DNA from: a virus
DNA: 64,000 nt
Virus record (IMG/VR): IMGVR_UViG_3300026292_000623
Coordinates: 1 to 64,000 of that record
Reading direction: 5' to 3' (one strand)
The position numbers and the translations under genes were made by a program. The notes beneath the pieces are model-generated. The model saw only the letters and a list, made by a program, of their open reading frames with translations, did not search any database and was not told the DNA's origin. Below are positions 1 to 64,000 of the stretch, in pieces. Position 1 is the first letter of the stretch, and each line of letters begins with the position of its first letter.

Positions 1-248
1 CTTTTAGCCCACCAAGGCCATTTTTTTACTCTGCTTAATAGTGGTCCTAATATCCATTCTAGTAATCTACTATATGCTGACCAAAAACGATCACTAATAT
101 TGTAAGGTGGTGTTTTTAATATTATTAATACAAATGCTATCCACCAAACCCATATTGGATGATCTTCACTTACGCCATATCCAAACATAAAAGGCAAAAT
201 TAATGCCGTTAGATATAAACCTATATAATTTCTTAAATGATTAAACAT
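1..248 (-). CDS. Membrane protein, runs off left edge
   Basis: The first 82 codons of a minus-strand gene are visible and it continues past the window edge. The protein begins MFNHLRNYIGLY and has two hydrophobic segments, at about residues 9-24 and 32-45, so it is probably an inner-membrane protein. The ATG lies inside the last codons of the upstream amidinotransferase gene (8 nt overlap), which suggests translational coupling in one operon. I do not recognise the family. The reading frame is clear, but the full length and function are not. Confidence 0.6.
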   Translation of the reverse strand, partial: MFNHLRNYIGLYLTALILPFMFGYGVSEDHPIWVWWIAFVLIILKTPPYNISDRFWSAYSRLLEWILGPLLSRVKKWPWWAK

Positions 249-1305
249 AACTTTCACAATCTCCTTCTCTAACTATATCACTTGTTAAGCAATGGATACC
301 ACCATCCCAAAAATACTGATGACGGAAGTTCCAATAAATTGGTTCAATACCATGTGCTTCCATTTCAGCAAAGGCAGTTTCATTTTTACCTGTACATATT
401 ACTGTACTCTCGTCTATTGACAATACGTTTACATCAAATACACTTTCATCTGGACAGCCTACCCAGTGACTTAACCATTTGCTTACATACTCTTTATGAA
501 ATCTTTGTTTACGAGTTTTTTGAAAATCTTCTGGCATATCAAAATTATCAGCCACTTCTATTATAGTCCAATTCTTCATTTCTTCTGGTACCCAGTTTTT
601 ATTCCAGGTCATTAGTACGCCAGGTTTTAGCAATGCAATTTTGCCATCGATATGTCCTCCGACTGGTATGTCCAAAAATTGTGTCTTAGGATATCGCAAC
701 TTTATTTCACGTTGAATCCATTCACGGCCCAGTTCCGTACCTTTTCCTCGCTTATTGTCTCCCTCGTATGGTTGACTAAACAATACACGGTCCCCACACT
801 TTATCATGTTAGCCGCATGATAAAGTAAGCGATGATTCTCTACAAAGTAGTCATATTTTTTGCCACTTTCAATCATTGCTCCTGGCATACTAACCCAATC
901 AGCACCCTCACGAAACCATTTACTACAATGATCGTAATATGCTAAATTCTCAAAGTATCTATTATCACTTCCTGTATAAATTTCAAATATTGTATTACCG
1001 TAAGGCATTAATGTATCACGTGGCATTAATGGATGATTAGGGAATCTACAATGCATCCAAGGTAATTGGATTAATTCTCCAGCAGTTATTGTGAATATGT
1101 CTTTTGGTCTTACAACCTCAACACCTTTGTCTTTTAATATGTTTTCTAATACGGTTAAATCTTCGGCAGTTTCCCTAAATATCTGCTCCATGACATTTCT
1201 AGTTTCTTCATCTTTATGCCATGAAAATGTTTCTGGGGGAAACGGAGCACCTAATATAACCCGTTTGAGCGGCTGAAACTCGCTCCATACATTTACTGAT
1301 TTCAT
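241..1305 (-). CDS. Amidinotransferase (arginine:glycine type)
   Basis: A 354-residue protein of the arginine:glycine or inosamine-phosphate amidinotransferase family (pentein fold). These enzymes move the amidino group of arginine onto an amine through a cysteine intermediate. The active-site pieces are visible: GGHIDG at residues 216-221 (His218) and FWDGGIHCLTSD near the C-terminus (nucleophile Cys339). The length is close to the family norm of about 350-400. The acceptor amine cannot be read from the sequence. It is the first minus-strand gene of a divergent pair and is translationally coupled to the membrane protein downstream. A paralogue lies at 5973-7202. The family is a confident call; the substrate is unknown. 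Confidence 0.88.
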   Translation of the reverse strand: MKSVNVWSEFQPLKRVILGAPFPPETFSWHKDEETRNVMEQIFRETAEDLTVLENILKDKGVEVVRPKDIFTITAGELIQLPWMHCRFPNHPLMPRDTLMPYGNTIFEIYTGSDNRYFENLAYYDHCSKWFREGADWVSMPGAMIESGKKYDYFVENHRLLYHAANMIKCGDRVLFSQPYEGDNKRGKGTELGREWIQREIKLRYPKTQFLDIPVGGHIDGKIALLKPGVLMTWNKNWVPEEMKNWTIIEVADNFDMPEDFQKTRKQRFHKEYVSKWLSHWVGCPDESVFDVNVLSIDESTVICTGKNETAFAEMEAHGIEPIYWNFRHQYFWDGGIHCLTSDIVREGDCESYV

Positions 1306-1362
1306 TATGGTTCCTTTGGTAATATCTTGTATTATTGGTCAAGTAGACCTGATTTCTGTTGC

Positions 1363-1376
1363 ATAAATATATTTAT
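1363..1376. promoter_or_regulatory. Palindromic T4-late-like divergent promoter
   Basis: The 14-bp perfect palindrome ATAAATATATTTAT sits between divergent genes (241-1305 minus, 1409-2239 plus). Each strand therefore carries ATAAATA, close to the T4 late promoter core TATAAATA. The same 14-mer recurs at 52414-52427 in the only comparable divergent gap. The plus-strand start site would fall near 1375, giving a leader of about 34 nt with a TTGGAG ribosome site before ATG 1409. No TTGACA box is present. Confidence 0.6.
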
Positions 1377-1408
1377 CCGTATATAATATATACATTGGAG
1401 CAACAATC

Positions 1409-2239
1409 ATGACAAGAATCGCTAAAGACATTATAGCAAAGAATGACTTTGTAGTCAACGTATTTGACTATAATAATGACAAAATATTCGATACAGACGA
1501 GCTATATGCCGCCTTTGAGAGCGGTTGGCCAGTAGTAATACAGAACTTACCAATAGAAGGACTAGATTATCAATACTATGATGATCTACCTGATTGGACT
1601 ATTGAAGATAATAAATGGATTATGCCTTGGTATAATAGTCATATTAAGAATAGAACTAGATTAATGCTAGAACGTGGTTGGAATGATGAGCAGATTGATA
1701 TATTCCATAAGAAACATAAGCAGGCAAATAATGCTTGGAATGAATTATTTGATAAAATGTTTCCAAAATATAAAACCACAGAACGTATGCTCAGTCATAG
1801 ATATAATACATTGGTTGAGAATAAGCTACATTTAGATGAATTAGATGAACAACATACAGGCAATGAACAACAGATAAGAATGTTTGTACAACTAGATAAA
1901 AAGAGACCAAGAGTGTTAACATTTGGTCCTGATTTAGAACAACTGTATCACAAATATTATTGGGATTTTAATTTAAAAGAATTAGATAAAAATAATGTAC
2001 ACACTTTTATAAGTGAAATGAGAAATCGTTGTGTATGGAATGAAAAGAAATGGGATCAGTTTCATCACCCATTACATTACATAACTTTTAATCCAGGTGA
2101 CATTTGGTTTTTTAATGCACAATGGATTACTCACCAAATTGTGTTTGGCACAAAATTACAATGCTTTGAAGCTGATATACTAAATGATAGTTTAATCTAT
2201 CCTGAATTATGTATGGCTGAACGTATTAAAAAATTATAA
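1409..2239 (+). CDS. Unknown; 2OG/cupin-oxygenase-like C-terminus
   Basis: A 276-residue soluble protein and one of only three plus-strand genes in the window. The C-terminal part contains PGDIWFFNAQWITHQIVFG at about residues 230-248. This resembles the last strand of 2-oxoglutarate/Fe(II) oxygenases and other double-stranded beta-helix enzymes, in which PGD-x-x-x-F is followed by the distal metal-binding His. A canonical HxD pair is not obvious upstream (HKYYWDF near residue 190 is the nearest), so it may be a divergent or inactive oxygenase. The start is supported by TTGGAG 9 nt upstream. The end overlaps the convergent gene at 2234 by 6 nt. The function is not established. Confidence 0.55.
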   Translation: MTRIAKDIIAKNDFVVNVFDYNNDKIFDTDELYAAFESGWPVVIQNLPIEGLDYQYYDDLPDWTIEDNKWIMPWYNSHIKNRTRLMLERGWNDEQIDIFHKKHKQANNAWNELFDKMFPKYKTTERMLSHRYNTLVENKLHLDELDEQHTGNEQQIRMFVQLDKKRPRVLTFGPDLEQLYHKYYWDFNLKELDKNNVHTFISEMRNRCVWNEKKWDQFHHPLHYITFNPGDIWFFNAQWITHQIVFGTKLQCFEADILNDSLIYPELCMAERIKKL

Positions 2240-2917
2240 TTTTAATTTATATATACTATCAAATGGAGGTTCTGGATAAGGCCTATAATCATATGGATAT
2301 GGTATTCTTCTATGATAACCAATTCTAGGATCTACATAATGAGGATACATACTTTCTTTTCCTGTTGCAGAATCAATATAGTTACGTCTACCTACACCAA
2401 TTACTAAATCTGTTTTACCGTGTGTTCCTAATATCTCTGCGGTTCTACTACGACTTCTAACACATTGACATAACGCAGTATCCCAACCTCTAGCAGTAAG
2501 TGCATGAATAAATGACAAAGCAACCATACCTATTTCTATGTTATCTGTATTAGCTACACCAAGTGGTTCACGATGCTCTATTGTTTGGAATCTAGTTTCT
2601 AAGTCGTGTACATTACGTTTACTAAAAACTATTAGTGTTGGAGCAAGTACTTGAGGATTGCCTTTGTCTTCTTCAACAGATTTATCTGTATTTCGATGAC
2701 TGTTTAAATGTAATTGTTTTCTTGTTTCCTCATCTTTTGGTCCTCTGATTATATCAATTATGTATGGCATTTTTCTATTTTTACTAGGACAGTATTTCCA
2801 AACTTCTCTAGCAACTTCTTCCATAACATCAGCAGGTATTTCTTCTTCAGTCCAACTAAATGTAGTTGAACGATTAGAAATAATATCTACCCATTTCTCA
2901 TATTTAAAATAAGACAT
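2234..2917 (-). CDS. Nitroreductase-like protein
   Basis: A 227-residue protein. The opening NRSTTFSWTEEEIP and the mid-region EIGMVALSFIHALTARGWDT match the general pattern of the nitroreductase / FMN oxidoreductase superfamily (RRS-x-R start; 'siaiG-x-x-x-x-x-l-x-A-x-x-x-GLdt' helix). If so it would bind FMN and reduce a small molecule or act as a flavin-remodelling enzyme. The C-terminal 45 residues are rich in Tyr and Pro (RIPYPYDYRPYPEPPF), which is unusual for the family. A ribosome site AAAGGA precedes the ATG, and an AATAAATA late-like box (2939-2946) lies just upstream. The family call is tentative. Confidence 0.5.
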   Translation of the reverse strand: MSYFKYEKWVDIISNRSTTFSWTEEEIPADVMEEVAREVWKYCPSKNRKMPYIIDIIRGPKDEETRKQLHLNSHRNTDKSVEEDKGNPQVLAPTLIVFSKRNVHDLETRFQTIEHREPLGVANTDNIEIGMVALSFIHALTARGWDTALCQCVRSRSRTAEILGTHGKTDLVIGVGRRNYIDSATGKESMYPHYVDPRIGYHRRIPYPYDYRPYPEPPFDSIYKLKL

Positions 2918-2944
2918 ATAGTACTTGTTCCTTTACACTATTTA

Positions 2945-4771
2945 TTATGCTTCTACTATGTATTCATAGAAATACGTGGTTGTTGCTGGTCCAACATTTA
3001 CATCAAAGAAGTAGTCATAATAGTTTCCACTAACTTGTACTTTACTGATATTACCTGATACTAACATTGATGCTATTGTAGTCGTGTTATTACCAATTTC
3101 AAAACTATCTCCTACTGATAAGTTATCTAGAACATATGAAATATTACGGCGTAAGTCTTTGTCAACACCTTCATTCATTCTAATACGTACTTGTGGGTTA
3201 CCAGTTGAACTATCACCTGAATTGTACCATTGTGCCTGCGGTGAACCAGAATCAGCATGGTATTCACCACCTAAGAATGTGTCACCTGATGATGGCGGAC
3301 TCCAAACTCCTGATGGATCAGCAATATGGAACCATTGTGATTTAGAAAGAACATTACTATAATCACCAGCTTCTTTCATCAACCAAACTTGTCTAAGCTC
3401 ACCATCTTCTGTTGTTGAATCATCTATCGCAGTTATAGTAGCACTAACTTGTCCATTTGAAACTGTTAGAGTTCCACTTGTTCCAGGCTGTCCTGATATA
3501 TCATTCCAATTTGGATCGCCAGCTGAATCATAGCTACCATAATATGTTGATACACAAGTGAAGTATACTGTAACTCCGTCTGGTGCATCTGTTGTTGCTG
3601 TCCAAGTCATGGTATCGCCTTCAGCTAATTGCGCCTGATAATTTGAATCGTCATAGTTATTAGTGTCAATGGTGCTGGATGAATTAGTAGGATGATCAAT
3701 CGTTGTTGTTACACTCCAATTATAAGCAGATGCATCCTGTACCGGATCTTGTGATGTATCATTGATTGTAATTTCAGGAGTTTGTGTTACATAATTATCT
3801 GGAACATCTGCCCACTCGTCTGCTATTGAAATTTTAATTGTAAATTTTTCGAATCCAGCTTCAGTAATATTGTCAGCTGAAATAGAAAGTGATGTAGTAG
3901 TTCCTCCACCTGATACTGGTGGCTTTCTTGCAAGTGATTGTGTACCATCCATAAGCCAATCAATGTAGTGCGGCGTGCCGCTTTCGTTGAATTCGCTGTT
4001 CTCAACTAAATGAACCCATAGATAAGTTCCATCTGGTGCATCTGTTGTAGTAGTGATAGTATAATCTTCACCTTCATTAACACTTGTCACTTCCTGACCA
4101 GTGGCGTCAGATGTAAGAGCTACTGTATATGTATATTGTGATAAGTCAATTGAACCTGCATCACTTGTATCATTAAGTACAACAGGAATTGTTGCTTCAC
4201 CATTGTCTAATGTTAATTGTAAAGTTTCAGCTCCCTCTGTAGTAGTATCTTCAGTAGTATTTAAAGTTATTGAATCTGTTGTTCCTGTTACAAAGTTTCC
4301 TGTAAGACTAGCGCCGTCTATATCTGCACTAGCAACTCCAGATATTGTATATGGCACGGTAGTTCCAGTCGCTACGCCTGATGTTGCTAGTGTGATTGTA
4401 ACACTACTTCCTTCATCAACAGAGTTAACATCACTAGTTAATGTATAGACTACAGTTACTTGATTCTTTTCTGCAAATAAGTCTCCATCTTCTGTTGCGT
4501 GTATTGTCCAATCACCTACTTTAACACCTCCATCTGCTATAAAAGGCCTTTGTGAACCTGTTATTGCAGTTTCAGATAGATTCATATCTCCATTACCGTC
4601 AACTGTCATTCTCCAGTCACCGATACGTAGACCTTTATCAACTCTAAACATTCTTTGTGAACCTGATATAGTATGCATATTAGAAACTTGCAGGTCGCCG
4701 TTTGCTAATTCTACGATGCTCCATTCGCCTAAACGAACGCCAGCATCTGCCATAAATGCTTTTTGTGCCAT
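2945..4771 (-). CDS. Calx-beta repeat surface/structural protein
   Basis: A 608-residue acidic protein with no signal peptide. The N-terminus has three tandem repeats of about 30 residues (residues 7-31, 42-66 and 76-100) of the form F-x-(A/V)D-x-G(V/L)-x-(L/I/V)G(E/D)W, with a G(D/N)-containing second strand. Two or three Calx-beta-type domains follow, recognisable by VDEGSSVTITL, VNEGEDYTITT and TEGAETLQLTL. The rest is Ser/Thr/Gly-rich beta sequence. This architecture fits a virion fibre, head decoration or adhesin that binds host surface glycans. SD AGGAG lies before the ATG, with a late-like box at 4817-4824, in keeping with a structural gene. The exact role is inferred. Confidence 0.7.
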   Translation of the reverse strand: MAQKAFMADAGVRLGEWSIVELANGDLQVSNMHTISGSQRMFRVDKGLRIGDWRMTVDGNGDMNLSETAITGSQRPFIADGGVKVGDWTIHATEDGDLFAEKNQVTVVYTLTSDVNSVDEGSSVTITLATSGVATGTTVPYTISGVASADIDGASLTGNFVTGTTDSITLNTTEDTTTEGAETLQLTLDNGEATIPVVLNDTSDAGSIDLSQYTYTVALTSDATGQEVTSVNEGEDYTITTTTDAPDGTYLWVHLVENSEFNESGTPHYIDWLMDGTQSLARKPPVSGGGTTTSLSISADNITEAGFEKFTIKISIADEWADVPDNYVTQTPEITINDTSQDPVQDASAYNWSVTTTIDHPTNSSSTIDTNNYDDSNYQAQLAEGDTMTWTATTDAPDGVTVYFTCVSTYYGSYDSAGDPNWNDISGQPGTSGTLTVSNGQVSATITAIDDSTTEDGELRQVWLMKEAGDYSNVLSKSQWFHIADPSGVWSPPSSGDTFLGGEYHADSGSPQAQWYNSGDSSTGNPQVRIRMNEGVDKDLRRNISYVLDNLSVGDSFEIGNNTTTIASMLVSGNISKVQVSGNYYDYFFDVNVGPATTTYFYEYIVEA

Positions 4772-4816
4772 GGTTTTCTCCTAAATTATTACAGTTACTT
4801 CTCTAACTATTTCTAA

Positions 4817-4824
4817 TATTTATT
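4817..4824 (-). promoter_or_regulatory. T4-late-like promoter box
   Basis: AATAAATA on the minus strand, about 46 nt upstream of the Calx-beta protein start at 4771. It is one mismatch from the T4 late core TATAAATA, and no -35 element is visible. In an AT-rich genome such boxes occur by chance; the support is its position in a true gap ahead of a likely structural gene. Confidence 0.4.
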
Positions 4825-4853
4825 ATGATCTTAATTAGAATTAACCATTTGGT

Positions 4854-4916
4854 TTATTTTTGATTTAGTATTCTTTTAAGCAAATCTACGTATTTTTTAT
4901 ATTCTTCTTTACTCAT
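4854..4916 (-). CDS. 20-residue peptide, coupled to upstream gene
   Basis: A very short ORF encoding MSKEEYKKYVDLLKRILNQK, a charged amphipathic helix. Its ATG overlaps the stop of the class II aaRS-like gene (ATGAGTAA, 8 nt overlap) and is preceded by a strong AGGAGA ribosome site. Both favour real translation. It has no recognisable domain. The ORF could be a chance start after a good SD, so confidence is limited. Confidence 0.4.
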   Translation of the reverse strand: MSKEEYKKYVDLLKRILNQK

Positions 4917-5736
4917 TATTTTCTCCTAGTTTATCTAATGCTGAAATCATTCTTGTCATTCCAATTCCACCACCTACTCTTGGAAAAAAGTCAAACTCTA
5001 AGAATTTTTCTAATTCTGCTTCTACACGTTCTTTACCAAACAAGTCAAATAGTAACTTACTATATGCACCGTCTGTGATTGTATGGAATGTATCACGCAT
5101 TTGCTCTACGTCTGTAGAACGCTCTGCTGATCCTATTGTTTCCATTCCACCTAGTATTACATCTATCTTTTTACTTGTACCATCAGTATTTCTACTCATA
5201 TTCCAGAAAGGACTTGTAAACTCTGGAAAGTCAGTTATACTGCAACTACCAAACTTTTCGTACATATCAGTTTCGTGTTCAGCTTTTAGTTCGCCTTCTA
5301 CTTTGTAGTATGTTTGCCACTCTGCATAAGTTTTTTGAGTTATTGGATCAAACCCTAAATGGTCACATAATTCAATTTCCATTTGCCTTAAGTCATTTAT
5401 GTCTCCTGGCATTTCAAATTCAAACATTGGAAATATTATATCGTGTCTTCCTGGTATTGCATTTGGTTCTTGTCTATATGAAGTACTTACACAAAAGAAT
5501 CCTTTTGATTCTGGTTCTGTAAGTAACTCGTGTTCTAGCCACATTTGGCCTGTTTGTGGAAGTGGCCATACTTGGCCTGCATACTTGTATGTTGCTACAT
5601 TGAACGGATCTTCACAAGCCGCTAATATAGATAATCTGTTTTGGGTATGAACTTCTTGGAAGCCTTTAGCCAAAAAAAATGACCTTAAAAGGCCAACTGT
5701 CTTCGTAAATTTTACGGGGGATATTAACTGTGTCAT
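4909..5736 (-). CDS. Class II aaRS-like enzyme (AsnRS/AspRS core)
   Basis: A 275-residue protein matching the catalytic core of class II, subclass b aminoacyl-tRNA synthetases (Asp/Asn/Lys type). Motif 2 is visible as STSYRQEPN followed by GRHDIIFPMFEFEM (residues 84-110), and motif 3 as GGGIGMTRMISAL (residues 256-268). There is no N-terminal OB-fold anticodon-binding domain, so a normal tRNA synthetase role is unlikely. Stand-alone cores of this type include archaeal asparagine synthetase-like AsnRS paralogues and EpmA (PoxA), which activate an amino acid as the adenylate and pass it to a non-tRNA acceptor. It sits near the amidinotransferases and radical SAM genes, suggesting small-molecule or protein/DNA modification. 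The acceptor is unknown. Confidence 0.75.
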   Translation of the reverse strand: MTQLISPVKFTKTVGLLRSFFLAKGFQEVHTQNRLSILAACEDPFNVATYKYAGQVWPLPQTGQMWLEHELLTEPESKGFFCVSTSYRQEPNAIPGRHDIIFPMFEFEMPGDINDLRQMEIELCDHLGFDPITQKTYAEWQTYYKVEGELKAEHETDMYEKFGSCSITDFPEFTSPFWNMSRNTDGTSKKIDVILGGMETIGSAERSTDVEQMRDTFHTITDGAYSKLLFDLFGKERVEAELEKFLEFDFFPRVGGGIGMTRMISALDKLGENNE

Positions 5737-5808
5737 TTCTTTTCCTTTTCGTTGTTCAAAAAAAAATATTCGATAGCCAAAAAAAAATCTGATTAATTTG
5801 TTATCGTT

Positions 5809-5973
5809 TTATTTATCTTCTGCGTCTTCTTTTAATCTAAATTTAATGTTGCAATATCCACATACTGCTTCTCCACCATCTGGTATAGTATAATATACTT
5901 TAGGGTGATCACCTTCTGGATCTCCAGTACATGAAACTTTCTTGTCATCTACATATATTATTGTTTGTTCCAT
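5809..5973 (-). CDS. Small CHCC zinc-finger protein
   Basis: A 54-residue protein with the spacing Cys-x8-His-Pro-x15-Cys-x2-Cys (SCTGDPEGDHPKVYY, then EAVCGYCNIKF), the pattern of the CHCC zinc-finger family that includes the NDUFS6 subunit of complex I and small alphaproteobacterial proteins. It therefore probably binds one zinc ion. Its ATG overlaps the stop of the amidinotransferase upstream (TAATG), so it is translationally coupled. The role in a phage is unknown; a small partner or regulator of a neighbouring enzyme is possible. I checked the reading frame codon by codon. Confidence 0.65.
   Translation of the reverse strand: MEQTIIYVDDKKVSCTGDPEGDHPKVYYTIPDGGEAVCGYCNIKFRLKEDAEDK
5810..5817 (-). 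promoter_or_regulatory. T4-late-like promoter box
   Basis: GATAAATA on the minus strand, overlapping the last codons of the zinc-finger gene and about 74 nt upstream of the aaRS-like gene start at 5736. It is one mismatch from TATAAATA. Position and similarity are the only support. Confidence 0.35.
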
Positions 5974-7202
5974 TATCTTCTTAACTCGTTATTGCCCCAT
6001 AAACGACCAAAATCAATTCCTTGATCTCCACGTTCTGGAAAATAGTCTTCACAGTCTCCTTCACGTTCTAAATCACTTGTAGCACAATGCAACCCACCGT
6101 CCCAGAAGAATCTGTGCCTCATATTACAGGTAACAACATCTACTTTATGCTTACCTAATCTATCTTCAAGTTCTTTAGCAGGTCCACTAGCAATTACTGT
6201 ATTCTCATCAACACTTAAACAATTTACATCAAAATTAGTCTCCCAACAAGCACCTACACTAGGGTGCATATATAAGTCAATAAACTTATGTAATGCTTCG
6301 TTTTGTTCTTCGCCTGCTATCCAATAATCTGCTACTGGTCTTTTTTTGTTTAATCTCCATTCGTCTTTTATTGCTACTCTATAATCTTGCCAAGCAGATG
6401 TGTGATCGTTATGCTTTCTGTCTATTTTAATCACGTCCCAACCTGGATATGTTTCTTCGTATTTGTTTACGTTTGTATGACTAATAAGTAATCCTGGTCG
6501 TATTAGAGCTAATACTGCATCTGTATGTCCACCCATAACTGTAGTATTGATTCTAAAATTGTATCCATATATTTCATTAAACTTTTTAAACCATTCAACC
6601 AATACTTTAGTAGGACCATTAAAGTCATGCAAGTCAATCATAATATCTCTACCAGTTCTCATAATACTAGGCCATGAAATAGCAAATCCTTTACCAGGAC
6701 TTATCTCTTGGCATTCTTTTATTATGTTTAGTTCATTATTTGCATCTGCTAAATCTATGTAATCATTACAGCCTGCCCAAGGTGCATATTCGTCTTTATT
6801 AAAAATGTTATCTTTATCTATTATTGTTTTATTCCATTTTCCAAAAACAGAATCAGTTTTTCCAGTTAATAGTTTTTCACCAAATATAATTTGATCATCT
6901 CTAGGTGTATTAAATGGTCTTGGTATGTATCCTTCTTCCTCTACAAATTCAGTTACACTTTCATATCTTTTATGATCTACAACACAAGTATCTGGCATTC
7001 TGTAAACTTTTACACCGTAGCTTTCTGTTAATACTTTACAAAAATAATCCAAGTCTTCTCTGGTTTCTTCATTTACTTTAGTCATTACGTCTGCTACTTT
7101 TTTATCATGATAGTCTTCAAAGAAACCTTTTGGAAATACATTTCCTACCATTACCTTTGTTAGTTTATCCCAACTATTATAACTTTTAAATCCAAAATTC
7201 AT
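5973..7202 (-). CDS. Amidinotransferase paralogue
   Basis: A 409-residue second member of the arginine amidinotransferase family, longer than the one at 241-1305. It shows GGHTDAV (His226) and the C-terminal FFWDGGLHCATSDLEREGDC with nucleophile Cys373. It shares the DVN/DVNCLSVDENT block and the RHRFFWDGG / RHQYFWDGG motif with the paralogue, but overall similarity is limited, so the two probably use different acceptor amines. About 36 residues follow the catalytic Cys. Both enzymes would use arginine and release ornithine. It lies downstream of a radical SAM gene (77 nt gap) and is coupled to the zinc-finger gene. Confidence 0.87.
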   Translation of the reverse strand: MNFGFKSYNSWDKLTKVMVGNVFPKGFFEDYHDKKVADVMTKVNEETREDLDYFCKVLTESYGVKVYRMPDTCVVDHKRYESVTEFVEEEGYIPRPFNTPRDDQIIFGEKLLTGKTDSVFGKWNKTIIDKDNIFNKDEYAPWAGCNDYIDLADANNELNIIKECQEISPGKGFAISWPSIMRTGRDIMIDLHDFNGPTKVLVEWFKKFNEIYGYNFRINTTVMGGHTDAVLALIRPGLLISHTNVNKYEETYPGWDVIKIDRKHNDHTSAWQDYRVAIKDEWRLNKKRPVADYWIAGEEQNEALHKFIDLYMHPSVGACWETNFDVNCLSVDENTVIASGPAKELEDRLGKHKVDVVTCNMRHRFFWDGGLHCATSDLEREGDCEDYFPERGDQGIDFGRLWGNNELRR

Positions 7203-7279
7203 TTTATTTACTCCATAAATTGCTAAACCACAATTCCCATTTACATGACCAGCTTATGTTATCTCTGATATGTTCTATG

Positions 7280-8536
7280 TCAATCGAGTTCATTTCTAAT
7301 TCGTTCAAACTCGGGCGACACTTTGGTAACAGTTTGTTTCCTGAATCTGTCGTAGTTTTCAGTGACTTTGACGTACTCACGCATGATGCTAGGATCATAC
7401 TTATGCTTACGATCAAGACTAAAATTAACCACTTCCATAAGAGGTTCTTCATACTGTTTAAAGTGTGGACTGTTTCCGATACTTTTAAGAAATTCCAATA
7501 TTTGTTCACGTTGTCTCTCTTTCAACCATTCTGGAGCATGAGCCATACTGTAATATTGAGGTTCTATAAGTTGATTAGTACTCATACCAATACCTCTATT
7601 ACTAGTCATTTGGTAGTCATGCATAAACTTCCAAAATTTTGTAATGTGAAGTGCATTAGTCATCTGGTTAACTGTAGTAACTCTTACCTTAATACGTTTA
7701 CCTTCTTTAGTATCTGCGAACTTAACTAACTTGTCAAAGTTTTTCCAAACACTATTCCATTTAGATGGCGGTCTTAAATAATCGTTCATTTCTCCCATAC
7801 CTTCTAATGAGCAATTAACTATTACACGTTCAAACTTACTTAATTGTTCTAACCATTTGTCTTGCATATTAGTAATGTTTGTATAAAAACTTAATTCAAT
7901 ATGTTCTGCGTGTCCACTTTCTACTGCAAGATCTAATAGTTTAAACATATCTTTGGCTACTGTTGGTTCACCTCCGATTAATTTTATTTTACGAGCATAC
8001 TTTAACATAGGAGTAAAACTTTCCCATTCTATTCCTGGTTGAAGTAATGCTTCTTTTTTATCTGCAATCATGCCTTTCCAATCCTTGTGATCTACTCCAA
8101 GTCCTTGGTCTATCATTTTTGCACGTTCTATACTTACCAAATGTGATGCTTCTTTATTACACATTTGACATTGTAAATTACATAAATTTCCTAGTCTAAA
8201 ATCAAATTGTAATGGTTGATCTACTTTCCAATCGTTAGCTGATGCATCAGCTACTACATCGTCAATTACATCTTTCCATTGTTCGTTTTCCCATTGTCTT
8301 GAACTCATAATACCATTACGTTCCAAGTGTTGACATTCTCCACATTCAGGTAACCATTCACCTGCTGTCATTTTACGTCTTACTTCTTTTACATAGTCAT
8401 GATTCCAAGTACCTTCAATGCCTAGTTCTTCTTGATTAACTAACTTCTTAGGTTCTTTAGCCATACAACATAGCCTATAACGTCCACCGTTATATGTACT
8501 ATATTGAACAAATGGTAACGAACAAAATCCGCTCAT
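7280..8536 (-). CDS. Twitch-domain radical SAM enzyme 1
   Basis: A 418-residue protein from the ATG at 8536; a longer frame exists upstream but would overlap the nucleosidase gene. The radical SAM cluster motif is CNLQCQMC at residues 119-126 (Cys119, 123, 126). An N-terminal auxiliary-cluster domain precedes it, with GFCSLPF (Cys5), YRLCC (Cys23, 24) and ECGEC (Cys65, 68). This is the 'twitch/SPASM placed first' arrangement shared by the enzymes at 9078, 10366 and 46688. KLIGGEPTVAKD follows as the SAM-binding GGE motif. Enzymes of this kind use 5'-deoxyadenosyl radicals on sugars or peptides; the substrate is unknown. It is the third of three radical SAM genes in the block. Confidence 0.87.
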   Translation of the reverse strand: MSGFCSLPFVQYSTYNGGRYRLCCMAKEPKKLVNQEELGIEGTWNHDYVKEVRRKMTAGEWLPECGECQHLERNGIMSSRQWENEQWKDVIDDVVADASANDWKVDQPLQFDFRLGNLCNLQCQMCNKEASHLVSIERAKMIDQGLGVDHKDWKGMIADKKEALLQPGIEWESFTPMLKYARKIKLIGGEPTVAKDMFKLLDLAVESGHAEHIELSFYTNITNMQDKWLEQLSKFERVIVNCSLEGMGEMNDYLRPPSKWNSVWKNFDKLVKFADTKEGKRIKVRVTTVNQMTNALHITKFWKFMHDYQMTSNRGIGMSTNQLIEPQYYSMAHAPEWLKERQREQILEFLKSIGNSPHFKQYEEPLMEVVNFSLDRKHKYDPSIMREYVKVTENYDRFRKQTVTKVSPEFERIRNELD

Positions 8537-8537
8537 A

Positions 8538-9077
8538 TTATATACACATCTCCAAAAAGGCACCAGCACCTTTTGATTGATTATTTTCCCATTCTATTGC
8601 CGCATTCTCATCAGCAAAATCTGTTACGTATTTGTAACATATAAATGGTTTATTAAAATGTCTACAAACCTTTGCTATACCGTAAGATTCCATATCAACT
8701 ACATCACTTGTAAGTTCTGGTGGTGCTTGTACAAAATTATCACCACTACTACAACTCCAAGCACTATTAGAAATTTTTAAATCTCCTTCAAATCCTGTTT
8801 CTTCAAATGGTGTAACACCTAAATCTGCTTGTGGTCTTGCATCCATATCACGTTGTTTAACTGTTCCTATTTGAATTAATTGTTCTGCTAGTTCTTTATT
8901 TAATGCACCAGCAGTTCCGTAATTAATAATTGCTTCGCAATCCTTTTGTATACAAGCCATAGTGGCAAACATTGTAGCATTTACTTTACCTACTCCATGA
9001 TACCATACTTTAAATTGTTCTGGATCTAAGTCATGCTCCGGCAATTCATTCTTTAACGCAATTAGTATATATTTCAT
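8538..9077 (-). CDS. MTA/SAH nucleosidase-like (PNP/UDP superfamily)
   Basis: A 179-residue nucleoside phosphorylase/hydrolase-fold enzyme. Visible motifs are GVGKVNA (nucleotide loop), INYGTAGAL, CSSGDNFV, VDMESYGIAKVC (substrate-binding Met-Glu) and KYVTDFADENA (catalytic Asp region). The order matches 5'-methylthioadenosine/S-adenosylhomocysteine nucleosidase, although it is shorter than the usual 230 residues. Such enzymes also split 5'-deoxyadenosine, the inhibitory by-product of radical SAM catalysis. It lies between radical SAM genes (1 nt from each neighbour), which strongly suggests by-product clearance. Alternatives are a purine nucleosidase for nucleotide scavenging or a futalosine-type hydrolase. 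Confidence 0.8.
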   Translation of the reverse strand: MKYILIALKNELPEHDLDPEQFKVWYHGVGKVNATMFATMACIQKDCEAIINYGTAGALNKELAEQLIQIGTVKQRDMDARPQADLGVTPFEETGFEGDLKISNSAWSCSSGDNFVQAPPELTSDVVDMESYGIAKVCRHFNKPFICYKYVTDFADENAAIEWENNQSKGAGAFLEMCI

Positions 9078-10391
9078 TTATCTTTCCTCTATATCTAAAT
9101 ATTTCAAATCTTCACCAAAATGTTTCCAGTTCTGACTTAAACCATGCTTCTTTAGCATTAACTCTTTTGTCAGATGCTGATTATCTAGATTTCCTTTTTC
9201 GTCTATATAAAATCTTGCAACATCAAGCATTCTGCCCATAGGACTTTTTCTTGCTGGTGGGTTACTGTTTTCCCAATCGTCCCATCTTTTTTTAATTCTA
9301 TTTTTTGTTTCCTGACTTAGATTTCTAAAATCTATATATGTATTTGATTCTTCATACTTTGAACTTAATATTGGATTTACATTAAACCAGTCTATTTGTT
9401 TATCACCTACTTTATCATATAACCAATCTGCTATATCAGTTATTTGTCCTATGTTTAATGCAGTCATGACTGTATTACTACTAAACTCAATATTTATTTC
9501 ATTTGCTAACTCTCTGTACCTATTAGTATTATCTTCTATCTGTTGCCATTTATATTTTCCTGGTCGTTGTAGTGTAACTTTTTCTCCTACTCCGTCAAGA
9601 CTAAAAATAATAATTATTTTTCCAATCTTTTTCCAAGATTCAATTACCCTTTTACTAGGAAAGTGACTAGCATTAGTATGATATTCTATTGCTAGATTTT
9701 TTGGATTCTCATTTTGTTGAATAACTTTTTCTAACAAGTCATCATGTTTGTGTTCCAGCATAGGTTCACCACCAACAAATTTTAGATAACGTAATTCAGA
9801 TAAATCATCATTTATATTATCATTAGATTCGTGAAAACCTTTTGGAATCTTTGTCTTAGGATTCTGTATACTAAAAATTGTACTACTGGCTTGAGGTCCG
9901 CACATAATACAAGCCATATTACAAAGACTGCTTATTCCTGTTTCTAAGTATCTTATTTTTGAAGGCCCTGGTGTAGTATCTCTGGTTTCTACTTTTACAT
10001 CAATATTTAATCTAGGAAGACTTCCTCTAACTAATTGATCACCATTGGCTTCTGCTATAAGTAAATCATTTTCCATACCCCAACATTTTCCACATTGGTA
10101 TGGTTTTTTACCTTCACTCATTTGTTTTCTTATACCAGTAAAATATTCACCTTCTCTGGCTTGTTTTAATCCGTCTCGAATATGAGGAGCATCATCATTT
10201 TTTGTTCTAGGGCCAAAAAATCTGCAACATGGCATAACTTCACCACTAGGTCCTACTGCGGCACCAGCCCAAAGATATGCACAATAACTTGCAGTAGGCA
10301 AGTCTGCTAATCTTTCTTTGATAGTCTTTGGGACTAACTTTCCATCTACTACAATATGTCGAGTTCTATTCTGTTCCATCTTTTGGCTCAT
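9078..10391 (-). CDS. Twitch-domain radical SAM enzyme 2
   Basis: A 437-residue protein. The N-terminal auxiliary cluster domain has SYCAYLW (Cys37), VMPCC (Cys55, 56) and YQCGKC (Cys100, 103). The radical SAM motif is CNMACIMC (Cys157, 161, 164), followed by KFVGGEPMLEHK. The first 26 nt overlap the end of the gene at 10366. An alternative start four codons downstream is equally possible since neither has a strong SD. Sequence divergence from the adjacent paralogues suggests distinct substrates rather than recent duplication. The stop abuts the nucleosidase start directly. Confidence 0.87.
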   Translation of the reverse strand: MSQKMEQNRTRHIVVDGKLVPKTIKERLADLPTASYCAYLWAGAAVGPSGEVMPCCRFFGPRTKNDDAPHIRDGLKQAREGEYFTGIRKQMSEGKKPYQCGKCWGMENDLLIAEANGDQLVRGSLPRLNIDVKVETRDTTPGPSKIRYLETGISSLCNMACIMCGPQASSTIFSIQNPKTKIPKGFHESNDNINDDLSELRYLKFVGGEPMLEHKHDDLLEKVIQQNENPKNLAIEYHTNASHFPSKRVIESWKKIGKIIIIFSLDGVGEKVTLQRPGKYKWQQIEDNTNRYRELANEINIEFSSNTVMTALNIGQITDIADWLYDKVGDKQIDWFNVNPILSSKYEESNTYIDFRNLSQETKNRIKKRWDDWENSNPPARKSPMGRMLDVARFYIDEKGNLDNQHLTKELMLKKHGLSQNWKHFGEDLKYLDIEER

Positions 10392-11796
10392 CTAGTAAGT
10401 AAGCCATTTCAGGAAATGTTGCACGGAAATCCGTGCCACGAAGTTTATCTAGTTTTTTAATGTATTCTCTAAACTCAGGAAGCCTACGGGTCCAGTCTTC
10501 ACTTTTAGCAAACTTAATCATGCCACGTAAACGTTTAATTCCATAACTAGCTTCTAACCATTTTTCATAAGGTACTTTGCCTTTGTGCCAGCTTGGAACA
10601 CCTAGTTCCCAATTCTTCTTCCACCATTCAATAAACTCTTCATACTTGGCTTCAGTCTTATCTAAAAACTCTCTTGGTAATACTTTAACATTCAAATGTC
10701 CTGGCCAATATACAAAGTGATAATTAATACCACCTGCACCAAATGGCCACATATTAGTTTTCTTTAGTCCGCTTTCCTGAAGTTTCCATTTAAGGAAATC
10801 TGGAATATAATGAATGTTTAAAGCATTAACTGCACAGGCAATAGTTACTTCTACATTATTCGAAGTCATTGTATCCAAACGTTTGAACTGTTTTAAATTA
10901 TGTTCCCACTCACTTGGATATCTTATATAATCATTCATAGCACCGATACTATCAACACTATAATGCATACGAACTTTTTGAAAATGTTTCCATTGCTCAA
11001 GTAACCTATCTGGTAACTCAATACAGTTTGAATTGTAACGCACTTCAATTTGGTGTGCGTAACCCATTTCAATAACTTTATCTAAGATCTCATAATGCTC
11101 TTCAATAACAGTTGATTCTCCACCTGCAAAATATAATTGTCTAATATATGGAATCTGTTTCCAAAACTGATCCCAAAATTTTGGATTGTCTTTGTGCCAA
11201 TTATAACTTGCTTCAAATTCTCTACCTTTTTTCTCCCATACCATAGTATCTTTGAGTGTTTTATTTTCAATTTGTGGGTGTAATGCTTTCCAGTCTTTAA
11301 CCCAACCACTCGAGTCATGTGGGCTACACATAACACAGGCTAGTTGACATTTAGTTCCCATACGTATATCAATATAACGAAGTTTACTGTCAGTACTTCC
11401 ATCTTCGTATGTTTCTCTTTTTAATTGTTCTATGTCAATCCCGTCTTTAATCCAGTAGTCCGTTTCCCATTGTCGCTTACTCCTATGTCCTGCGGCCTCT
11501 TCCTTGTAGCACTTTAAACAACTTGCCGGTTTGTCGCCTTCCATCATCATCTTACGTACACTTCTCATATAAGAATTATTCCAGCTACTATCTAAATCTG
11601 AATTATTTAAGTTGGCAGGTCTGCCATCTTCTAGTTTCAAAACTCCAACACGACCACCATGCTTTTTGTCGTTTGTAGCACCTACCGAACTTGCATTCGC
11701 GGTACAACATACTCTCATACTTCCATCTGGTCTCGTTGATAAATGAATCCATGGTAGGATACAAAAAGTATCCGAGGGTAACTTATTATCTGACAT
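10366..11796 (-). CDS. Twitch-domain radical SAM enzyme 3
   Basis: A 476-residue protein from the ATG at 11796 (MSDNKLPS), the start favoured by an AAAGGA-type SD; an earlier in-frame ATG at 11826 is less likely. Auxiliary-cluster cysteines are TFCILPW (Cys12), VCC (Cys30, 31) and SCLKC (Cys93, 96). The core motif is CQLACVMC (Cys150, 154, 157), and YFAGGESTVIEEH is the GGE-type SAM loop. A late-like box lies at 11836-11843. It is the first of the run of three radical SAM genes, and the region is probably read as one late operon. Confidence 0.87.
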   Translation of the reverse strand: MSDNKLPSDTFCILPWIHLSTRPDGSMRVCCTANASSVGATNDKKHGGRVGVLKLEDGRPANLNNSDLDSSWNNSYMRSVRKMMMEGDKPASCLKCYKEEAAGHRSKRQWETDYWIKDGIDIEQLKRETYEDGSTDSKLRYIDIRMGTKCQLACVMCSPHDSSGWVKDWKALHPQIENKTLKDTMVWEKKGREFEASYNWHKDNPKFWDQFWKQIPYIRQLYFAGGESTVIEEHYEILDKVIEMGYAHQIEVRYNSNCIELPDRLLEQWKHFQKVRMHYSVDSIGAMNDYIRYPSEWEHNLKQFKRLDTMTSNNVEVTIACAVNALNIHYIPDFLKWKLQESGLKKTNMWPFGAGGINYHFVYWPGHLNVKVLPREFLDKTEAKYEEFIEWWKKNWELGVPSWHKGKVPYEKWLEASYGIKRLRGMIKFAKSEDWTRRLPEFREYIKKLDKLRGTDFRATFPEMAYLLDEPKDGTE

Positions 11797-11835
11797 TATT
11801 TTTCCTTTGTGCAAGTTCGTCTGCACCGTACTTTG

Positions 11836-11843
11836 TATTTATC
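11836..11843 (-). promoter_or_regulatory. T4-late-like promoter box
   Basis: GATAAATA on the minus strand in the 59-nt gap before the radical SAM gene starting at 11796. The predicted start near 11830 gives a leader of about 35 nt containing the AAAGGA ribosome site. One mismatch from the T4 late core. Confidence 0.45.
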
Positions 11844-11855
11844 ATTGATTTGTGG

Positions 11856-12560
11856 TTAAATAATATATGTAGTTTCTACAGATCCTTTATTTACTAGTTC
11901 CCAAGTTTCGTCTGTAGCATTGCCTGTTAACTGCAAACAAGGGCGTTTACGCCAACTTCCGTTCCAAGTTAAATGAGGTAGTGTACTCCACTCCCACGTG
12001 AATATAGTACCTGCTTTCCATTGTGTATATACACGATTACCAAATTGAAATATCTGTCCTGGCTCCCAATCTTCCATAGGAATTAGGAACCTTATTTTGT
12101 TATCGTTTTGATATTTAAAATCAGGATTATCAATAACTCGTTCAGCACGTGGATTACCTGGTAAGTTATCTATATGCCACATAAGCTGATCATTAGGATA
12201 TTGATCATTAAACTTACAGGTAAGTTTATCATCTTTGTTAAATTTTAAAAAATCTGTAATTTTTGTAAATGTAGGGAATTCGCCTGGAAACTTATCAAAG
12301 TTCACTTTACGGAACATAGTGGCTTCTGGTTTGCCATCTGGGTTCTCTTTATCTTCTTCTACGTGATCTTGGCTTTTTTTGTTAGCGGCGTGTTCGTATC
12401 TTTGTTCGTTGTAGTTTTGATTCTGTACACCTTTAGATCTAGCTAACTCTATTTCATCTGTCCAGTCGCCTACAAAACGACCTATAATTTTTACATATTC
12501 GCCCTCTTTATCTTCTCTGAATTTATCAAAGTGCCAAGGGCTTTTAAAAGGTGATCCCAT
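11856..12560 (-). CDS. 2OG/Fe(II) oxygenase-like (beta-hydroxylase type)
   Basis: A 234-residue protein. The C-terminal half contains MWHIDNLPGNPR (possible HxD metal pair, about residue 145), RFLIPMEDWEPGQIFQFG, the turn WKAGTIFTWEW, then LPHLTWNGSWRKRPCLQLTG with a distal His. That order fits aspartyl/asparaginyl beta-hydroxylase-type 2-oxoglutarate oxygenases. The N-terminal half is charged and not recognised. It is separated by 1 nt from the sulfotransferase-like gene and precedes the radical SAM run, so it probably belongs to the same modification pathway. The substrate is unknown. Confidence 0.6.
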   Translation of the reverse strand: MGSPFKSPWHFDKFREDKEGEYVKIIGRFVGDWTDEIELARSKGVQNQNYNEQRYEHAANKKSQDHVEEDKENPDGKPEATMFRKVNFDKFPGEFPTFTKITDFLKFNKDDKLTCKFNDQYPNDQLMWHIDNLPGNPRAERVIDNPDFKYQNDNKIRFLIPMEDWEPGQIFQFGNRVYTQWKAGTIFTWEWSTLPHLTWNGSWRKRPCLQLTGNATDETWELVNKGSVETTYII

Positions 12561-13232
12561 TTATCTCTCCGGAATTGTTGCTGATGCAATATAAACATCT
12601 GAATGCTTATGTTTATTTACCTCTGCATACTCCAAAGATTTATCTAGGTTAAATGAATTCCAATTTTTAAATAGTTCTGTATTCCACGGTTTAAAGTCTA
12701 ATCCTTTACGTATTGCAAAGTCTGTAATATTAGAACTTTCTCTCCATAGTAGTTCCCACATTCTATCGTAGTTTTTATATCCTGGTCTATAGTCTGGATA
12801 GTGTGTTTCATCAAAGCACATAACTTCACTCCACCAAGCGAAGCTTTTTTGTGGTTCTCTATAAACTAATATAATTTTATCACCTGGGAAATGATTCCAT
12901 ATGTAATCTAAATTAAAGTGCCTAGCAAATACATGGCCTTTAATAATACGATATCCTTGTCCAGAAAATACCCCATTTATGTCATCTATTAATTTGTGTG
13001 GTTTGAAAAAATTAAAGTCTTCCCAATCTTCACCACAGCCCATACCCGGACCCCAATAACTACCACGATGTCCATTGTTGGAATCATTTGGATCTACTGG
13101 TCTATGATATTGAGTTCTTTCTGGAGTTTCGTCTGTACGATCACAAGATAAGATAGAGCGAAGTTGAATATCTAGTCCGCTCCATCTAGATCCTGGTATA
13201 CCGCATAGCCATACATTTATATTATTTGTCAA
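12561..13232 (-). CDS. Sulfotransferase-like P-loop protein
   Basis: A 223-residue protein. NVWLCGIPGSRWSGLD at the N-terminus resembles the phosphosulfate-binding loop of sulfotransferases. KIILVYREPQKSFAWW near residue 135 resembles the 3'-phosphate-binding segment (arginine and serine after a beta strand). If correct it would transfer sulfate from PAPS to a glycan or small molecule. The start codon appears to be TTG, supported by an AGGAAAA ribosome site 5-7 nt upstream and overlapping the previous gene by 11 nt. Similar P-loop proteins occur at 32359 and 51737. The assignment is moderate; some conserved residues are hard to place. Confidence 0.55.
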   Translation of the reverse strand: MTNNINVWLCGIPGSRWSGLDIQLRSILSCDRTDETPERTQYHRPVDPNDSNNGHRGSYWGPGMGCGEDWEDFNFFKPHKLIDDINGVFSGQGYRIIKGHVFARHFNLDYIWNHFPGDKIILVYREPQKSFAWWSEVMCFDETHYPDYRPGYKNYDRMWELLWRESSNITDFAIRKGLDFKPWNTELFKNWNSFNLDKSLEYAEVNKHKHSDVYIASATIPER

Positions 13233-13518
13233 AATGTTTTCCTAAAAATCCGGTAACGCCATTCATCACGTCTGATTTAATTGCGTCATAATCTAATTTA
13301 AGATTAATTTTTGACATAGAGTCAACTGTCAAGGCTTTTAAGATATCATCTTTTGGAGATTCTTCTTTTATTTTTTTAAGATCTTCTTGAGTCAGTACAA
13401 CCTTCTCACCGGTAGCTAGGTTTATTTGAACCTCTTTAATATACTCTGCTGGTATATGGTCCATAGATACCTGATCAAAGATCAGATCAAAAGATCTATC
13501 TTTTCGTTCAATCGGCAT
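13222..13518 (-). CDS. Small conserved phage-type protein
   Basis: A 98-residue charged protein opening with MPIERKDRSFDLIFDQVSM. No enzyme motif is visible. It resembles, from memory, a small protein conserved in T4-like cyanophages next to structural genes. Its end overlaps the sulfotransferase-like gene by 11 nt. It may take part in virion assembly, but this is only inference. Confidence 0.6.
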   Translation of the reverse strand: MPIERKDRSFDLIFDQVSMDHIPAEYIKEVQINLATGEKVVLTQEDLKKIKEESPKDDILKALTVDSMSKINLKLDYDAIKSDVMNGVTGFLGKHFDK

Positions 13519-13540
13519 TTTTGCCCGCCTTCTTGTTTAA

Positions 13541-14170
13541 TTATTCAGCTGGCTCTTCAACTTTAGCCTCAGTCTTCTTTGGTCCTGGTTTTAAACCTGG
13601 TGCCAATTCATAGGCCTGAGATTTAAGATTTTTAGCTTCAACTTCAAATGATTTAGCTTGAGCTAATAAATTCTTAGCCATCTGTGTATCATCTAAAGCT
13701 TCGCCTTGTGTTGAAGGTGCTTCAGCAACTGGTGCAGGAGCGGCCTGATCAGCCTTAACTTCCTTACCTGCCATTGGTGTTTCATCCGATGGAGGTGCTA
13801 CTACTGGTGCGTTTTTAGTTTCTTCGCGAACAATATTATTAATTTCAGTTAAGCCTACTGCAACTTCTGCATTAGGTGTCATTAAAACATTGTCTGTAGG
13901 TTGTTTCATAAGTCTGTTTGTCTTATGAAGTGTTTGAAGCATATTAGTACCATCTGCCATTACTGATCTCTCAGCATACTCGTAGAAGTTAGGACTTGCT
14001 TGAGCACCTGGTGCTTCTACTGCATTGATTACATCATCATGCATCCAATCTGGAAGTGCATCAGTATCTACAACCAAACAACTTTTTGGATCATCTGGTA
14101 GTTCTCTGAATACAACTACAACTTTTTTCTGCGTGTTGGCCAATTTACCAACGTGTTTAGTATTTCTCAT
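13541..14170 (-). CDS. Conserved phage-type protein, Ala/Pro-rich tail
   Basis: A 209-residue protein from ATG 14170, chosen because AAGGAGTAATAG gives a strong ribosome site; a 20-codon upstream extension lacks one. The N-terminal 110 residues are well structured (KVVVVFRELPDDPKSCLVVD, then LPDWMHDDVINAVE). The C-terminal half is an Ala/Pro/Glu/Lys-rich linker with a short predicted helix (DDTQMAKNLLAQAKSFEVEA). I recall close relatives in T4-like cyanophages, with no assigned function. It lies 4 nt from the next small gene. Confidence 0.65.
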   Translation of the reverse strand: MRNTKHVGKLANTQKKVVVVFRELPDDPKSCLVVDTDALPDWMHDDVINAVEAPGAQASPNFYEYAERSVMADGTNMLQTLHKTNRLMKQPTDNVLMTPNAEVAVGLTEINNIVREETKNAPVVAPPSDETPMAGKEVKADQAAPAPVAEAPSTQGEALDDTQMAKNLLAQAKSFEVEAKNLKSQAYELAPGLKPGPKKTEAKVEEPAE

Positions 14171-14174
14171 TCTA

Positions 14175-14417
14175 TTACTCCTTTGCCGGAGTTTCTGCAG
14201 GTGCATCAGCTTTATCTTTTGCTTTTGCATCTTCAGGTGTTTCCGGAGTATTTGCTTTAATAAAAGCTACTAGCTTTTCAAAACATTTTCCAACTTGACC
14301 TGCTTCAGCGGCTTTAAATGCACCACGTTGTGTAGCAAGATCAATGATATTAGCTGAAAGAACAATGTCTTGGATAGACAATGTTACAGATTCAGCATTT
14401 TTCTTTTCTTCTGCCAT
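14175..14417 (-). CDS. Small conserved phage-type protein
   Basis: An 80-residue protein with a helical core (SIQDIVLSANIIDLATQRG, then VGKCFEKLVAFIKA) and an Ala/Lys/Pro-rich disordered tail. AAGGAG lies just upstream of the ATG, and a CATAAATA late-like box is at 14454-14461. It resembles small proteins I associate with T4-like cyanophages. The function is unknown. Confidence 0.62.
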   Translation of the reverse strand: MAEEKKNAESVTLSIQDIVLSANIIDLATQRGAFKAAEAGQVGKCFEKLVAFIKANTPETPEDAKAKDKADAPAETPAKE

Positions 14418-14453
14418 TTTAATCTCCTTTGATTAATAATTAACTACTATGTT

Positions 14454-14461
14454 TATTTATG
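14454..14461 (-). promoter_or_regulatory. T4-late-like promoter box
   Basis: CATAAATA on the minus strand, ending 36 nt before the start of the 80-residue gene at 14417. The core ATAAATA is intact and the leader carries AAGGAG. The box overlaps the last codons of the gene at 14457. Confidence 0.42.
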
Positions 14462-14789
14462 CCGGCTCGTGTGCGGTATCTGCTAATTTGCTAACATAAA
14501 GGTTCTTTTTGAACTGTTCAATGTCTTCGGGTAGCTCAAACCATAGTTGGTATATATGTTTCACCTTATCTAAAGGTTTAATATGATACAACCCAGAAAT
14601 ATTATCAACTAATGATTTCCAGGATATATCTTCATTGTTGGTAACAATTACTACTCTATTCCTAACCATCTTTTCTAGCAATGGAGTACCTTTAAGTAAC
14701 TCTATATCTGAAGTACTTAAACTATTACCATTTGGTACTAATTTTATTTTACTTTCAGTCTTAGCTTGTTGCTTCTTTACTAATCCCAT
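14457..14789 (-). CDS. Hypothetical protein
   Basis: A 110-residue soluble protein (MGLVKKQQAKTESKI...). It has a mixed alpha/beta pattern with VRNRVVIVTNNEDISW in the middle and no catalytic motif I recognise. It lies 15 nt downstream of the cold-shock gene, with AAAGGTACTAT before the ATG. The role is unknown. Confidence 0.55.
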   Translation of the reverse strand: MGLVKKQQAKTESKIKLVPNGNSLSTSDIELLKGTPLLEKMVRNRVVIVTNNEDISWKSLVDNISGLYHIKPLDKVKHIYQLWFELPEDIEQFKKNLYVSKLADTAHEPA

Positions 14790-14804
14790 ATAGTACCTTT
14801 TTCT

Positions 14805-15011
14805 TTACTGTTTTTTTAACTGAACAGCCACAGGACCTTTTTTGCCATCTTCAACTTCAAACTCAAGACTATCACCTTCTTGTAGTGATTCAATTCCTGA
14901 ATCTTTTACTGCTGAAATATGTACAAAGATATCCTTCTCTTCGCCGTCAACGGCAATAAAACCAAAACCTTTAGTTCCATTAAACCATTTTACTTTACCT
15001 TGTTTACTCAT
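14805..15011 (-). CDS. Cold-shock protein (CspA family)
   Basis: A 68-residue single OB-fold cold-shock protein. RNP1 (KGFGFIAVD) and RNP2 (DIFVHISAV) are both intact, and the length is typical of the family (65-75). It binds single-stranded RNA or DNA as a chaperone and could support translation of phage transcripts or antitermination. AAGGAAAATATG gives a good ribosome site. It is placed between the VWA protein gene and small phage genes, in the same orientation. Confidence 0.92.
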
Positions 15012-15023
15012 ATTTTCCTTTTC

Positions 15024-16199
15024 TTATGCCGCTTCGTAATGTACTGTTACACCAAATGGTGCTTTAATTCTTTTTTGCTTATCACTATGGATTACAAAAA
15101 GTGAATCACAGTAGTCTGGGTTTCCCCAACTCTCCCAAGGGTATCCGTCTGTGAACATGACTAACTGATCTGGATTGATGTCGTTCAATTCCATATAGTT
15201 ATAAACTGCATCAAAGTCAGTTCCACCACCACCTTCAAGTCGGTAGTCGCTCATAGTTCGTCCATCATCACTATGGAATTCTTCAACACCATAAACCTTA
15301 GTGTCAAATTGCATAATAGTAACATTATAGCTATTATACTGATCCATAATACCCTGTACTTCAGATAGGAAGTCACGAAGCATATCTTGACTTATACTTC
15401 CTGAAGTATCTAATGCAATCGCTATATTCAATTGCTCGTCCTTATTCATACCAGGAAAAATAACTTCTCCTGACCTTTTACTTGGACGCATAAAAGTAAA
15501 ATCGTTTTTAAGAGAACTTTCTAATTGTGTTCTAAGAATATCTCTCCAATCCATTTTAGGAGCAACTAATTCGTTAATCATTCTCTTAACAGAATCAGGC
15601 ACGTCCATTCCAGCATTTTGTGCCGCTTGGATTGCCGCTTGTTTAATTTCGTCTGCTAGTGCTTTCTTTTCTTCTTCACTTAATTCAGCACCTAAACCTT
15701 TACCACCTTCGCCATCTTCATCACCTGGTTTAATCTCTTCCAAGTGTACATCCATACCTTTAGCATCTTTTTTATTTGCTTTAAGATGGTCATAAATCTC
15801 ATAACTGTTCCAACCTTGATATTTCCAATCAAGACAAATTTTGCCACCACCTAGTTTATCTTCTGTAATTGGTTCACCTACATTTTGTTCAACTAGTGTC
15901 ATATTAATATTATAATCAGCCGCCGCATTATATAATTGCGGTTCTCTATCTCCTCTTGCCTGCATATGATCAAATACACAATGCAGTACTTCGTGACCCA
16001 CTAAAAAGTCTAACATAGGATCTGTTAAACTATTTACAAACTCACGATTAAAAAGAAACTTTCTACCATCTGTTGCCGCAGTAGGAAGATAATCAGCTTC
16101 TTCAATTTTTAATCTAACAGCCAATTGCCCAAAAAACGGTTTAGTTAATAGCAATCTAACTCTAGATTGTGTAATTCTTTCTTCAGCAGTTTTAATCAT
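15024..16199 (-). CDS. VWA-domain / metallopeptidase-like protein
   Basis: A 391-residue protein. The N-terminal part has HEVLHCVFDH (residues 69-78), a zincin HExxH-like motif, matching the putative metallopeptidase domain found with DUF2201-type VWA proteins. The C-terminal half is a von Willebrand A domain with the MIDAS sequence DTSGSIS (about residue 268), a Thr in GGGGTDFDAV, and FTDGYPW. It pairs with the MoxR ATPase encoded just upstream, as in other MoxR/VWA chaperone systems and in the CobS/CobT-like pairs of cyanophages. It has its own sigma70-type promoter (16230-16258). The target is unknown. Confidence 0.85.
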   Translation of the reverse strand: MIKTAEERITQSRVRLLLTKPFFGQLAVRLKIEEADYLPTAATDGRKFLFNREFVNSLTDPMLDFLVGHEVLHCVFDHMQARGDREPQLYNAAADYNINMTLVEQNVGEPITEDKLGGGKICLDWKYQGWNSYEIYDHLKANKKDAKGMDVHLEEIKPGDEDGEGGKGLGAELSEEEKKALADEIKQAAIQAAQNAGMDVPDSVKRMINELVAPKMDWRDILRTQLESSLKNDFTFMRPSKRSGEVIFPGMNKDEQLNIAIALDTSGSISQDMLRDFLSEVQGIMDQYNSYNVTIMQFDTKVYGVEEFHSDDGRTMSDYRLEGGGGTDFDAVYNYMELNDINPDQLVMFTDGYPWESWGNPDYCDSLFVIHSDKQKRIKAPFGVTVHYEAA

Positions 16200-16229
16200 C
16201 TTTATGTCCCTTATCTAACTTATAACTAT

Positions 16230-16258
16230 ATAATACTATCTTTACCAACATATGTCAA
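16230..16258 (-). promoter_or_regulatory. Sigma70-type promoter for VWA gene
   Basis: Minus-strand TTGACA (16258-16253), a 17-bp spacer and TATTAT (16235-16230). The start site should lie near 16223, giving a leader of about 24 nt with AAGGGA before ATG 16199. The -35 box overlaps the stop region of the gene upstream (16255). Confidence 0.8.
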
Positions 16259-16593
16259 CCTTTATGTGACAATTTAAATACCATTGCATCTGGTTGGTTT
16301 TTAAAGAAAACTCTATCATTTTCGATATGAAAATCTTGGTGATAAAAGTGTTTTCTACAAAATTTAGTTATCCAAGTCTTATGTCCTTTACTATATAATG
16401 GAATAATTTCGCAGTTTTTCATCCATTCTTTCTTGTATTTACTAATATCACTAGCACTATAATCTTTAAATTCTAATCCGTATAATCTAATATTAGTTCT
16501 CTGCCTTGGGGTGAATTGGGAGAGATCTATTGTCTCTCCCTCTTTTAATTTAGGCGTCAAGTACGAGTCTACCATATCGGTTAAAGTACTCAT
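16255..16593 (-). CDS. Hypothetical protein
   Basis: A 112-residue basic protein from ATG 16593, where GAGG lies 4 nt upstream; the frame extends one TTG codon further. It contains many His, Lys and aromatic residues (CRKHFYHQDFHIEN). No family was recognised. It overlaps the end of the MoxR gene by 44 nt, suggesting coupling with it, and may be a small partner of the MoxR/VWA pair. Confidence 0.5.
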   Translation of the reverse strand: MSTLTDMVDSYLTPKLKEGETIDLSQFTPRQRTNIRLYGLEFKDYSASDISKYKKEWMKNCEIIPLYSKGHKTWITKFCRKHFYHQDFHIENDRVFFKNQPDAMVFKLSHKG

Positions 16594-17674
16594 CAAACCT
16601 CTCTATTTTTTGTTGCTTAGGTACCAACTTGTATTGTTGCATTGCTATTCTAGAAGCCATAACAACCATTTCAGTTTCAAAGTTATCCATCATAAAGCTG
16701 ATGAAGTTTGAGAAACTTTTATGGTACTTGTCCATAACTTTAGAACTAGCACCTGCTTTTTCACCAGCTATAAATCTATCTCTCAACTCATAACATAGTG
16801 ATGTAGCAAGAGCATACATAGCTGATACTTCAGTGTTCTCAACTTTTTTAATTTTAGCATCTAACACATCTTCAGGAACAGGAAGGTCTCCTGCTATTTT
16901 TCTATGAGCCATAAACTTGACAGCAACACCTTCTCCTACACAACCTGCAACCATATCTGTTTGTAGGCTTTCAGAAAGTTCATCACCATCTTCTAGTAAT
17001 TCTGAAGTAAATGTCCAAGCCCTTGGTGTAGCAAATCCACGTGAACTTGATTGTGGATCAAAGTTATAAAGATCACCTTTAGCAAATGAAAGGTATCCAA
17101 CTACATCTGGGTTAACATTATTATGAACTGCCCAATTTAACCAATCTTGGAAATCAACACGTAGTTCAAAGTGTACGAATCTATTCTCAAGTGGCTTAGG
17201 CATTCTATAAGTAACACCTTTGTCAGTCTCTCTATTACCAGCGGCAATTAAAACTACATTGTCTGGCAACACATACTGACCAATTCGTCTATTAAGGATT
17301 AACTGATAACCTGCGGCTTGTACACTAGGAGCGGCAGAGTTCATCTCGTCTAAGAAAACGATAACAGTATCAAACTGTTTCGCAAATTCTTCTGAAGGTA
17401 AATCAGCTGGTGGTAACCAAACCATTTTACCATTTTTTAAATCTGGAGCTGGATAACCTCTAAGGTCAGTTGGCTCAAATAAAGCAAGTCTCATATCAAC
17501 AACGTGAGTCTTACCTAATGCACCAGAATCTCCAATACCTTGGATTAATTCTGATTTACCAATTCCTGGAGGGCCCCATAAAAATACAGGTCTCTTCTTT
17601 TTAAAAGCCCTAGTAATCAAAGTAGTGGCTTCGCTAATTTTTACAGTTCTTGTATCTGATATCGCAGTTTGCAT
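16550..17674 (-). CDS. MoxR-type AAA+ ATPase
   Basis: A 374-residue AAA+ ATPase. Walker A is GPPGIGKS (residues 34-41), Walker B is VIVFLDEMNSA, sensor 1 is VLIAAGNRE, and an arginine-finger region is LENRFVHFEL. This pattern is typical of MoxR/CobS-like chaperone ATPases that act with VWA proteins. The start at 17674 is chosen because GAAGGA lies 6 nt upstream. The earlier ATG at 17710 coincides with the predicted transcription start and has no SD. It has its own sigma70-type promoter. It probably remodels a protein or inserts a metal cofactor together with the VWA protein. Confidence 0.88.
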   Translation of the reverse strand: MQTAISDTRTVKISEATTLITRAFKKKRPVFLWGPPGIGKSELIQGIGDSGALGKTHVVDMRLALFEPTDLRGYPAPDLKNGKMVWLPPADLPSEEFAKQFDTVIVFLDEMNSAAPSVQAAGYQLILNRRIGQYVLPDNVVLIAAGNRETDKGVTYRMPKPLENRFVHFELRVDFQDWLNWAVHNNVNPDVVGYLSFAKGDLYNFDPQSSSRGFATPRAWTFTSELLEDGDELSESLQTDMVAGCVGEGVAVKFMAHRKIAGDLPVPEDVLDAKIKKVENTEVSAMYALATSLCYELRDRFIAGEKAGASSKVMDKYHKSFSNFISFMMDNFETEMVVMASRIAMQQYKLVPKQQKIERFDEYFNRYGRLVLDA

Positions 17675-17718
17675 TTTTTGTCCTTCTTCTAAGTTTGCTT
17701 TCTTTGGCATATAATATT

Positions 17719-17747
17719 ATAATAAGATATCTTACTTATTCTGTCAA
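17719..17747 (-). promoter_or_regulatory. Sigma70-type promoter for MoxR gene
   Basis: TTGACA (17747-17742), a 17-bp spacer and TATTAT (17724-17719) on the minus strand. The expected start is near 17711. It supports the internal start at 17674 for the ATPase. Confidence 0.82.
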
Positions 17748-17751
17748 CCTT

Positions 17752-17919
17752 TTATTTTTGTGTTACTGTAGGTAGTGACCAAATCATCATTGCAATTCCA
17801 AAAATTGCAAATCCAAAAAATCCAGTCCAATTATCATTCATTGGGATTCCATTGTATCCACCGTCAATACAACCTACTGCTAAAATTAAACTAAAAAGTC
17901 CTAAAGTAAATCTAATCAT
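17752..17919 (-). CDS. Small membrane protein (55 aa)
   Basis: A 55-residue protein, MIRFTLGLFSLILAVGCID then a second hydrophobic stretch (GFFGFAIFGIAMMIWSL). AAAGGAGATATAAAAAAT ATG gives a strong ribosome site, and a sigma70-type promoter lies directly upstream, so it is a real early gene. The cysteine at residue 17 (AVGC) follows a hydrophobic segment and might be lipidated. Short two-helix MIRF-type proteins are common in marine T4-like phages. The function is unknown. Confidence 0.65.
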   Translation of the reverse strand: MIRFTLGLFSLILAVGCIDGGYNGIPMNDNWTGFFGFAIFGIAMMIWSLPTVTQK

Positions 17920-17955
17920 ATTTTTTATATCTCCTTTGTTTCTAACTATACTATT

Positions 17956-17984
17956 ATAATACAGTAAGACGTCTTGATTGTCAA
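17956..17984 (-). promoter_or_regulatory. Sigma70-type promoter for 55-aa protein gene
   Basis: TTGACA (17984-17979), a 17-bp spacer and TATTAT (17961-17956) on the minus strand, 37 nt upstream of ATG 17919. Confidence 0.82.
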
Positions 17985-18009
17985 CCTTTTATGCAAAAAA
18001 AGATCATAA

Positions 18010-18036
18010 AAAAACCCTTGATTTACAAGGGTTTTT
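18010..18036 (-). terminator. Rho-independent terminator
   Basis: An 11-bp perfect inverted repeat AAAAACCCTTG / CAAGGGTTTTT with a 5-nt loop. On the minus strand it ends in a run of seven T. It lies 25 nt after the stop of the lyase-like gene (18061) and just before the next promoter, so it isolates the two transcription units. The A/T flanks make it potentially bidirectional. Confidence 0.88.
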
Positions 18037-18060
18037 AAATTAATTTAAATTATTTTTGTA

Positions 18061-19428
18061 TTAATTCATACATTTTGGCTCAAATCCAAAGTTTCTGTCT
18101 ACAAAATAAGCTGATTTTTTAGATTTCCACATTCCATCATCTGCAACTATAGTATGATCTCTATCTGTATAATTCTCAATTAACCAGTCTAATGATATAG
18201 CCATTTGGTGTGTATGATATGCTGAATCACCTTCATCTGTTGTCATATTTCCTGCCTTAACTGAATCTTTACGTTTTCTATACTTTTTAACATCTGTAAG
18301 ACCTAAGTTAAGTACATCTACAGTTTTATCTATTTTTTTCTTTAATTTTTTTGGAAATTTATAACCCCATAGTTCAGCTATAGCATAAATTCCTAGCAAA
18401 TTGTTTACACCTTTTGAATGATACCATACATCTCTAACACCTCTAAAACTATTATTATGAATATATCCATCATTGTATATAATACTATCAGCTTTAGCAA
18501 CTACTTTGTCAAACCATTTTGTTGCTTCTTCTGGTTTATCTTTCCAGGCTAGATATGACAATACAGAAACAGTTCCATCTGCCATTTGGTAAAAACCTCT
18601 TGATCCACTTGCTAATTCTTTTGTAGCCCAAGGTTTAACATAGTCTTTCCATAGTGCATCAATATACTTGTCAACAATTTTAAATTGTTCGTCAGTAAAT
18701 TGATCTTTCATCAAATATGCTTGTTGCATATATTGACCTCCAAATATTTGGACTTCTTGTGGTTTATGTGAAGCACAAGGAGCATCTCCCTTACCTTTTC
18801 CTCCACCATAACAACTTTTAATTTTACCTTGTTTTTTCATCTCGCTGATTTCTGCGTCAGTCCACGTATTTAACATTACACCGGCTTTTGCCCAAGCTAC
18901 CATAACTTCTGCAATAATTGGACCGTGTTCTTCCATTTTGTTGTTTACTATTGCATAAACAATAGTTCCGTGTAATAGTGCCATTCTATTAGAATGTTTT
19001 TCGTGATTAACACTTACACTATCTGATCTTGAAGTATGATCTTTATTCCAATCATATTCAACAAGTTCCATTAAATGATCTAGATTATTTCCTTGAAGCT
19101 CAGGATTTCTTGCATTGCTCACGTGTGTTATAGCAAGATCCATTTCCCAATATGTTTTGCCCCAACTTCCATAACCGTGAACACCTTCTAATGAACAAGT
19201 GTCTTTTGTAAGTTCATTTGCAAAGAAATATTTTGGAATAACAATATTATTCTTTGATGTTGATGACATTGCTTTAGCTGGTGTACTGCAACCTACTAAT
19301 GCTAATATAATTAAAATAAAAAGAATACCTTTGAAAAAAGATACCCAATAGATACCATAGTGAGACATACCCACTCTTTTCCTAAAAGCCTCACAATAAG
19401 ACTTGTGCCACTTAATAATTTGATCCAT
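18061..19428 (-). CDS. Secreted lipoprotein-like, possible polysaccharide lyase
   Basis: A 455-residue protein from ATG 19428 (CGGAGAAAATATT precedes it). A hydrophobic segment ending ILALVGCSTPAKA at about residues 30-55 suggests a lipoprotein or signal anchor. The mature part is helix-rich with many Trp/Tyr and contains IHNNSFRGVRDVWYHSKGVNN, reminiscent of the NNH-x-x-W substrate groove of alginate-lyase-type alpha/alpha toroids. If so it would degrade or modify an acidic exopolysaccharide, for example as a depolymerase. It has its own sigma70-type promoter and terminator. The fold assignment is tentative. Confidence 0.45.
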   Translation of the reverse strand: MDQIIKWHKSYCEAFRKRVGMSHYGIYWVSFFKGILFILIILALVGCSTPAKAMSSTSKNNIVIPKYFFANELTKDTCSLEGVHGYGSWGKTYWEMDLAITHVSNARNPELQGNNLDHLMELVEYDWNKDHTSRSDSVSVNHEKHSNRMALLHGTIVYAIVNNKMEEHGPIIAEVMVAWAKAGVMLNTWTDAEISEMKKQGKIKSCYGGGKGKGDAPCASHKPQEVQIFGGQYMQQAYLMKDQFTDEQFKIVDKYIDALWKDYVKPWATKELASGSRGFYQMADGTVSVLSYLAWKDKPEEATKWFDKVVAKADSIIYNDGYIHNNSFRGVRDVWYHSKGVNNLLGIYAIAELWGYKFPKKLKKKIDKTVDVLNLGLTDVKKYRKRKDSVKAGNMTTDEGDSAYHTHQMAISLDWLIENYTDRDHTIVADDGMWKSKKSAYFVDRNFGFEPKCMN

Positions 19429-19464
19429 AATATTTTCTCCGTTTATCATCATAATAATACGTAT

Positions 19465-19493
19465 ATTATAAGATATCTTGGCTAAAATGTCAA
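19465..19493 (-). promoter_or_regulatory. Consensus sigma70 promoter
   Basis: Perfect TTGACA (19493-19488), a 17-bp spacer and perfect TATAAT (19470-19465) on the minus strand, 37 nt upstream of the lyase-like start at 19428. This is one of the strongest promoters in the window. Confidence 0.9.
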
Positions 19494-19500
19494 TGGTTAA

Positions 19501-20736
19501 TTATCGTTGTACTTTAGCGATTGATTTAACGATTTTTTCGTGGTTGAACTCTTTTAGTGCGATTTTCATTGAAATTATGTCATCTCCACGTTTGATTTTA
19601 ACATCCCATATATCACCTGGAAATGCTTGTAAGGTAAGTCTCATAACGCCAAAACTATTCTCTATTCTTTCGCCGTTTATACTTAATATAATATCACCTT
19701 GTAATAGTCCAGCTAGTTCACCTACTGTTTTTTCTGGTTCTTCTTCACCTTCTTCTATTTCAGGATAATTGATATATGCCATATGTCTTTCATCTTTAGG
19801 TATATCTTTAACATCTTCTAAATCAAATCTACCTAAACTAAAAGGAAATTCTGCATAAGGAACATATCCTTTAGATGGGTAATGTGGGCTTAATATATAG
19901 TTTAATGATCTTAATGCTTGAGTTGATGAAATTGCTACTCCTACTCCATCCCAACCAGGAACTCTTCTACCAGGGCTATATATAGCCTGTGCTACACCTA
20001 CTACTTCGCCTTCTAAGTTTATAATAGGTCCTCCACTATTACCTTGGTTAATTACTGCGTCAGTTTGTATCATTAATGCATATGGTCTTAAACCGTATCT
20101 TTGTGAGTGTGTAATATGTCCTTGTGTTGTTGTCCAAGGCATACCCATTCCGTGACCAATAATAACTATAGGATCACCTGTGTTGTAATCATCTCTATCA
20201 GCAAACTTTAAAGGTTTCCATTCTTCATTATCTTTTTTAGTTATTTTTAGTACACCTATATCTGCTACTTGATCCCAACCTACTATTTCAGCATCATAAG
20301 ACCAATACTCTTCGGCTGTATTAATTTTAATTTTTACACTTTCGTTATCTATAGCTGAATCAATAACGTGATGATTTGTAACAATGTAACCTTCTGTATC
20401 TGTTACTTTAACAAAAAATCCTGTTCCTCTACCATTAAATGCGGTATTTTCAGGTTGTGCTTCATCAACTACATTAATTATAACAATACGAGTATAATTC
20501 TCGTATATTACAAATTTCTGACTACGTTCCAGATCAAAATGTTTACCATTTAATAAAACGCCATTAACGTCATATAATACTTCTCCAATGGTTTCATTTT
20601 TCTCGTGTAACCAAAATATTCCATTATGTATTGCTTGTTGGATTGGTCTGTAGTAAGAACTTACTACAACTGCGACAGAGACTACGATAAGTAGTCTGGC
20701 TAGATTACCTAGAGCTTTGTTTACTAGTCTCAACAT
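19501..20736 (-). CDS. HtrA/Deg-type serine protease with PDZ domain
   Basis: A 411-residue protein. An N-terminal membrane anchor (residues 9-28) is followed by a trypsin-like domain with the His motif GYIVTNHHVID, the Asp motif VADIGVLKI and the Ser motif INQGNSGGPIIN. A PDZ domain (AGLLQGDIILSINGERI) is at about residues 345-400. The length is short compared with two-PDZ DegP and close to DegS. It would act in the host periplasm, for protein quality control, envelope stress signalling or cleavage of an envelope protein. SD AAAGG precedes the ATG. It is an unusual gene for a phage; host acquisition is likely. Confidence 0.88.
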   Translation of the reverse strand: MLRLVNKALGNLARLLIVVSVAVVVSSYYRPIQQAIHNGIFWLHEKNETIGEVLYDVNGVLLNGKHFDLERSQKFVIYENYTRIVIINVVDEAQPENTAFNGRGTGFFVKVTDTEGYIVTNHHVIDSAIDNESVKIKINTAEEYWSYDAEIVGWDQVADIGVLKITKKDNEEWKPLKFADRDDYNTGDPIVIIGHGMGMPWTTTQGHITHSQRYGLRPYALMIQTDAVINQGNSGGPIINLEGEVVGVAQAIYSPGRRVPGWDGVGVAISSTQALRSLNYILSPHYPSKGYVPYAEFPFSLGRFDLEDVKDIPKDERHMAYINYPEIEEGEEEPEKTVGELAGLLQGDIILSINGERIENSFGVMRLTLQAFPGDIWDVKIKRGDDIISMKIALKEFNHEKIVKSIAKVQR

Positions 20737-20775
20737 AAAGTTTACCTTTTCTATGTATGTATTTACCTTTAAACT

Positions 20776-21528
20776 TTATGTATTAAAGGGCTCTTTTGTC
20801 CACTCACTATAAAGACGATTGCCCCATCTTACGTCTTCGTCATCGGCTGGATGGTCCCAAGCTACTTCGTTAACTGTACATTTAACCTTGCCTGCAATGT
20901 CGTTAATGTACTCTTCAGACCATTTAAAAAAGTCTACCCATTTGGCGTGTTCGTTGTCGTGTGTAATACCTGGATTGCATCTCCAAAATATCTTTCCGCC
21001 GGGCTTTGTTAAACTAACAACGTTATTGACTTGTCTATCTATTTCTTTTTGATCTCCAAAGTTAATACTTCCTAAGGCTAAAACAATGTCATATTTGTTG
21101 TGATGTTCTTTTAATTTTGCAAATTCATTAATTCCCATTTTTATATCTGCACCAGGATGATATGGATCTATTCCAATTAATCTGCCACCTAGTTTAGATT
21201 TCCATTCGTTATCTCCGCACCCTACATCTAATATTTTTAATGGTACATCTGGTGATTGATCTTGTAAGGTACTAATATAATCTAATAATTGCTGTCCTGT
21301 TCTACGTGTATTCCATTTTAATTGTTGTACCCAATATGTGCCTTCTTCTTCGGGATTGTCATTAGGACCAAAATATCTTTCTAATATTACTTCATCTAAC
21401 CAATACTGTAGTCTCATAAAGTTTTTGAAAAGCTCTGGTTGATTTTCATTATGTTTTGTTATATCTATACCATATCTCATCTCAATAAATTTGGCTAGGT
21501 CCTGTAATACTTTTTTGTTTATTCTCAT
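20776..21528 (-). CDS. SAM-dependent methyltransferase (class I)
   Basis: A 250-residue class I methyltransferase. Motif I is ILDVGCGDNEWKSKLGG, followed by LIGIDPYHPGADI (acidic residue binding the ribose) and motif IV-like YDIVLALGSINFG. A clear paralogue lies at 61565-62251 with the same order (LDLGCGYNEFKG, LIGIDPYNERADV, CLGSINFG). The acceptor is unknown; a small molecule or glycan is possible. The ATG overlaps the ThyX stop by 4 nt (ATGA), showing translational coupling. Confidence 0.8.
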   Translation of the reverse strand: MRINKKVLQDLAKFIEMRYGIDITKHNENQPELFKNFMRLQYWLDEVILERYFGPNDNPEEEGTYWVQQLKWNTRRTGQQLLDYISTLQDQSPDVPLKILDVGCGDNEWKSKLGGRLIGIDPYHPGADIKMGINEFAKLKEHHNKYDIVLALGSINFGDQKEIDRQVNNVVSLTKPGGKIFWRCNPGITHDNEHAKWVDFFKWSEEYINDIAGKVKCTVNEVAWDHPADDEDVRWGNRLYSEWTKEPFNT

Positions 21529-22220
21529 TTAAACTCTCTAATTAATGGAAATATTTCTGCAATAACATCTGCACAGGCACGAGCTATTTCCATATGCTCT
21601 TTTTGTGTACCATTTGCTCCTCGCAATTCTATATAGTGTACCCAACTTCTTAATGTACCATTTACATACAGTCTACTTGAAGTAAGTCCTTCTGGTAGTA
21701 CTGCTCTAGCTTGTTCTTTAGCAATACCATTTTCAATAGCCCAATTATATACTTCCTTACAATTATTTATTACTCCGTGTTGTTTTCTTTGCCAATTTGT
21801 AATTAGTTCTTGGTCTTTTACATTTAATTGTAATTCTGGATTGTTTTCAATTTCAATTGAGTTTTGTCTATTAGTAAGATCTTGTTTACGTGTTTCTCTA
21901 ATCTTAAACTGCATACCTTGTTCATTTACATCAGCATAACGTTGACTAAACTCTTGGAAACTAAAACTACGATGCCTTAGTATTTGTCTAGCTATATCTC
22001 TGGTTGTTTCAATTTCTAAACAAGCACTAACCATTTCTAAAGGTGACCAATGCTTATGTTTAATTAGGTATGATATTAATTTACTGCTAGTCTTCTTATT
22101 AATCTGTGCCGTAGGGTTACTTACTTTGGCACAGAATGCTATAAGGTCTTGAGCATTCTCTAAACCTTCTGCCTCAAAATGTTCTGTTGGCTTACTATAA
22201 CTGACCAAACGTACTTCCAT
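21525..22220 (-). CDS. thyX: Flavin-dependent thymidylate synthase ThyX
   Basis: A 231-residue enzyme converting dUMP to dTMP with FAD and methylene-THF. The ThyX signature RHRSFSFQEFSQRYAD is complete (RHR-x7-S-x-RY type), at about residues 81-96, followed by ARAVLPEGLTSSRLYVNGTLRSW, typical of the substrate-binding C-terminal half. Phage ThyX enzymes support DNA synthesis under low folate. The gene is 4 nt from a phage-type gene upstream and is coupled to the methyltransferase. Confidence 0.95.
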   Translation of the reverse strand: MEVRLVSYSKPTEHFEAEGLENAQDLIAFCAKVSNPTAQINKKTSSKLISYLIKHKHWSPLEMVSACLEIETTRDIARQILRHRSFSFQEFSQRYADVNEQGMQFKIRETRKQDLTNRQNSIEIENNPELQLNVKDQELITNWQRKQHGVINNCKEVYNWAIENGIAKEQARAVLPEGLTSSRLYVNGTLRSWVHYIELRGANGTQKEHMEIARACADVIAEIFPLIREFK

Positions 22221-22224
22221 TTTA

Positions 22225-22677
22225 CTATTCCTCTTCTTCAGTATTTAGTACTTTTATCTTCAAGGTTTTGCCACCACCGTGACTATCTTCTGTTTCTATT
22301 TCCATTTGATCAATATTAACATCTACATTAAATATACCACTCTCATCAGATATCTGTAAAGTAGATAAGTTACTTAATGTATCATCTTCTTCTAACTTTT
22401 CTGCTAACTCTTTATATCCACATTCAATACCTACATCGTACATATCTGCACTAAATTTAAATACTTTATATAGTGAATCTCTATAGTTACCATCTTCTTC
22501 TATTTCTGCTTTATGCATTCTGCTTATTACTGCATAGAATGCTTTTTGTTTATCCTCAAGACTTAAATTATACCACCATTTGGCATTTTCTTTAGGATTT
22601 ATTTTTACCTTTTTAACTTTTGTTTCCATCTCTATTTTTTCTAATTGTCTTACAAAACGACTAAATTCAGATTCCAT
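22225..22677 (-). CDS. Conserved phage-type acidic protein
   Basis: A 150-residue acidic protein. Its middle section ENAKWWYNLSLEDKQKAFYA and EIEEDGNYRDSLYKVFKFSADMY is helical, and the C-terminus is Glu-rich. No catalytic motif was seen. Similar proteins occur, as I recall, next to thyX-type genes in T4-like cyanophages. An internal ATG at codon 17 could also serve as the start. Confidence 0.55.
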   Translation of the reverse strand: MESEFSRFVRQLEKIEMETKVKKVKINPKENAKWWYNLSLEDKQKAFYAVISRMHKAEIEEDGNYRDSLYKVFKFSADMYDVGIECGYKELAEKLEEDDTLSNLSTLQISDESGIFNVDVNIDQMEIETEDSHGGGKTLKIKVLNTEEEE

Positions 22678-22694
22678 AAAATTACTTTCGTTAT

Positions 22695-23009
22695 CTAGTG
22701 ATCATTAAATTTTTTAATTAATTTAGAAAGATCTAGTTTTGGTTTTTGTACTTCACCAATAGTAACTTTATGTGATACTTTCTTCTTTTTTATTTTAATT
22801 AAAAATGCTCCTGTATTTTTTGGTTGTCTGATAATAGTTTTACAGTTTGTGTTTGAGTGTACCCAAGCAAGTATTTCTTCTGCTATTTTACCGTGTCCTG
22901 TAATAATTTCTGTTTCTTTTATGTCTTTATAATAACAATCAGATATATGTCTGGTAAACTCTTTCCAGGCATCGTGTATTGTATATCCGTGTAAATCTAA
23001 CTTGATCAT
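22695..23009 (-). CDS. Smr-domain protein
   Basis: A 104-residue stand-alone Smr domain. LDLHGYTIHDAW at the N-terminus and ITGHGKIAEEIL in the middle are the two Smr signatures (LDLHG and T-G-x-G), with a closing NTGAFLIKIKK strand. Smr domains are nicking endonucleases or RNA-binding domains seen in MutS2 and eukaryotic B3BP. A stand-alone form could cut DNA or rescue stalled ribosomes. The ATG overlaps the preceding gene stop by 4 nt. Confidence 0.78.
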   Translation of the reverse strand: MIKLDLHGYTIHDAWKEFTRHISDCYYKDIKETEIITGHGKIAEEILAWVHSNTNCKTIIRQPKNTGAFLIKIKKKKVSHKVTIGEVQKPKLDLSKLIKKFNDH

Positions 23010-23212
23010 AACGACATCACGAACTCTTTACCACGCCAATTGGCTACATAAAGATTACGTTTTAAATGAACGAAATTTAAGGGGACTCCGTGTAAGGCAG
23101 TTTTGATTGAATGTTGTGTGTTTGATATGTAATCTACTTCGTAAGTTTCGTCATTGTCTGTACATTTGACTTTTATCTTATCTTGTAAATCAAAGTTATT
23201 AATCTTTGCCAT
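23006..23212 (-). CDS. Small beta-rich protein
   Basis: A 68-residue protein with a pattern of beta strands (KIKVKCTDNDETYEVDYI, LHGVPLNFVHLKRNLYVANW). It may be a small beta-barrel. No family was recognised. It overlaps the genes on both sides (4 nt with Smr, 14 nt with the upstream gene), as expected in a compact phage operon. Confidence 0.5.
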   Translation of the reverse strand: MAKINNFDLQDKIKVKCTDNDETYEVDYISNTQHSIKTALHGVPLNFVHLKRNLYVANWRGKEFVMSL

Positions 23213-23528
23213 CTAACCAACCTTGGGTTCCTGCTAGTTTAGCAAGAAATGCATCTTTTTCTGTGAATAAAACCATTTTCTTTTTATCTATATAATAAGG
23301 ATATCTCATTTTTCTTAATAATTGGATTAAATTTCCTGCACTAAGAGCTGGAGGGTCTACAACCCATTTATCGTATTTCTTACCTAATAGTTTCAAACCT
23401 ATCTTTGTTAATCTTAAGGTTTGTGTATTTTTAAAAACTGTTTTGATGGGTATATTTTTGTCGTCAGTAATAAGGTTCAGAATCTTAGTCTGAATCTTTT
23501 GCATCTCTACTGATTTTTTCTCCATCAA
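23199..23528 (-). CDS. Hypothetical protein
   Basis: A 109-residue basic protein. The central segment IKTVFKNTQTLRLTKIGLKLLGKKYDKWV followed by SAGNLIQLLRKMRYPYYIDKK resembles a winged-helix-like arrangement, and may bind nucleic acid. Several start codons are possible (23528, 23525, 23504); all overlap the upstream gene by 17 to 44 nt. Function is not assigned. Confidence 0.5.
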   Translation of the reverse strand: MMEKKSVEMQKIQTKILNLITDDKNIPIKTVFKNTQTLRLTKIGLKLLGKKYDKWVVDPPALSAGNLIQLLRKMRYPYYIDKKKMVLFTEKDAFLAKLAGTQGWLDGKD

Positions 23529-23787
23529 CTAGTTTTACCACACTAAACTTATCTGTATTAAACTTTTTATTCAGCCTATCCGCTAAATTAAAAGCATGAC
23601 CGCTATTAGAGAAACTAACCTTCTTATACTTTGGACCTGGATAATTTACTAACGTATTCATAGTCCTTAGATTAATTGGTTTGTTTTCATAATACACCGC
23701 ATAAATTGCAACGGCGTCAAGAATTTGTTCACTATTATATTGCTTATCAACTGAGTCAAGTATAATTGTCGGTTTTGGTCTAGCCAT
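23485..23787 (-). CDS. Hypothetical protein, possible DNA binding
   Basis: A 100-residue protein from ATG 23787, chosen because AAGGAGA lies 8 nt upstream; the frame extends 17 codons further without a ribosome site. It begins MARPKPTIILDSVD and continues with helical segments. I do not recognise a family, but I recall similar MARPKPTVLL-type starts in T4-like cyanophage genes. It overlaps the next gene by 44 nt. Confidence 0.5.
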   Translation of the reverse strand: MARPKPTIILDSVDKQYNSEQILDAVAIYAVYYENKPINLRTMNTLVNYPGPKYKKVSFSNSGHAFNLADRLNKKFNTDKFSVVKLVDGEKISRDAKDSD

Positions 23788-23849
23788 TAAATGTTTCTCC
23801 TTATTACTTGTATTTACCATACAAGTGAGAAAAAACATCAGTTAATGGC

Positions 23850-24347
23850 CTATTTTTTGTCGCTTTCGAGTTCTTCTTGCTCTTTTTGTAGCTTGTTTAT
23901 AACGTCTTCTGTTGTTTGTAAGCTAGTACCCATTTGTACAATGCAAGTTAAACCTGTGCTTACTTGTACCATTAATACAGTATATTCGCCTGTTAATGGA
24001 TTCCTAGTAAGTATTAAGCCATCAAATGGATCGTTAGGAACGTATCCTGGGTTTTTAAAACCTGACATAACTATCTGTTGACCACGTGCCATTGTATATG
24101 CTCTAACATTGCCCATACTATGACATTGTAAAGCTCTTGTATGTATTGTCCAACCTTGATCATCCCATGGTAACTCTTCTTCAGCAGTACCTTCTTCAAC
24201 TTTATTATCTTCTTTTGATTGTTCTGCTTCAGGAGTAGTTAAAATAGGCGGTGAACTATCCAATAAACTATTTGGATTAATTGTTTCTGCTGATAATATA
24301 CTTGTAGCAAAAAGCAATATTATCAATGATAGTATATAGTGTCTCAT
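23850..24347 (-). CDS. Exported hypothetical protein
   Basis: A 165-residue protein with a clear signal peptide (MRHYILSLIILLFATSILSAETI, cleavage near residue 20). The mature part has PWDDQGWTIHTRALQCHSMGN and a Glu/Lys-rich C-terminal helix of about 30 residues. Two Cys residues could form a disulfide in the periplasm. No family known to me. The ATG overlaps the upstream stop by 4 nt. Confidence 0.58.
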   Translation of the reverse strand: MRHYILSLIILLFATSILSAETINPNSLLDSSPPILTTPEAEQSKEDNKVEEGTAEEELPWDDQGWTIHTRALQCHSMGNVRAYTMARGQQIVMSGFKNPGYVPNDPFDGLILTRNPLTGEYTVLMVQVSTGLTCIVQMGTSLQTTEDVINKLQKEQEELESDKK

Positions 24348-24799
24348 TCTTTTTTAGCCTTCTTTAAGTTTAAATTCATATCCCACTCTGTGAGATAAGG
24401 GCCTCTATGTTCGTATTTGTCCAATGTTTCTAATTTAGGACAAAATGCGTGTTGCCACCCCATACCATCATATTTTAAAATATAATAGCCTGCAACAAAT
24501 ATTGTTTTTCCATCTTTAGCTTTTTTAAATAAAGCTCTAGATTCATCTTCAACTGCAAATAGTACAGGAGTATTTGTTGGAAATCCCTTGTACTCTTGAT
24601 TTGCATTAGTAGTCTGTGTTACTACTGTTTCTTTAAAACTATCCAAATTTGGAAGTAATTCTTTTGTGTTATTGTCTTGATTAAAATATTCAAATCCATT
24701 GTCAAGTTTTCTTACCGTACCTACTTTGCCGTAGCCACTTTCAACTATCCAATACTTGTCTTTGATTATTTGTTTAATCTTTAGCATCTTCAACTTCAA
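24344..24799 (-). CDS. Conserved phage-type hypothetical protein
   Basis: A 151-residue protein with IKDKYWIVESGYGKVGTV and a later segment KGFPTNTPVLFAVEDESRALFKK, alternating beta strands and helices. From memory it belongs to a family found in T4-like cyanophages without assigned function. An internal start at codon 5 (MLKIKQ) is possible. It overlaps the next gene downstream by 4 nt. Confidence 0.55.
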   Translation of the reverse strand: MKLKMLKIKQIIKDKYWIVESGYGKVGTVRKLDNGFEYFNQDNNTKELLPNLDSFKETVVTQTTNANQEYKGFPTNTPVLFAVEDESRALFKKAKDGKTIFVAGYYILKYDGMGWQHAFCPKLETLDKYEHRGPYLTEWDMNLNLKKAKKE

Positions 24800-25097
24800 T
24801 AATCCTGTCTATTCTAAATCCACGCCATCCATTAGCTTTGGTATCCCATACACTTAATACTTCTGGATTAATATTTCTAACTTTCTTTTGACTTAATGGA
24901 TCTTCTTTTTTAGCTGGAGGTAATATATTTTCTTGCAATGTGCAAGTCATTTCTCTAAAATCACCATTTAGTTTATTAAACTTTACAACTAGTTTACCTT
25001 TTTTTAAACGTTCTGTTAAGTCTTTTCTAATTGAATCTATTTCTTGTTGTTCCATAATCTTTAGTTTCTCCAGTCTGTTAGTTACAAATTCCATCAT
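24774..25097 (-). CDS. SH3-like/WYL_2-type (DUF2693-like) protein
   Basis: A 107-residue protein. The core VVKFNKLNGDFREMTCTL ... VLSVWDTKANGWRGFRID matches the small Sm/SH3-like beta-barrel family (DUF2693, WYL_2) common in T4-like phages (pattern F-x-K-x-DG-x-R-x-M-x-C-T then V-x-D-x-x-x-x-GWR-x-F-x-x-D). It may bind RNA or DNA. The start at 25097 is coupled to the upstream stop, but ATG 25055, with GGAGAAAC upstream, gives a 93-residue product and is a real alternative. Confidence 0.65.
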   Translation of the reverse strand: MMEFVTNRLEKLKIMEQQEIDSIRKDLTERLKKGKLVVKFNKLNGDFREMTCTLQENILPPAKKEDPLSQKKVRNINPEVLSVWDTKANGWRGFRIDRIIEVEDAKD

Positions 25098-25264
25098 TTT
25101 TTATCATTACCCGGATAGTCTTTCCAAAATTGTGTTATAGGATTATCGGGTTCCAATTCTTCTTTATCATCTTTGTATGTTGCTATTTTAAATGCAATAA
25201 AAAATCCTATTACAGTAAGTATTATTCCAGCAACTCCCATAAGTATCCCAAAATCAGCTGGCAT
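25094..25264 (-). CDS. Small membrane protein (56 aa)
   Basis: A 56-residue protein starting MPADFGILMGVAGIILTVIG, one transmembrane helix and a charged cytoplasmic tail (YKDDKEELEPD ... FWKDYPGNDKK). Its start lies within the end of the HAD phosphatase gene (11 nt overlap) and its stop overlaps the next ATG (ATGA-type), so it is embedded in the operon. Verified codon by codon. No function is known. Confidence 0.62.
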   Translation of the reverse strand: MPADFGILMGVAGIILTVIGFFIAFKIATYKDDKEELEPDNPITQFWKDYPGNDKK

Positions 25265-26003
25265 TCATTGCCTTTAAAAGACTCCAAGTAGATTTCCAGC
25301 CATCAACTTGATAGCACTTATCGTTATTATTATTACGTTTAATTATAGCATTTTTAAGAGGTTCGTCGTTACCTCCTGGTTGCATCATATCACCAAAGAA
25401 GTATACATCCATATCATTAAAGTCTTCTAGTATTTGACTCTTGTCTGCACCTACAGGCATTATGTCTATACCTGTTGCTCCTGCTACTTGAGCACTCACA
25501 CCAGATTCTAAGAAACGTCTATTAAACTTCTTACAAATATATTCACGTTCATTATTAATTAAGTCAAAGTCTTCGTATTCTTTTCTGTCTTTAAAATATT
25601 GTTCTTGATCTTCTTTTACAGATTCAGTACCTCTACCTAATATACTAAAATTAACTAAACCAGGTCTTTCATCTATATGAAGTCCTATTCGTTTTTTAAA
25701 TGGAGATTCTTCTAACATCTCTTCTAAGAATTCTCTAATTTCAGAATTAATTTCCCAATCGTTTTCACGAAGTGGAGCTCCGCCTTGATATACACTATTT
25801 CCACTACATTGATAACAACGTTTAACTCCGTGACATATTAAATAATCTAATTGTTCTAATGTTTTTTCATAATTGCTACCTGTTACTATATAGCATTCAT
25901 GCTTCTCAATAAATTCTAAAAAGAACATTTCAAACTCTGGATCAATTTTTTCTCTACTGTCTGTTAATGTTCCGTCTACATCAAATATATATGCTCTAGG
26001 CAT
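25254..26003 (-). CDS. HAD phosphatase, phosphomannomutase-like
   Basis: A 249-residue HAD-superfamily protein. Motif I is FDVDGTLTDS, motif II is YIVTGSNY, and the C-terminus has ADKSQILEDF then VYFFGDMMQPGGND as motif IV. The cap and the order GSNYEKTLEQL resemble eukaryotic-type phosphomannomutases (PMM), which convert mannose-6-P to mannose-1-P for nucleotide sugar synthesis. That fits the sugar genes elsewhere in the window. A simple sugar-phosphate phosphatase is the alternative. ATG 26003 is preferred (GGGAG upstream) and overlaps the nuclease stop. Confidence 0.72.
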   Translation of the reverse strand: MPRAYIFDVDGTLTDSREKIDPEFEMFFLEFIEKHECYIVTGSNYEKTLEQLDYLICHGVKRCYQCSGNSVYQGGAPLRENDWEINSEIREFLEEMLEESPFKKRIGLHIDERPGLVNFSILGRGTESVKEDQEQYFKDRKEYEDFDLINNEREYICKKFNRRFLESGVSAQVAGATGIDIMPVGADKSQILEDFNDMDVYFFGDMMQPGGNDEPLKNAIIKRNNNNDKCYQVDGWKSTWSLLKAMNAS

Positions 26004-26994
26004 TTGCACTCCCATAACTTGAATTTAAATATTGTGAATGATCTTGTGCTTTCTCTGATACTCTTTGCATATCCCACTTGCCACAAAATCTCATAAAATG
26101 AATTCCTACTTGCGACTTTGGTTGCTTCTGCACTTGTTCAACAATAGCTTCATCAAGAACTTTCTTAATATTATCAGGTTGTGCATTAAGATCAATTAAC
26201 TGTAAATTACGTTGATAGTCATCAAGTACTCTGTGTTCTACATTTTCATGATCAACCCATCTTTGTAACATAAAGTTATTCCAATTAAAACCTTTTGTAT
26301 CTTTATCAGCAAAGGCTTCTTGCATACCTACTTTATTTTTAGTACCTTTTTTACGAGCACCAGGAAATGCACTAAAGATATTATCACTTGTATCTCCACG
26401 TATACACTTCTCAAATAGTAAGTATTCCGGATTGCCTAATTGTTTAGGCTCTTTAGTTTTCTTATCAATAATAGCTTTTCCGTTATCATCAAATATACCA
26501 TCTGTAGTAATTAACTGTCCCATAATACCATTGTATTGTGTTACATTTTCTTTAATAAGCTGATAGAAATCACTATCGCTACTTACTATACAATGTTTGT
26601 CATTAGGGTGATTGTGTATCCAACGTGCTATAAAGTCATCTGCTTCGCACTCTTTACTTTGTAGTACTGTACAATTTGTTTTATCTTTAAAGAAGTTCTG
26701 TAGCTCATCAAACGCCTCCCAAAACTCTTCATCTTCGGTTTTCTCTTGATCAGTTAAAGCAGATCTTGCTTCAGCTCTGTTACGTTTATAAGGTTCATAT
26801 GCATCTTTACGCCAGCTACGTCCTTCTAAACATAATACAACGTGTGTACCTTTTTGTTCACGCCATACTTTGTTAATACTATTAAAAATAATATGATATG
26901 ACATACCAATTTTAGTTTTCATATCACTTCCTCTTACAACGTGCCTTGCTCTAAAAAACATATTAGCGGCATCGACTAGAATATAACTCAACAT
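25996..26994 (-). CDS. T4 RNase H-type 5'-3' exonuclease
   Basis: A 332-residue flap-endonuclease-like nuclease from ATG 26994 (AAAAGGAACAG upstream; the 23-codon extension has no ribosome site). Metal-binding acidic motifs: LVDAANMFFRARH at the N-terminus, CLEGRSWRKDAYEPYKRNR, KECEADDFIARW and SSDSDFYQLIK, then RGDTSDNIFSAFPG as the helix-hairpin-helix region. Like T4 RNase H it would remove RNA primers and process flaps during lagging-strand synthesis. It is a key T4-like replication gene. Confidence 0.85.
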   Translation of the reverse strand: MLSYILVDAANMFFRARHVVRGSDMKTKIGMSYHIIFNSINKVWREQKGTHVVLCLEGRSWRKDAYEPYKRNRAEARSALTDQEKTEDEEFWEAFDELQNFFKDKTNCTVLQSKECEADDFIARWIHNHPNDKHCIVSSDSDFYQLIKENVTQYNGIMGQLITTDGIFDDNGKAIIDKKTKEPKQLGNPEYLLFEKCIRGDTSDNIFSAFPGARKKGTKNKVGMQEAFADKDTKGFNWNNFMLQRWVDHENVEHRVLDDYQRNLQLIDLNAQPDNIKKVLDEAIVEQVQKQPKSQVGIHFMRFCGKWDMQRVSEKAQDHSQYLNSSYGSANA

Positions 26995-27013
26995 TCTGTT
27001 CCTTTTAATTAAA

Positions 27014-27289
27014 TTAAACTTCTTCTGCGATTCCTCTGCATAGTGTAGTAAACCATGCATCAACTATTTCATTTTCATCTTTACCACTATAGCCTGCATC
27101 TTCAAGTTTGGCTACAAAGTGTTTATTCCATTCTAATTCAAAGTAGCCGTCGCCTGGATTCTTTTCGTCAAACTTAACGTCTACTACTCTTACAAATGGT
27201 TTGCCTTCGGCTGTTGCTTTTTCTTTGTCAGATAAGATTTGCTTTCTATTTTTATCTCCTGACATCAGATCTTTTAGTTTTTTAAACAT
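27014..27289 (-). CDS. Conserved phage-type hypothetical protein
   Basis: A 91-residue protein containing RVVDVKFDEKNPGDGYFELEWNKHFVAKL and a C-terminal EIVDAWFTTLCRGIAEEV. I associate this sequence with a small gene always near the nuclease and flavodoxin-type genes of T4-like cyanophages. Function is unknown. Lies 3 nt downstream of the flavodoxin stop and 19 nt before the nuclease start. Confidence 0.65.
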   Translation of the reverse strand: MFKKLKDLMSGDKNRKQILSDKEKATAEGKPFVRVVDVKFDEKNPGDGYFELEWNKHFVAKLEDAGYSGKDENEIVDAWFTTLCRGIAEEV

Positions 27290-27292
27290 TTA

Positions 27293-27724
27293 TTATCCTA
27301 TTAGTTTTGCTATTGAATCTTCTGTATATTCCCTAGCACCTTCATCATCGCCATCACACTCAAGCCTATCTGCTATTCGTGTTGCACCAAGTGCTTCCAT
27401 ACGTGCATCTATCTTTTTACCTGCACCACAGAAATTTGTATGCGAACTATCTCCTAATGCACATACTGCATATTTTGTCTTACTTAAATCAAGTTCTGCT
27501 TTTTCTAGTTCACTATAAAAGTTATCACCATTAGTAGGTACATCACCTTGTCCTGTGCTACTAGAAACAAATATAACATTTTCCATTGCTTGGAAGTCTT
27601 CCATAGAAACATCATTCATCTCAAATATTTCTACGCCTTTATCTTTTACTTTTTCGTGAACATCGTTTGCAACATCTTCTGCGGTTCCAAACATAGACGC
27701 CCATAATATATTTACTTTTACCAT
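27293..27724 (-). CDS. Flavodoxin
   Basis: A 143-residue FMN protein. The phosphate-binding loop is ASMFGTAE, the isoalloxazine loops are SSSTGQGDVPTNG and ALGDSSHTNFCGAG, all in the right order, and the length is close to that of flavodoxins (140-175). It would carry low-potential electrons. In bacteria flavodoxin reduces the [4Fe-4S] cluster of radical SAM enzymes, and many such enzymes are encoded here. It could also feed ribonucleotide reductase or ThyX. ATG 27724 overlaps the MetK stop, with GGGAG upstream. Confidence 0.88.
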   Translation of the reverse strand: MVKVNILWASMFGTAEDVANDVHEKVKDKGVEIFEMNDVSMEDFQAMENVIFVSSSTGQGDVPTNGDNFYSELEKAELDLSKTKYAVCALGDSSHTNFCGAGKKIDARMEALGATRIADRLECDGDDEGAREYTEDSIAKLIG

Positions 27725-28803
27725 CCTATTTTCTCCCACGGTACATCTTTATTACCAAAATGTCCAAATGTACAGTTCTTACTATACATATAATACTTGA
27801 ATAAATCAAATTTGTCAATGATTCCTTTTGGTGTTAAGTCGATATTTTCTTTAATGAACTTTTCAATACTTTTGTTATGTCCATTACTATCAACATATAT
27901 ACTTGTTGGTTCTTTAACACCAATAGCATAACTTAATTGAATACTACACCAATCAGCCATATTGTCAGCAACTACATTCTTTGCTAACCAACGTGCCATA
28001 TATGCCGCACTTCTGTCTACCTTCGTAGGGTCCTTTCCGCTAAAAGCGCCACCACCGTGAGGAGCAAAGCCCCCATATGTATCAACGATAATCTTTCTGC
28101 CTGTAAGACCAGAATCACCGTCAGGACCGCCGATAACAAAGTTACCGGTTGGATTAATATGCCATATAGTATTTTCATCAACTAAATCTCCTAATACTGT
28201 CATACCTGCTAATTTGCATATATTTCTTGCTTGTTCAATTTGACCATCACCGTGTTGACTACTAATAACAACTTGATCAACTCTTTTTGGTCTTCCACCT
28301 TCGTACTGAATACTTACTTGTGATTTACTGTCAGGACCTAGTACGTGTTGTCTTTGTGGTTTTAAAGTTTTAAGAATTTCGTGTGCATAAAATATAGGTG
28401 CTGGTAAGTATGCGTCATTATCATCACAAGCATATCCAAACATTATACCTTGGTCTCCTGCACCGAAGTCGTCTGTACCTAACCCAATATCTGAACTTTG
28501 TGAATGTAATTCATTGTAGACTTTTAACTTATCCCAATGAAATCCATCTTGTTCATATCCTATTTCTTTTACTTTATCTCTAATTATTTGTTCTACTTCT
28601 TCATTAGTAACATTAAAGTTTTTAACTTCACCTGCTACTGTTACAAGATTAGTAGTTACAAGAGTTTCAACTGCTACTCTTGTGGTATCATCGCCTGCTT
28701 TAAGACCCGCATCAACAAGAGCATCACTGATTTGATCTGCTACTTTGTCTGGGTGCCCATCACTAACACTTTCGCTAGTAAAGACATAATTACCTTGTTT
28801 CAT
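27718..28803 (-). CDS. metK: S-adenosylmethionine synthetase
   Basis: A 361-residue methionine adenosyltransferase making SAM from methionine and ATP. Signature GHPDKVADQISDALVDAG at residues 16-33, the hexapeptide GAGDQGIMFGYA, and the P-loop GGGAFSGKDPTKVDRSAAYMARW are all present. It is about 20 residues shorter than the E. coli enzyme (384). A phage MetK is unusual; here it sits directly between flavodoxin and sufE/iscU genes in an overlapping operon, with ATGA coupling to sufE. It would raise SAM supply for the many radical SAM enzymes and methyltransferases in this window. Confidence 0.95.
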   Translation of the reverse strand: MKQGNYVFTSESVSDGHPDKVADQISDALVDAGLKAGDDTTRVAVETLVTTNLVTVAGEVKNFNVTNEEVEQIIRDKVKEIGYEQDGFHWDKLKVYNELHSQSSDIGLGTDDFGAGDQGIMFGYACDDNDAYLPAPIFYAHEILKTLKPQRQHVLGPDSKSQVSIQYEGGRPKRVDQVVISSQHGDGQIEQARNICKLAGMTVLGDLVDENTIWHINPTGNFVIGGPDGDSGLTGRKIIVDTYGGFAPHGGGAFSGKDPTKVDRSAAYMARWLAKNVVADNMADWCSIQLSYAIGVKEPTSIYVDSNGHNKSIEKFIKENIDLTPKGIIDKFDLFKYYMYSKNCTFGHFGNKDVPWEKIGW

Positions 28804-29198
28804 AGTATTGCTATCCTTTTCCTAATTGTTTCTATTAGACTCCCTAACCCATTTCTTCGTTGTGGTGTTAGTAATTGTTGAATGTTAAGTTTCTCAAAGT
28901 CTTCTAGTTTTATTTGCTTTGCTTCTGCAACTGTTTTATCTGAAAAACAATCACATACTATACTTGTTATTCCTTTTGTTATCATAGCATCACTGTCATA
29001 GTAAACTTGTACTTTGCCTTCTACAACACCAACGTCTACCCATATCTGTGATATACAACCTCCTACTAAACGATCTTTTGTTCTTAACTCTTTTGGTAGG
29101 TTAGTTTCTTTTTTTGCTAACTCTACAAGATATGTCAGTCTTTCTGTGCCATCTTCAATTAAGTTTAAATTATCTGCCCACTCTGTTATACTTGCCAT
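28800..29198 (-). CDS. sufE: SufE-like sulfur acceptor protein
   Basis: A 132-residue SufE family protein. The sulfur-accepting cysteine is Cys48 in RLVGGCISQIW (E. coli SufE uses Cys51). It normally takes persulfide sulfur from a cysteine desulfurase (SufS or CsdA) and hands it to a scaffold. No desulfurase gene lies in this window, so a host enzyme is the probable partner. The ATG overlaps the iscU stop (TAATG) and its stop overlaps metK, so the three genes are translationally coupled. Confidence 0.92.
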   Translation of the reverse strand: MASITEWADNLNLIEDGTERLTYLVELAKKETNLPKELRTKDRLVGGCISQIWVDVGVVEGKVQVYYDSDAMITKGITSIVCDCFSDKTVAEAKQIKLEDFEKLNIQQLLTPQRRNGLGSLIETIRKRIAIL

Positions 29199-29584
29199 TA
29201 TCTATGCATTCTATTTTTGTTTTGGTAATTCTTCACTGCTGATTTAATAGCATCTTCTGCTAATACACTACAATGAATCTTAACCGGAGGTAGAGAAAGT
29301 TCATCTACAATATCCATATTTTTAATTTCTTTTGCTTCTCCTATTGTCATACCTTTAACCATTTCTGTTACAAGACTGCTACTTGCAATAGCACTCCCAC
29401 AACCATATGTTTTAAAACAAGCATCTTCTATAACTTCACCTTCTACTTTTATTTGTAACTGCATTACATCTCCACAAGCAGGTGCTCCTACAAGACCTGT
29501 TCCTACTGTAGGGTCTTCTTTATTCATTTTACCTACGTTACGTGGATTTTTGTAATGATCCATAACTTTTTTACTATAAGCCAT
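29198..29584 (-). CDS. iscU: IscU-like Fe-S cluster scaffold
   Basis: A 128-residue IscU-type scaffold. The cluster ligands are present at the classic positions: Cys37 and Asp39 in PACGDVMQ, Cys62 in TYGCGSAIASSS, and His104/Cys105 in PPVKIHCSVLAEDA (E. coli: 37, 39, 63, 105, 106). The LPPVK-type motif recognised by HscA is kept. It would assemble [2Fe-2S]/[4Fe-4S] clusters. Strong AGGAG ribosome site. Together with SufE it suggests the phage boosts Fe-S delivery during infection. Confidence 0.95.
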   Translation of the reverse strand: MAYSKKVMDHYKNPRNVGKMNKEDPTVGTGLVGAPACGDVMQLQIKVEGEVIEDACFKTYGCGSAIASSSLVTEMVKGMTIGEAKEIKNMDIVDELSLPPVKIHCSVLAEDAIKSAVKNYQNKNRMHR

Positions 29585-29595
29585 TATAGCTTCTC

Positions 29596-29676
29596 CTATA
29601 TTATATTGCTTAAACCTGTATCAGTGTATATTGCTACTATCGTAAACACTAAAAGTATCGCTATTAATAATTTCAT
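29596..29676 (-). CDS. 26-residue membrane peptide
   Basis: A short ORF, MKLLIAILLVFTIVAI followed by YTDTGLSNII, mostly one hydrophobic helix. AGGAGAAACAAT precedes the ATG, an excellent ribosome site, and the ATG overlaps the previous gene's stop region (4 nt). It lies 11 nt upstream of iscU. It may be a small membrane regulator or simply a translational coupler. Confidence 0.5.
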   Translation of the reverse strand: MKLLIAILLVFTIVAIYTDTGLSNII

Positions 29677-29993
29677 ATTGTTTCTCCTATAAAGTAATGA
29701 TTTATTAGTCCCATTGCTATCAATGTTACCAATACACCATTAAGCATAATAAGGGCCCTATCGTGCCAAAGCATACCTACCCAAAACCAACCTAAAGTAC
29801 CAAACAATCCAAACCATAAATCAACTAGTGGCATAACACCTGTCGCTCTAGCTACTGTCGCTCCAAGGATTAATATACTTGCTATCCATTTTACATACCA
29901 GGATAAATCACCTTTAGGTGTAACTTTTTTAAATACTCTTGTAGAGTTAAGTTCTTTAATTTTATCGTCTAGTTTTTTTACGTATTGATTCAT
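29673..29993 (-). CDS. Membrane protein
   Basis: A 106-residue protein with a charged N-terminal helix and three hydrophobic segments at about residues 34-52, 56-74 and 80-100 (VKWIASILILGATVARA; LWFGLFGTLGWFWVGMLW; LNGVLVTLIAMGLI). Probably an inner-membrane protein. I recall similar proteins in T4-like cyanophages. No function is assigned. The stop overlaps the 26-residue peptide's start. Confidence 0.6.
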   Translation of the reverse strand: MNQYVKKLDDKIKELNSTRVFKKVTPKGDLSWYVKWIASILILGATVARATGVMPLVDLWFGLFGTLGWFWVGMLWHDRALIMLNGVLVTLIAMGLINHYFIGETI

Positions 29994-30096
29994 TTTTTCT
30001 TTTTTTATCTTTTAATGTTTTTTCTATTGGAAATAAAATTACATTTTTATATTTGAATAATTGAATTCTCCATTTCAAATATTCTAAATAAGTCAT
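29962..30096 (-). CDS. Possible 44-residue basic peptide
   Basis: A short ORF whose ATG overlaps the QueE stop (TAATG). It encodes MTYLEYLKWRIQLFKY and then a Lys/Arg-rich tail ending RKKTRR. It overlaps the following membrane-protein gene by 32 nt in another frame. It has no clear ribosome site of its own, so expression would depend on coupling from queE. Confidence 0.38.
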   Translation of the reverse strand: MTYLEYLKWRIQLFKYKNVILFPIEKTLKDKKRKNESIRKKTRR

Positions 30097-30992
30097 TAAG
30101 TTCCAATAGCATTACCAAACAGATAAACGTGTACTCTTGCCGCAACATTGTATCCACGTTTAAATGCCTTTTCAGCAACTTTACCTGCACCTGCTGTCTG
30201 CTCTTCTTCCCTAGCACCTGTTGGCATAACCCATACTGGCCAGTCAACACCTGCTTCTTTAAACTGTTTTATTACTGATTCCATTTCATCCCACTCTCTA
30301 TCATCTGGGCCTACTACAAACTTTAATTGCCCTTTGCTAGATAGTTTTCTGTACTCTGCAACTACTTCAGGCTTAATAGCCTTATCAGGTTTCTCACCTG
30401 ATACTGTAAATAGTTTAGGACTACAACTAAAAAATATTTCAGTTTTAATTCTTTTAACCCATTCTATAAATGGTTCTCTTAACTTCTGTGTACCATTAGT
30501 TTCAAATGTCATAGAACCTGGCAAGTTATTTTGTCTTTCAAGTTCTTCATATATTCCTATTGTAGCCATTTGCCCTGTTAGCATTAATGGCTCACCACCT
30601 GTAATACATAAATGCTGTCTTTGTCCTGTTACAGGATGTAAAAACAATCCATTTGGATTACTATCATTTTTCATTATGTCTACAATTTTATTTGCTAATA
30701 CTGAAGGAGTTTCTTGGCCCATAAGACTTTTAAACTTTTTGGCCCACGTATAACTACTATCACAACCTTTTTCCCATACAGGTAAATCTTCAACTCTTTC
30801 TACACTTGAAACATCAAAATCTTCAAATGGTAATTCATAACTATCTGGGTTTGTAGGATCTAATTGTCCAAAACCATTACATTGTAGATTACATAAAAAG
30901 AATCTTATCCAGGCAGTAGGAACTCCTGTATAATGTCCTTCGCCTTGTATAGAATGAAATATTTCTGAGTAGTAATATTTTTTCTCTTCCAT
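30096..30992 (-). CDS. queE: 7-carboxy-7-deazaguanine synthase QueE
   Basis: A 298-residue radical SAM enzyme that turns 6-carboxytetrahydropterin into CDG on the preQ0 pathway. It opens with SEIFHSIQGEGHYTGVPTAWIRF, typical of QueE, then CNLQC (Cys34, 38) and GCDSSYTW (Cys77), and CITGGEPLML as the SAM motif. About 38 residues separate CNLQC from the third cysteine, far more than in bacterial QueE where the three are close. Phage QueE can also act on host cell division. A terminator lies just upstream, so it needs its own promoter (TATAAATA, 30996-31003). Confidence 0.87.
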   Translation of the reverse strand: MEEKKYYYSEIFHSIQGEGHYTGVPTAWIRFFLCNLQCNGFGQLDPTNPDSYELPFEDFDVSSVERVEDLPVWEKGCDSSYTWAKKFKSLMGQETPSVLANKIVDIMKNDSNPNGLFLHPVTGQRQHLCITGGEPLMLTGQMATIGIYEELERQNNLPGSMTFETNGTQKLREPFIEWVKRIKTEIFFSCSPKLFTVSGEKPDKAIKPEVVAEYRKLSSKGQLKFVVGPDDREWDEMESVIKQFKEAGVDWPVWVMPTGAREEEQTAGAGKVAEKAFKRGYNVAARVHVYLFGNAIGT

Positions 30993-30995
30993 ACT

Positions 30996-31003
30996 TATTT
31001 ATA
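30996..31003 (-). promoter_or_regulatory. Exact T4 late promoter core before queE
   Basis: TATAAATA on the minus strand, exact match to the T4 late consensus, three bases before ATG 30992. It lies between a strong terminator (31026-31061) and queE, the only place a queE-specific promoter could be. Transcription would begin at about the start codon, giving a leaderless message; an AAAGGA further upstream would then be excluded from the mRNA. Confidence 0.5.
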
Positions 31004-31025
31004 TCCTTTTGCTTTAAATACTAAG

Positions 31026-31061
31026 AAAAGATCCGTAATTATTAGGCACCACGGATCTTTT
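31026..31061 (-). terminator. Rho-independent terminator
   Basis: An 11-bp perfect inverted repeat AAAAGATCCGT / ACGGATCTTTT with a 14-nt loop, 13 nt after the stop of the glycine-zipper gene (31074). On the minus strand the stem ends in TTTT, then CTTAG. It ends the unit that starts at the promoter 31634-31662. Confidence 0.8.
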
Positions 31062-31073
31062 ATAAATTTTGAG

Positions 31074-31583
31074 TTACTGTCTTTGAAACGTAAGTTCAAA
31101 AACTTTACCATTTTGATCAGTAAATCTAATTGTACTGTGGCTATACACGTTTTGTTGAACTGTATTATATGTTGTATTAGTTTCACAGATTGTTTGTCTC
31201 TTATAACCAACAATATTATTGTTATTATTCTGAGCATTGTTTTTACCAATCTTAGAACCAATTACTGCACCAACACCTGTTGCAACTTTACTACCGTCTC
31301 CACTTCCAATTTTAGAACCAATTACACCACCAATAATAGCACCTAGTATTTCTGCACCATCTGTACTACCACCTGTGTTTCCATATATCGGAACATCAAC
31401 TTCTCTACAAGTTTGAGTAGATGGGTTGGGTGTTTTGATTGTTTTAACGATATAATGATCTTTAATATACGCCCTATCTGTCTTTACAGGATCAGATGTA
31501 AATCCACCTGCACTAGCAGTTGACGTATATGTTAAAATTATTGCAACTGTTAATGTTACAATACTAGTTATTACTTTTCCCAT
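31074..31583 (-). CDS. Glycine-zipper surface protein
   Basis: A 169-residue exported protein. A signal peptide (cleavage after TASA, about residue 25) is followed by a glycine-zipper stretch, LGAIIGGVIGSKIG then ATGVGAVIGSKIG (residues 80-112), like the 17-kDa rickettsial surface antigen / 2TM glycine zipper family. These insert into or span the outer membrane or envelope. The C-terminal part is beta-like. It has a consensus sigma70 promoter and its own terminator, so it is a single-gene early unit. Possible role: envelope change such as superinfection exclusion; this is inference. Confidence 0.75.
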   Translation of the reverse strand: MGKVITSIVTLTVAIILTYTSTASAGGFTSDPVKTDRAYIKDHYIVKTIKTPNPSTQTCREVDVPIYGNTGGSTDGAEILGAIIGGVIGSKIGSGDGSKVATGVGAVIGSKIGKNNAQNNNNNIVGYKRQTICETNTTYNTVQQNVYSHSTIRFTDQNGKVFELTFQRQ

Positions 31584-32358
31584 TTGTAACCTCCTTGATT
31601 AATAGGGTTTCATTTACCTTAACAACGTTCTTTATTATACTATGATTTAGGATATTTGTCAATGCTTTTACATCTTTAGGAAAACAAGATCCACTATATC
31701 CTAGTGTTCCTTGAGAGTTTGGCACTAGCATATGTGTCGATCCTATAGTAGGAAATTTTCCTAATACACTAGATAAAGTGCCATAGTTTACCTCAGGTTG
31801 TATTTTATCATATAACTCATGAAACCAAGCCACTTTTGTAGCTAACCAGGCGTTATGAGTATATTTTATTATACTTGCTGTCTCTCTATTGGTAAATTCT
31901 GTTGGAATAGCAACTGTATGAATTTCATTAAATAAGTCTGCCCACCAAACGGCATCATCATACATATTATCATGATGTCCAAATATCTGTATATGTTGGT
32001 TAGCAAAATCTTCTTTTGCACTTGCTTCACGTAAAAATTCTGGGTTGTATACTACGTTATTATCGTAGCCACTTAATAAGTCTGGTGTTACAGTACTCTT
32101 TAATAATATTCTTTCTCCGTGGTTGCATAACTTTAATACTTCTCTAATATGTTTATCGTCGCAACTTCCATCTTCTTTACTTGGTGTTGGTACACAAATA
32201 ATTATACCATCTGCTTTAATTATAGCATCAATAGGATAATTTTCTGGATATAGTTTAGGATCAACTCTAGTTACTTCTACTCCGCCTTGCTCTAAAAAGT
32301 CAGCAACTGTTCCTCCTACAAACCCACAACCAAATACTGCTATCTTATATGTCTTCAA
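31564..32358 (-). CDS. UDP-glucose/GDP-mannose dehydrogenase-like
   Basis: A 264-residue protein. N-terminal Rossmann motif is VFGCGFVGGTVADFLEQGG. Family signatures VYNPEFLREASAKEDF and GTLGYSGSCFPKDVKAL (catalytic Cys) are present. Full-length UDP-glucose 6-dehydrogenases have about 400-450 residues with a third, UDP-binding domain; here only the NAD-binding and central helical domains remain. It may be a minimal sugar dehydrogenase or an altered-function relative. It is next to other sugar genes. The glycine-zipper promoter lies in its last codons. Confidence 0.82.
   Translation of the reverse strand: MKTYKIAVFGCGFVGGTVADFLEQGGVEVTRVDPKLYPENYPIDAIIKADGIIICVPTPSKEDGSCDDKHIREVLKLCNHGERILLKSTVTPDLLSGYDNNVVYNPEFLREASAKEDFANQHIQIFGHHDNMYDDAVWWADLFNEIHTVAIPTEFTNRETASIIKYTHNAWLATKVAWFHELYDKIQPEVNYGTLSSVLGKFPTIGSTHMLVPNSQGTLGYSGSCFPKDVKALTNILNHSIIKNVVKVNETLLIKEVTNGKSNN
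31634..31662 (-). promoter_or_regulatory. Consensus sigma70 promoter
   Basis: Perfect TTGACA (31662-31657), a 17-bp spacer and perfect TATAAT (31639-31634) on the minus strand, inside the 3' end of the UDP-sugar dehydrogenase gene. It drives the glycine-zipper gene starting at 31583. Confidence 0.9.
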
Positions 32359-33120
32359 TTATCTATCCTTTAAATATTTTTGAAATGTTACTGTTCCTGT
32401 TTTTATTAACTTTTTCCAATCTTCTCTTGGTTCAGTTTCTAATGCTCTACACAGGTTGAGATATTCTCCTTCTACCTCATTTAATAGTCTTCCTATGTTA
32501 ACAATATAATTTGGAGCTAACTCTGCTAGGTATGGAAAGTTTGTTGTAACATTTTTCATATCTATCATTTTAACATAAGTTGATTTTAGTTTTTCTCTTC
32601 TAGATCTAACACTATCTTCTAAAGTTAAATCATACAGCCTTCTACCAATTAACCACTCATAGTCTCCAGCTATCATCATAATATTTTTATAAGGTTTACA
32701 TTCTTTTAATATATCTGAATTAATTTGCCAAGTACGAGCTTTACCTGGATTGTGTTGAGCTGATAATTTTAATGCAATACTTTTATACGACTTTTTTTCA
32801 ACATAGTCAGGCATAAAATACTTTTCGTGATCATTTAATGATATATACTCTTTTTCTGTTAGGCCTAGTTTTCTTAGTCTAGGTGGCATCGCTATCTTGT
32901 CAACAGGCATTTTAGTATTAATATGCCAACTTACTCCATCACACTTATAATGTAAAGGTAAGTCAAATTCGTATTTCGTTCCAGCTGACCCGGCGACTGG
33001 ACTATATAAATATCTTCCCTTAAACTTTGGAAAGTCGTTATGTTGATTGATAAACCATAACAGCCAGGTGCCGGGCCAACCCGAATCGTGCCAAACTAAA
33101 AATAACTTTTTATTTTTCAT
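32359..33120 (-). CDS. Sulfotransferase-like protein (weak)
   Basis: A 253-residue soluble protein. It begins KLFLVWHDSGWPGTWLLWFINQ, a strand plus loop reminiscent of the phosphosulfate loop of sulfotransferases but without a clean GxxxxGT/S. The C-terminal half is helical (YVKMIDMKNVTTNFPYLAEL). The position between UDP-sugar dehydrogenase and a MazG-like gene, with direct abutment on both sides, suggests sugar or nucleotide metabolism. The family call is weak. Confidence 0.45.
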   Translation of the reverse strand: MKNKKLFLVWHDSGWPGTWLLWFINQHNDFPKFKGRYLYSPVAGSAGTKYEFDLPLHYKCDGVSWHINTKMPVDKIAMPPRLRKLGLTEKEYISLNDHEKYFMPDYVEKKSYKSIALKLSAQHNPGKARTWQINSDILKECKPYKNIMMIAGDYEWLIGRRLYDLTLEDSVRSRREKLKSTYVKMIDMKNVTTNFPYLAELAPNYIVNIGRLLNEVEGEYLNLCRALETEPREDWKKLIKTGTVTFQKYLKDR

Positions 33121-33533
33121 TATACTAAATTACTATACTTCTTTAATTTTAGTTTCTTAACTTTTTTACGTGCTTTAATCTCATCTTTAGTAATATAACC
33201 TGCATCTTTGATTAAGTCAATCATATATGCTACATCACCTACTTCTTCAATTAAGGCTTGTATCTTTTTCTTGTCAATACCCCATCTAGCAATCTTCATA
33301 CATATTTGTACTAACTCGCCACATTCTTCAGCAGTTATACAAAATAATTCTTTTTCTTTATTTAGATCTGATTTAACAATTTCTTCTTTGAATTCTGTTT
33401 TCACTTCGTGTTCTCTCCATACCGTTGAATATCCATCTGGGTATGCTGACTGATAGTAATCAATTCCTTGATGATTTCGCATTTTCCATAACATCCAATC
33501 GTAGTATCTTTCTGGTTCTTTATCTTCTGCCAA
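33120..33533 (-). CDS. MazG-like nucleotide pyrophosphohydrolase
   Basis: A 137-residue protein with the all-alpha NTP pyrophosphatase pattern: ITAEECGELVQICMKIARWG (EE-x-x-E motif) and ALIEEVGDVAYMIDLI (E-x-x-D motif). These bind Mg2+ and hydrolyse NTPs or (p)ppGpp-like nucleotides; marine phage MazGs are common. The start is best placed at the TTG codon 33533, which has AGAAGGA 8 nt upstream. The longer frame to 33599 would overlap the previous gene by 47 nt without a ribosome site. Confidence 0.78.
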   Translation of the reverse strand: MAEDKEPERYYDWMLWKMRNHQGIDYYQSAYPDGYSTVWREHEVKTEFKEEIVKSDLNKEKELFCITAEECGELVQICMKIARWGIDKKKIQALIEEVGDVAYMIDLIKDAGYITKDEIKARKKVKKLKLKKYSNLV

Positions 33534-33552
33534 CTCATTATTCCTTCTCTGA

Positions 33553-34041
33553 TTATTCCCATAAGTGATCGTAATATTTGCCAAACAGCCTATAACCATT
33601 TTCTACTCGATCTCTATATTTCTGCATTCCTTTTTTGTCAACTTTATATGTATGATTAGGACCTTCTGTCATTTCCATCAAGCCAGGTTCTATCTTGTCT
33701 TTTAATTTCATATCCCATACACCAGAAGTAAACTCTTGTTCCCAATCATATAGTTTAGATTTAAAAGCAAATATCATTTCGTCTAGTATCCACTCCCAAC
33801 ACTCTTCATCTGTTTTATATTGTATTGGAGCATCTAAACTTTCTTCTAATAGAACAGGTATACCTTTTGTATTTGATTTTTTTAATTGAACTAGCATAGG
33901 ATGGATAATATGTGCTAATGTCACATCCATATTAAAAGTATCCCATTCATCAATCTTTACAGATATATGTTGCTCTTTATTCATACCCATCTTATAAAGT
34001 ATTCCAGATGGATTTGGATAATCTTTAATATTAACTTTCAT
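33553..34041 (-). CDS. Conserved phage-type protein
   Basis: A 162-residue protein with DYPNPSGILYKMG, then HIIHPMLVQLKKSNTKGIP and SLYDWEQEFTSGVWDMK-like segments. It matches my memory of a widespread T4-like cyanophage protein of unknown function located among nucleotide genes. No catalytic motif seen. The ATG overlaps the upstream stop by 11 nt. Confidence 0.6.
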   Translation of the reverse strand: MKVNIKDYPNPSGILYKMGMNKEQHISVKIDEWDTFNMDVTLAHIIHPMLVQLKKSNTKGIPVLLEESLDAPIQYKTDEECWEWILDEMIFAFKSKLYDWEQEFTSGVWDMKLKDKIEPGLMEMTEGPNHTYKVDKKGMQKYRDRVENGYRLFGKYYDHLWE

Positions 34042-34225
34042 AGTTTACTACCTTTACATTATTTCTAGTTGATTTTTTCCGCCAAACGTCTGCGGCCTTT
34101 TCTGCGTCTGTCTTAGACTTATAAGTTTCTGGAACAAGATCCCAACAATGTTTGCTATTACTTTTTGTTACATAGATCCAATCGTTAGGAGCAAGTTCAA
34201 CTTTTATTGCATATTGTTTCGTCAC
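34031..34225 (-). CDS. Small basic protein
   Basis: A 64-residue protein starting at GTG 34225, which overlaps the thymidine kinase stop (AAGTGACG) and has GAGG 6 nt upstream; the frame to 34249 has no ribosome site. It contains NDWIYVTKSNSKHCWDLV and a Lys-rich helix. I recall similar short proteins in marine T4-like phages. The function is unknown. Confidence 0.52.
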   Translation of the reverse strand: MTKQYAIKVELAPNDWIYVTKSNSKHCWDLVPETYKSKTDAEKAADVWRKKSTRNNVKVVNYES

Positions 34226-34797
34226 TTTGCCTCCCAATGTTCGTTGCACCTTGGTTCATAAGTTTCTGCACCACCTACTTTTACTCTTTCACTCATTTTA
34301 GTGGCTCTTAGTCTTTGAGTTTTACCAGCATCTAAACCACATACAGTACAAAATGCTTTTATTTTTAATACTTCATCAGCTAATGCTAAACATCTTGATG
34401 TAGTTTCAAAAGGCACTCCTCTACTATCTTGATCTAATCCTGATACTACAAAATTAACTCCTTCTCTCAAACCTTCTTCAATGAACCACATAGTTTCTGA
34501 CGTATCAAAAAATTGCACTTCATCAATGAATACTGTGTGAAAGTTATAAGGTTTAATTGTGTAATTGTCTTTGACTAACTCAAGGTCTATTACTGCTACT
34601 GCTGGATGTTTTAATTGATTGTGTGTGACAATAAAATTACTATCATACCTATCATCAATAACTGGCTTCAGCACTAGAACCTTGTGTCCGCCATGTTCGA
34701 TAAAGAGCAATCGCTTTAGAAGCTCACTGCTCTTACCGGCAAACATAGGGCCTGCGATGACCTCTAGTTTGCCTCTTTTATATGGTTTAACTGACAT
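34222..34797 (-). CDS. tdk: Thymidine kinase
   Basis: A 191-residue type II thymidine kinase. Walker A is AGPMFAGKSSELLKRL (residues 15-30), the Mg site is FIDEVQFFD, and FVVSGLDQDSRGVPF is the lasso region preceding KIKAFCTVCG, with zinc-binding Cys (CTVCG and a later Cys). The length matches T4 Tk (193). It phosphorylates thymidine to salvage dTMP. The start abuts the autotransporter stop. Confidence 0.93.
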   Translation of the reverse strand: MSVKPYKRGKLEVIAGPMFAGKSSELLKRLLFIEHGGHKVLVLKPVIDDRYDSNFIVTHNQLKHPAVAVIDLELVKDNYTIKPYNFHTVFIDEVQFFDTSETMWFIEEGLREGVNFVVSGLDQDSRGVPFETTSRCLALADEVLKIKAFCTVCGLDAGKTQRLRATKMSERVKVGGAETYEPRCNEHWEAK

Positions 34798-37484
34798 TAA
34801 AATGTTACCTTATAGTTAATGCCAAATTCAACAGTATCGTTTTCAGTACCTGCATAGTTTGTTCTCATCTCTGCAAAACTTGAGATTGAACTATTTTCAG
34901 TAAGTCCTACATTGTAAAACACACCAAAGTCTATCTCTCTATTTTGTGACTTTAACGAACTGTTTATTTCGCTATTCTCAATATCACCATTAGCACTTAC
35001 TGTAGAAGGCATATTAAACTTCGCATCTCCATCTACTATAGCAACTGGCATACTTGTTGTAAACCCGAAGCTATGGGTGTCTATTGTACGTTTAACACCT
35101 ATTGTAGCACTATTTGACAACATTAAATCTGCACTTTTAAGCATTGAGCTTTTATCAACGTTTAGATTAGTGAAACCTACTGTTGCACTACCAAACACGT
35201 TAACGCCATTTCCTACATCAAAATTATTGTTATAACCTACGTATGTAGTTTGTGAACCGTTAACTCTCATAAGAGGACTATCAGCAATATTACCTAAGAA
35301 GCTTTTATCTTCTGTAATATAACCTATTGTAAACTTATTTATGTTTGTAGCAATTCCGTACTGACTAGCATTTTCATTGACACTTAACATTGTATTATAC
35401 GATACTGGTACAAAATGTCCACCTGTATAACCTGCATAATAGTTTGTATCAAATCCTGCTTTAGTATTTAAAATAGCACTAGTAGTTCTAGTATCATTAA
35501 CTTGAACCATACTATTTCCATCAAAGTAATAGTCTCTGTCATATTCGTCAACTACCATTACTTCAGTCAATGCTGAAATTGTAGCACCACCACTCATTGC
35601 AATAGTACCGTCTACACTAACTGTATTTCCATCTGCTCTACCTGTTGTAGGAATACCAACTGCACCTTGTGGAAGTGTTGCCGCATCTAAATCCAACAAA
35701 CCTTGACCATGAACGTTAACATCATAATTTGCTATTGTTTTATCTGCTGTCGTTAACAATAACTTCTTAATGTTTTCACCTTTCATATGTGGCCACATTT
35801 GATGTATAATAGCAACTGCACCACTAACCTGTGGAGCCGCCATCGACGTACCACTATTAGTTCTGTATTCACCATTAGCATCTGGTGCCGCAATATATCT
35901 ACCTGGCGCCATAATATAATGATCACTAACTCTATTATTTGAATTACAAGTATTAGTAATCGCATTAAAGTCATAACAGATAGTACCTGCTTTGTTACTA
36001 CCGTGTGCTATCTTATTAGTTCTTGTATCCCAATTACCAACAATAATAACTCTTTCACCAACACCTTCTTCAAATGCAAGTTTACTTGGTTGTCCTGCAA
36101 AATCAGCATTTTGATTACCTGCCGCTAATACAAGAATTGCTTCATGACCTTTCATTGCTTCAACAATATTTTTGTAATATAGATCACTACTGTATAGAGC
36201 CGCATATCCATATTTGTCATATGTAATACCATTTCTACCTCTTGTATCATTTGCAAAATACATACCCGGTGATACTTCTGTAGCACTATTCATATAAGTT
36301 CTATCAAAGTTATAGTTTGCACTTATATTGATTACATCAGCACCATGCTCAACTGACCAAGCAATAGCTTCATCGGCTGTACTAAAATCAAACATACCAA
36401 AGTTCCAGGCTGTTTTAGCAATTAATAGATCTGCATCTGGAGCAACACCTGTAGTACCTACGCCATCTAAATTACCTGCCGCGATACCTGCAACGTGTGT
36501 TCCGTGTGAATATCTATTTCCATCATGAATAGTTTCATGACCAGCTTTACAAGCACCTGTGAAACATTGTGCTCCTATAATTTTATTTTCAAACTCACTG
36601 TGGTCCATATCAATACCAGTATCTAGTATAGCAATGACACTACCGTCACCTGTATATCCTCTACTCCAGGCCGCCGGTGCACCAATTACTTCTAAATGAT
36701 TACCATAGTGTTTAGAAAGAACTTCTGTAGTATACCACTCATTAATTCTACTATTCATATTCCAAACTGCATCTTTATAAGTTTGTGTATCATACAAAGA
36801 TACATCAGACCTAGCAAGATATTCAGCTTCAGTTAAAGTAATAACTACTGTATCTTCTTTTGGTTCTTCAATTACTACTGCATATTCTCTGATAAGTTCT
36901 CTTTCAACTTTTGTTTCAGTTTCAGCAGTCTTTTCTATTTTGATTGTTTTAACATCACTAGTAGAACCTTTTGATCCATCACTATAATGTTTAATAGTTT
37001 GTGTATTCTGCCAATGTTGTTTTTTAATAGGAGTAGAATATATTTTAGTAACAACTGCAAATTCTTTAACAGTATTACCAGTTCGTTCTTCTACAACTAC
37101 TGAACTTTCACTAGCAACGACAGTATCACCTTTAGTCACAATAACACCATTAGTAACTTTAGTTTCTGTTTTAACCAAAGTAACTACTGATTCTTTTTTA
37201 TTGATCAGTGATTGAAATTTTACTATTTCACCTTTTTGCCATTCATATCTGGCTTTCATATTTTGGAACCATGAATATTTTCCAAATAGGTGATCGTACC
37301 TTGTAATTAAACTACCGTACGTTTTATTACTTCTCTCATATGCTTTAATCATTGAAGTAGAGAAGCTGATTTGCAATCCGCTATTTAAACTAGACGCATA
37401 ATCATAATAGCTCTTAAATTGACTAGCATTTGCTGATGTAGACAATCCTACAATTAACAATGCAACTGCAATTAGCTTTTTCAT
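34797..37484 (-). CDS. Subtilase-family autotransporter protease
   Basis: An 895-residue protein. Signal peptide MKKLIAVALLIVGLSTSANA. A 250-residue N-terminal region, rich in Thr/Val/Glu, is followed by an S8 peptidase domain with Asp288 (ILDTGIDMDH), His330 (HGTHVAGIAAG), and Ser547 (NSGTSMAAPQ). The last 270 residues are amphipathic beta strands ending in GINYKVTF, a C-terminal aromatic residue typical of outer-membrane barrels. This is the architecture of serine autotransporters, so it would be displayed on the host outer membrane. It has a sigma70 promoter. For a phage it is unusual; host origin is likely. Confidence 0.85.
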   Translation of the reverse strand: MKKLIAVALLIVGLSTSANASQFKSYYDYASSLNSGLQISFSTSMIKAYERSNKTYGSLITRYDHLFGKYSWFQNMKARYEWQKGEIVKFQSLINKKESVVTLVKTETKVTNGVIVTKGDTVVASESSVVVEERTGNTVKEFAVVTKIYSTPIKKQHWQNTQTIKHYSDGSKGSTSDVKTIKIEKTAETETKVERELIREYAVVIEEPKEDTVVITLTEAEYLARSDVSLYDTQTYKDAVWNMNSRINEWYTTEVLSKHYGNHLEVIGAPAAWSRGYTGDGSVIAILDTGIDMDHSEFENKIIGAQCFTGACKAGHETIHDGNRYSHGTHVAGIAAGNLDGVGTTGVAPDADLLIAKTAWNFGMFDFSTADEAIAWSVEHGADVINISANYNFDRTYMNSATEVSPGMYFANDTRGRNGITYDKYGYAALYSSDLYYKNIVEAMKGHEAILVLAAGNQNADFAGQPSKLAFEEGVGERVIIVGNWDTRTNKIAHGSNKAGTICYDFNAITNTCNSNNRVSDHYIMAPGRYIAAPDANGEYRTNSGTSMAAPQVSGAVAIIHQMWPHMKGENIKKLLLTTADKTIANYDVNVHGQGLLDLDAATLPQGAVGIPTTGRADGNTVSVDGTIAMSGGATISALTEVMVVDEYDRDYYFDGNSMVQVNDTRTTSAILNTKAGFDTNYYAGYTGGHFVPVSYNTMLSVNENASQYGIATNINKFTIGYITEDKSFLGNIADSPLMRVNGSQTTYVGYNNNFDVGNGVNVFGSATVGFTNLNVDKSSMLKSADLMLSNSATIGVKRTIDTHSFGFTTSMPVAIVDGDAKFNMPSTVSANGDIENSEINSSLKSQNREIDFGVFYNVGLTENSSISSFAEMRTNYAGTENDTVEFGINYKVTF

Positions 37485-37522
37485 AATAGTCTCCTGACTG
37501 TTTTTAGTTTATCAATACATAT

Positions 37523-37551
37523 ATAATAACAAAGAATACCAAGAATGTCAA
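37523..37551 (-). promoter_or_regulatory. Sigma70-type promoter for subtilase
   Basis: TTGACA (37551-37546), a 17-bp spacer and TATTAT (37528-37523) on the minus strand, giving a leader of about 30 nt before ATG 37484, in which CAGGAGAC provides the ribosome site. Confidence 0.82.
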
Positions 37552-37567
37552 CCGAAATGTCTTGGTT

Positions 37568-37593
37568 AAAAGCCCAATAAAATCAAGGGTTTT
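37568..37593 (-). terminator. Weak bulged terminator candidate
   Basis: A hairpin AAAACCC / GGG(C)TTTT with one bulged base and a loop of about 11 nt at the stop codon of the gene at 37592, followed on the minus strand by AACC rather than more T. It would separate that gene from the subtilase promoter. The stem is short and imperfect. Confidence 0.33.
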
Positions 37594-38134
37594 ATAAAAT
37601 TTCGTATAAACTCTGCCCTTTTTGGCGTATTTTTGTGTTACCTGTGTCAGTTTCTAGCTCTTTATTATCGTACTCTATGCCATAGATTATAACATCATTA
37701 TCTATGCTTTTAGCATAGAATTTAAGTAACTCTTTTTTAAACTCGTCAGTGTCTATTTCAGCTTGAAAAAACATACCTTTTTCGTATGTAAGGGATTTTA
37801 GATAGAATCCAGGATCTCTATCATTTGGATCTATTATTTGATTTCTTGTTATTGTTGGATTTGCTGATGTATATACATCTTTGCCATTCTCATCTTTTAC
37901 TGTAATTTTACAATCATCTGCATTCACTCCATAAGTGTGTGCTATATCACCTGTATCATAAAAGTTTCCAATATATCTTTCATCATCTTCAGGAATATTA
38001 TCTGCATAATTAAACAAATGATCTGTTAATGCTTCATCGGGTTGAGATTCCCAATACTCGTAGGCTTCTTGCGATAGTGTACCTACTACAATTTCTCCGC
38101 CAGAACCAGTAATTTCAATATCATATATTGCCAT
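37592..38134 (-). CDS. Hypothetical protein, beta-rich
   Basis: A 180-residue acidic protein from ATG 38134 (AGAAAGGAACT upstream; a 10-codon upstream extension overlaps the previous gene more). It opens MAIYDIEITGSGGEIVVGTL and has alternating strands and helices. No family was recognised. I recall similar 'MA-x-YDIEITGSGGE' proteins in T4-like cyanophages. It overlaps the phosphoribosyltransferase gene by 14 nt. Confidence 0.52.
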   Translation of the reverse strand: MAIYDIEITGSGGEIVVGTLSQEAYEYWESQPDEALTDHLFNYADNIPEDDERYIGNFYDTGDIAHTYGVNADDCKITVKDENGKDVYTSANPTITRNQIIDPNDRDPGFYLKSLTYEKGMFFQAEIDTDEFKKELLKFYAKSIDNDVIIYGIEYDNKELETDTGNTKIRQKGQSLYEIL

Positions 38135-38621
38135 AGTTCCTTTCTCCTTCCCAAGGAAATACAACCCAGACGTCTTTCTCCATCTTGTTTATTTCCAAGG
38201 CTGTGTAGTCTACTTCACCAAATTTACTGGCTCCATTATCTACAAGAGCGGCAGTTCTTACATTAAGACCCCATCGTGCATCATCAAATTCTGTTTCCAT
38301 CCAGTCTTGTTGTATCCACTTAAAGGTACGACCACTATCATTTATATCATCAAATACTAAAATGTTTTTACCATTTCTAGCATCTTGTGCCATTCTCTTA
38401 TTGCTTTCGGGATCGTTGTCTTTGTCTACATCTCTAAATCTAACATCAAGAGCATACATTTTAATACCTGTTGTGTTAGACATAATAGTGGCAGGAACTA
38501 ATCCGCCACGTGTTAACCCAACTATGTAGTCGGGTCTCCAATTATCTGCATACATAAGATTATTAATAGTAGTAATCATATGTTCGATATCTTTCCAAGT
38601 GTAATAAACTTTATCTACCAT
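38121..38621 (-). CDS. Phosphoribosyltransferase (hpt/gpt-like)
   Basis: A 166-residue type I phosphoribosyltransferase. PRPP motif is NILVFDDINDSGRTF, and an earlier PDYIVGLTRGGLVPA provides the PPi loop. It resembles xanthine-guanine or hypoxanthine phosphoribosyltransferases, which salvage purine bases into nucleotides. The preferred base cannot be told from the sequence. It could also recycle guanine displaced by DpdA from DNA. It sits 13 nt downstream of folE. Confidence 0.8.
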   Translation of the reverse strand: MVDKVYYTWKDIEHMITTINNLMYADNWRPDYIVGLTRGGLVPATIMSNTTGIKMYALDVRFRDVDKDNDPESNKRMAQDARNGKNILVFDDINDSGRTFKWIQQDWMETEFDDARWGLNVRTAALVDNGASKFGEVDYTALEINKMEKDVWVVFPWEGERNYGNI

Positions 38622-38633
38622 GACTACTATTCC

Positions 38634-39320
38634 TTACCTTGGTGCAAATTCTTGTTGTAATTTGATTTGATTAAAGAACTCTGCTTTTGTTCCTGGGTCT
38701 TGAAAGAAAGCACCTTCAAGAACTGTGGTTTGAGTTAAACTGCTATGGGCCATTATGCCTCTATTTTCACAACAACCATGTGTTGCTTGAACATATACTC
38801 CAACATTTTTACTGCCTGTTGCTTTCATAATTTCGTGTGCAATTACATTATTAAGTTCTTCTTGTAATGTTCCACGTCTTGCACACCATTGTGCAATTCT
38901 TGTATACTTACTTAATCCAATAAGTTTCTCTGCCGCAAGTATTCCAATATATGCAACACCACTTACTGGTTGATGATGATGAGAGCAAACACTTTTAAGT
39001 TCACTTCGTACAACTAACATTCCTTTATAACCATCTTCAATATGATTAGGAAATGCCGTTGCATTTGGCATAGGATTATACCTACCACTCATTAATTCAT
39101 TAATATACATTTTAGCTAAACGTCTACCTGTATCCATACTGTTAGGATCGTTTTCTCTGTCAATTACTAAACTGTCTATTATTGCTTCAAACTTTGGTGT
39201 AAGTTCTTTTATAAGTTCTTGTTTATCACCTTCTTGTAATACCTTACTGATATTATCACCTGCCCAATATCTAATATTAGCATCTTTTAGTTTTTGTTTT
39301 ATTTCATCACTTTTTGCCAT
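38634..39320 (-). CDS. folE: GTP cyclohydrolase I
   Basis: A 228-residue FolE-type enzyme turning GTP into dihydroneopterin triphosphate, the first step of both folate and 7-deazaguanine synthesis. The zinc ligands are visible in KSVCSHHHQP and in THGCCENRGI. LSKYTRIAQWCARRGTLQEE is the conserved helix, and VYVQATHGC leads to the active site. The length is normal. With QueD-like, QueE and DpdA in the window, it probably feeds DNA 7-deazaguanine modification. The start overlaps the galE stop region by 14 nt. Confidence 0.92.
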   Translation of the reverse strand: MAKSDEIKQKLKDANIRYWAGDNISKVLQEGDKQELIKELTPKFEAIIDSLVIDRENDPNSMDTGRRLAKMYINELMSGRYNPMPNATAFPNHIEDGYKGMLVVRSELKSVCSHHHQPVSGVAYIGILAAEKLIGLSKYTRIAQWCARRGTLQEELNNVIAHEIMKATGSKNVGVYVQATHGCCENRGIMAHSSLTQTTVLEGAFFQDPGTKAEFFNQIKLQQEFAPR

Positions 39321-40314
39321 TTTTATTTTTCTCCGAGTTAAAGACGAGGATGTCTGCTGAGTGCTTAACCTCTTTTCGTGTGTACCAGTTATATGCTGTC
39401 TTCACAATGTGATTCAAATCATACTGTGGAGTCCAACCTAATACACTATTTGTTATAAAATCATTTGCAACTAGTTTCGCAGGATCTCCTGCTCTAGCTG
39501 GTCCAAATGTTACATTAGGTTTTAAAGGAGTATTATCTTCTACGGCTTTTACAATTTCTTTATTACTGTAGCCTTTTCCTTCACCTAAATTAAATACATG
39601 AGCACCTATGTTACTCTTTGTAAATTCTACTGCTTTTGCTATTCCGTTAGCAACATCTTCTACATGAACATAATCTCTTATACAAGTTCCATCTGGTGTT
39701 TTAAAATTATCACCATTAAGTGTAAAGTCTTTTCCGTCCATAGTCATTTCCATAAGTTTAGCAATAATATGAGTTCCATCTTTTTCTTGACCTAACTCAC
39801 CTTCGCTATCTGCACCTGCTACATTAAAGAAACGTAAACTTACACTAGATAAACTATAAGCTCTAGCAAAGTCTTTTAACATAATCTCTGTCATACGTTT
39901 ACTCCAGCCATATGGATTAACTGGTTTTACTTCATCTGTTTCTGTGCAATATTCACCGTCTGGTTCTCCATAAACTGCCGCACTACTTGCAAATACAAAT
40001 CTACTTATACCAACAGTTTTACAAGCATCTAGTAAAACTAGAGTGCCAGTTACATTATTAAAATAATAAGATGCAGGATCAAGTACACTAGGGCCTACTA
40101 AACTTGTTGCACCAATATGTACTACACAATCAACATCTTTTAAAAATGCTAAAATAGCAGGATCTGTATAACTACCTTCAAAGAAATCATTATAATAATC
40201 ATGTCTTATAGGATTACGATCAACTGCTACTACAAAATGTTTATCGTTTATTAATTTTTTACAAGTTTGAGCACCAATATATCCATTTGCTCCTGTTACT
40301 AATACCTTAGCCAT
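39307..40314 (-). CDS. galE: UDP-glucose 4-epimerase-like (GalE)
   Basis: A 335-residue extended SDR epimerase. NAD motif VTGANGYIGAQTCKKL, the YxxxK motif (NPYGWSKRMTEIML), and RYFNVAGAD-like RFFNVAGADSEGELGQE with DGTCIRDYVHVEDV, all typical of GalE. It interconverts UDP-Glc and UDP-Gal (or the N-acetyl forms), supplying sugars for the adjacent glycosyltransferase. The gene abuts the glycosyltransferase start region upstream (1 nt). Confidence 0.9.
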   Translation of the reverse strand: MAKVLVTGANGYIGAQTCKKLINDKHFVVAVDRNPIRHDYYNDFFEGSYTDPAILAFLKDVDCVVHIGATSLVGPSVLDPASYYFNNVTGTLVLLDACKTVGISRFVFASSAAVYGEPDGEYCTETDEVKPVNPYGWSKRMTEIMLKDFARAYSLSSVSLRFFNVAGADSEGELGQEKDGTHIIAKLMEMTMDGKDFTLNGDNFKTPDGTCIRDYVHVEDVANGIAKAVEFTKSNIGAHVFNLGEGKGYSNKEIVKAVEDNTPLKPNVTFGPARAGDPAKLVANDFITNSVLGWTPQYDLNHIVKTAYNWYTRKEVKHSADILVFNSEKNKNGKK

Positions 40315-41532
40315 TTAATACTTTGCCTCCGCTACGTGATCTCTATATCTATTACCACTACGTAACCATTGATTAGCTTTATAGTTTCCTTCCATAATAT
40401 CTATCATACGTTCAATAGTACCATCTGTCCAATCACTTAACTTACCCATTTTCTCACTTGGCTTTTCTAATCCAGTCATAATTTTAGCAACTGCATCTTC
40501 TTTACTCCAAGGAGTATAAAGTCTACTATAATCATTTGCAAACGTTTCTGGAAAGCTTCTGTAAGCTGGATATACTACGTTACAACCTAATGTATCTGCT
40601 TCACTTACTGTATTACTAACCCAATCTTGTAATGCACAATTAAATAAAACTTTACTATCATTTACTATATTATAATAATCGTTTTTTTGCAAGTCTTTAT
40701 ATATCTTTAATTGACCTTTTTCTTCCATTTCCAAAGCTCTAGTTAAATACTTTTCATTATTACTTCTTAATGGACCACCACTTAATACTGCAAACTCTAC
40801 AGGATCAATTCTATCTGTTAAATCTTTTCTATCAAAGTTTCTAGTTTGTTCATGCACCATTTCAATAACATCCATAAAAAAGTCTGGTTGTTTCTCTTGA
40901 TCAAAACGTGCCGCAAATACAACTCTATTACTACGTTCTGCCCATGGCTTAACTTTATTGTTTACTCTTTCTAATACTTCTTCTTTACCAAAACTTAAAC
41001 CTGATATATTATAAATTGGTGCCTCCCAACCTGCTATTCTCATATGAGCAACCATCTCTTCATTTGTTGCTAGTATATGAACATTAGGAATTTCATTACA
41101 CATTTTTTCATACAAGCCCATCCATTTGCTCATACCCCATACGTGAACAAAATCATCTGGATCAACAGCCTGTGCTAAACAACGTAAGAAAATCTTAGGT
41201 CGTTGTGCTTCTGGAATTTGACACATAATATATGGTAAACTCTCAATACCTGGTTGAAACATATCTTCGAAGAAAACTGCATCTTCATGAGTTACTTCTC
41301 CGTTTCTCATCATTTGTACTAAATTCATAAGTTGACTCATACCAAAGTAACTTCTACCGTGTGCATCTAATACTTGTCCTACACTAATTGATTTTGTGTT
41401 ATCAATAGTAGTACCTGGTACAATAACATAATCTATATTTTTCTTTTTAAATACTCTTTCGCTCCACTCTTGTAATTGTAGAGTATATCTGCCTTCATAT
41501 GGTTCTAATCCCATATAGAATAATTTACGCAT
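40315..41532 (-). CDS. Glycosyltransferase, GT-B-like
   Basis: A 405-residue protein. A GT-B-like C-terminal domain is suggested by NRVVFAARFDQEKQPDFFMDVIE (GT4-type sugar-donor pocket start) and VLFNCALQDWVSNTVSEADTLGCNVVYP (E-x7-E type donor-phosphate region). The N-terminal domain includes a possible acceptor-binding region. It may glycosylate phage DNA, a virion protein or host surface. It is coupled to the small gene upstream (8 nt overlap) and adjoins galE. Confidence 0.75.
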   Translation of the reverse strand: MRKLFYMGLEPYEGRYTLQLQEWSERVFKKKNIDYVIVPGTTIDNTKSISVGQVLDAHGRSYFGMSQLMNLVQMMRNGEVTHEDAVFFEDMFQPGIESLPYIMCQIPEAQRPKIFLRCLAQAVDPDDFVHVWGMSKWMGLYEKMCNEIPNVHILATNEEMVAHMRIAGWEAPIYNISGLSFGKEEVLERVNNKVKPWAERSNRVVFAARFDQEKQPDFFMDVIEMVHEQTRNFDRKDLTDRIDPVEFAVLSGGPLRSNNEKYLTRALEMEEKGQLKIYKDLQKNDYYNIVNDSKVLFNCALQDWVSNTVSEADTLGCNVVYPAYRSFPETFANDYSRLYTPWSKEDAVAKIMTGLEKPSEKMGKLSDWTDGTIERMIDIMEGNYKANQWLRSGNRYRDHVAEAKY

Positions 41533-41947
41533 CAGCTTTCACCTCCTCTACTTCGTTATCATTTGAAGCTTCTTCTTTTGGTTGAATCCAAAGTTTGCCC
41601 ACGTGTATTTTTAGTTTTTTAGGGCTACGATCTTTCTGCATTTTAATTTGAATGTCAAAAGTAATAGCATTTTCCTTTTCAGTAGGAACTATTTCAAAGC
41701 TGAAAATCTTTCTAGCTTCTCGTAGATCTCCCAAATAAGAATTAAATACACTAATCAATTGATTAGTTTCTTTTTCATTATACATATAACCATCATATGG
41801 TTGTATAATCTTAAGTAGGTCATATTTAATATCATTGATATTATAGAACCCACTCATTCTAAAGTAACGAACCGCGACACTTTCTTCTTTGCGTTCACGT
41901 TTTACAAAGTCTTTTTTTACTTCAACGTTTTTATTATCTGTAGACAT
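41525..41947 (-). CDS. Conserved phage-type hypothetical protein
   Basis: A 140-residue protein with charged ends and a folded middle (YNINDIKYDLLKIIQPYDGYMYNEK; SFEIVPTEKENAITFDIQIKM). I recall homologues in T4-like cyanophages without assigned function. It lies 3 nt from the QueD-like gene. Confidence 0.58.
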   Translation of the reverse strand: MSTDNKNVEVKKDFVKRERKEESVAVRYFRMSGFYNINDIKYDLLKIIQPYDGYMYNEKETNQLISVFNSYLGDLREARKIFSFEIVPTEKENAITFDIQIKMQKDRSPKKLKIHVGKLWIQPKEEASNDNEVEEVKADA

Positions 41948-41950
41948 TGT

Positions 41951-42352
41951 CTATCCTTTAGTTACAGGGTTAAAAGTCATTGTTGCACCATTCTCGTTAT
42001 CTTCTGCAACACTTATTGTTATTGATCTATTTGGATACCTATTATGAATTTGATTAGCTAACTCTTCACCAATCATTTCACAACTTCTATGATTAAGTTC
42101 TAGGACTCCATCTTTAGCATATAATGATTCTAGCCATCTTTTAAATTGAATAAATTCAATATCTCTGTCATCGTGGAATACATCAATTGCTACTCTAAAG
42201 TGAAAAATATGTCTGTGTGCATATCCTAAGAAACTCACATCATATTCATCACCTGTTGCAAGAGCTGGGTCATCTTTTGCCGCAGGGTACAAATGTACTC
42301 CTTCTTTTTGAAATGTTACCCAAATTTGCCTTGTCGTCACATCTAGTGCCAT
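41951..42352 (-). CDS. queD: QueD/6-pyruvoyl-tetrahydropterin synthase-like
   Basis: A 133-residue T-fold protein. FQKEGVHLYPAA and YAHRHIFHFRVAI supply the three zinc histidines, EFIQFKRWLESL matches the DFGDLK helix, and SVAEDNENGATM matches the C-terminal Glu region of PTPS/QueD enzymes. It would convert dihydroneopterin triphosphate to 6-carboxytetrahydropterin, linking FolE and QueE. The catalytic Cys typical of QueD is not obvious, so the call is moderate. It lies in the deazaguanine block ahead of dpdA. Confidence 0.65.
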   Translation of the reverse strand: MALDVTTRQIWVTFQKEGVHLYPAAKDDPALATGDEYDVSFLGYAHRHIFHFRVAIDVFHDDRDIEFIQFKRWLESLYAKDGVLELNHRSCEMIGEELANQIHNRYPNRSITISVAEDNENGATMTFNPVTKG

Positions 42353-42353
42353 A

Positions 42354-42551
42354 TTATTCTTTCTCTTCTCTATCTGCCTTCATTAATTTTAGCATTTCCC
42401 AAAGTTTCCAGTCAATTGCTTCTAGATACTTCATTAATTGCTTTTTGTAAACATCATCTGCTACAGCCTCATCAACTGGTGCGTCTGGATTTACAACTCC
42501 TGGTTCAGTAGCCTTAGCTTCTTCATCCATTAAACGTATTTTTTTAGTCAT
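42354..42551 (-). CDS. Small conserved phage-type protein
   Basis: A 65-residue acidic protein starting MTKKIRLMDEEA and ending with a helical WKLWEMLKLMKADREEKE segment. It matches a short protein I associate with T4-like cyanophages near que genes. Function is unknown. Separated by 1 nt from the QueD-like gene. Confidence 0.6.
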   Translation of the reverse strand: MTKKIRLMDEEAKATEPGVVNPDAPVDEAVADDVYKKQLMKYLEAIDWKLWEMLKLMKADREEKE

Positions 42552-42561
42552 TTAGATTCTC

Positions 42562-43101
42562 CTATTCGATTATCTTATCTGATTTATATTGATCCCATTG
42601 TGTGAATCTATCGCGATCCATCAAATCATGAACTCTATGAGTCCATACTCCTTTGTTGGTTGCATTAAAATCTGTGTCATCAATTTTAATACAAGCATTA
42701 TATCCCAACTGTTCAATGTCTGGAACCTTAACACTAATCATTGGTATAAAATTATTATATTTTGTGTAACCTGCTTCTTGTATCCATTCTAAGTATTCAT
42801 GTTCAAAGTCTAATGTTACAAGTAATCCTTCTTCACATAGTGTCTTAACTAGATTATCCCAACCTTCTTCTTGTTGCTTTAATATCTCATCATTATCTGA
42901 TAAATCAAAACTTTGATTTGCTCCTAGATAAACGTGTTCAACATTGTTTTTCATTGCAAGTTCTATTACTTCTTCTGGATCTTGCATACCTACAACAAAC
43001 AAAGTTTCTTTACCAAATGCAGGTGTATGTTCTATTTCAACACCCTTAAAGAATGTTATACCGTCAATTGGTTTTGAACTTGTTGAGTAATCTCTTTTCA
43101 T
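42562..43101 (-). CDS. Conserved phage protein in deazaguanine block
   Basis: A 179-residue protein. LFVVGMQDPEEVIELAMKN, VEHVYLGANQSF and LVTLDFEHEYLEWIQEAGY show an alternating beta/alpha (TIM-barrel-like) pattern, and FIPMISVKVP, IKIDDTDFNATN near the end. I recall the same gene next to queD-like genes in cyanophages. It may assist deazaguanine chemistry, but no active site is identified. Confidence 0.6.
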   Translation of the reverse strand: MKRDYSTSSKPIDGITFFKGVEIEHTPAFGKETLFVVGMQDPEEVIELAMKNNVEHVYLGANQSFDLSDNDEILKQQEEGWDNLVKTLCEEGLLVTLDFEHEYLEWIQEAGYTKYNNFIPMISVKVPDIEQLGYNACIKIDDTDFNATNKGVWTHRVHDLMDRDRFTQWDQYKSDKIIE

Positions 43102-43284
43102 TTAATAAGCCTCTGCTAATTGTGTTTCTAATCTTGTGATTTGCATTTTTAAATCAAGTTTTTTATACTTTAATTCTTTTAATACTTCTTCACTAGCATA
43201 CTGATTATATAACGTATTAATTTCTTTGTCAAGCATTCTGTGTTTTTTCTTTAATGTATTTAGATATGTTGCTTTATCAGCCAT
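43102..43284 (-). CDS. Small coiled-coil protein
   Basis: A 60-residue protein, almost entirely helical with a heptad pattern (LNTLKKKHRMLDKEINTLY; KYKKLDLKMQITRLETQL). Probably a coiled coil. Its start overlaps the dpdA stop by 8 nt. It may be a partner of DpdA, but function is unknown. Confidence 0.58.
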   Translation of the reverse strand: MADKATYLNTLKKKHRMLDKEINTLYNQYASEEVLKELKYKKLDLKMQITRLETQLAEAY

Positions 43285-44785
43285 TTGTTTCCTCCAAGTT
43301 ACTTAAGAAGTCTTCTGCGGCCTCTACTTGTTCGCTAGTATACTCGCCGTCATCAACGTCTTGTATATCATCACCAGAATCAAATAAACTATCAAATGCA
43401 CTCTGTGAAGTTTTGATAGACTTCATTCCACTGAAATGAGTAAGCATTGATTCTGCTTCTTCTAACATCTGCATTGGCTTTTCACTCTTAAACAATTTAT
43501 TAATGAACTCCGTAACATAAATTACATCTCTAGGAACCCATAAATCAAATTCTTCTTGTTTAGGTTTTACTTTACGCCATTCTAAATGACTTGGCTTATA
43601 TCTTGTACAAGCAATATCTGCCAATGTATTTGCTCTTTGCACACTCTCAATATGTTGGTATACATTGTGTGCCATTAATAAGAAGTATGAGAAACTATCC
43701 CAACTTGTCTTACCTTCTTTACCAATTTTGTTTAACATACCTGGGCCCATATAACATAAGTCACCCATTGTCATACGTTCTCCAATAGGACTATTGAATG
43801 GGAAAGGTATATTGCTATGTTGAAATTTCTTATCGTCAACTGCTTGTTCCATTACATAACTAAACTTATCGTTACGATGAACGTGTTGACTATATGCTTG
43901 TCCTTTGGCTGTAGTAATAAAAGGACTAGCGGCATCATACGTAACCATCATATTAGGATTAATAGTTTCTCTAATGTTACGTTGTATTGCCGTAAAGATA
44001 CAAGACCAATTAAGTTTACTTGTACCCAAATAGTGAATTAAATCTCTGCCTGGATCTAATAATTTCTCATCTCGCATTACAATAAGTCTACGTAGAGCAA
44101 GATGCAACTGCTTCATATTATAACCTGCCATTGCCCAACCTTCAAATGGATAATGCTTAACTGCACTAAACCAATCATCAGCTTGTTGCTCATTGTTACC
44201 TTGTAACACATTTAAGAATTTAGTTTTACCTTGTCTATGTTTAACAAAGTAATCATTATTATGAATAGTATAATCTAAACAATCAACCCAGTCTTTTAAT
44301 CCTGTTTTAGCATTCAATGGTGGAGCCGCCGCTAGTGTAGGAACATCTAACACCATACTATAATCGGCTGTATGCTCTAACCAATTTAAAATTGTTTTAC
44401 GTAAATCATCATCAGTTTTAAAATTAGGCCAATCACATTTAATTACACCTGTTGCAATTTGAAATCCACCACTGTCTCCAAGTATGAAACTATGCTCTCT
44501 ATCTCTTTTTTGAATCATAGGTTCTTGCTCATCACTCTTTGCTGGATCTCGAGTGGCGTGACCTGCAGAGTATAAACCCCACTTGTAACTATAATAAGTA
44601 TCTTTTGGTTTTAGGAAATCAAAGCCATCTATGCCAAACTCAAAGCCCTTGGGCATTCTTTCTGGTTTAACAAAGTCAGGCCTTTTCTGTGCTTGTCTAA
44701 TGAATTTAGAATAAAAACTACTAATGCTCGGCAAGAATACTGAGTAGTCTTTATTACTTTCTGTAAGATTTTTGTTACTTGCCAT
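43277..44785 (-). CDS. dpdA: DpdA-type DNA 7-deazaguanine transglycosylase
   Basis: A 502-residue paralogue of tRNA-guanine transglycosylases. The TGT-like core shows ILGDSGGFQIATG (nucleophile/base-binding region), YSMVLDVPTLA (Asp motif), FLNVLQGNNEQQ and GWAMAGYNMKQLHL (substrate loop). DpdA enzymes exchange guanine in DNA for preQ0 or a derivative, protecting phage DNA against host restriction. The C-terminal 100 residues are acidic. It lies directly downstream of the clamp gene, and shares the block with the QueD-like gene. The DNA rather than tRNA substrate is inferred from length and phage context. Confidence 0.82.
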   Translation of the reverse strand: MASNKNLTESNKDYSVFLPSISSFYSKFIRQAQKRPDFVKPERMPKGFEFGIDGFDFLKPKDTYYSYKWGLYSAGHATRDPAKSDEQEPMIQKRDREHSFILGDSGGFQIATGVIKCDWPNFKTDDDLRKTILNWLEHTADYSMVLDVPTLAAAPPLNAKTGLKDWVDCLDYTIHNNDYFVKHRQGKTKFLNVLQGNNEQQADDWFSAVKHYPFEGWAMAGYNMKQLHLALRRLIVMRDEKLLDPGRDLIHYLGTSKLNWSCIFTAIQRNIRETINPNMMVTYDAASPFITTAKGQAYSQHVHRNDKFSYVMEQAVDDKKFQHSNIPFPFNSPIGERMTMGDLCYMGPGMLNKIGKEGKTSWDSFSYFLLMAHNVYQHIESVQRANTLADIACTRYKPSHLEWRKVKPKQEEFDLWVPRDVIYVTEFINKLFKSEKPMQMLEEAESMLTHFSGMKSIKTSQSAFDSLFDSGDDIQDVDDGEYTSEQVEAAEDFLSNLEETNG

Positions 44786-44812
44786 TTACTATCCTTTTAA
44801 GTAAGGTTAAAA

Positions 44813-45565
44813 TTATACAGTTAATGCTGGTAAGATGTAGTCGTATTTGCCTAATCCTGAATCAACTGAAATCATTAATGCACCTTTTTTACTGATGTTC
44901 ATTACACAAGTTCCGCTCATACCTAGTCTTAAAATTGCTAACACTTGGTTTAATGGCCATGCATAACCTTCTTTTATTTCTCCATTTACATTGTTTGCAA
45001 ATGTACGTTTACCTGTAAAAGATCCATCAGCGGCACCTACTGTAAGAATTAAATCACCATTATCTGTTTTAACAGTAAAGTTAGGTTCAATTCCACCATA
45101 GATTCCTGCAACTGCTTGAAGCTCACTTACTTTAGCTTTAGTAGGTGCAAAACTTACATCCCACTCAACGCCTTTGAACTTAACAGTTTGTAAGGTCTGT
45201 TCAATAATTTCTTTACTCATAAATCTGTATTGATCCGTATTGCCTTCTTTGTCTTTAAACAATAAATGATCTGGAACTGTTGCTCCATTACGTTCACGAG
45301 TTACTACATCAACTGTAGCATCATCTGTTTGATAGTTAGGTAGTCCTGTAACACCAGATAAAAATCCAAGGTTTCCAAGACCAAATTCGCCGTTAAATTG
45401 TTCAACTGTATTATGCATTTTTGCTTGTAAGATTACTGTACGATCAGCATCCATTGCATCTAATTCAGTAGACTCATCTGTGCCTGTTACTTTCACTGAA
45501 GTAATAAAGCCTAGTCCGGCTGTGTGCTTAACAATGTCTTGCACTATATCACGAGTTTGACTCAT
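44813..45565 (-). CDS. T4-like DNA sliding clamp (gp45)
   Basis: A 250-residue processivity clamp of the T4 gp45/PCNA type. It starts TRDIVQDIVKHTAGLGFI, contains VEQFNGEFGLGNLGFLSGVTGL and ends with GLGKYDYILPAL, all typical of phage clamps in marine T4-like viruses. Three such subunits would ring DNA and tether the polymerase, and in T4 the clamp also activates late promoters via gp33/gp55. The presence of T4-late-like promoters in this window fits. Strong AGGAG ribosome site and an upstream sigma70-like promoter. Confidence 0.88.
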   Translation of the reverse strand: MSQTRDIVQDIVKHTAGLGFITSVKVTGTDESTELDAMDADRTVILQAKMHNTVEQFNGEFGLGNLGFLSGVTGLPNYQTDDATVDVVTRERNGATVPDHLLFKDKEGNTDQYRFMSKEIIEQTLQTVKFKGVEWDVSFAPTKAKVSELQAVAGIYGGIEPNFTVKTDNGDLILTVGAADGSFTGKRTFANNVNGEIKEGYAWPLNQVLAILRLGMSGTCVMNISKKGALMISVDSGLGKYDYILPALTV

Positions 45566-45598
45566 TTAGTTTCTCCTGTTTGAGTTATTAATATAAAC

Positions 45599-45627
45599 AT
45601 ATTACAATAGTATTTAGAAAATGTCAA
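45599..45627 (-). promoter_or_regulatory. Sigma70-like promoter for clamp gene
   Basis: Perfect TTGACA (45627-45622), a 17-bp spacer and TAATAT (45604-45599) on the minus strand. The -10 box matches only four of six consensus positions, so this is weaker than the other promoters of the set. Confidence 0.6.
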
Positions 45628-45646
45628 CAAAAACATTGACTTATAC

Positions 45647-46186
45647 CTATTTTAATTTAAGTTTTAGTTTACCAATAGATTGTTGAACACATAATGCCTG
45701 TACTTTACAATCTTCTAAAGCATTATGGGCATCAAAGTCTATTTCTTTTCTTGGATCATTTGGCATAATACTGAATAGTGTTCTACTATCTCTTATTTTC
45801 CAAAATGCCCAAGGTATATGATGTTGGTACTGCTTATACATATTTTCTAGTATAACTATATCGAATGCAGGTCCTTGGCACCATATAACATCAGCACCAA
45901 CACACCATTTATTTAGATGTTGTAGGACTTCTAGTACCGGAGTTCTTCCTTCGTCACCAAGTGCTTCATCTCTAACACTTTTTTCTTGCCTACTCCACCA
46001 TTCTAGGGTGCTGTCTAATGTTGTTCTTCCTTTTGCTAACTGTTCATCTACATCAAATCGATAGTAGAATTCATTGTGAGTATCACTGATTTCGTTAGGG
46101 TTGAACTTTACCCCTCCTATAGTTAAAACAACACAATCAGGTCCTGTGCCTAATGTTTCTAAATCTATCATTGCGTGTGTTGTCAT
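45647..46186 (-). CDS. DnaQ-like 3'-5' exonuclease
   Basis: A 179-residue DEDD exonuclease. ExoI is HAMIDLETLGT (Asp/Glu), ExoII is WCQGPAFDIVIL (Asp), and ExoIII is FDAHNALEDCKVQA (His-x4-Asp), so all four catalytic acids are present, of the DEDDh type. It resembles phage 3'-5' exonucleases of the T4 DexA / DUF5051 type that degrade host DNA or process ends. The gene overlaps the upstream gene by 1 nt and lies upstream of the clamp. Confidence 0.85.
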   Translation of the reverse strand: MTTHAMIDLETLGTGPDCVVLTIGGVKFNPNEISDTHNEFYYRFDVDEQLAKGRTTLDSTLEWWSRQEKSVRDEALGDEGRTPVLEVLQHLNKWCVGADVIWCQGPAFDIVILENMYKQYQHHIPWAFWKIRDSRTLFSIMPNDPRKEIDFDAHNALEDCKVQALCVQQSIGKLKLKLK

Positions 46187-46641
46187 TACCAGTTATCCTC
46201 ACTCCATTGTATACCTTTAATTTTTTGTACACAATTATTAAGTTCTTCTTTTGTAGAAGATTCGATAGCACCAACTAACCATTGCATTGCAAATGGTTTT
46301 GTTTTACTTCTTTTATTATCAATTAAATACTGCTTCACTTCTTCTTCGTTAATATTGTTATTGTAAATATACCTTGCAATTTGATAATAGGTATCTTCTA
46401 CCCAATGAGTATTTTTAATATTTCTAGTAATTGTAGCATTGTTGGTAATATCTGTCAATACAAACTTATCTGTATATAATGAGTGAAAATTTAAACTACG
46501 TGGAAAAGGTATTTCAAATTTCCAACATTGTCTTGATAAGCGGGTCGCATAAAATGATACTAACTGATAATCGTAAAAATTATTCCATAATTTATAGTCA
46601 TTATCTAGTTCTTGTTCATCTAGTTTAATATCTTGTATCAT
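46186..46641 (-). CDS. Hypothetical protein
   Basis: A 151-residue protein with many aromatic residues (YKLWNNFYDYQLVSFYATRLS; PRSLNFHSLYTDKFVLT) and a helical C-terminus (PFAMQWLVGAIESSTKEELN). No family recognised. It has its own sigma70-type promoter and leads into the exonuclease gene with a 1-nt overlap, so it is probably an early gene linked to DNA metabolism. Confidence 0.52.
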   Translation of the reverse strand: MIQDIKLDEQELDNDYKLWNNFYDYQLVSFYATRLSRQCWKFEIPFPRSLNFHSLYTDKFVLTDITNNATITRNIKNTHWVEDTYYQIARYIYNNNINEEEVKQYLIDNKRSKTKPFAMQWLVGAIESSTKEELNNCVQKIKGIQWSEDNW

Positions 46642-46676
46642 TTATCATCGCGATTCAAAGTTTCAGTTTAAAGTTT

Positions 46677-46705
46677 ATTGTAGCAGATTAAAGGTTACTT
46701 GTCAA
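46677..46705 (-). promoter_or_regulatory. Sigma70-type promoter
   Basis: TTGACA (46705-46700), a 17-bp spacer and TACAAT (46682-46677) on the minus strand, starting in the 3' end of the radical SAM gene at 46688. It drives the gene starting at 46641 and the exonuclease. Confidence 0.78.
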
Positions 46706-47830
46706 GTCTTTTTGTATTGATTTATAGAAGTCGGTAAACTCTGGAAATGCTTTTTCAAATGAGTTACCATGATAGTTATCATGTCTATTGATAATATTTT
46801 TTCTGCTCCACAAGTCTGGTTGTGTTGGTTTTATATTTTTAAATGCCATTTGTATATTTGGGTAATCTTTCCAATGTTCAACTAGTTTATCTAAATGCTC
46901 TTGTGGTAAACAATCAATGCTTAAATCATATGGGTTGGTAACAAAATTATGCCTCACTTTATCAACATATTTAGATAGGTTATCAAAAACATACCTGGCC
47001 GCATATGAGTTTGGCCAACCTATGGCTGTTCTTATTGTTGTGTGTATTGATTCTGGATCAGTTTGTTTAAATTTATGAAACTCTTTTAGATTATTAAAAA
47101 CTGTATTCCACGTACCTTTATGTCTCCAATAGTTATGTTGATCTTCTATACAATCTATACTGATTGCCAAGTCAACGTCAGCAAATCCACTTACAGTTTC
47201 AAAAACATCATAGCCATGTCTTTTTAATATACTGCCATTGGTTGATATACTTATACTAGTTTCTTTTTCTCTGCCTAGCTCTTTAATCTTATTACATATC
47301 TCATAAAAAGATTTGGTCATTAATGGTTCACCTCCTGCAAACGATACGTGTTCTACAGTATGTAAATTATCTAAACATTGTTTTAATTCGTGTACGTTAT
47401 TAAGTACTCCTGTCTTTCCAAGTTGACCTTCAATTTTGGCGTGTGTACTGCTCAAATAACTGCCACACATTTTACAACTAAAATTACATAGATTACTTTC
47501 TCTATAATCTAAATACCTTAGTACAAACTTATCCGGTTGCCATGGGCGGTGTTCATTTAAATATTTTTCATTGAATTCTTGTCTTAATGATTTAGTTCCT
47601 TTTTGCTCTTGCGATACACAATTAGTACACATAGATGGAAGTATATCAGAATCTAACATAATCTTTTTGAACTTTTCCATTTCTGGATGTGTGAAACGTT
47701 CTTCAAAAGACATATGTCTTTTTTCTTTATTGGGAATTAATATTTTATTTGCTTCGCAACATACTTGTACACCTCCATTAGTATGATCATATGTTGTTAT
47801 CCACGGTGCTATACAAGACGGCTTTTTCAT
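46688..47830 (-). CDS. Twitch-domain radical SAM enzyme 4
   Basis: A 380-residue protein with the same 'auxiliary domain first' layout as the enzymes at 7280-11796: SCIAPW (Cys6), VQVCC (Cys24, 25), MCTNC (Cys68, 71), then the radical SAM motif CNFSCKMC (Cys115, 119, 122) and SFAGGEPLMTKS. It is the most compact of the four. The ATG overlaps the next radical SAM gene's stop by 1 nt, so two radical SAM enzymes of different type are produced together. Confidence 0.87.
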   Translation of the reverse strand: MKKPSCIAPWITTYDHTNGGVQVCCEANKILIPNKEKRHMSFEERFTHPEMEKFKKIMLDSDILPSMCTNCVSQEQKGTKSLRQEFNEKYLNEHRPWQPDKFVLRYLDYRESNLCNFSCKMCGSYLSSTHAKIEGQLGKTGVLNNVHELKQCLDNLHTVEHVSFAGGEPLMTKSFYEICNKIKELGREKETSISISTNGSILKRHGYDVFETVSGFADVDLAISIDCIEDQHNYWRHKGTWNTVFNNLKEFHKFKQTDPESIHTTIRTAIGWPNSYAARYVFDNLSKYVDKVRHNFVTNPYDLSIDCLPQEHLDKLVEHWKDYPNIQMAFKNIKPTQPDLWSRKNIINRHDNYHGNSFEKAFPEFTDFYKSIQKDLTSNL

Positions 47831-48924
47831 TATTTAAATTGTTCAGCAAATGGATCGAACTCTGTTCCACATTTCATTGAACATACGCCTAGCTTTCCAT
47901 TTTTGATACTATCTAATTTCCAACTACGTTGTATATCCTGCATGATACCACTTGCGAATACTCCTTCTATTCCGTGTAACTTTGCATTTATCCCATCTTT
48001 ACCACCAGCTCTATCAATAAAGTCCCATATCTGTTCTACTTTAGGATCTTCGTGCCACCACTTATACATTCTACCTGCTGTCCAACAACAAGGCATTATT
48101 AATCCTTCTGCGGTTACAAATATACTATTCTTTTCACCGTTAGCTACTTTACATTTTATTTTAGCTTGGTTGTAATAATTCATCATACCACCATAACTTT
48201 TCTCTATCTCTTTTTGTTTTAATAAAGCAAGGTTTTGGTGTTCTTTCTTTTGTGGTTTTGCTAGTACGGTTGTCTGCTCCCCTTTTCTATTACGTGCTTG
48301 ATGTATCTCTTTTGGCTGACTTGATTGAGTAATAAAACGCCCTGTCTTCTTTTTCATAAACTTCTCAACGCCCCACTCTTTGGCTAACTGTTCAGCTCTA
48401 TCTACATCTTTTTCACTATGTTCAAATATTAAATAATCCCATCTTGCTCTTCCACCTGCATTAATAAATGCTTTCATATTACGTTCAACGTGTTCCCACT
48501 TAACACCTTGTCTATATAAATGATTAGTTTCTTCTAGTCCATCTACACTAAAGATTACACAACCTTTTTTGCCTATAACTTTAGCTACTTCTGCCCACCA
48601 TTCAGGTTTCTTTGCACCTGCATTAGTGTTCATACTTAACCACATATTAGGATTACAATCACGAAACCATTGAAATATTTCTAATGTATCTCTGGCACTA
48701 ATAGGATCACCCAAGTTACCACACATATACATCGTGTGTAATTGAGCTATAAAATCGTGTGGAAATATATCAATACAATGATCTAATGTAAGTTCTGCTT
48801 CTTTACCTTTGATGTGTGGATTTACTTCGCCGCCATTGACATTACGATCACACATAGGGCATGATGCATTGCACCGTTGGGTCACTTCGAGGTGAACTTC
48901 GTTTATGGCATTGTACTTGTACAT
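47830..48924 (-). CDS. Radical SAM enzyme with C-terminal SPASM domain
   Basis: A 364-residue protein. The radical SAM motif CNASCPMC is at residues 18-25, MCGNLGDPISARD is the SAM loop, and the C-terminal SPASM-type auxiliary domain has IKCKVANG, LIMPCCWTAG and a terminal GVCSMKCG. This is the usual order, in contrast to the twitch-first enzymes. A close relative is split over two genes at 54133-55046. Substrate unknown; SPASM proteins often modify peptides, sugars or nucleotides. A late-like box (48941-48948) precedes it. Confidence 0.88.
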   Translation of the reverse strand: MYKYNAINEVHLEVTQRCNASCPMCDRNVNGGEVNPHIKGKEAELTLDHCIDIFPHDFIAQLHTMYMCGNLGDPISARDTLEIFQWFRDCNPNMWLSMNTNAGAKKPEWWAEVAKVIGKKGCVIFSVDGLEETNHLYRQGVKWEHVERNMKAFINAGGRARWDYLIFEHSEKDVDRAEQLAKEWGVEKFMKKKTGRFITQSSQPKEIHQARNRKGEQTTVLAKPQKKEHQNLALLKQKEIEKSYGGMMNYYNQAKIKCKVANGEKNSIFVTAEGLIMPCCWTAGRMYKWWHEDPKVEQIWDFIDRAGGKDGINAKLHGIEGVFASGIMQDIQRSWKLDSIKNGKLGVCSMKCGTEFDPFAEQFK

Positions 48925-48940
48925 AGGATATCTTTCTTAG

Positions 48941-48948
48941 TATTTATT
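48941..48948 (-). promoter_or_regulatory. T4-late-like promoter box
   Basis: AATAAATA on the minus strand, immediately followed by CTAAG, close to the T4 late sequence TATAAATACTATT. It lies between two genes, 17-24 nt upstream of ATG 48924. Confidence 0.42.
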
Positions 48949-49299
48949 TTAAAATAACTGGTCAAATATAAAGTAATCCACTATGAACGTGGCTTCAGCA
49001 CCTATGAATACGGATAAGTAGAATCGGTCAGTTTTCATCCACAACCATTTAATAAAGCCCCAGGCTAATCCAACCCTGGCTGTGTAAACTGCATTGGCAT
49101 ATATCCATTCCATTATTGGAGGGAATTCTTCTGCACCAAACAACATAGAAAATACACCACTATCGTATATAAAACTTATTTGTGCACCAATTAGTACTGC
49201 AATACTATATGGCATAAATTTCATTAAGAACTTAATAATGTGAGCTGTAACTAATAACCTATATCCTACATAAACTACGTTAGCTACTAATAATTCCAT
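48949..49299 (-). CDS. Membrane protein
   Basis: A 116-residue hydrophobic protein with about four predicted membrane segments (VVYVGYRLLVTAHIIKFL; YSIAVLIGAQISFIYD; AVYTARVGLAWGFIKWLW; FYLSVFIGAEATFIVDYF). Two segments share the pattern (V/F)-x-IGA-x-x-(S/T)FI-x-D, suggesting internal duplication. Function unknown. The start overlaps the stop of the next gene upstream by 1 nt. Confidence 0.6.
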   Translation of the reverse strand: MELLVANVVYVGYRLLVTAHIIKFLMKFMPYSIAVLIGAQISFIYDSGVFSMLFGAEEFPPIMEWIYANAVYTARVGLAWGFIKWLWMKTDRFYLSVFIGAEATFIVDYFIFDQLF

Positions 49300-49568
49300 T
49301 AATTATCCAATACAAATTTAACATCTTTTCCAGGACCTACTTCGCTGGGCATACCTCCATATTCGTATACATAATGTTTTATTACTGCTTTATACCACAT
49401 CCAACTATTGTGATGTGCATCTTTATTAAACTTATGAATTGAGTTATTATCTGCAGGCATTACACTTATTGCTCGTGCCGCTTCTTTCTGCAATTCTCTT
49501 GTTTCTAAGGAATCTAAATGTTTATCAAATTCTGCTACGGTAAGTTCCCATACTTCATCGTCTTCCAT
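49299..49568 (-). CDS. Small acidic protein
   Basis: An 89-residue acidic protein with helical N-terminal half (VWELTVAEFDKHLDSLETREL). No family recognised. It is in a run of four overlapping small genes (1-nt overlaps) between a membrane protein and a methyltransferase. Confidence 0.5.
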   Translation of the reverse strand: MEDDEVWELTVAEFDKHLDSLETRELQKEAARAISVMPADNNSIHKFNKDAHHNSWMWYKAVIKHYVYEYGGMPSEVGPGKDVKFVLDN

Positions 49569-49804
49569 TACATTCCTCTTAATCTTTCTATCATTGCTTC
49601 TTTTGGATTGCTAAATCTAAAGGTTAACATCTGTCTACCTTCTTTAGTATAATGTACTTCTTGCAACCAAAAGTCATTGTCTTTACCATATGTAAATCCT
49701 TTATTGGTTAGCAAAGAAGATATATTTGCTACTGCATCCATTGTAGCAAACTGCTCTTTGTGTGTTGTGAAATCATCTGTAAAGTATTTTATGTCTGCTT
49801 TCAT
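49568..49804 (-). CDS. Small protein, paralogue of next gene
   Basis: A 78-residue protein. LLTNKGFTYGKDNDFWLQEV followed by LTFRFSNPKEAMIERLRGM matches the pattern in the neighbouring gene at 49804 (LGAKGLEYGTDFWFHDIV, then IRFGFSDQHEAMLLKLSGV), so the two arose by tandem duplication. The function is unknown. Confidence 0.52.
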   Translation of the reverse strand: MKADIKYFTDDFTTHKEQFATMDAVANISSLLTNKGFTYGKDNDFWLQEVHYTKEGRQMLTFRFSNPKEAMIERLRGM

Positions 49805-50055
49805 TAATGTATACTTGCCGCGATCCCTACACCAGAAAGTTTTAATAACATTGCTTCGTGTTGATCACTAAATCCAAATCTTATTGCTACTTCTTTTAAT
49901 TTTACATCTCTAACTATATCATGAAACCAAAAATCTGTGCCGTACTCTAATCCTTTAGCACCTAGCTCTGCTGATATCTTGCAACAAGCATCTTGTTCTC
50001 CTGTGTGCTCAAGGTCTTCACCAACTACAAATTCTATATATACTACATCATTCAT
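49804..50055 (-). CDS. Small protein, tandem paralogue
   Basis: An 83-residue protein related to the gene just downstream (49568-49804); both keep KG-x-x-YG-x-(D)FW and the EAM-x-x-(R/K)L-x-G C-terminal helix. It has three or four beta strands and one helix by pattern. No function known. Confidence 0.52.
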   Translation of the reverse strand: MNDVVYIEFVVGEDLEHTGEQDACCKISAELGAKGLEYGTDFWFHDIVRDVKLKEVAIRFGFSDQHEAMLLKLSGVGIAASIH

Positions 50056-51035
50056 TACTTAACACCTATTAACATAAACCTATTGTATAAATGAGTATCT
50101 AACTCACCCTCATATAAAATACTTTGCATAGGATATTTCTTTTTAACGTCTTCTATATCTTTACAACAATTAACGTGTTGCTCGTTGCTGAAGTAATCAT
50201 TTTGATGTAACAATACAAATGTTCCTTTTGGTAAATTCTCATACCAAGTATTATCCATATGTTCACAACTAGTATTAATTACTAGATGTATTTTTCCTCT
50301 ATCAATAAAACTATTATCATAGATATCTTGAGGAAGTAATTTGCCTGCGTCTTTGTGCTTTTGTTCTAAGTCAGCACTATACGTTAACATATTTTTATCA
50401 TTCCATCTAATTTTGTTTACATCTGTTGTAATAGGTGTAAACTTTTCTTCTTTAACTTCATTAGGATATAATCTTTTACTTGGCTCAATAACATTTTGAT
50501 CTAAGTCTAAACTCCATATCTTAGAAACATCAAATTGTGAGAATAACATATGAGCAATAAAGTTATACCAGCCTCCATAAAATACTACGTTACCTATAGG
50601 ACCATCAACTACTTTTGCTAGTTCGCTTACTAGCCATAGTTTACTTTTAACTTGGCCTCTACTTAAGAAGTCATTCATGTCAGGCATCTCTGCGGCCTTA
50701 TCGCCGTCTGCCCAATAGTTAATAAACTTACATATGTTTACTAAGAAAGGATCTTCAAACATATATTTTCTGAATAGTGTTGCAACTAACTGTGGTTTAA
50801 TTTCTACGTCATCTAATTGTTCGTGTAATAATACATTCATCCAAGCCTTCACGTGTGCAGGATTTGAATTAGGCATATTAGCTAGATCAATCATAACATC
50901 ACGTTTCCTATACCAATTATCATGATATAGAGCTTTGTGTACATTTTCCCATCGGCCTGCTTGACCATTAAAGTCAAAGTATTCACTTAACCCATTCATC
51001 CAATGGTATTGTTCTTTAAACTCAGACAACTTCAT
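50055..51035 (-). CDS. Methyltransferase-like protein
   Basis: A 326-residue protein. The middle has VVFYGGWYNFIAHMLF then KIWSLDLDQNVIEPSKRLY, which resembles a degenerate class I SAM-binding motif I (with acidic 'D-x-D' after strand beta-2), and INTSCEHMDNTWYENLPKGTFVLLHQND resembles motif IV-VI. The N-terminal 120 residues are helical. It may methylate a small molecule, peptide or glycan. It overlaps the glycosyltransferase-like gene upstream by 14 nt. Confidence 0.6.
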   Translation of the reverse strand: MKLSEFKEQYHWMNGLSEYFDFNGQAGRWENVHKALYHDNWYRKRDVMIDLANMPNSNPAHVKAWMNVLLHEQLDDVEIKPQLVATLFRKYMFEDPFLVNICKFINYWADGDKAAEMPDMNDFLSRGQVKSKLWLVSELAKVVDGPIGNVVFYGGWYNFIAHMLFSQFDVSKIWSLDLDQNVIEPSKRLYPNEVKEEKFTPITTDVNKIRWNDKNMLTYSADLEQKHKDAGKLLPQDIYDNSFIDRGKIHLVINTSCEHMDNTWYENLPKGTFVLLHQNDYFSNEQHVNCCKDIEDVKKKYPMQSILYEGELDTHLYNRFMLIGVK

Positions 51036-51726
51036 TAAATTTCTCCTTTAACCACTTCCAGTCATTAATCTTTCTTAATGCTTCTGTGTTATTTTTATAA
51101 TGCTCTCCAAAGTCTTTACCTTGATTAGCACCTAATATAGCATAGTCACCGTATCTTCTATTGTCTCCACGTGTACACCATACTTCAAGTCTATATGCGT
51201 CATCAACTTGTTTGTTGTGATCAATAATATTACTTGACAACTTTGTGCATTCACGAAATGCACTACGCCATGTATTAAATGGATCTGTATTAAAAGCCGT
51301 AACATTACTTATCTCAAATTTAGGAACAAACTTTGCTCCTATACTTGTAGTCATATCTACTTTAAATTCTTCTACTGCTAGTAAGTTCTTTTTAGGAAAT
51401 AGTTTAAGTCCGCCATATCCATATATTAAATCGTTTATAGGATTATGACTCCTATATGTAAATACACATTCTGTTTCCGGAACACCAGGATATGCTTCTC
51501 TTCTATCACTAGGCTCAAACTTAAACTGAAAGTTTTCTTGGATAACTGCATCAGCATCACATACATAAAAATAGCTAGTATTTGATTCTTCAGCACAGGC
51601 TTTGTGTGCATTTAGTAATCCTTCAATGCCATCTATACGTTTTGCGTGTGGTGCTTTTAATTTTAGTATCTCAAAATTATCATCTGCCTCTGGCTCTCCA
51701 AAGGTTAACATAAAAACATCTAACAT
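51022..51726 (-). CDS. Glycosyltransferase-like, GT-A type
   Basis: A 234-residue protein. TSYFYVCDADAVIQENFQF contains a DxD metal motif (DAD) preceded by a beta strand, typical of GT-A glycosyltransferases, and PHAKRIDGIEGLLNAHKACAEE is the helical region before it. I recall related proteins in pelagiphages and cyanophages. The donor and acceptor are unknown. It is linked to the methyltransferase-like gene by overlap. Confidence 0.65.
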   Translation of the reverse strand: MLDVFMLTFGEPEADDNFEILKLKAPHAKRIDGIEGLLNAHKACAEESNTSYFYVCDADAVIQENFQFKFEPSDRREAYPGVPETECVFTYRSHNPINDLIYGYGGLKLFPKKNLLAVEEFKVDMTTSIGAKFVPKFEISNVTAFNTDPFNTWRSAFRECTKLSSNIIDHNKQVDDAYRLEVWCTRGDNRRYGDYAILGANQGKDFGEHYKNNTEALRKINDWKWLKEKFNEVV

Positions 51727-51736
51727 ATAATTCTCT

Positions 51737-52363
51737 CTAACTTTCGCGAACTGCTCGATCTACTTCAAAGTCTAACCAATATGGATCAGCTGGTTTGATG
51801 TATTTCTTGTTCGCATCTTCTTTTAGAATCTCATCTATTTCTGGATCCCAATAAGCAATAGGCCAATCTAGATCTCTACTTACTTGTTCCAAATAACTGC
51901 TCTTATACAAATACAATAGTTCTTGACTTAAAAAGCTACACTTTTGATTCTCTAATAACCATTTAAAGTTTTCTTTTGCTATTGGTGTTGTATGAGTTTT
52001 TCTAATTCTCTTTTGTTGATATTCTAATATAGTTTGATCTCTACCAATAATTGCTATATCAACTGCATCAACATATTCTTCTGCTATTTTAATAAATTCT
52101 TTATATCTAGGGACTACTGGTTCTTGATTTTTAAAATATGGACAACTTACACTAGTAACAAAATGTTCACTTTGTGTCCAGTCGAACTCTCTTAACAACT
52201 CAGGGTCTTGCCACATATCAGCAAATGGTTCGTGATGGTGTCCTTCCCAATAAGTATTGAGTAGGCTTTTCCAACCATATACATCTTCATGTACTGCTAA
52301 ACATTTACTGAAAACATGATTGCCTGAACCTTGCGGTCCGGTTATAATTAATAATCTGCTCAT
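51737..52363 (-). CDS. P-loop sulfotransferase/kinase-like protein
   Basis: A 208-residue protein. LLIITGPQGSGNHVFSKCL at the N-terminus is a P-loop like that of sulfotransferases and small-molecule kinases, and DIAIIGRDQTILEYQQKR fits the 3'-phosphate-binding segment. It resembles the proteins at 12561 and 32359 only in general layout. A perfect sigma70 promoter lies at 52373-52401. Confidence 0.6.
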   Translation of the reverse strand: MSRLLIITGPQGSGNHVFSKCLAVHEDVYGWKSLLNTYWEGHHHEPFADMWQDPELLREFDWTQSEHFVTSVSCPYFKNQEPVVPRYKEFIKIAEEYVDAVDIAIIGRDQTILEYQQKRIRKTHTTPIAKENFKWLLENQKCSFLSQELLYLYKSSYLEQVSRDLDWPIAYWDPEIDEILKEDANKKYIKPADPYWLDFEVDRAVRES

Positions 52364-52372
52364 TTATACTCT

Positions 52373-52401
52373 ATTATATACAGTAGTGGTTGATTTGTCA
52401 A
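52373..52401 (-). promoter_or_regulatory. Consensus sigma70 promoter
   Basis: TTGACA (52401-52396), a 17-bp spacer and TATAAT (52378-52373) on the minus strand, directly ahead of ATG 52363. It is next to, and faces away from, the late-like palindrome at 52413. Confidence 0.85.
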
Positions 52402-52412
52402 GCTATACTTAA

Positions 52413-52428
52413 CATAAATATATTTATG
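52413..52428. promoter_or_regulatory. Palindromic late-like promoter at ATG
   Basis: The 16-bp palindrome CATAAATATATTTATG, whose central 14 bp are identical to those at 1363-1376. The plus-strand CATAAATA (52413-52420) would start transcription six bases after its last A, at 52426, exactly the A of the ATG of the radical SAM gene. No Shine-Dalgarno lies upstream. A leaderless late mRNA is the simplest reading. Confidence 0.55.
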
Positions 52429-53634
52429 CTATCTCAATTCCCCACTTCGAACAAAGTAGAATTAGAGCTCACTTCAAAGTGTACTATTAAATGTCCTAAC
52501 TGTCCTAGAACATACCAAGCTGATCGCAGGCATGAATGGGACAATGGTAATATAAAAGAAGATGAGCTAATTAAGTTTCTACAAAGTACAGGTACCAATG
52601 ATTTTAGGTTAACAGGTGCTTATGGTGATGCATTATACCACCCTCAGTTAATAAAAGTACTAAAAGCTATAAAAAGTCTACCTGGTGGTAGGTTTATATT
52701 TGATACTAATGGAAGCTATCGTAAAAAAGAAGATTGGGATGAGATTGGTAAACTAATGGCTAATAATGATTATATTGTTTTTAGTATAGACGGAACTCCA
52801 GAAAACTTTACAAAATATAGAGTAAATGCAGACTGGCCTAGTATTAAAACTGGTGTAGAAACTTTAGTAAGTTATGGAGCTAGGCTTAGATGGAAATATA
52901 TAGTATTTAAATATAATCAAGACTTTGAAACTATGAAAGAAGCATATGATACTGCTACAGAGCTAGGCTTTTTTCAATTTGTTGTAGTTCATACACATAG
53001 AACTCCTCCAGGTATGTTAGCTAGTAAAGAAGATTTTGATGCTAACTTAACTAAACTAGAAGAATATGTTTATAACAAGACCCAAGAAGCATTTGAACGT
53101 TATGGGCATGAATATAAGAAACACATTACTAGATTGAAAATTGCTATTACTCCTAGAACAAGTCAATTTAAAATGAAAGAAATAATTGAAAATAAAGCAC
53201 CAGAAGCACATAGTATTACAATAAAAGATAAGACTACTAAAACTATTGACATTGAAAATAAACCAGTAGTAACAAATAATTTAAAAGAACAAGACAGAAA
53301 TAAAGATAAGTTTGCTACAATGTCAATTACATTTAAAAAAGAAACTGTAGAAACAAAAAGTGTTTACCCACAATGTATGAATATGGATAATTATACTAAC
53401 TTTATATCAAGTGAAGGATTGTTTTTACCTTGCTGTTTCTTACGAGTAGATCAAAAGAAAAACTTTGAAGAAGCTGGTATTACACAAGAAGATATTAAAT
53501 CAATGAGCATATACGAAAACACCCGAGACGAGATCATCTCAGGTGTTGCGTTTAAAAAGATAATGCGTAACTTTGAAAATATGACTATCTGTAAAAGAAT
53601 ATGTCCTAAATCAAAAGTTAAATCAAAACATTAA
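52426..53634 (+). CDS. Radical SAM enzyme with SPASM-like C-terminus
   Basis: A 402-residue plus-strand protein. Radical SAM motif CTIKCPNC (Cys19, 23, 26), LTGAYGDALYHPQ as the SAM loop, and a C-terminal SPASM-like cluster (YPQCMN, LPCCFLR, ICKRICPKSK). A 90-residue charged insertion (MKEIIENKAPEAHS ... TVETKSV) separates core and SPASM domain. ATG 52426 is used; a TTG at 52390 would add 12 residues but has no ribosome site. It is divergent from a sulfotransferase-like gene and related to the enzymes at 47830 and 54133. Confidence 0.86.
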   Translation: MLSQFPTSNKVELELTSKCTIKCPNCPRTYQADRRHEWDNGNIKEDELIKFLQSTGTNDFRLTGAYGDALYHPQLIKVLKAIKSLPGGRFIFDTNGSYRKKEDWDEIGKLMANNDYIVFSIDGTPENFTKYRVNADWPSIKTGVETLVSYGARLRWKYIVFKYNQDFETMKEAYDTATELGFFQFVVVHTHRTPPGMLASKEDFDANLTKLEEYVYNKTQEAFERYGHEYKKHITRLKIAITPRTSQFKMKEIIENKAPEAHSITIKDKTTKTIDIENKPVVTNNLKEQDRNKDKFATMSITFKKETVETKSVYPQCMNMDNYTNFISSEGLFLPCCFLRVDQKKNFEEAGITQEDIKSMSIYENTRDEIISGVAFKKIMRNFENMTICKRICPKSKVKSKH

Positions 53635-54131
53635 TTAGCTAATGGGTTATCCAAAGCTCTTTGTAATCTCTTATTAAGTCTTTCTTCTAATTCTTTCAGT
53701 TTAAGATCAGTACTAGTTCTAAGACTATCAGCTTTTTGTTCGTAGTCAGTTAATAACTGATCACGTTTGTTTTCAAAACGTTGGTCAGCTAAATCAATTG
53801 CTACACGAACATCTTCTTCAGTCTTATTTACATCGTCTTCAACTTGATCAACAATACGTTCTAATCTAACAATATCATCACGTAATCCGTTTTTAATATC
53901 TTTAGAATAGTCTAGTGCTTCGTCAAGTTTAGTCTGAACTATTGCTAGTTCTTCTCTTATTCCGCTAAGATCTGGTGCCACGTATTGTTCGATTTTGTCT
54001 TTCATATTTGAATAGTCTTTGTAAAATTCAAAACCTCCCCATAGTGCCCCACTTATCATACCTAATAAAGGAATTATTAATAATAGTTTACTGCCGCCTA
54101 CTTTCAGGCCTTTGTATTCTATTTCAGCCAT
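53631..54131 (-). CDS. Membrane-anchored coiled-coil protein
   Basis: A 166-residue protein from ATG 54131 (AAGGAGATATAAG upstream; nine upstream codons lack a ribosome site). One N-terminal membrane helix (LLLIIPLLGMISGALWGGF) is followed by about 110 residues of coiled coil with heptads and many Glu/Lys/Asp. It convergently overlaps the radical SAM gene by 4 nt. I recall similar anchored coiled coils in marine T4-like phages. Possible envelope-spanning role. Confidence 0.65.
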   Translation of the reverse strand: MAEIEYKGLKVGGSKLLLIIPLLGMISGALWGGFEFYKDYSNMKDKIEQYVAPDLSGIREELAIVQTKLDEALDYSKDIKNGLRDDIVRLERIVDQVEDDVNKTEEDVRVAIDLADQRFENKRDQLLTDYEQKADSLRTSTDLKLKELEERLNKRLQRALDNPLAN

Positions 54132-54132
54132 C

Positions 54133-54762
54133 TTATATCTCCTTTTCATTTCCATCATGACTCTCTCTTGGAAGCCATTTATCGGAAGGTCTTAATGGAT
54201 CGTTTTCAGAATCCCATCTTCCACTTAATCTAAGTACAAGATTAATTCCGTTGTCTTTTGCTAGTTTCCTAGCTTCGTCTATTTGGTGCTCGTTAAAACT
54301 AAAAGGTATCCATTGCCAGTAGACTTGTTTACCTTTTTTAACACCTAAACACATTGCATCAAATGACTGTTGCCAGTCAATTCCAACTCTATATTTGTGA
54401 GCTGTATCTTTTAGCCCATCAACTCCAAACCATAATTCATTATATTTATTTACATATGAATCATAAAGCTCTTCCCACCAGGATACTTTCTTTCCAGATC
54501 CATTTGTGTGAATTGCAAAGGTATTGTTAGTATTGTCCAACCATTTTGTAAATTCAATTAGGTTAGGATGATATATAGGATCACCCAAGTTACCACACAT
54601 AATAACGTTTTTTGGTTTTGTTTTAATTACTAATTCTTTTGCATGATCTATATCTAAATCATCAATAGTATATCTTCCTCGTCTAATAGTCCTAGGGCAT
54701 TTAGGGCATTCCAATATACACCTTTTACTCATTTCTAAATGTAATAGTATTCCTGTATTCAT
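54133..54762 (-). CDS. Radical SAM core lacking SPASM domain
   Basis: A 209-residue protein consisting of the radical SAM core only: CILECPKC (Cys15, 19, 22), VIMCGNLGDPIYHPN, and ELWFGVDGLKDTAHKYR. It closely resembles the N-terminal 210 residues of the 364-residue enzyme at 47830. Its missing auxiliary domain is encoded by the gene immediately upstream (54759-55046), with a 4-nt ATGA overlap, so the two halves are made together. The split is genuine: both frames have their own start and stop. Confidence 0.83.
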   Translation of the reverse strand: MNTGILLHLEMSKRCILECPKCPRTIRRGRYTIDDLDIDHAKELVIKTKPKNVIMCGNLGDPIYHPNLIEFTKWLDNTNNTFAIHTNGSGKKVSWWEELYDSYVNKYNELWFGVDGLKDTAHKYRVGIDWQQSFDAMCLGVKKGKQVYWQWIPFSFNEHQIDEARKLAKDNGINLVLRLSGRWDSENDPLRPSDKWLPRESHDGNEKEI

Positions 54763-55046
54763 GATTTAACGTGTAACCATTCCTCTGTAGGCTTCTCAAC
54801 TGATGTAAATGGTTTTCTACATTGGTCATAACAAGCCTTTTGTGCCCAATCTTTGGGATTCTCTTTTAAGTTTTTTACAAATTCTTTTAATTGTACATTT
54901 AAAATATCTTCAATAGTATTATAGTTTAAATTCCATTTTCTATTTTCATTTATTCTTCCTTTTTCACCTAACCAGCAACAAGGCCTTACTTGACTATTAG
55001 AAGTAACATAAAGTCTTTCAGCATTTTCACATTTTGGATAAATCAT
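54759..55046 (-). CDS. Stand-alone SPASM domain
   Basis: A 95-residue protein equivalent to the C-terminal domain of SPASM radical SAM enzymes: KCENAERLYVTSNSQVRPCC (Cys6, 23, 24) and KACYDQCRKPF (Cys72, 76). It aligns by pattern with the LIMPCCWTAG region of the enzyme at 47830. It would bind auxiliary [4Fe-4S] cluster(s) and probably forms a complex with the core encoded downstream. Gene order (auxiliary domain first) mirrors the domain order of the twitch-first fusions. Confidence 0.78.
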   Translation of the reverse strand: MIYPKCENAERLYVTSNSQVRPCCWLGEKGRINENRKWNLNYNTIEDILNVQLKEFVKNLKENPKDWAQKACYDQCRKPFTSVEKPTEEWLHVKS

Positions 55047-55158
55047 ATAAACTTGCTCTTTCTAATTTTAAATAATCGTTTGTAGAGTGTGCTGGCTTAA
55101 CACAGAAAGCTAATATTCCTAGCATTATGAATAGTAATAATGTAAATCTTAAGTCCAT
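55027..55158 (-). CDS. Small exported peptide (43 aa)
   Basis: A 43-residue ORF from ATG 55158 with a signal-peptide-like start (MDLRFTLLLFIMLGILAFCV, cleavage near AHS) and a short hydrophilic mature part. GAGGG lies about 7-10 nt upstream. An in-frame ATG eight codons earlier overlaps the stop of the gene at 55179 (ATGA). It overlaps the start of the SPASM gene by 20 nt. Confidence 0.5.
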   Translation of the reverse strand: MDLRFTLLLFIMLGILAFCVKPAHSTNDYLKLERASLYDLSKM

Positions 55159-55178
55159 CCTGCTACCCTCTATATCCG

Positions 55179-55517
55179 TCATTTGTTTGTTCTTTCTTTA
55201 AAATTAAATTGTAATCCAAACACAACTCCTGCTCTGTTTTCTTCTAATGCTGGCATTACAAAAAAATTCTTATATCTTAACCTTGTCATTGGTACAACAT
55301 CATAATCATATCCAGTAGCAACTCCAAGATCTAATGTCAAGTCTTCACTTATGTTTAACTTGTATGCCCCTACTAAACTTGTTCTATCTAAACTATTATA
55401 GTATGCACCCACAATAGTCTTATCTGTTTCACATACGGCATAAGGATGTGCTTGATTATACTCATTTGCTAATCCTATATGCATAGACAGAGCCAAACCT
55501 AATACTAGACAACTCAT
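55179..55517 (-). CDS. Exported small beta-barrel-like protein
   Basis: A 112-residue protein with a signal peptide (MSCLVLGLALSMHIGLA) and alternating amphipathic strands (TSLVGAYKLNISEDLTLDLGV; FFVMPALEENRAGVVFGLQFNF). The pattern suggests a small outer-membrane barrel, of the PagP-like/OmpW-like kind I remember in marine phage genomes. It overlaps the start of a large exported protein gene by 1 nt. Confidence 0.62.
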   Translation of the reverse strand: MSCLVLGLALSMHIGLANEYNQAHPYAVCETDKTIVGAYYNSLDRTSLVGAYKLNISEDLTLDLGVATGYDYDVVPMTRLRYKNFFVMPALEENRAGVVFGLQFNFKERTNK

Positions 55518-57670
55518 TATTCCATACCCTCATATTGCATATCAACCATTTTCTTATGTAATAGTTCACTTGCTAGTCCATTTCTTAACCCACGTTGGTT
55601 CTCTGGTATTTTCTTATCTTGATATATTGCTTCTGGTTGATAAAAGTTTATGCCTGGTATATTATATTTACCGTATTCATTAAAACCCGGCACATAATTA
55701 ATTAGTGATGCAATTAATTGTTGTAAGGCCGCCTGGTCTTTTAATGATTGTGCTTCTCCCATTAATATTGCTAATTTTTCTAATTTCTTTTTAATAATTT
55801 CTTTCATTTTCTTTTTCTTAGCCGCCGCTTTTTCTTTAGCAGATAATTTCTTTACTTTTTTATTTTTTGTTTCTTTTTTAACTACAACTTCTTCGCTATC
55901 TGATTCTTCTTTTTCTTCACTTTCTTTTTCTTCTGATTCTTCTTCTTTTTCATCAGTACTTTCCTCTTCAGTACTTTCCTCTTCAGTGCTTTCTTCCTCT
56001 GTAGACTCTTCCTCAGTACTTTCCTCTTCTGTAGTTTCTTCCTCTGTAGTTTCTTCTTCTGTAGTTTCCTCTTCTACTGTATTTTCTTCTGTTGTTTCTT
56101 CTGTTGTACTATCTTCTGTTGTTGTTTCATTGTTTGTATCTGTTTCTGGTTCAGATACTTCTGGTTCCATTTCTAGTTCTTGTTCAATTTCATTTTCTAC
56201 TTCTTGCTCTATTGATTCTATGCTTATATCTGGTAATTCTATTTCTATATCTGGTATCTCTACTTCTGGTGTTGTGTTTGTATTGTTAGTTCCAACACCT
56301 GTATCAATTTCTATTTCAGGTAATGCTATTTCTGGCTCTGGGGCTGTAGGAATAACTACGATTGGTAAGTCAGGAGTTTCAAGTATATCATCTACTATGG
56401 AATCACCTGTTCCAGTTCCATCATCTATATCAGTAGGATCAGAAGGTGTAACTGGTGCTACATAACCTGGACACATATCATCATATTGTGGATTAAGTAA
56501 ACATTGTTTATCAAAGTATGCTTGTTCATAACCTGTACATTGTACTGAATATGTTGCATCTAAATCACATTGTTGCTTTAAGTATGCGGCTTCGTATCCA
56601 TCACAACTGCTATCGTGTAAAGGATCTAAATTACATTGTTGAGTTAAGTAAGCGGCCGCATATCCATCACAGCCGGTATCATACAATGCATCTAAACTAC
56701 ATTGTTGATTGTAATAGGCTGTGGCATAACCTGCACACCCACTATCATATAAAGGATTAGCGGCACATTGGGCATTATAGAATGCTTGAGCATAACCTGG
56801 ACACCCTGCATCATATAATGCATTGGCGGCACAATTTGTATCATATTCATATTGTGCAAGAGCCGTCGCATAACCTGGACAACTAGGATCGTATAAGGCT
56901 GTATCTGTGCAAGGGTTTGTTCTATATGTAAACCATGTTTGTAAATCACTTACAACTGGTCCATAATATCCATCCCAAGCACCTTTGTCTGCTCCTACAA
57001 ATCTAAAACGAACATCACCTAATTGATTTGGTGTGTATATTGTTCCTATTTTATCTACGTGATTATAAAATTCTATATTACCTTCTACTACTTGCCAACG
57101 TACTGATCCTTGTGTTACTTCATTTGCACTATGACTATTTGCTCCATTCCACAGATACCATTTATCCATAGACCAAGTCTCTGATTTAATTACTGTACCA
57201 TTTGCATCAGTAATTTCAATATCAACAACTAATTGGTCCCATTGATTTTTGTAAGCACCATCAAGTACTTCACCTGTATTTTGATTTACTCTGTTGTTAA
57301 GATTGTTGTTACAAAAATTACTTGCTGTTCCACTACCTTGATTTGATGTATTGAAGCAATGAACATACTTCCATTTGTAGTGAGCTTTGTCTACACTTAT
57401 TCCTGATGCTGATAATGCTTGATTGATTGCTACGGTTAGTTCAAATGTATTAACACATTCTCCCCATCTTACAGTTTGTTTACTCCAGTTTGAACTGTTT
57501 ACTTGGGCCGCGGTAGTGCCAGAAGGACAGCCACCATAAGGAGCTGTTATAGTCCCTTGACTTAAATTTTGTGTAGTAGGAGAAGTAGTAGTGTCTGCTA
57601 AACTGTTAGAGTAACAGAAGCAACAACAAACTAGCACCAACACCCATAGCCGCGCCTTCAAGTTTATCAT
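55517..57670 (-). CDS. Exported cysteine-repeat protein with Glu-rich linker
   Basis: A 717-residue exported protein. A signal peptide (LWVLVLVCCCFCYSNSLA) leads to an N-terminal domain of about 230 residues, then eight tandem units of about 20 residues with Cys-x3-(L/P)-x-Y-(D/S)-x3-C-x-GY (residues 252-405), a Pro/Ile/Glu-rich section, a TEE/STE-rich acidic linker (about 520-590) and a Lys-rich helical C-terminus. It might be a virion or envelope-associated protein. Similar Cys/GY repeats appear, as I recall, in marine T4-like phages. It overlaps the upstream gene by 65 nt. Confidence 0.72.
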   Translation of the reverse strand: MINLKARLWVLVLVCCCFCYSNSLADTTTSPTTQNLSQGTITAPYGGCPSGTTAAQVNSSNWSKQTVRWGECVNTFELTVAINQALSASGISVDKAHYKWKYVHCFNTSNQGSGTASNFCNNNLNNRVNQNTGEVLDGAYKNQWDQLVVDIEITDANGTVIKSETWSMDKWYLWNGANSHSANEVTQGSVRWQVVEGNIEFYNHVDKIGTIYTPNQLGDVRFRFVGADKGAWDGYYGPVVSDLQTWFTYRTNPCTDTALYDPSCPGYATALAQYEYDTNCAANALYDAGCPGYAQAFYNAQCAANPLYDSGCAGYATAYYNQQCSLDALYDTGCDGYAAAYLTQQCNLDPLHDSSCDGYEAAYLKQQCDLDATYSVQCTGYEQAYFDKQCLLNPQYDDMCPGYVAPVTPSDPTDIDDGTGTGDSIVDDILETPDLPIVVIPTAPEPEIALPEIEIDTGVGTNNTNTTPEVEIPDIEIELPDISIESIEQEVENEIEQELEMEPEVSEPETDTNNETTTEDSTTEETTEENTVEEETTEEETTEEETTEEESTEEESTEEESTEEESTEEESTDEKEEESEEKESEEKEESDSEEVVVKKETKNKKVKKLSAKEKAAAKKKKMKEIIKKKLEKLAILMGEAQSLKDQAALQQLIASLINYVPGFNEYGKYNIPGINFYQPEAIYQDKKIPENQRGLRNGLASELLHKKMVDMQYEGME
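56460..56915 (-). repeat. Tandem ~60-bp Cys/Gly-Tyr coding repeats
   Basis: Eight degenerate tandem units of about 60 bp encode the repeat C-x3-L-Y-D-x2-C-x-GY-x-x-A(Y/L)-x-x-Q within the 717-residue exported protein. The cysteine pair spacing is constant, with other positions varying. The repeats probably form small disulfide-stabilised modules outside the cytoplasm. Confidence 0.8.
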
Positions 57671-58157
57671 TTTTACGTGTTTCCTGTTCTATGGCACTAG
57701 GTAAAAGTTCTTTATTCTCTTCAGCGTCCCATTCTGCTTGAGCTTCTTCACCTATCTTACCTCTAAATGGACAAGGAGTTCCTGCCATCTCCATGGCTTT
57801 GAATACTCTTGCGTCCTGACACATAATACTTACTGCGGCGACCTTCATACCCATATCATAAATTGTTTTAGATAACTTGAGTCTTTCACAGTTTAAATCT
57901 CTAACTGTTGATCCTCCACTAATACCTAGTATCTGGGTTTGTACTGCACCAGATACACCTACTGTACATAGGTCTGAATTACTGCTATTGATACTTGGTG
58001 ATATTGCACTTGGTGGTGGGCTTTTTACTGTCGTTTCTGTTGTCCCTTTTGTAGTGACATTGCTTGTTGATTCTGTTACGATAGGGTCTGACAATGCCTG
58101 CCCAGCAAATAACGTAACGATTGCAAATATAAAAAATGCTCTAATAAATACTGTCAT
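57606..58157 (-). CDS. Exported protein with C-terminal hydrophobic anchor
   Basis: A 183-residue protein. Signal peptide (FIRAFFIFAIVTLFAGQALS), a Ser/Thr-rich segment, a middle part with three conserved Cys (DLCTVGV, DLNCERL, MCQDAR) and TPCPF, a Glu-rich helix and a C-terminal hydrophobic end GASLLLLLLL that may anchor it. It shares the gene border with the cysteine-repeat protein (65-nt overlap), suggesting the pair works in one envelope or virion structure. Confidence 0.62.
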   Translation of the reverse strand: MTVFIRAFFIFAIVTLFAGQALSDPIVTESTSNVTTKGTTETTVKSPPPSAISPSINSSNSDLCTVGVSGAVQTQILGISGGSTVRDLNCERLKLSKTIYDMGMKVAAVSIMCQDARVFKAMEMAGTPCPFRGKIGEEAQAEWDAEENKELLPSAIEQETRKNDKLEGAAMGVGASLLLLLLL

Positions 58158-58229
58158 AGTATTGTTGACTCCTATATAACATACTAATATCCTAAAGGAT
58201 AATTAACTATATACATATTTATTAAAAGG

Positions 58230-58245
58230 TGTAAAAATATTTACA
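58230..58245 (+). promoter_or_regulatory. Imperfect inverted repeat upstream of fis-like gene
   Basis: TGTAAAAATATTTACA, a near-palindrome with two central mismatches, 31 nt upstream of ATG 58277. It is AT-rich and of a size that could bind a Fis-type or other dimeric regulator, possibly for self-regulation. The nearby AATAAATA on the minus strand (58223-58216) is a late-like box for the gene at 58157. Confidence 0.35.
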
Positions 58246-58276
58246 TTAGTTTTAATGATAAAAGGAAAGAAATATT

Positions 58277-58525
58277 ATGTTTAAACACCAAGCTATAGAA
58301 CAAAACCAAAAAGAGCAAGATGCACTCTTCGAGGCAATGGAACAGTTAGATTGGACTACTAAAGTTGATAGTGTTCCACTTGGTACAGAAGTAGAGAATC
58401 TAGAAAAAGAAAGAATAGTTAATGCTTTAGCATTACATGATGGTAATAGGACTAGAACTGCTGATCAATTAGGGATTGGTAGGACTTTGTTAATACATAA
58501 ATTAAAGAAATATAATTTAGTCTGA
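58277..58525 (+). CDS. Fis-family HTH regulator
   Basis: An 82-residue protein. The C-terminal NALALHDGNRTRTADQLGIGRTLLIHKLKKY is a Fis/NtrC-C-terminal-type helix-turn-helix (A-x-x-LG-x-x-R-x-x-L-x-x-KLK-x-Y). The N-terminal half is acidic and helical, not the usual Fis beta arm. It could bind DNA as a dimer and control host or phage genes. AAAGGAAAG gives a good ribosome site. Only the third plus-strand gene in the window, and it overlaps the tail of the DUF2061 gene by 9 nt. Confidence 0.78.
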   Translation: MFKHQAIEQNQKEQDALFEAMEQLDWTTKVDSVPLGTEVENLEKERIVNALALHDGNRTRTADQLGIGRTLLIHKLKKYNLV

Positions 58526-58723
58526 ATCTTTGCCCCACCTTATAAGATTCCATAGACGTTCGTGAAAGTAAAATGCAATAGTGTTCGCTGTCAATTGAAT
58601 GACAGCTATAGAACCACTTATTGTAAGATCTCGTAGAATAGCATAGCTGATTATAAAAGTACACAATGTACCAGTTAATCGCCAACTAATAGTCTTTATT
58701 AAACTTCTTAACCTCGTATCCAT
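58517..58723 (-). CDS. DUF2061-type membrane protein
   Basis: A 68-residue membrane protein. RLRSLIKTISWRLTGTLCTF and the ending FYFHERLWNLIRWGKD match the DUF2061 family (R-S-x-x-K-T-x-x-W-R-x-x-x-x-x-x-T ... HE-x-x-W-x-x-x-x-WG). Two transmembrane helices lie between. These proteins occur in bacteria and in marine T4-like phages; function unknown, though links to sulfur metabolism operons have been noted in bacteria. It lies 5 nt after a CTAAATA late-like box. Confidence 0.8.
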   Translation of the reverse strand: MDTRLRSLIKTISWRLTGTLCTFIISYAILRDLTISGSIAVIQLTANTIAFYFHERLWNLIRWGKDSD

Positions 58724-58728
58724 AATAA

Positions 58729-58735
58729 TATTTAG
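58729..58735 (-). promoter_or_regulatory. CTAAATA late-like promoter at ATG
   Basis: CTAAATA on the minus strand, followed by TTATT and the ATG of the DUF2061 gene (58723). CTAAATA is the late promoter form I recall for T4-like cyanophages. As at 52413, the spacing places the start site on the A of ATG; no ribosome site is present. Confidence 0.45.
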
Positions 58736-58745
58736 TCATAAAAAA

Positions 58746-58767
58746 AGGGCGACATTTCTGCCGCCCT
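58746..58767 (-). terminator. Rho-independent terminator after tctC
   Basis: AGGGCG / CGCCCT inverted repeat with a 10-nt loop and, on the minus strand, a run of seven T after the stem. Located 24 nt beyond the TctC stop (58791). GC-rich for this genome, and a clear strong terminator. Confidence 0.9.
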
Positions 58768-58790
58768 AGTTCTGGGGGATATACTCCAGC

Positions 58791-59852
58791 TTATTTTGCC
58801 GGTATTACATCTTCCTTGAAGATAGCAGGCTTACCTGTAAACTGTAAAAAGTCTACTAGATTTGCATACGTATCTCTTTGAATTTGATTACGTAAAATGT
58901 CAAGTGCCGCTTTCATATCGTCTCCGATAATCCATTCGTACTTACCAGTTTTTACATAGATCTTTGCCATTGACTCTGGGTCTGCTGTCATTGCTTTGAA
59001 TGCCGCAACTAACTTAGGCGTGTTTGGATTATTTCCTTTTGTCCAAAGTGCCTTTTGCATAACGTCACGGAAGTTTCTGCATAGCTCAAATGCTTTCCAG
59101 AATTCACCTGATGGTGCTTCGCCCCACTTCTGTTCAAACACTTCATGAATTGATTTGTTTGGCCAGTTTGGATCTGCATCAATCTCACCTGTTTCCAAGT
59201 TGAATACACCTTGTGAAAACCACATTGTTGAGTAGTCTTTACCTGTGTAATACTTGTTGTAGGCCGCTGTTGATTCACGTGTTACATTTAGTTCACCTCT
59301 TTGGTAACCTAATCTACGTTCACCACCTGATAAACCTTTAACATATGTATATTCAGTGTTAAAGATTTCTTTAGCTTTTTCCATAGTTAGACCTGGTCCA
59401 CCTTTAAGTAAGATGTGGGCCATCATGTCTGGGTTCATACCTGAACCTGCTGAGAAAATAATCGGCTCTTTATATGGGTCGATTTCATTTCTGTGACCGT
59501 TGATGATAGTTAAGTTCATCATTCCGATTGGATCATATTCATAGTAGTTATAGTCAACTTTGTCAACTAGGTATGATACACCGTTACCACCATGTGATAC
59601 CATTACGACTTTATCATCGTTTTGTAGTTCGTTATGGAACTTATTAAAACCAGGAATATCATTTGCTCCTGGAATATGCATGATCTTGATTCTTTCACCT
59701 AAGTGTTTCTCAAGTTCTTTTGCTACGATCGAAGTCCATACAGATGTACCTGAACCAGGCTTCTGTGGAACAATGAACGTATAATCGGCTAGTGCCGCAT
59801 TAGCTAAAAATGTGAATCCTAAGATTGCACCAACTAATAGTTTCTTCATCAT
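58791..59852 (-). CDS. tctC: TctC-type periplasmic binding protein
   Basis: A 353-residue solute-binding protein of the tripartite tricarboxylate transporter family. Signal peptide (LLVGAILGFTFLANAALA) is followed by YTFIVPQKPGSGTSVWTSIVA, the classic TctC opening with substrate loop P-x-x-PGSGT. It captures an organic acid in the periplasm and delivers it to TctA. The ligand is unknown (citrate and other carboxylates in known members). It is 11 nt from the TctA gene and ends at a strong terminator. AAAGGAGAA ribosome site. Confidence 0.88.
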   Translation of the reverse strand: MMKKLLVGAILGFTFLANAALADYTFIVPQKPGSGTSVWTSIVAKELEKHLGERIKIMHIPGANDIPGFNKFHNELQNDDKVVMVSHGGNGVSYLVDKVDYNYYEYDPIGMMNLTIINGHRNEIDPYKEPIIFSAGSGMNPDMMAHILLKGGPGLTMEKAKEIFNTEYTYVKGLSGGERRLGYQRGELNVTRESTAAYNKYYTGKDYSTMWFSQGVFNLETGEIDADPNWPNKSIHEVFEQKWGEAPSGEFWKAFELCRNFRDVMQKALWTKGNNPNTPKLVAAFKAMTADPESMAKIYVKTGKYEWIIGDDMKAALDILRNQIQRDTYANLVDFLQFTGKPAIFKEDVIPAK

Positions 59853-59863
59853 GTTCTCCTTTA

Positions 59864-61357
59864 TTAAACGAAGTCTATCTTCGCTTTATTAAAAAATAAT
59901 CCCCAAATTGCGGCTATTATTGCTAGTGCAATAAATGTTGCCGGTACAGGGCTTAATAACATATCTTCCCAACCATAATTATAAGTCTGGAATTGTACAT
60001 AACTTTTTTCAACTCTCTCACTTAGAATAAATCCAATTAAGAAACTTACTCTAGAGAATTTGAAATACTTTAAAAATACACCAGCTAAACAACACATACC
60101 AAAAATGATATAGTCATCCATTAAACCTGTGTATTGTGTGCAAGACCATATCAGCGATGCTAATATTGGCCAAAAGTAAATTTGAAATGGAATGTTAGTA
60201 ATATAAACTGCATATTTGATAAACGCATATGCAATAGGTAATATTATTAATAAACTCCATAAGTAACTGCTCAGCAATACGTCAAAGAAATGTTCGTCCA
60301 TTAATACACTTGGTGTACCAAGTTCTAGACCAACATACATCAATAAACCCATTACAATAACTTCAAAAGGTGCACCCGGAATACCAAATAAGATTGTAGG
60401 AACATAACTGGTTGCTTTTTGTGCATTGTTTGCACCTTCACATCCAATAACGCCTCTTACATTTCCCTTTCCAATATTCTCACCTTTTTTACCAGCAACT
60501 GCTACTGTTTGACTATAGGCAAACCAATCAGCGATGTTACCACCAATACCTGGAATTAATCCAATAAAGCCTCCAATGAAGCCTCCTCTTAATCCATCCC
60601 ATTTGTATTTCCAACTGTCTTTGATTCCTTGCCACAGTTGGCCTATGATAACGCCGTTTGTTAGACTGATTTTTTGTGCTCTCATTTTGTAGGCACTCAA
60701 CAATTCTGGAAATGCTAATACACCTGCCATAACAGGTATCATTTGAATTCCATCACCTAAATACTCCCAATCGAGCCAATTTAACGAGCCTTCTTCAAAG
60801 CTCGGTATAACTGTAATCCAACGTGTTGCCGCTGTCTCTGGATCCATTCCAACGTGTCCTAAAAGAATACCGCCTATTAAAGCAAATATTCCTCTAACCC
60901 AATACTTGCTTGAAATGAAAATAACACAGGTCATTGCAAAAATTAAGAATGCAAACATCTCTATACTACCAAAATATAACACAATCTGTGAATACCAGGG
61001 TAAGAATAAAAATACTAATACACCCCAAATTAATCCATTGACCCAACTTGTTGATATTGCCGCACTCAATGCTCTTGCGGCCTCGCCTCTACGACTCATT
61101 GGAAATCCATCAATCATAGTAGCCGCGGCACCTCCAGCACCCGGTACGTTCATTACTACACCACAAAAACTGTCTCCTATACTAGAAGTTACAACTACTG
61201 CGGTTGTGAATACTACTAGCATATATGGATCGTGGAACATATGCACGAATGCATAAACTGCAATCAGTCCGGTGGTTGCACCTGCAACTGGAATTAGTCC
61301 TACAAAGAATCCGTAAGCTACACCTAGTAGTAAACAAGCAAGGTAAGTCTCAAACAC
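59864..61357 (-). CDS. tctA: TctA-type transporter membrane subunit
   Basis: A 497-residue membrane protein with about 11-12 transmembrane segments. Two repeats of the TctA signature are seen: VGLIPVAGATTG and IGLIPGIGGNIAD, and later IPGAPFEVIVMGLL. The starting codon is GTG (61357) with GGAGAAG upstream. It would import an organic acid with TctC using an ion gradient. The small TctB subunit is not encoded next to it, so a host TctB or a two-part transporter is implied. This pair would change host carbon uptake during infection. Confidence 0.88.
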   Translation of the reverse strand: MFETYLACLLLGVAYGFFVGLIPVAGATTGLIAVYAFVHMFHDPYMLVVFTTAVVVTSSIGDSFCGVVMNVPGAGGAAATMIDGFPMSRRGEAARALSAAISTSWVNGLIWGVLVFLFLPWYSQIVLYFGSIEMFAFLIFAMTCVIFISSKYWVRGIFALIGGILLGHVGMDPETAATRWITVIPSFEEGSLNWLDWEYLGDGIQMIPVMAGVLAFPELLSAYKMRAQKISLTNGVIIGQLWQGIKDSWKYKWDGLRGGFIGGFIGLIPGIGGNIADWFAYSQTVAVAGKKGENIGKGNVRGVIGCEGANNAQKATSYVPTILFGIPGAPFEVIVMGLLMYVGLELGTPSVLMDEHFFDVLLSSYLWSLLIILPIAYAFIKYAVYITNIPFQIYFWPILASLIWSCTQYTGLMDDYIIFGMCCLAGVFLKYFKFSRVSFLIGFILSERVEKSYVQFQTYNYGWEDMLLSPVPATFIALAIIAAIWGLFFNKAKIDFV

Positions 61358-61564
61358 TTATACTTCTCCGTTTATTTTATGATTTGAAATTGTCAAGCTA
61401 TCGAAATAGCAACCCAAAAAAACCTATTGTAAATTCTGGGTATACTTGCTCCCTTGCACTCGCTCTGGGTATTGTATATTGACGTTTGAAATGATAGTAC
61501 AGCTCTGCACTATTACTTTTATTTATCATCTGTAAGATAAAACACCTACATAATGATGAATTTC
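61358..61564. other. 207-nt gap upstream of tctA
   Basis: No convincing gene, tRNA or terminator is seen. On the minus strand TTGACA (61395-61390) lies close to the tctA start, but no matching -10 box is spaced 16-18 bp away. GATAAATA (61524-61517) is a late-like box about 160 nt before the tctA GTG. A minus-strand frame of 43 codons starting MINKSNSAELYYHF ends at 61398, and its GC content is slightly higher than surrounding DNA; no ribosome site precedes it. Confidence 0.4.
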
Positions 61565-62251
61565 TTATATTTTCTTTAAAACAAAGTAATATCTTGAGCC
61601 TCTTTCGCCCATATCTTGATTTAAAGTAACCAATTCGCAACCCAATCTATCTGCACTATTGATAATGAATTCACTTGTCCACTCGAAAAAGTCTATCCAT
61701 TTTGCTTCAGGTGCTTCATGTTGTGTGCCTGGATTAGCTCTGAAATATAGTAATCCGTTTTGTTTTGTTAGACTAACTGCGTGTTCTAGTTCTGTGTAAA
61801 TTTTATCTACTGTACCAAAATTAATACTACCTAAACATATGATAACATCAAAATTGGTTTGTGCATTATAGTCTAATATTCCTACTTGTACATCTGCCCT
61901 TTCATTGTAAGGATCGATGCCGATAAGATTATTAATCTTACCTTTAAATTCATTGTAACCACAGCCCAAGTCTAAAACTTTCTTGGGCTGTAGGTTGTTC
62001 ACTTCATCAATTATTGATAATCCACTATACTTGTATCTTTTAGTTTGTGGTTGCCATACCTTACTGAAATAGTTCTTAAGTACTTCATGATCAATTAATT
62101 CAGTAAGGTTTGCTAAATTATCAAAAGAGCTAATATTAATATCAACACCAAATGTTCCATTAATAGCCTTTCTTAATAAGTTAGTATCTCGCATAAGCTG
62201 AGGACTTGCGGTAAACATAACTTGTAATTGTTTTATGATTTTACTGTTCAT
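61565..62251 (-). CDS. SAM-dependent methyltransferase paralogue
   Basis: A 228-residue class I methyltransferase closely similar to the one at 20776-21528. Motif I is VLDLGCGYNEFKGKINN, then LIGIDPYNERADVQVG and FDVIICLGSINFG, then AEHAVSLTKQNGLLYFRANPG. An N-terminal helical region (residues 1-60) resembles that of the other copy. The acceptor is unknown. The start overlaps a small lipoprotein gene by 11 nt. Confidence 0.8.
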   Translation of the reverse strand: MNSKIIKQLQVMFTASPQLMRDTNLLRKAINGTFGVDINISSFDNLANLTELIDHEVLKNYFSKVWQPQTKRYKYSGLSIIDEVNNLQPKKVLDLGCGYNEFKGKINNLIGIDPYNERADVQVGILDYNAQTNFDVIICLGSINFGTVDKIYTELEHAVSLTKQNGLLYFRANPGTQHEAPEAKWIDFFEWTSEFIINSADRLGCELVTLNQDMGERGSRYYFVLKKI

Positions 62252-62432
62252 TAGTTATTAGTGCCTTCTTATTCTCTTTATTCTCTTTAATGATTTCTTT
62301 TCTTATCTTATTCTTTGCTGGAATAGATGCTATATCTACTGCGGTTACTGTTAGTCCTCCTACATACAATATAGGTGGACCAAAACAACCAGTTAGCATC
62401 AAGCAAGTAACAATTAATAGAACAGTTCTCAT
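62241..62432 (-). CDS. Small lipoprotein
   Basis: A 63-residue protein with a lipoprotein signal (VLLIVTCLMLTGCFGP, lipobox LTGC, Cys16). A Gly/Val-rich stretch and a Lys/Glu-rich C-terminus follow. It would be attached to the inner or outer membrane of the host. An o-spanin-like role is conceivable from size alone; no i-spanin partner was seen nearby. Overlaps the next gene by 1 nt. Confidence 0.6.
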   Translation of the reverse strand: MRTVLLIVTCLMLTGCFGPPILYVGGLTVTAVDIASIPAKNKIRKEIIKENKENKKALITNEQ

Positions 62433-62626
62433 TATTTTTCTTTGGGTATCTTAACCCATCTGTCTACGGCAGTTCCTTTACGATTTGTATACTCCACTCT
62501 TAACTCTTTTGTTCCTTTTGGAGCTGAATGACAAACTGATTTAAATATTTTCTTTAAACCTAGTCCTTCTTTCTCTTCGTTAAACTCTTTGCCGTCGGAG
62601 ATTTTAATACTTATCTTTCTACCCAT
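62432..62626 (-). CDS. Small basic protein
   Basis: A 64-residue basic protein (MGRKISIKISDGKEFNEEKEG...). A beta-strand start and a basic C-terminus (RVEYTNRKGTAVDRW) are visible. No family was recognised. It is in a run of four small genes with 1-nt overlaps. Confidence 0.5.
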   Translation of the reverse strand: MGRKISIKISDGKEFNEEKEGLGLKKIFKSVCHSAPKGTKELRVEYTNRKGTAVDRWVKIPKEK

Positions 62627-62826
62627 TAGTCAAACTCCGATCTGACTATATGTTTTCTTAATGCTCTGACAAGTTCTTCTATCTTGTCTACTACAGAAAT
62701 CATATCTTTATCTGTAATATACTTTTGTTTTTCTCTTAACTTGTCGTACTCTTTTAAGGGTATTGTTACTGTGCTTTGTTCGTTTTCAAACGATTTGTCA
62801 TTATCGTAATCATCTACACTTGTCAT
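62626..62826 (-). CDS. Small charged protein
   Basis: A 66-residue charged helical protein with VTIPLKEYDKLREKQKYI, a pattern common in small phage regulatory or antitermination-like proteins but too general to assign. It overlaps the next gene by 1 nt. Confidence 0.48.
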   Translation of the reverse strand: MTSVDDYDNDKSFENEQSTVTIPLKEYDKLREKQKYITDKDMISVVDKIEELVRALRKHIVRSEFD

Positions 62827-62847
62827 AACCCTCCTTGGTTACTGTTA

Positions 62848-63045
62848 TTACATTACTGCTTTTTTAGACGTCATTTCATTCTTTTTATCTTGAATTTCTT
62901 TACGTCTTGCTTTTGATAACTTGCCCATCTCACCTAATGCTTTTCTTGCTCTAGATGCGGCCGCTTTTACGCCTTTAGTTTCAAATGCTTCTGACTCACT
63001 TAAATAAGTTTGATAGTGTGCCATTATCTGTTCATGTGTACTCAT
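62848..63045 (-). CDS. Small basic helical protein
   Basis: A 65-residue Lys/Arg/Ala-rich protein, with SRARKALGEMGKLSKARRKEI suggesting a nucleic-acid-binding helix. AAAGGGAAATATG gives a ribosome site. I recall similar basic proteins in cyanophages (possible DNA or RNA binding). The function is not assigned. Confidence 0.52.
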   Translation of the reverse strand: MSTHEQIMAHYQTYLSESEAFETKGVKAAASRARKALGEMGKLSKARRKEIQDKKNEMTSKKAVM

Positions 63046-63057
63046 ATTTCCCTTTCC

Positions 63058-63192
63058 TTACCCAAAGTGTTTTGTAATACTTTCAGGTAGTTTAGCTTTA
63101 ATTGGAGCCCAAATAGTGGACTCTATTTTTCCAATGTAAATTGGTCTTGGAATTAACCATCCTATTAATATTCCTATAATTAAAGTAGTCAT
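63058..63192 (-). CDS. Small membrane protein (44 aa)
   Basis: A 44-residue ORF with an N-terminal membrane helix (MTTLIIGILIGWLIPRPIYI) and a basic tail. Its position between two phage genes, same strand, with the ATG 4 nt after the upstream stop, supports it. Frame checked codon by codon. Similar single-helix proteins are frequent in T4-like phages. Confidence 0.55.
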   Translation of the reverse strand: MTTLIIGILIGWLIPRPIYIGKIESTIWAPIKAKLPESITKHFG

Positions 63193-63195
63193 ATT

Positions 63196-63600
63196 TTATA
63201 GTTCTCCGTTCTTTCGCATTCCATCGCGAATGCCTGTAGCACTAATCTTATGGATCTCTTCTCCTAGATCGTGCTGGGTAAATGTATACCCTACTCCCCT
63301 TCCATAGCTTATATCAACTATGTTAGGAACAATCATTATAACATATTCCTCGTTATATGTAAAGCCTTCTTTTGCTAGTTCTTTCTTGATATTTTCTTCA
63401 ACATCGGTAACAATAAAAGGATTATCATCTTGTTTCATAGTACGTCCACCTGACGCATCTGTTGATCTTGGAACAGTTCTAATTTGAATACATACTTGTC
63501 CTGTTTCAGCAAGAGCTTTTTTAAACAATTCTGTATGACCAGAATGCCAAGGTTGCCATCTTCCTAACATTTGAGTAGTTGGTTTAAATCTATCAAACAT
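63196..63600 (-). CDS. Cytidylyltransferase-like nucleotidyltransferase
   Basis: A 134-residue HIGH-type nucleotidyltransferase. LGRWQPWHSGHTELFKKAL (HxGH motif) and EIHKISATGIRDGM (ISATxIR motif) are the nucleotide-binding signatures of the family that includes NMN adenylyltransferase (NadM/NadR) and glycerol-phosphate cytidylyltransferases. The substrate is unknown; NMN (NAD synthesis) or a sugar/alcohol phosphate are the main candidates. It overlaps the next gene by 1 nt. Confidence 0.8.
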   Translation of the reverse strand: MFDRFKPTTQMLGRWQPWHSGHTELFKKALAETGQVCIQIRTVPRSTDASGGRTMKQDDNPFIVTDVEENIKKELAKEGFTYNEEYVIMIVPNIVDISYGRGVGYTFTQHDLGEEIHKISATGIRDGMRKNGEL

Positions 63601-63830
63601 TATTTCAATACCTCAATATCTGCGTTTGTTTCAATTACTACACGAGCTCCACAAGATAGTATAGGCTTTTCGTTGCCTCCATATCGTACAACCGAGTCAC
63701 CATTTATTTTAACTTCATGACAATAGGTATTTGTTTTACCTTCTTTGATTGTTATAACTGGTTCGTTTGTACCATGCTTTTTGTTTGCCCTTATCTTATG
63801 TTGGTTAACGTGTATGTATTTTTTTGCCAT
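63600..63830 (-). CDS. Small beta-rich protein
   Basis: A 76-residue protein, ATG 63830 preferred over the GTG at 63839 (neither has a strong ribosome site). It begins MAKKYIHVNQHKIRANKKHG and is followed by beta strands. From memory, similar proteins starting MAKKWIHINQHVIRAN occur in T4-like cyanophages. The function is unknown. It overlaps the gene upstream. Confidence 0.55.
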   Translation of the reverse strand: MAKKYIHVNQHKIRANKKHGTNEPVITIKEGKTNTYCHEVKINGDSVVRYGGNEKPILSCGARVVIETNADIEVLK

Positions 63831-64000
63831 CTTTTTCACTTTTAATAATCATTTCTTTTATTCTTATCATTTCGTTCTTATAGTGTTCGTATGCTTTTAA
63901 ATAACCTGGGTCTTGAGTCTCTACCCATTGTCTACTTGCAATGTCACAATTATTTTCTAAGTTTATTAAAATAGTTCTATATTGCTCTCTAAGATTCACT
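63805..64000 (-). CDS. Hypothetical protein, right window edge
   Basis: At least 64 residues, helical and charged (LREQYRTILINLENNCDIASRQW). The first possible codon is GTG at 63999, but the true start may lie beyond the window, so it is treated as possibly partial. No family recognised. Confidence 0.45.
   Translation of the reverse strand, partial: VNLREQYRTILINLENNCDIASRQWVETQDPGYLKAYEHYKNEMIRIKEMIIKSEKDGKKIHTR

Follow-up and report, generated by a model that had tools for sequence, protein, structure and literature searches.

Positions 7280-11796 of the viral DNA analysed here encode three homologous radical SAM enzymes, each with an auxiliary-cluster (twitch) domain ahead of the catalytic core, and between the first and second of them a nucleosidase, a unit whose outer order is conserved among environmental viruses. 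We refer to the whole stretch of 64,000 nt (positions 1 to 64,000 of IMG/VR record IMGVR_UViG_3300026292_000623) as the window. The run probably belongs to a radical-SAM biosynthetic (tailoring) cluster, with the nucleosidase disposing of 5′-deoxyadenosine. A sequence-only reading of this DNA had proposed a multi-step modification pathway with unknown product; the pathway idea is supported by the conserved gene order and by a cluster of ~14 radical SAM genes in relatives, and the searches brought up no substrate, product or precursor.

Three paralogous twitch-first enzymes

We named the enzymes rsamA (7280..8536, 418 aa), rsamB (9078..10391, 437 aa, an optional member) and rsamC (10366..11796, 476 aa, the most conserved member); they lie on the minus strand, as do the flanking, partner and cofactor-supply genes described below. 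In profile searches they match NF033640 (NCBIfam N_Twi_rSAM, twitch domain-containing radical SAM protein) with 310, 215 and 413 bits, respectively, and a fourth enzyme of the window, rsamD (46688..47830), matches with 232 bits, all above the curated cut-off of 170 bits and with near full-length alignment. Each of the three proteins of the run contains an N-terminal C-x17-CC-x(40-61)-CxxC motif followed by CX3CX2C, a pattern that none of 3000 shuffles per protein reproduced. The auxiliary cysteines 5, 23, 24, 65 and 68 and radical SAM cysteines 119, 123 and 126 of rsamA are invariant in 11 homologues, the 8 cysteines of rsamB are kept in full-length orthologues and those of rsamC are invariant across 39 homologues, so that the three twitch-first ORFs picked out in the sequence-only reading are real.

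That reading had also called the enzymes widely different and their domain order unusual. Pairwise identities are indeed 21-29%, but E-values are significant and hhalign finds both twitch and core domains homologous among the three, which are therefore old paralogues and not unrelated enzymes. The order itself is not new, since NF033640 is already defined by it and has four members in the window. Every gene of the run shows a dN/dS of 0.05-0.28 against two relatives (0.09 for rsamA, 0.20-0.28 for rsamB), indicating purifying selection. The supposed 1-nt gaps hold for rsamA/nuc; nuc and rsamB abut (0 nt), and rsamB and rsamC overlap by 26 nt.

Next to rsamD, rsamE (47830..48924) encodes a radical SAM enzyme with C-terminal auxiliary cysteines (C..CC..CxxxC, 26 of 26 homologues); in bacteria as well as in distant viruses, the orthologue of rsamE is found paired with rsamC. 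When its C-terminal domain was compared by hhalign with the twitch domains of the run, rsamC and rsamA gave <1% and rsamB 92%; as only the rsamB domain aligns, a simple move of the twitch domain between N- and C-terminus is not established.

The predicted structure of rsamC (pLDDT 82.7) has SkfB and SuiB as best fold matches; the rsamA model was discarded as unusable (pLDDT 57.7). Since SkfB and SuiB modify peptides, these matches favour a specific form of the tailoring pathway, in which the enzymes mature a RiPP-like peptide or hypermodify a virion or host protein, and so do the best non-family profile matches, which include PapB, MftC, DynA and SkfB, and an aspartyl/asparaginyl hydroxylase (PF05118) inside the full cluster of a 184-kb virus (G003). 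The fold matches are weak, however (TM-score <=0.33 on the query), similar scores go to viperin, BlsE and MoaA, whose substrates are nucleotides or small molecules, and no candidate precursor was seen among the ORFs of the block in a search that leaves room for very short or remote ones. We regard peptide or protein modification as possible but less likely than not.

Conserved linkage in viruses and Bdellovibrionota

Linkage was counted in the 21 distinct IMG/VR contigs that were long enough for the comparison. The order rsamC–nuc–rsamA is kept in all 21, with varying flanking slots, and in 7 of them nothing but nuc lies between two radical SAM genes; an rsamB orthologue comes and goes, being present in 5/21. 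The neighbourhood comparison proposed earlier thus shows that the genes do not move independently, apart from the optional rsamB. Matches to rsamC occur in 484 IMG/VR stretches. Both in the closest relative (G008) and in G003 the cluster extends across 38 kb and comprises ~14 radical SAM genes, and the run in the window is the 5′ part, or front end, of this larger radical SAM cluster. The records compared here have up to 25 N_Twi model matches each, and some of these viruses carry ~20 radical SAM enzymes.

Two genes upstream of rsamC had been read as oxygenase-like and sulfotransferase-like. The first, oxy (11856..12560), directly upstream and adjacent to rsamC in 15/21 contigs, may encode an Fe(II)/2-oxoglutarate oxygenase, going by motif only: the HxD...H residues H129, D131 and H196, judged by their position in the sequence, are invariant in 16 homologues. 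It has no Pfam match, no convincing PDB match and no match to a 2OG oxygenase family profile. For the second, sulfo (12561..13232), a conserved partner found upstream of rsamC in 20/21 contigs, the likeness was by eye; a PAPS sulfotransferase is not supported, as 18 homologues gave no sulfotransferase match in Pfam and PDB gave none.

Downstream of rsamA lies AT2 (5973..7202), an amidinotransferase-like gene present in some relatives in the neighbourhood comparison and assigned to PHROG 25854, as is AT1 (241..1305), the last gene before the contig end, which most relatives also carry on the downstream side of the block. Matches of AT1 to solved amidinotransferases (HsvA, 4.6e-24; SxtG; inosamine-phosphate and arginine:glycine amidinotransferases; E-values 4.6e-24 to 8e-13) span most of the chain.

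Clusters of such enzymes occur in many environmental viruses and in some Bdellovibrio-related bacteria. On Bdellovibrionota chromosomes, rsamC orthologues (mostly 51-64%) have a conserved partner set; their neighbours include the clusters c4 and c3, whose counterparts in the window, by resemblance to the eye, are two uncharacterised proteins at 50055..51726 that have no Pfam or PHROG match. With rsamC present in 6/60 genomes of the Bdellovibrionota order sampled, a housekeeping role there is ruled out. The bacterial sets of four to five genes represent a minimal version of the cluster.

GT2 glycosyltransferases and an aminotransferase-like protein are likewise encoded at these loci, which speaks for another specific form of the pathway, modification of a glycan or sugar nucleotide to give an unusual surface sugar that would alter host-surface or virion glycans (superinfection exclusion, adsorption). 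Relatedness of the amidinotransferases to inosamine-type enzymes, UDP-sugar dehydrogenase and epimerase-like ORFs in the window, and radical SAM cassettes beside glycosyltransferases in the host-recognition island of pelagimyophages (PMC7029224) point the same way. The sugar genes lie outside the conserved block, however, and the minimal chromosomal sets of L127, L133 and L135 are surrounded by ordinary genes; we give this form no better than a minor share of likelihood, on a par with peptide modification.

Nucleosidase, cofactor supply and proposed pathway

The nucleosidase between the first and second enzymes (nuc, 8538..9077, 179 aa), noticed in the sequence-only reading and assigned no role there, matches PF01048 (PNP_UDP_1) with 62.8 bits (cut-off 25.1 bits), and its PDB matches are MTAN chains. 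Measured against an E. coli MtnN sequence that we take to be correct and that was cross-checked by the PDB alignment, nuc has counterparts of E12, M173, E174 and D197, of which its homologues also keep E12, E174 and D197; by these residues the active site is intact and of the MTA/SAH/5′-deoxyadenosine type. The protein scores under every NCBIfam equivalog cut-off (PRK05634, 75.2 versus 129 bits; PRK05584, 63.2 versus 169 bits).

It is established that 5′-deoxyadenosine, a product of radical SAM enzymes, inhibits them and that Pfs/MtnN removes it (PMC8102628, PMC10986504). The simplest role of nuc, and the most likely, would be to destroy this inhibitory waste; SAH from the virus's own methyltransferases is an alternative substrate. 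A further explanation, that nuc is an independent adenine or nucleotide salvage gene merely fixed in the operon, draws on homologues away from radical SAM genes (G025, G035) and on two that adjoin adenine phosphoribosyltransferase (L007, L008), which show that the nucleosidase can serve adenine salvage. This explanation is unlikely for nuc, given that every contig counted has it at a fixed place flanked by radical SAM genes, and given its great rarity in other phage records. The radical SAM arrays of L139 and L141, both more distant contigs, also contain a homologue, that of L141 very divergent; the nucleosidase tree is weakly supported and does not resolve one versus several origins of the radical-SAM-linked copies.

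Radical SAM enzymes are costly, requiring a strong reductant, iron and SAM. The window contains a flavodoxin (27293-27739, Pfam), a SAM synthetase (MetK, 27718-28803, Pfam), an ORF read as SufE-like (28800-29198) and a NifU/IscU-type scaffold (29198-29584, Pfam NifU_N). Within the clade the nucleosidase is present in 19/19 and SAM synthetase in 17/19 virus records, compared with 10 and 127, respectively, of 50,697 INPHARED phage records. Some of the clade records are near-duplicate assemblies and all have ancestry in common, so these counts are not independent events. Among rsamC-bearing viruses outside the clade the numbers are 2/16 and 3/16, so neither gene is obligatory; the NifU scaffold, in only 5/37 records, rejects a general rule of viral Fe–S supply. 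A Gp23 match over the cut-off was found only in G021 and G028 (among clade records, capsid only in G021), and we therefore do not call the virus T4-like; the T4 neck profile PF11649 matched 0/14 records and no control either, and is thus uninformative.

In the proposed tailoring pathway, (i) rsamC and rsamA, and rsamB where present, would each cleave SAM at the core [4Fe-4S] cluster, (ii) the resulting 5′-deoxyadenosyl radical would act on successive intermediates or on different positions of one substrate, (iii) the N-terminal twitch domain would carry an auxiliary [4Fe-4S] cluster serving in electron transfer, in either direction, or in substrate binding, and (iv) nuc would split spent 5′-deoxyadenosine, and SAH or MTA as well, to release adenine and a 5-deoxy sugar, relieving inhibition, with the virus's own SAM synthetase, flavodoxin and Fe–S assembly genes supplying SAM, electrons and clusters. 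That a virus encodes SAM synthetase, flavodoxin and a waste-removing nucleosidase suggests a product worth its cost during infection. More speculatively, and with less confidence than the general scheme, viruses and Bdellovibrionota may share a new natural-product-like pathway class: one co-directional cluster whose radical SAM enzymes, at least a dozen and mainly twitch-first, would act in series on one scaffold with their own clean-up nucleosidase and cofactor supply, towards a product or modification that no organism is known to make. Modification of nucleic acid bases, suggested by 7-deazaguanine-type ORFs read as QueE (30096-30992), FolE (38634-39320) and DpdA/TGT-like (43277-44785), is very improbable, as these genes lie apart from the block, Pfam gives no match for the TGT-like ORF and bacterial rsamC has other partners.

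Comparison with known systems

NF033640 has the same domain order as rsamA, rsamB, rsamC and rsamD, and its library entry does not name a function; the literature searched contained no paper on N_Twi enzymes, no characterised member and no description of this cluster architecture. The set of rsamC, nucleosidase and rsamA offers a small testable unit for an uncharacterised enzyme family. Nishimura et al. (2017, PMC5332604) reported marine T4-like viruses whose genomes are rich in radical SAM genes, with 12 such genes and an Fe–S carrier in a 183-kb genome and IscU in others; the passage concerned is silent on domain order, on the architecture of the cluster and on any nucleosidase, and has 12 where records here reach 25 N_Twi matches. 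The pelagimyophage island (PMC7029224) likewise holds radical SAM cassettes in a variable viral region; neither the nucleosidase nor the enzyme family was found there, and of the clade records only G021, for the capsid, gave a match to the major-capsid or neck Pfam models.

SPASM/twitch peptide maturases (SkfB, SuiB, PapB, anSME) combine a radical SAM core with a cysteine-rich auxiliary domain, as do rsamA, rsamB and rsamC, in which, however, the auxiliary domain precedes the core and the block shows no precursor peptide. Finally, nuc shares with the MTA/SAH nucleosidases (Pfs/MtnN; PF01048, PRK05634-like) the fold family, counterparts of the catalytic Glu/Glu/Asp and the adenine-binding residues, but differs from them in being short and embedded in a viral radical SAM operon.

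Gene order and linkage

The window comprises bases 1–64,000 of an IMG/VR virus record of 72,213 bases in total. On its minus strand lie, in transcription order, sulfo (13232–12561), oxy (12560–11856), the radical SAM genes rsamC (11796–10366) and rsamB (10391–9078), a nucleosidase gene (9077–8538), the radical SAM gene rsamA (8536–7280) and the amidinotransferase-like AT2 (7202–5973), with successive junctions of 0, 59, −26, 0 and 1 nt from sulfo to rsamA. AT1 (241–1305) is an amidinotransferase by sequence. The sulfotransferase label that the sequence-only reading gave to sulfo failed its profile test; oxy carries a conserved HxD...H motif, the sole basis for calling it a putative oxygenase.

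We sought relatives of each gene in IMG/VR and mapped their neighbourhoods, counting gene order in the 21 distinct rsamC contigs with DNA reaching through rsamA. All 21 keep rsamC, nucleosidase and rsamA in that order; sulfo lies upstream in 20 of them and oxy in 15. Three of the four genes between 7280 and 11796 therefore do not move independently. The slots flanking the nucleosidase vary: 5 contigs hold an rsamB orthologue there, 3 another radical SAM gene and 6 unknown ORFs, while 7 have nothing. An additional contig (L068) has rsamC and the nucleosidase, with rsamA absent within 10 kb. Per whole record, the nucleosidase is found in 19/19 records of the clade versus 2/16 N_Twi-bearing records outside it, and SAM synthetase in 17/19 versus 3/16, counts that contain near-duplicate assemblies and shared descent; among 50,697 INPHARED records, they occur in 10 and 127, respectively. 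Values of dN/dS against two relatives are 0.05–0.28 (rsamC lowest, rsamB highest). The gene run is real, conserved, under selection and bigger than first reported.

Nearly all relatives also retain, upstream of the block, a DUF2201/VWA metallopeptidase-like protein, with homologues in 787 phage records, and a MoxR-type ATPase (15024–17710, minus strand). At 4909–5736 (minus strand) lies a class II tRNA-synthetase-like catalytic domain of only 275 aa (PF00152, PHROG 29758 at 438 bits), common at this position to the closest relatives only.

Radical SAM enzymes and the nucleosidase

All three enzymes, and a fourth protein at 46688–47830, score above the NCBIfam NF033640 cut-off, the family being that of twitch domain-containing radical SAM proteins. 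The twitch-first order, taken as unusual from sequence, is thus a trait of this known family. The cysteine pattern arose in 0 of 3000 shuffles of each protein. Every one of 11 rsamA and 39 rsamC homologues has the auxiliary and radical SAM cysteines, which are also kept in full-length rsamB orthologues.

The nucleosidase belongs to PNP_UDP_1 (62.8 bits, cut-off 25.1), and its PDB relatives are for the most part MTA/SAH nucleosidases. It has counterparts of E. coli Glu12, Phe151, Met173, Glu174 and Asp197 (reference positions in agreement with the PDB alignment). It falls below every NCBIfam equivalog cut-off, so profiles assign no exact substrate. Radical SAM enzymes form 5′-deoxyadenosine as a by-product, which inhibits them and is removed by Pfs/MtnN (PMC8102628; PMC10986504); waste removal would therefore be the simplest role of this nucleosidase. 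Placements elsewhere count against a strict link: homologues are remote from radical SAM genes in two genomes (G025, G035) and, read by eye, adjoin adenine phosphoribosyltransferase in two other viruses (L007, 9328–10558; L008, 7009–8913), an apparent adenine-salvage pair.

Proposed pathway and substrate

The best explanation is a cluster of radical SAM enzymes for multi-step tailoring, with a by-product nucleosidase inside the operon. The virus itself would supply SAM through MetK, electrons through flavodoxin and an Fe–S scaffold through NifU_N, although the scaffold is not general (5/37 records). Flavodoxin, SAM synthetase, SufE-like and NifU/IscU-type genes form a single overlapping run (27293–29584, minus strand), possibly a cofactor-supply operon for these enzymes. 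The substrate may be a peptide, as RiPP-type profile matches and weak fold matches to SkfB and SuiB suggest, but no precursor was seen among the ORFs of the block. It may instead be a glycan, given the island context and glycosyltransferases in relatives, but the latter lie outside the conserved block.

Elsewhere in the window, QueE-like (30096–30992), GTP cyclohydrolase-like (38634–39320) and TGT/DpdA-like (43277–44785) ORFs point to 7-deazaguanine chemistry acting on the viral DNA. TctC-like and TctA-like ORFs (58791–61357, minus strand) resemble a tripartite tricarboxylate transporter; a similar pair occurs in L149, from a distant radical-SAM-rich virus.

Bacterial counterparts and the larger viral cluster

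Orthologues of rsamC occur in MAG contigs (including 328, 494 and 937 kb), chiefly of Bdellovibrionota, mostly at 51–64% identity, and sporadically within the Bdellovibrionota order sampled (6/60 genomes). Their partners are rsamE, a radical SAM protein whose auxiliary cysteines lie at the C-terminus, c2 (19/27 loci) and small uncharacterised c3/c4 proteins. Three contigs (L127, L133, L135) hold all or most of this small set amid ordinary chromosomal genes, and five such MAGs (G038–G042) have 12–33 N_Twi model matches per genome, an expansion for which we found no paper. By eye, window ORFs 51022–51726 and 50055–51035 resemble c3/c4; the pair lies within a second radical SAM group (46688–54762; ORFs at 46688, 47830, 52390 and 54133), far from the first. 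A further radical SAM match is at 68699–69136 of the record.

The window contig stops shortly past AT1. In a close relative (G008, rsamC 98% identical) and the 184-kb G003, the run continues with more radical SAM genes, an aminotransferase-like protein, an Asp/Asn-hydroxylase (PF05118) and a dehydrogenase-like protein, terminating in c2, another radical SAM protein; the cluster totals about 14 radical SAM genes over roughly 38 kb. N_Twi matches reach 25 per record (G003), the weaker ones being other radical SAM proteins. In the literature searched we found no description of the block including the nucleosidase, an arrangement made up of genes from known families. Radical SAM richness in such viruses is already known, since a passage in Nishimura et al. 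reports a marine viral genome of 183 kb with 12 radical SAM genes (PMC5332604), and the host-recognition island of pelagimyophages holds radical SAM cassettes (PMC7029224).
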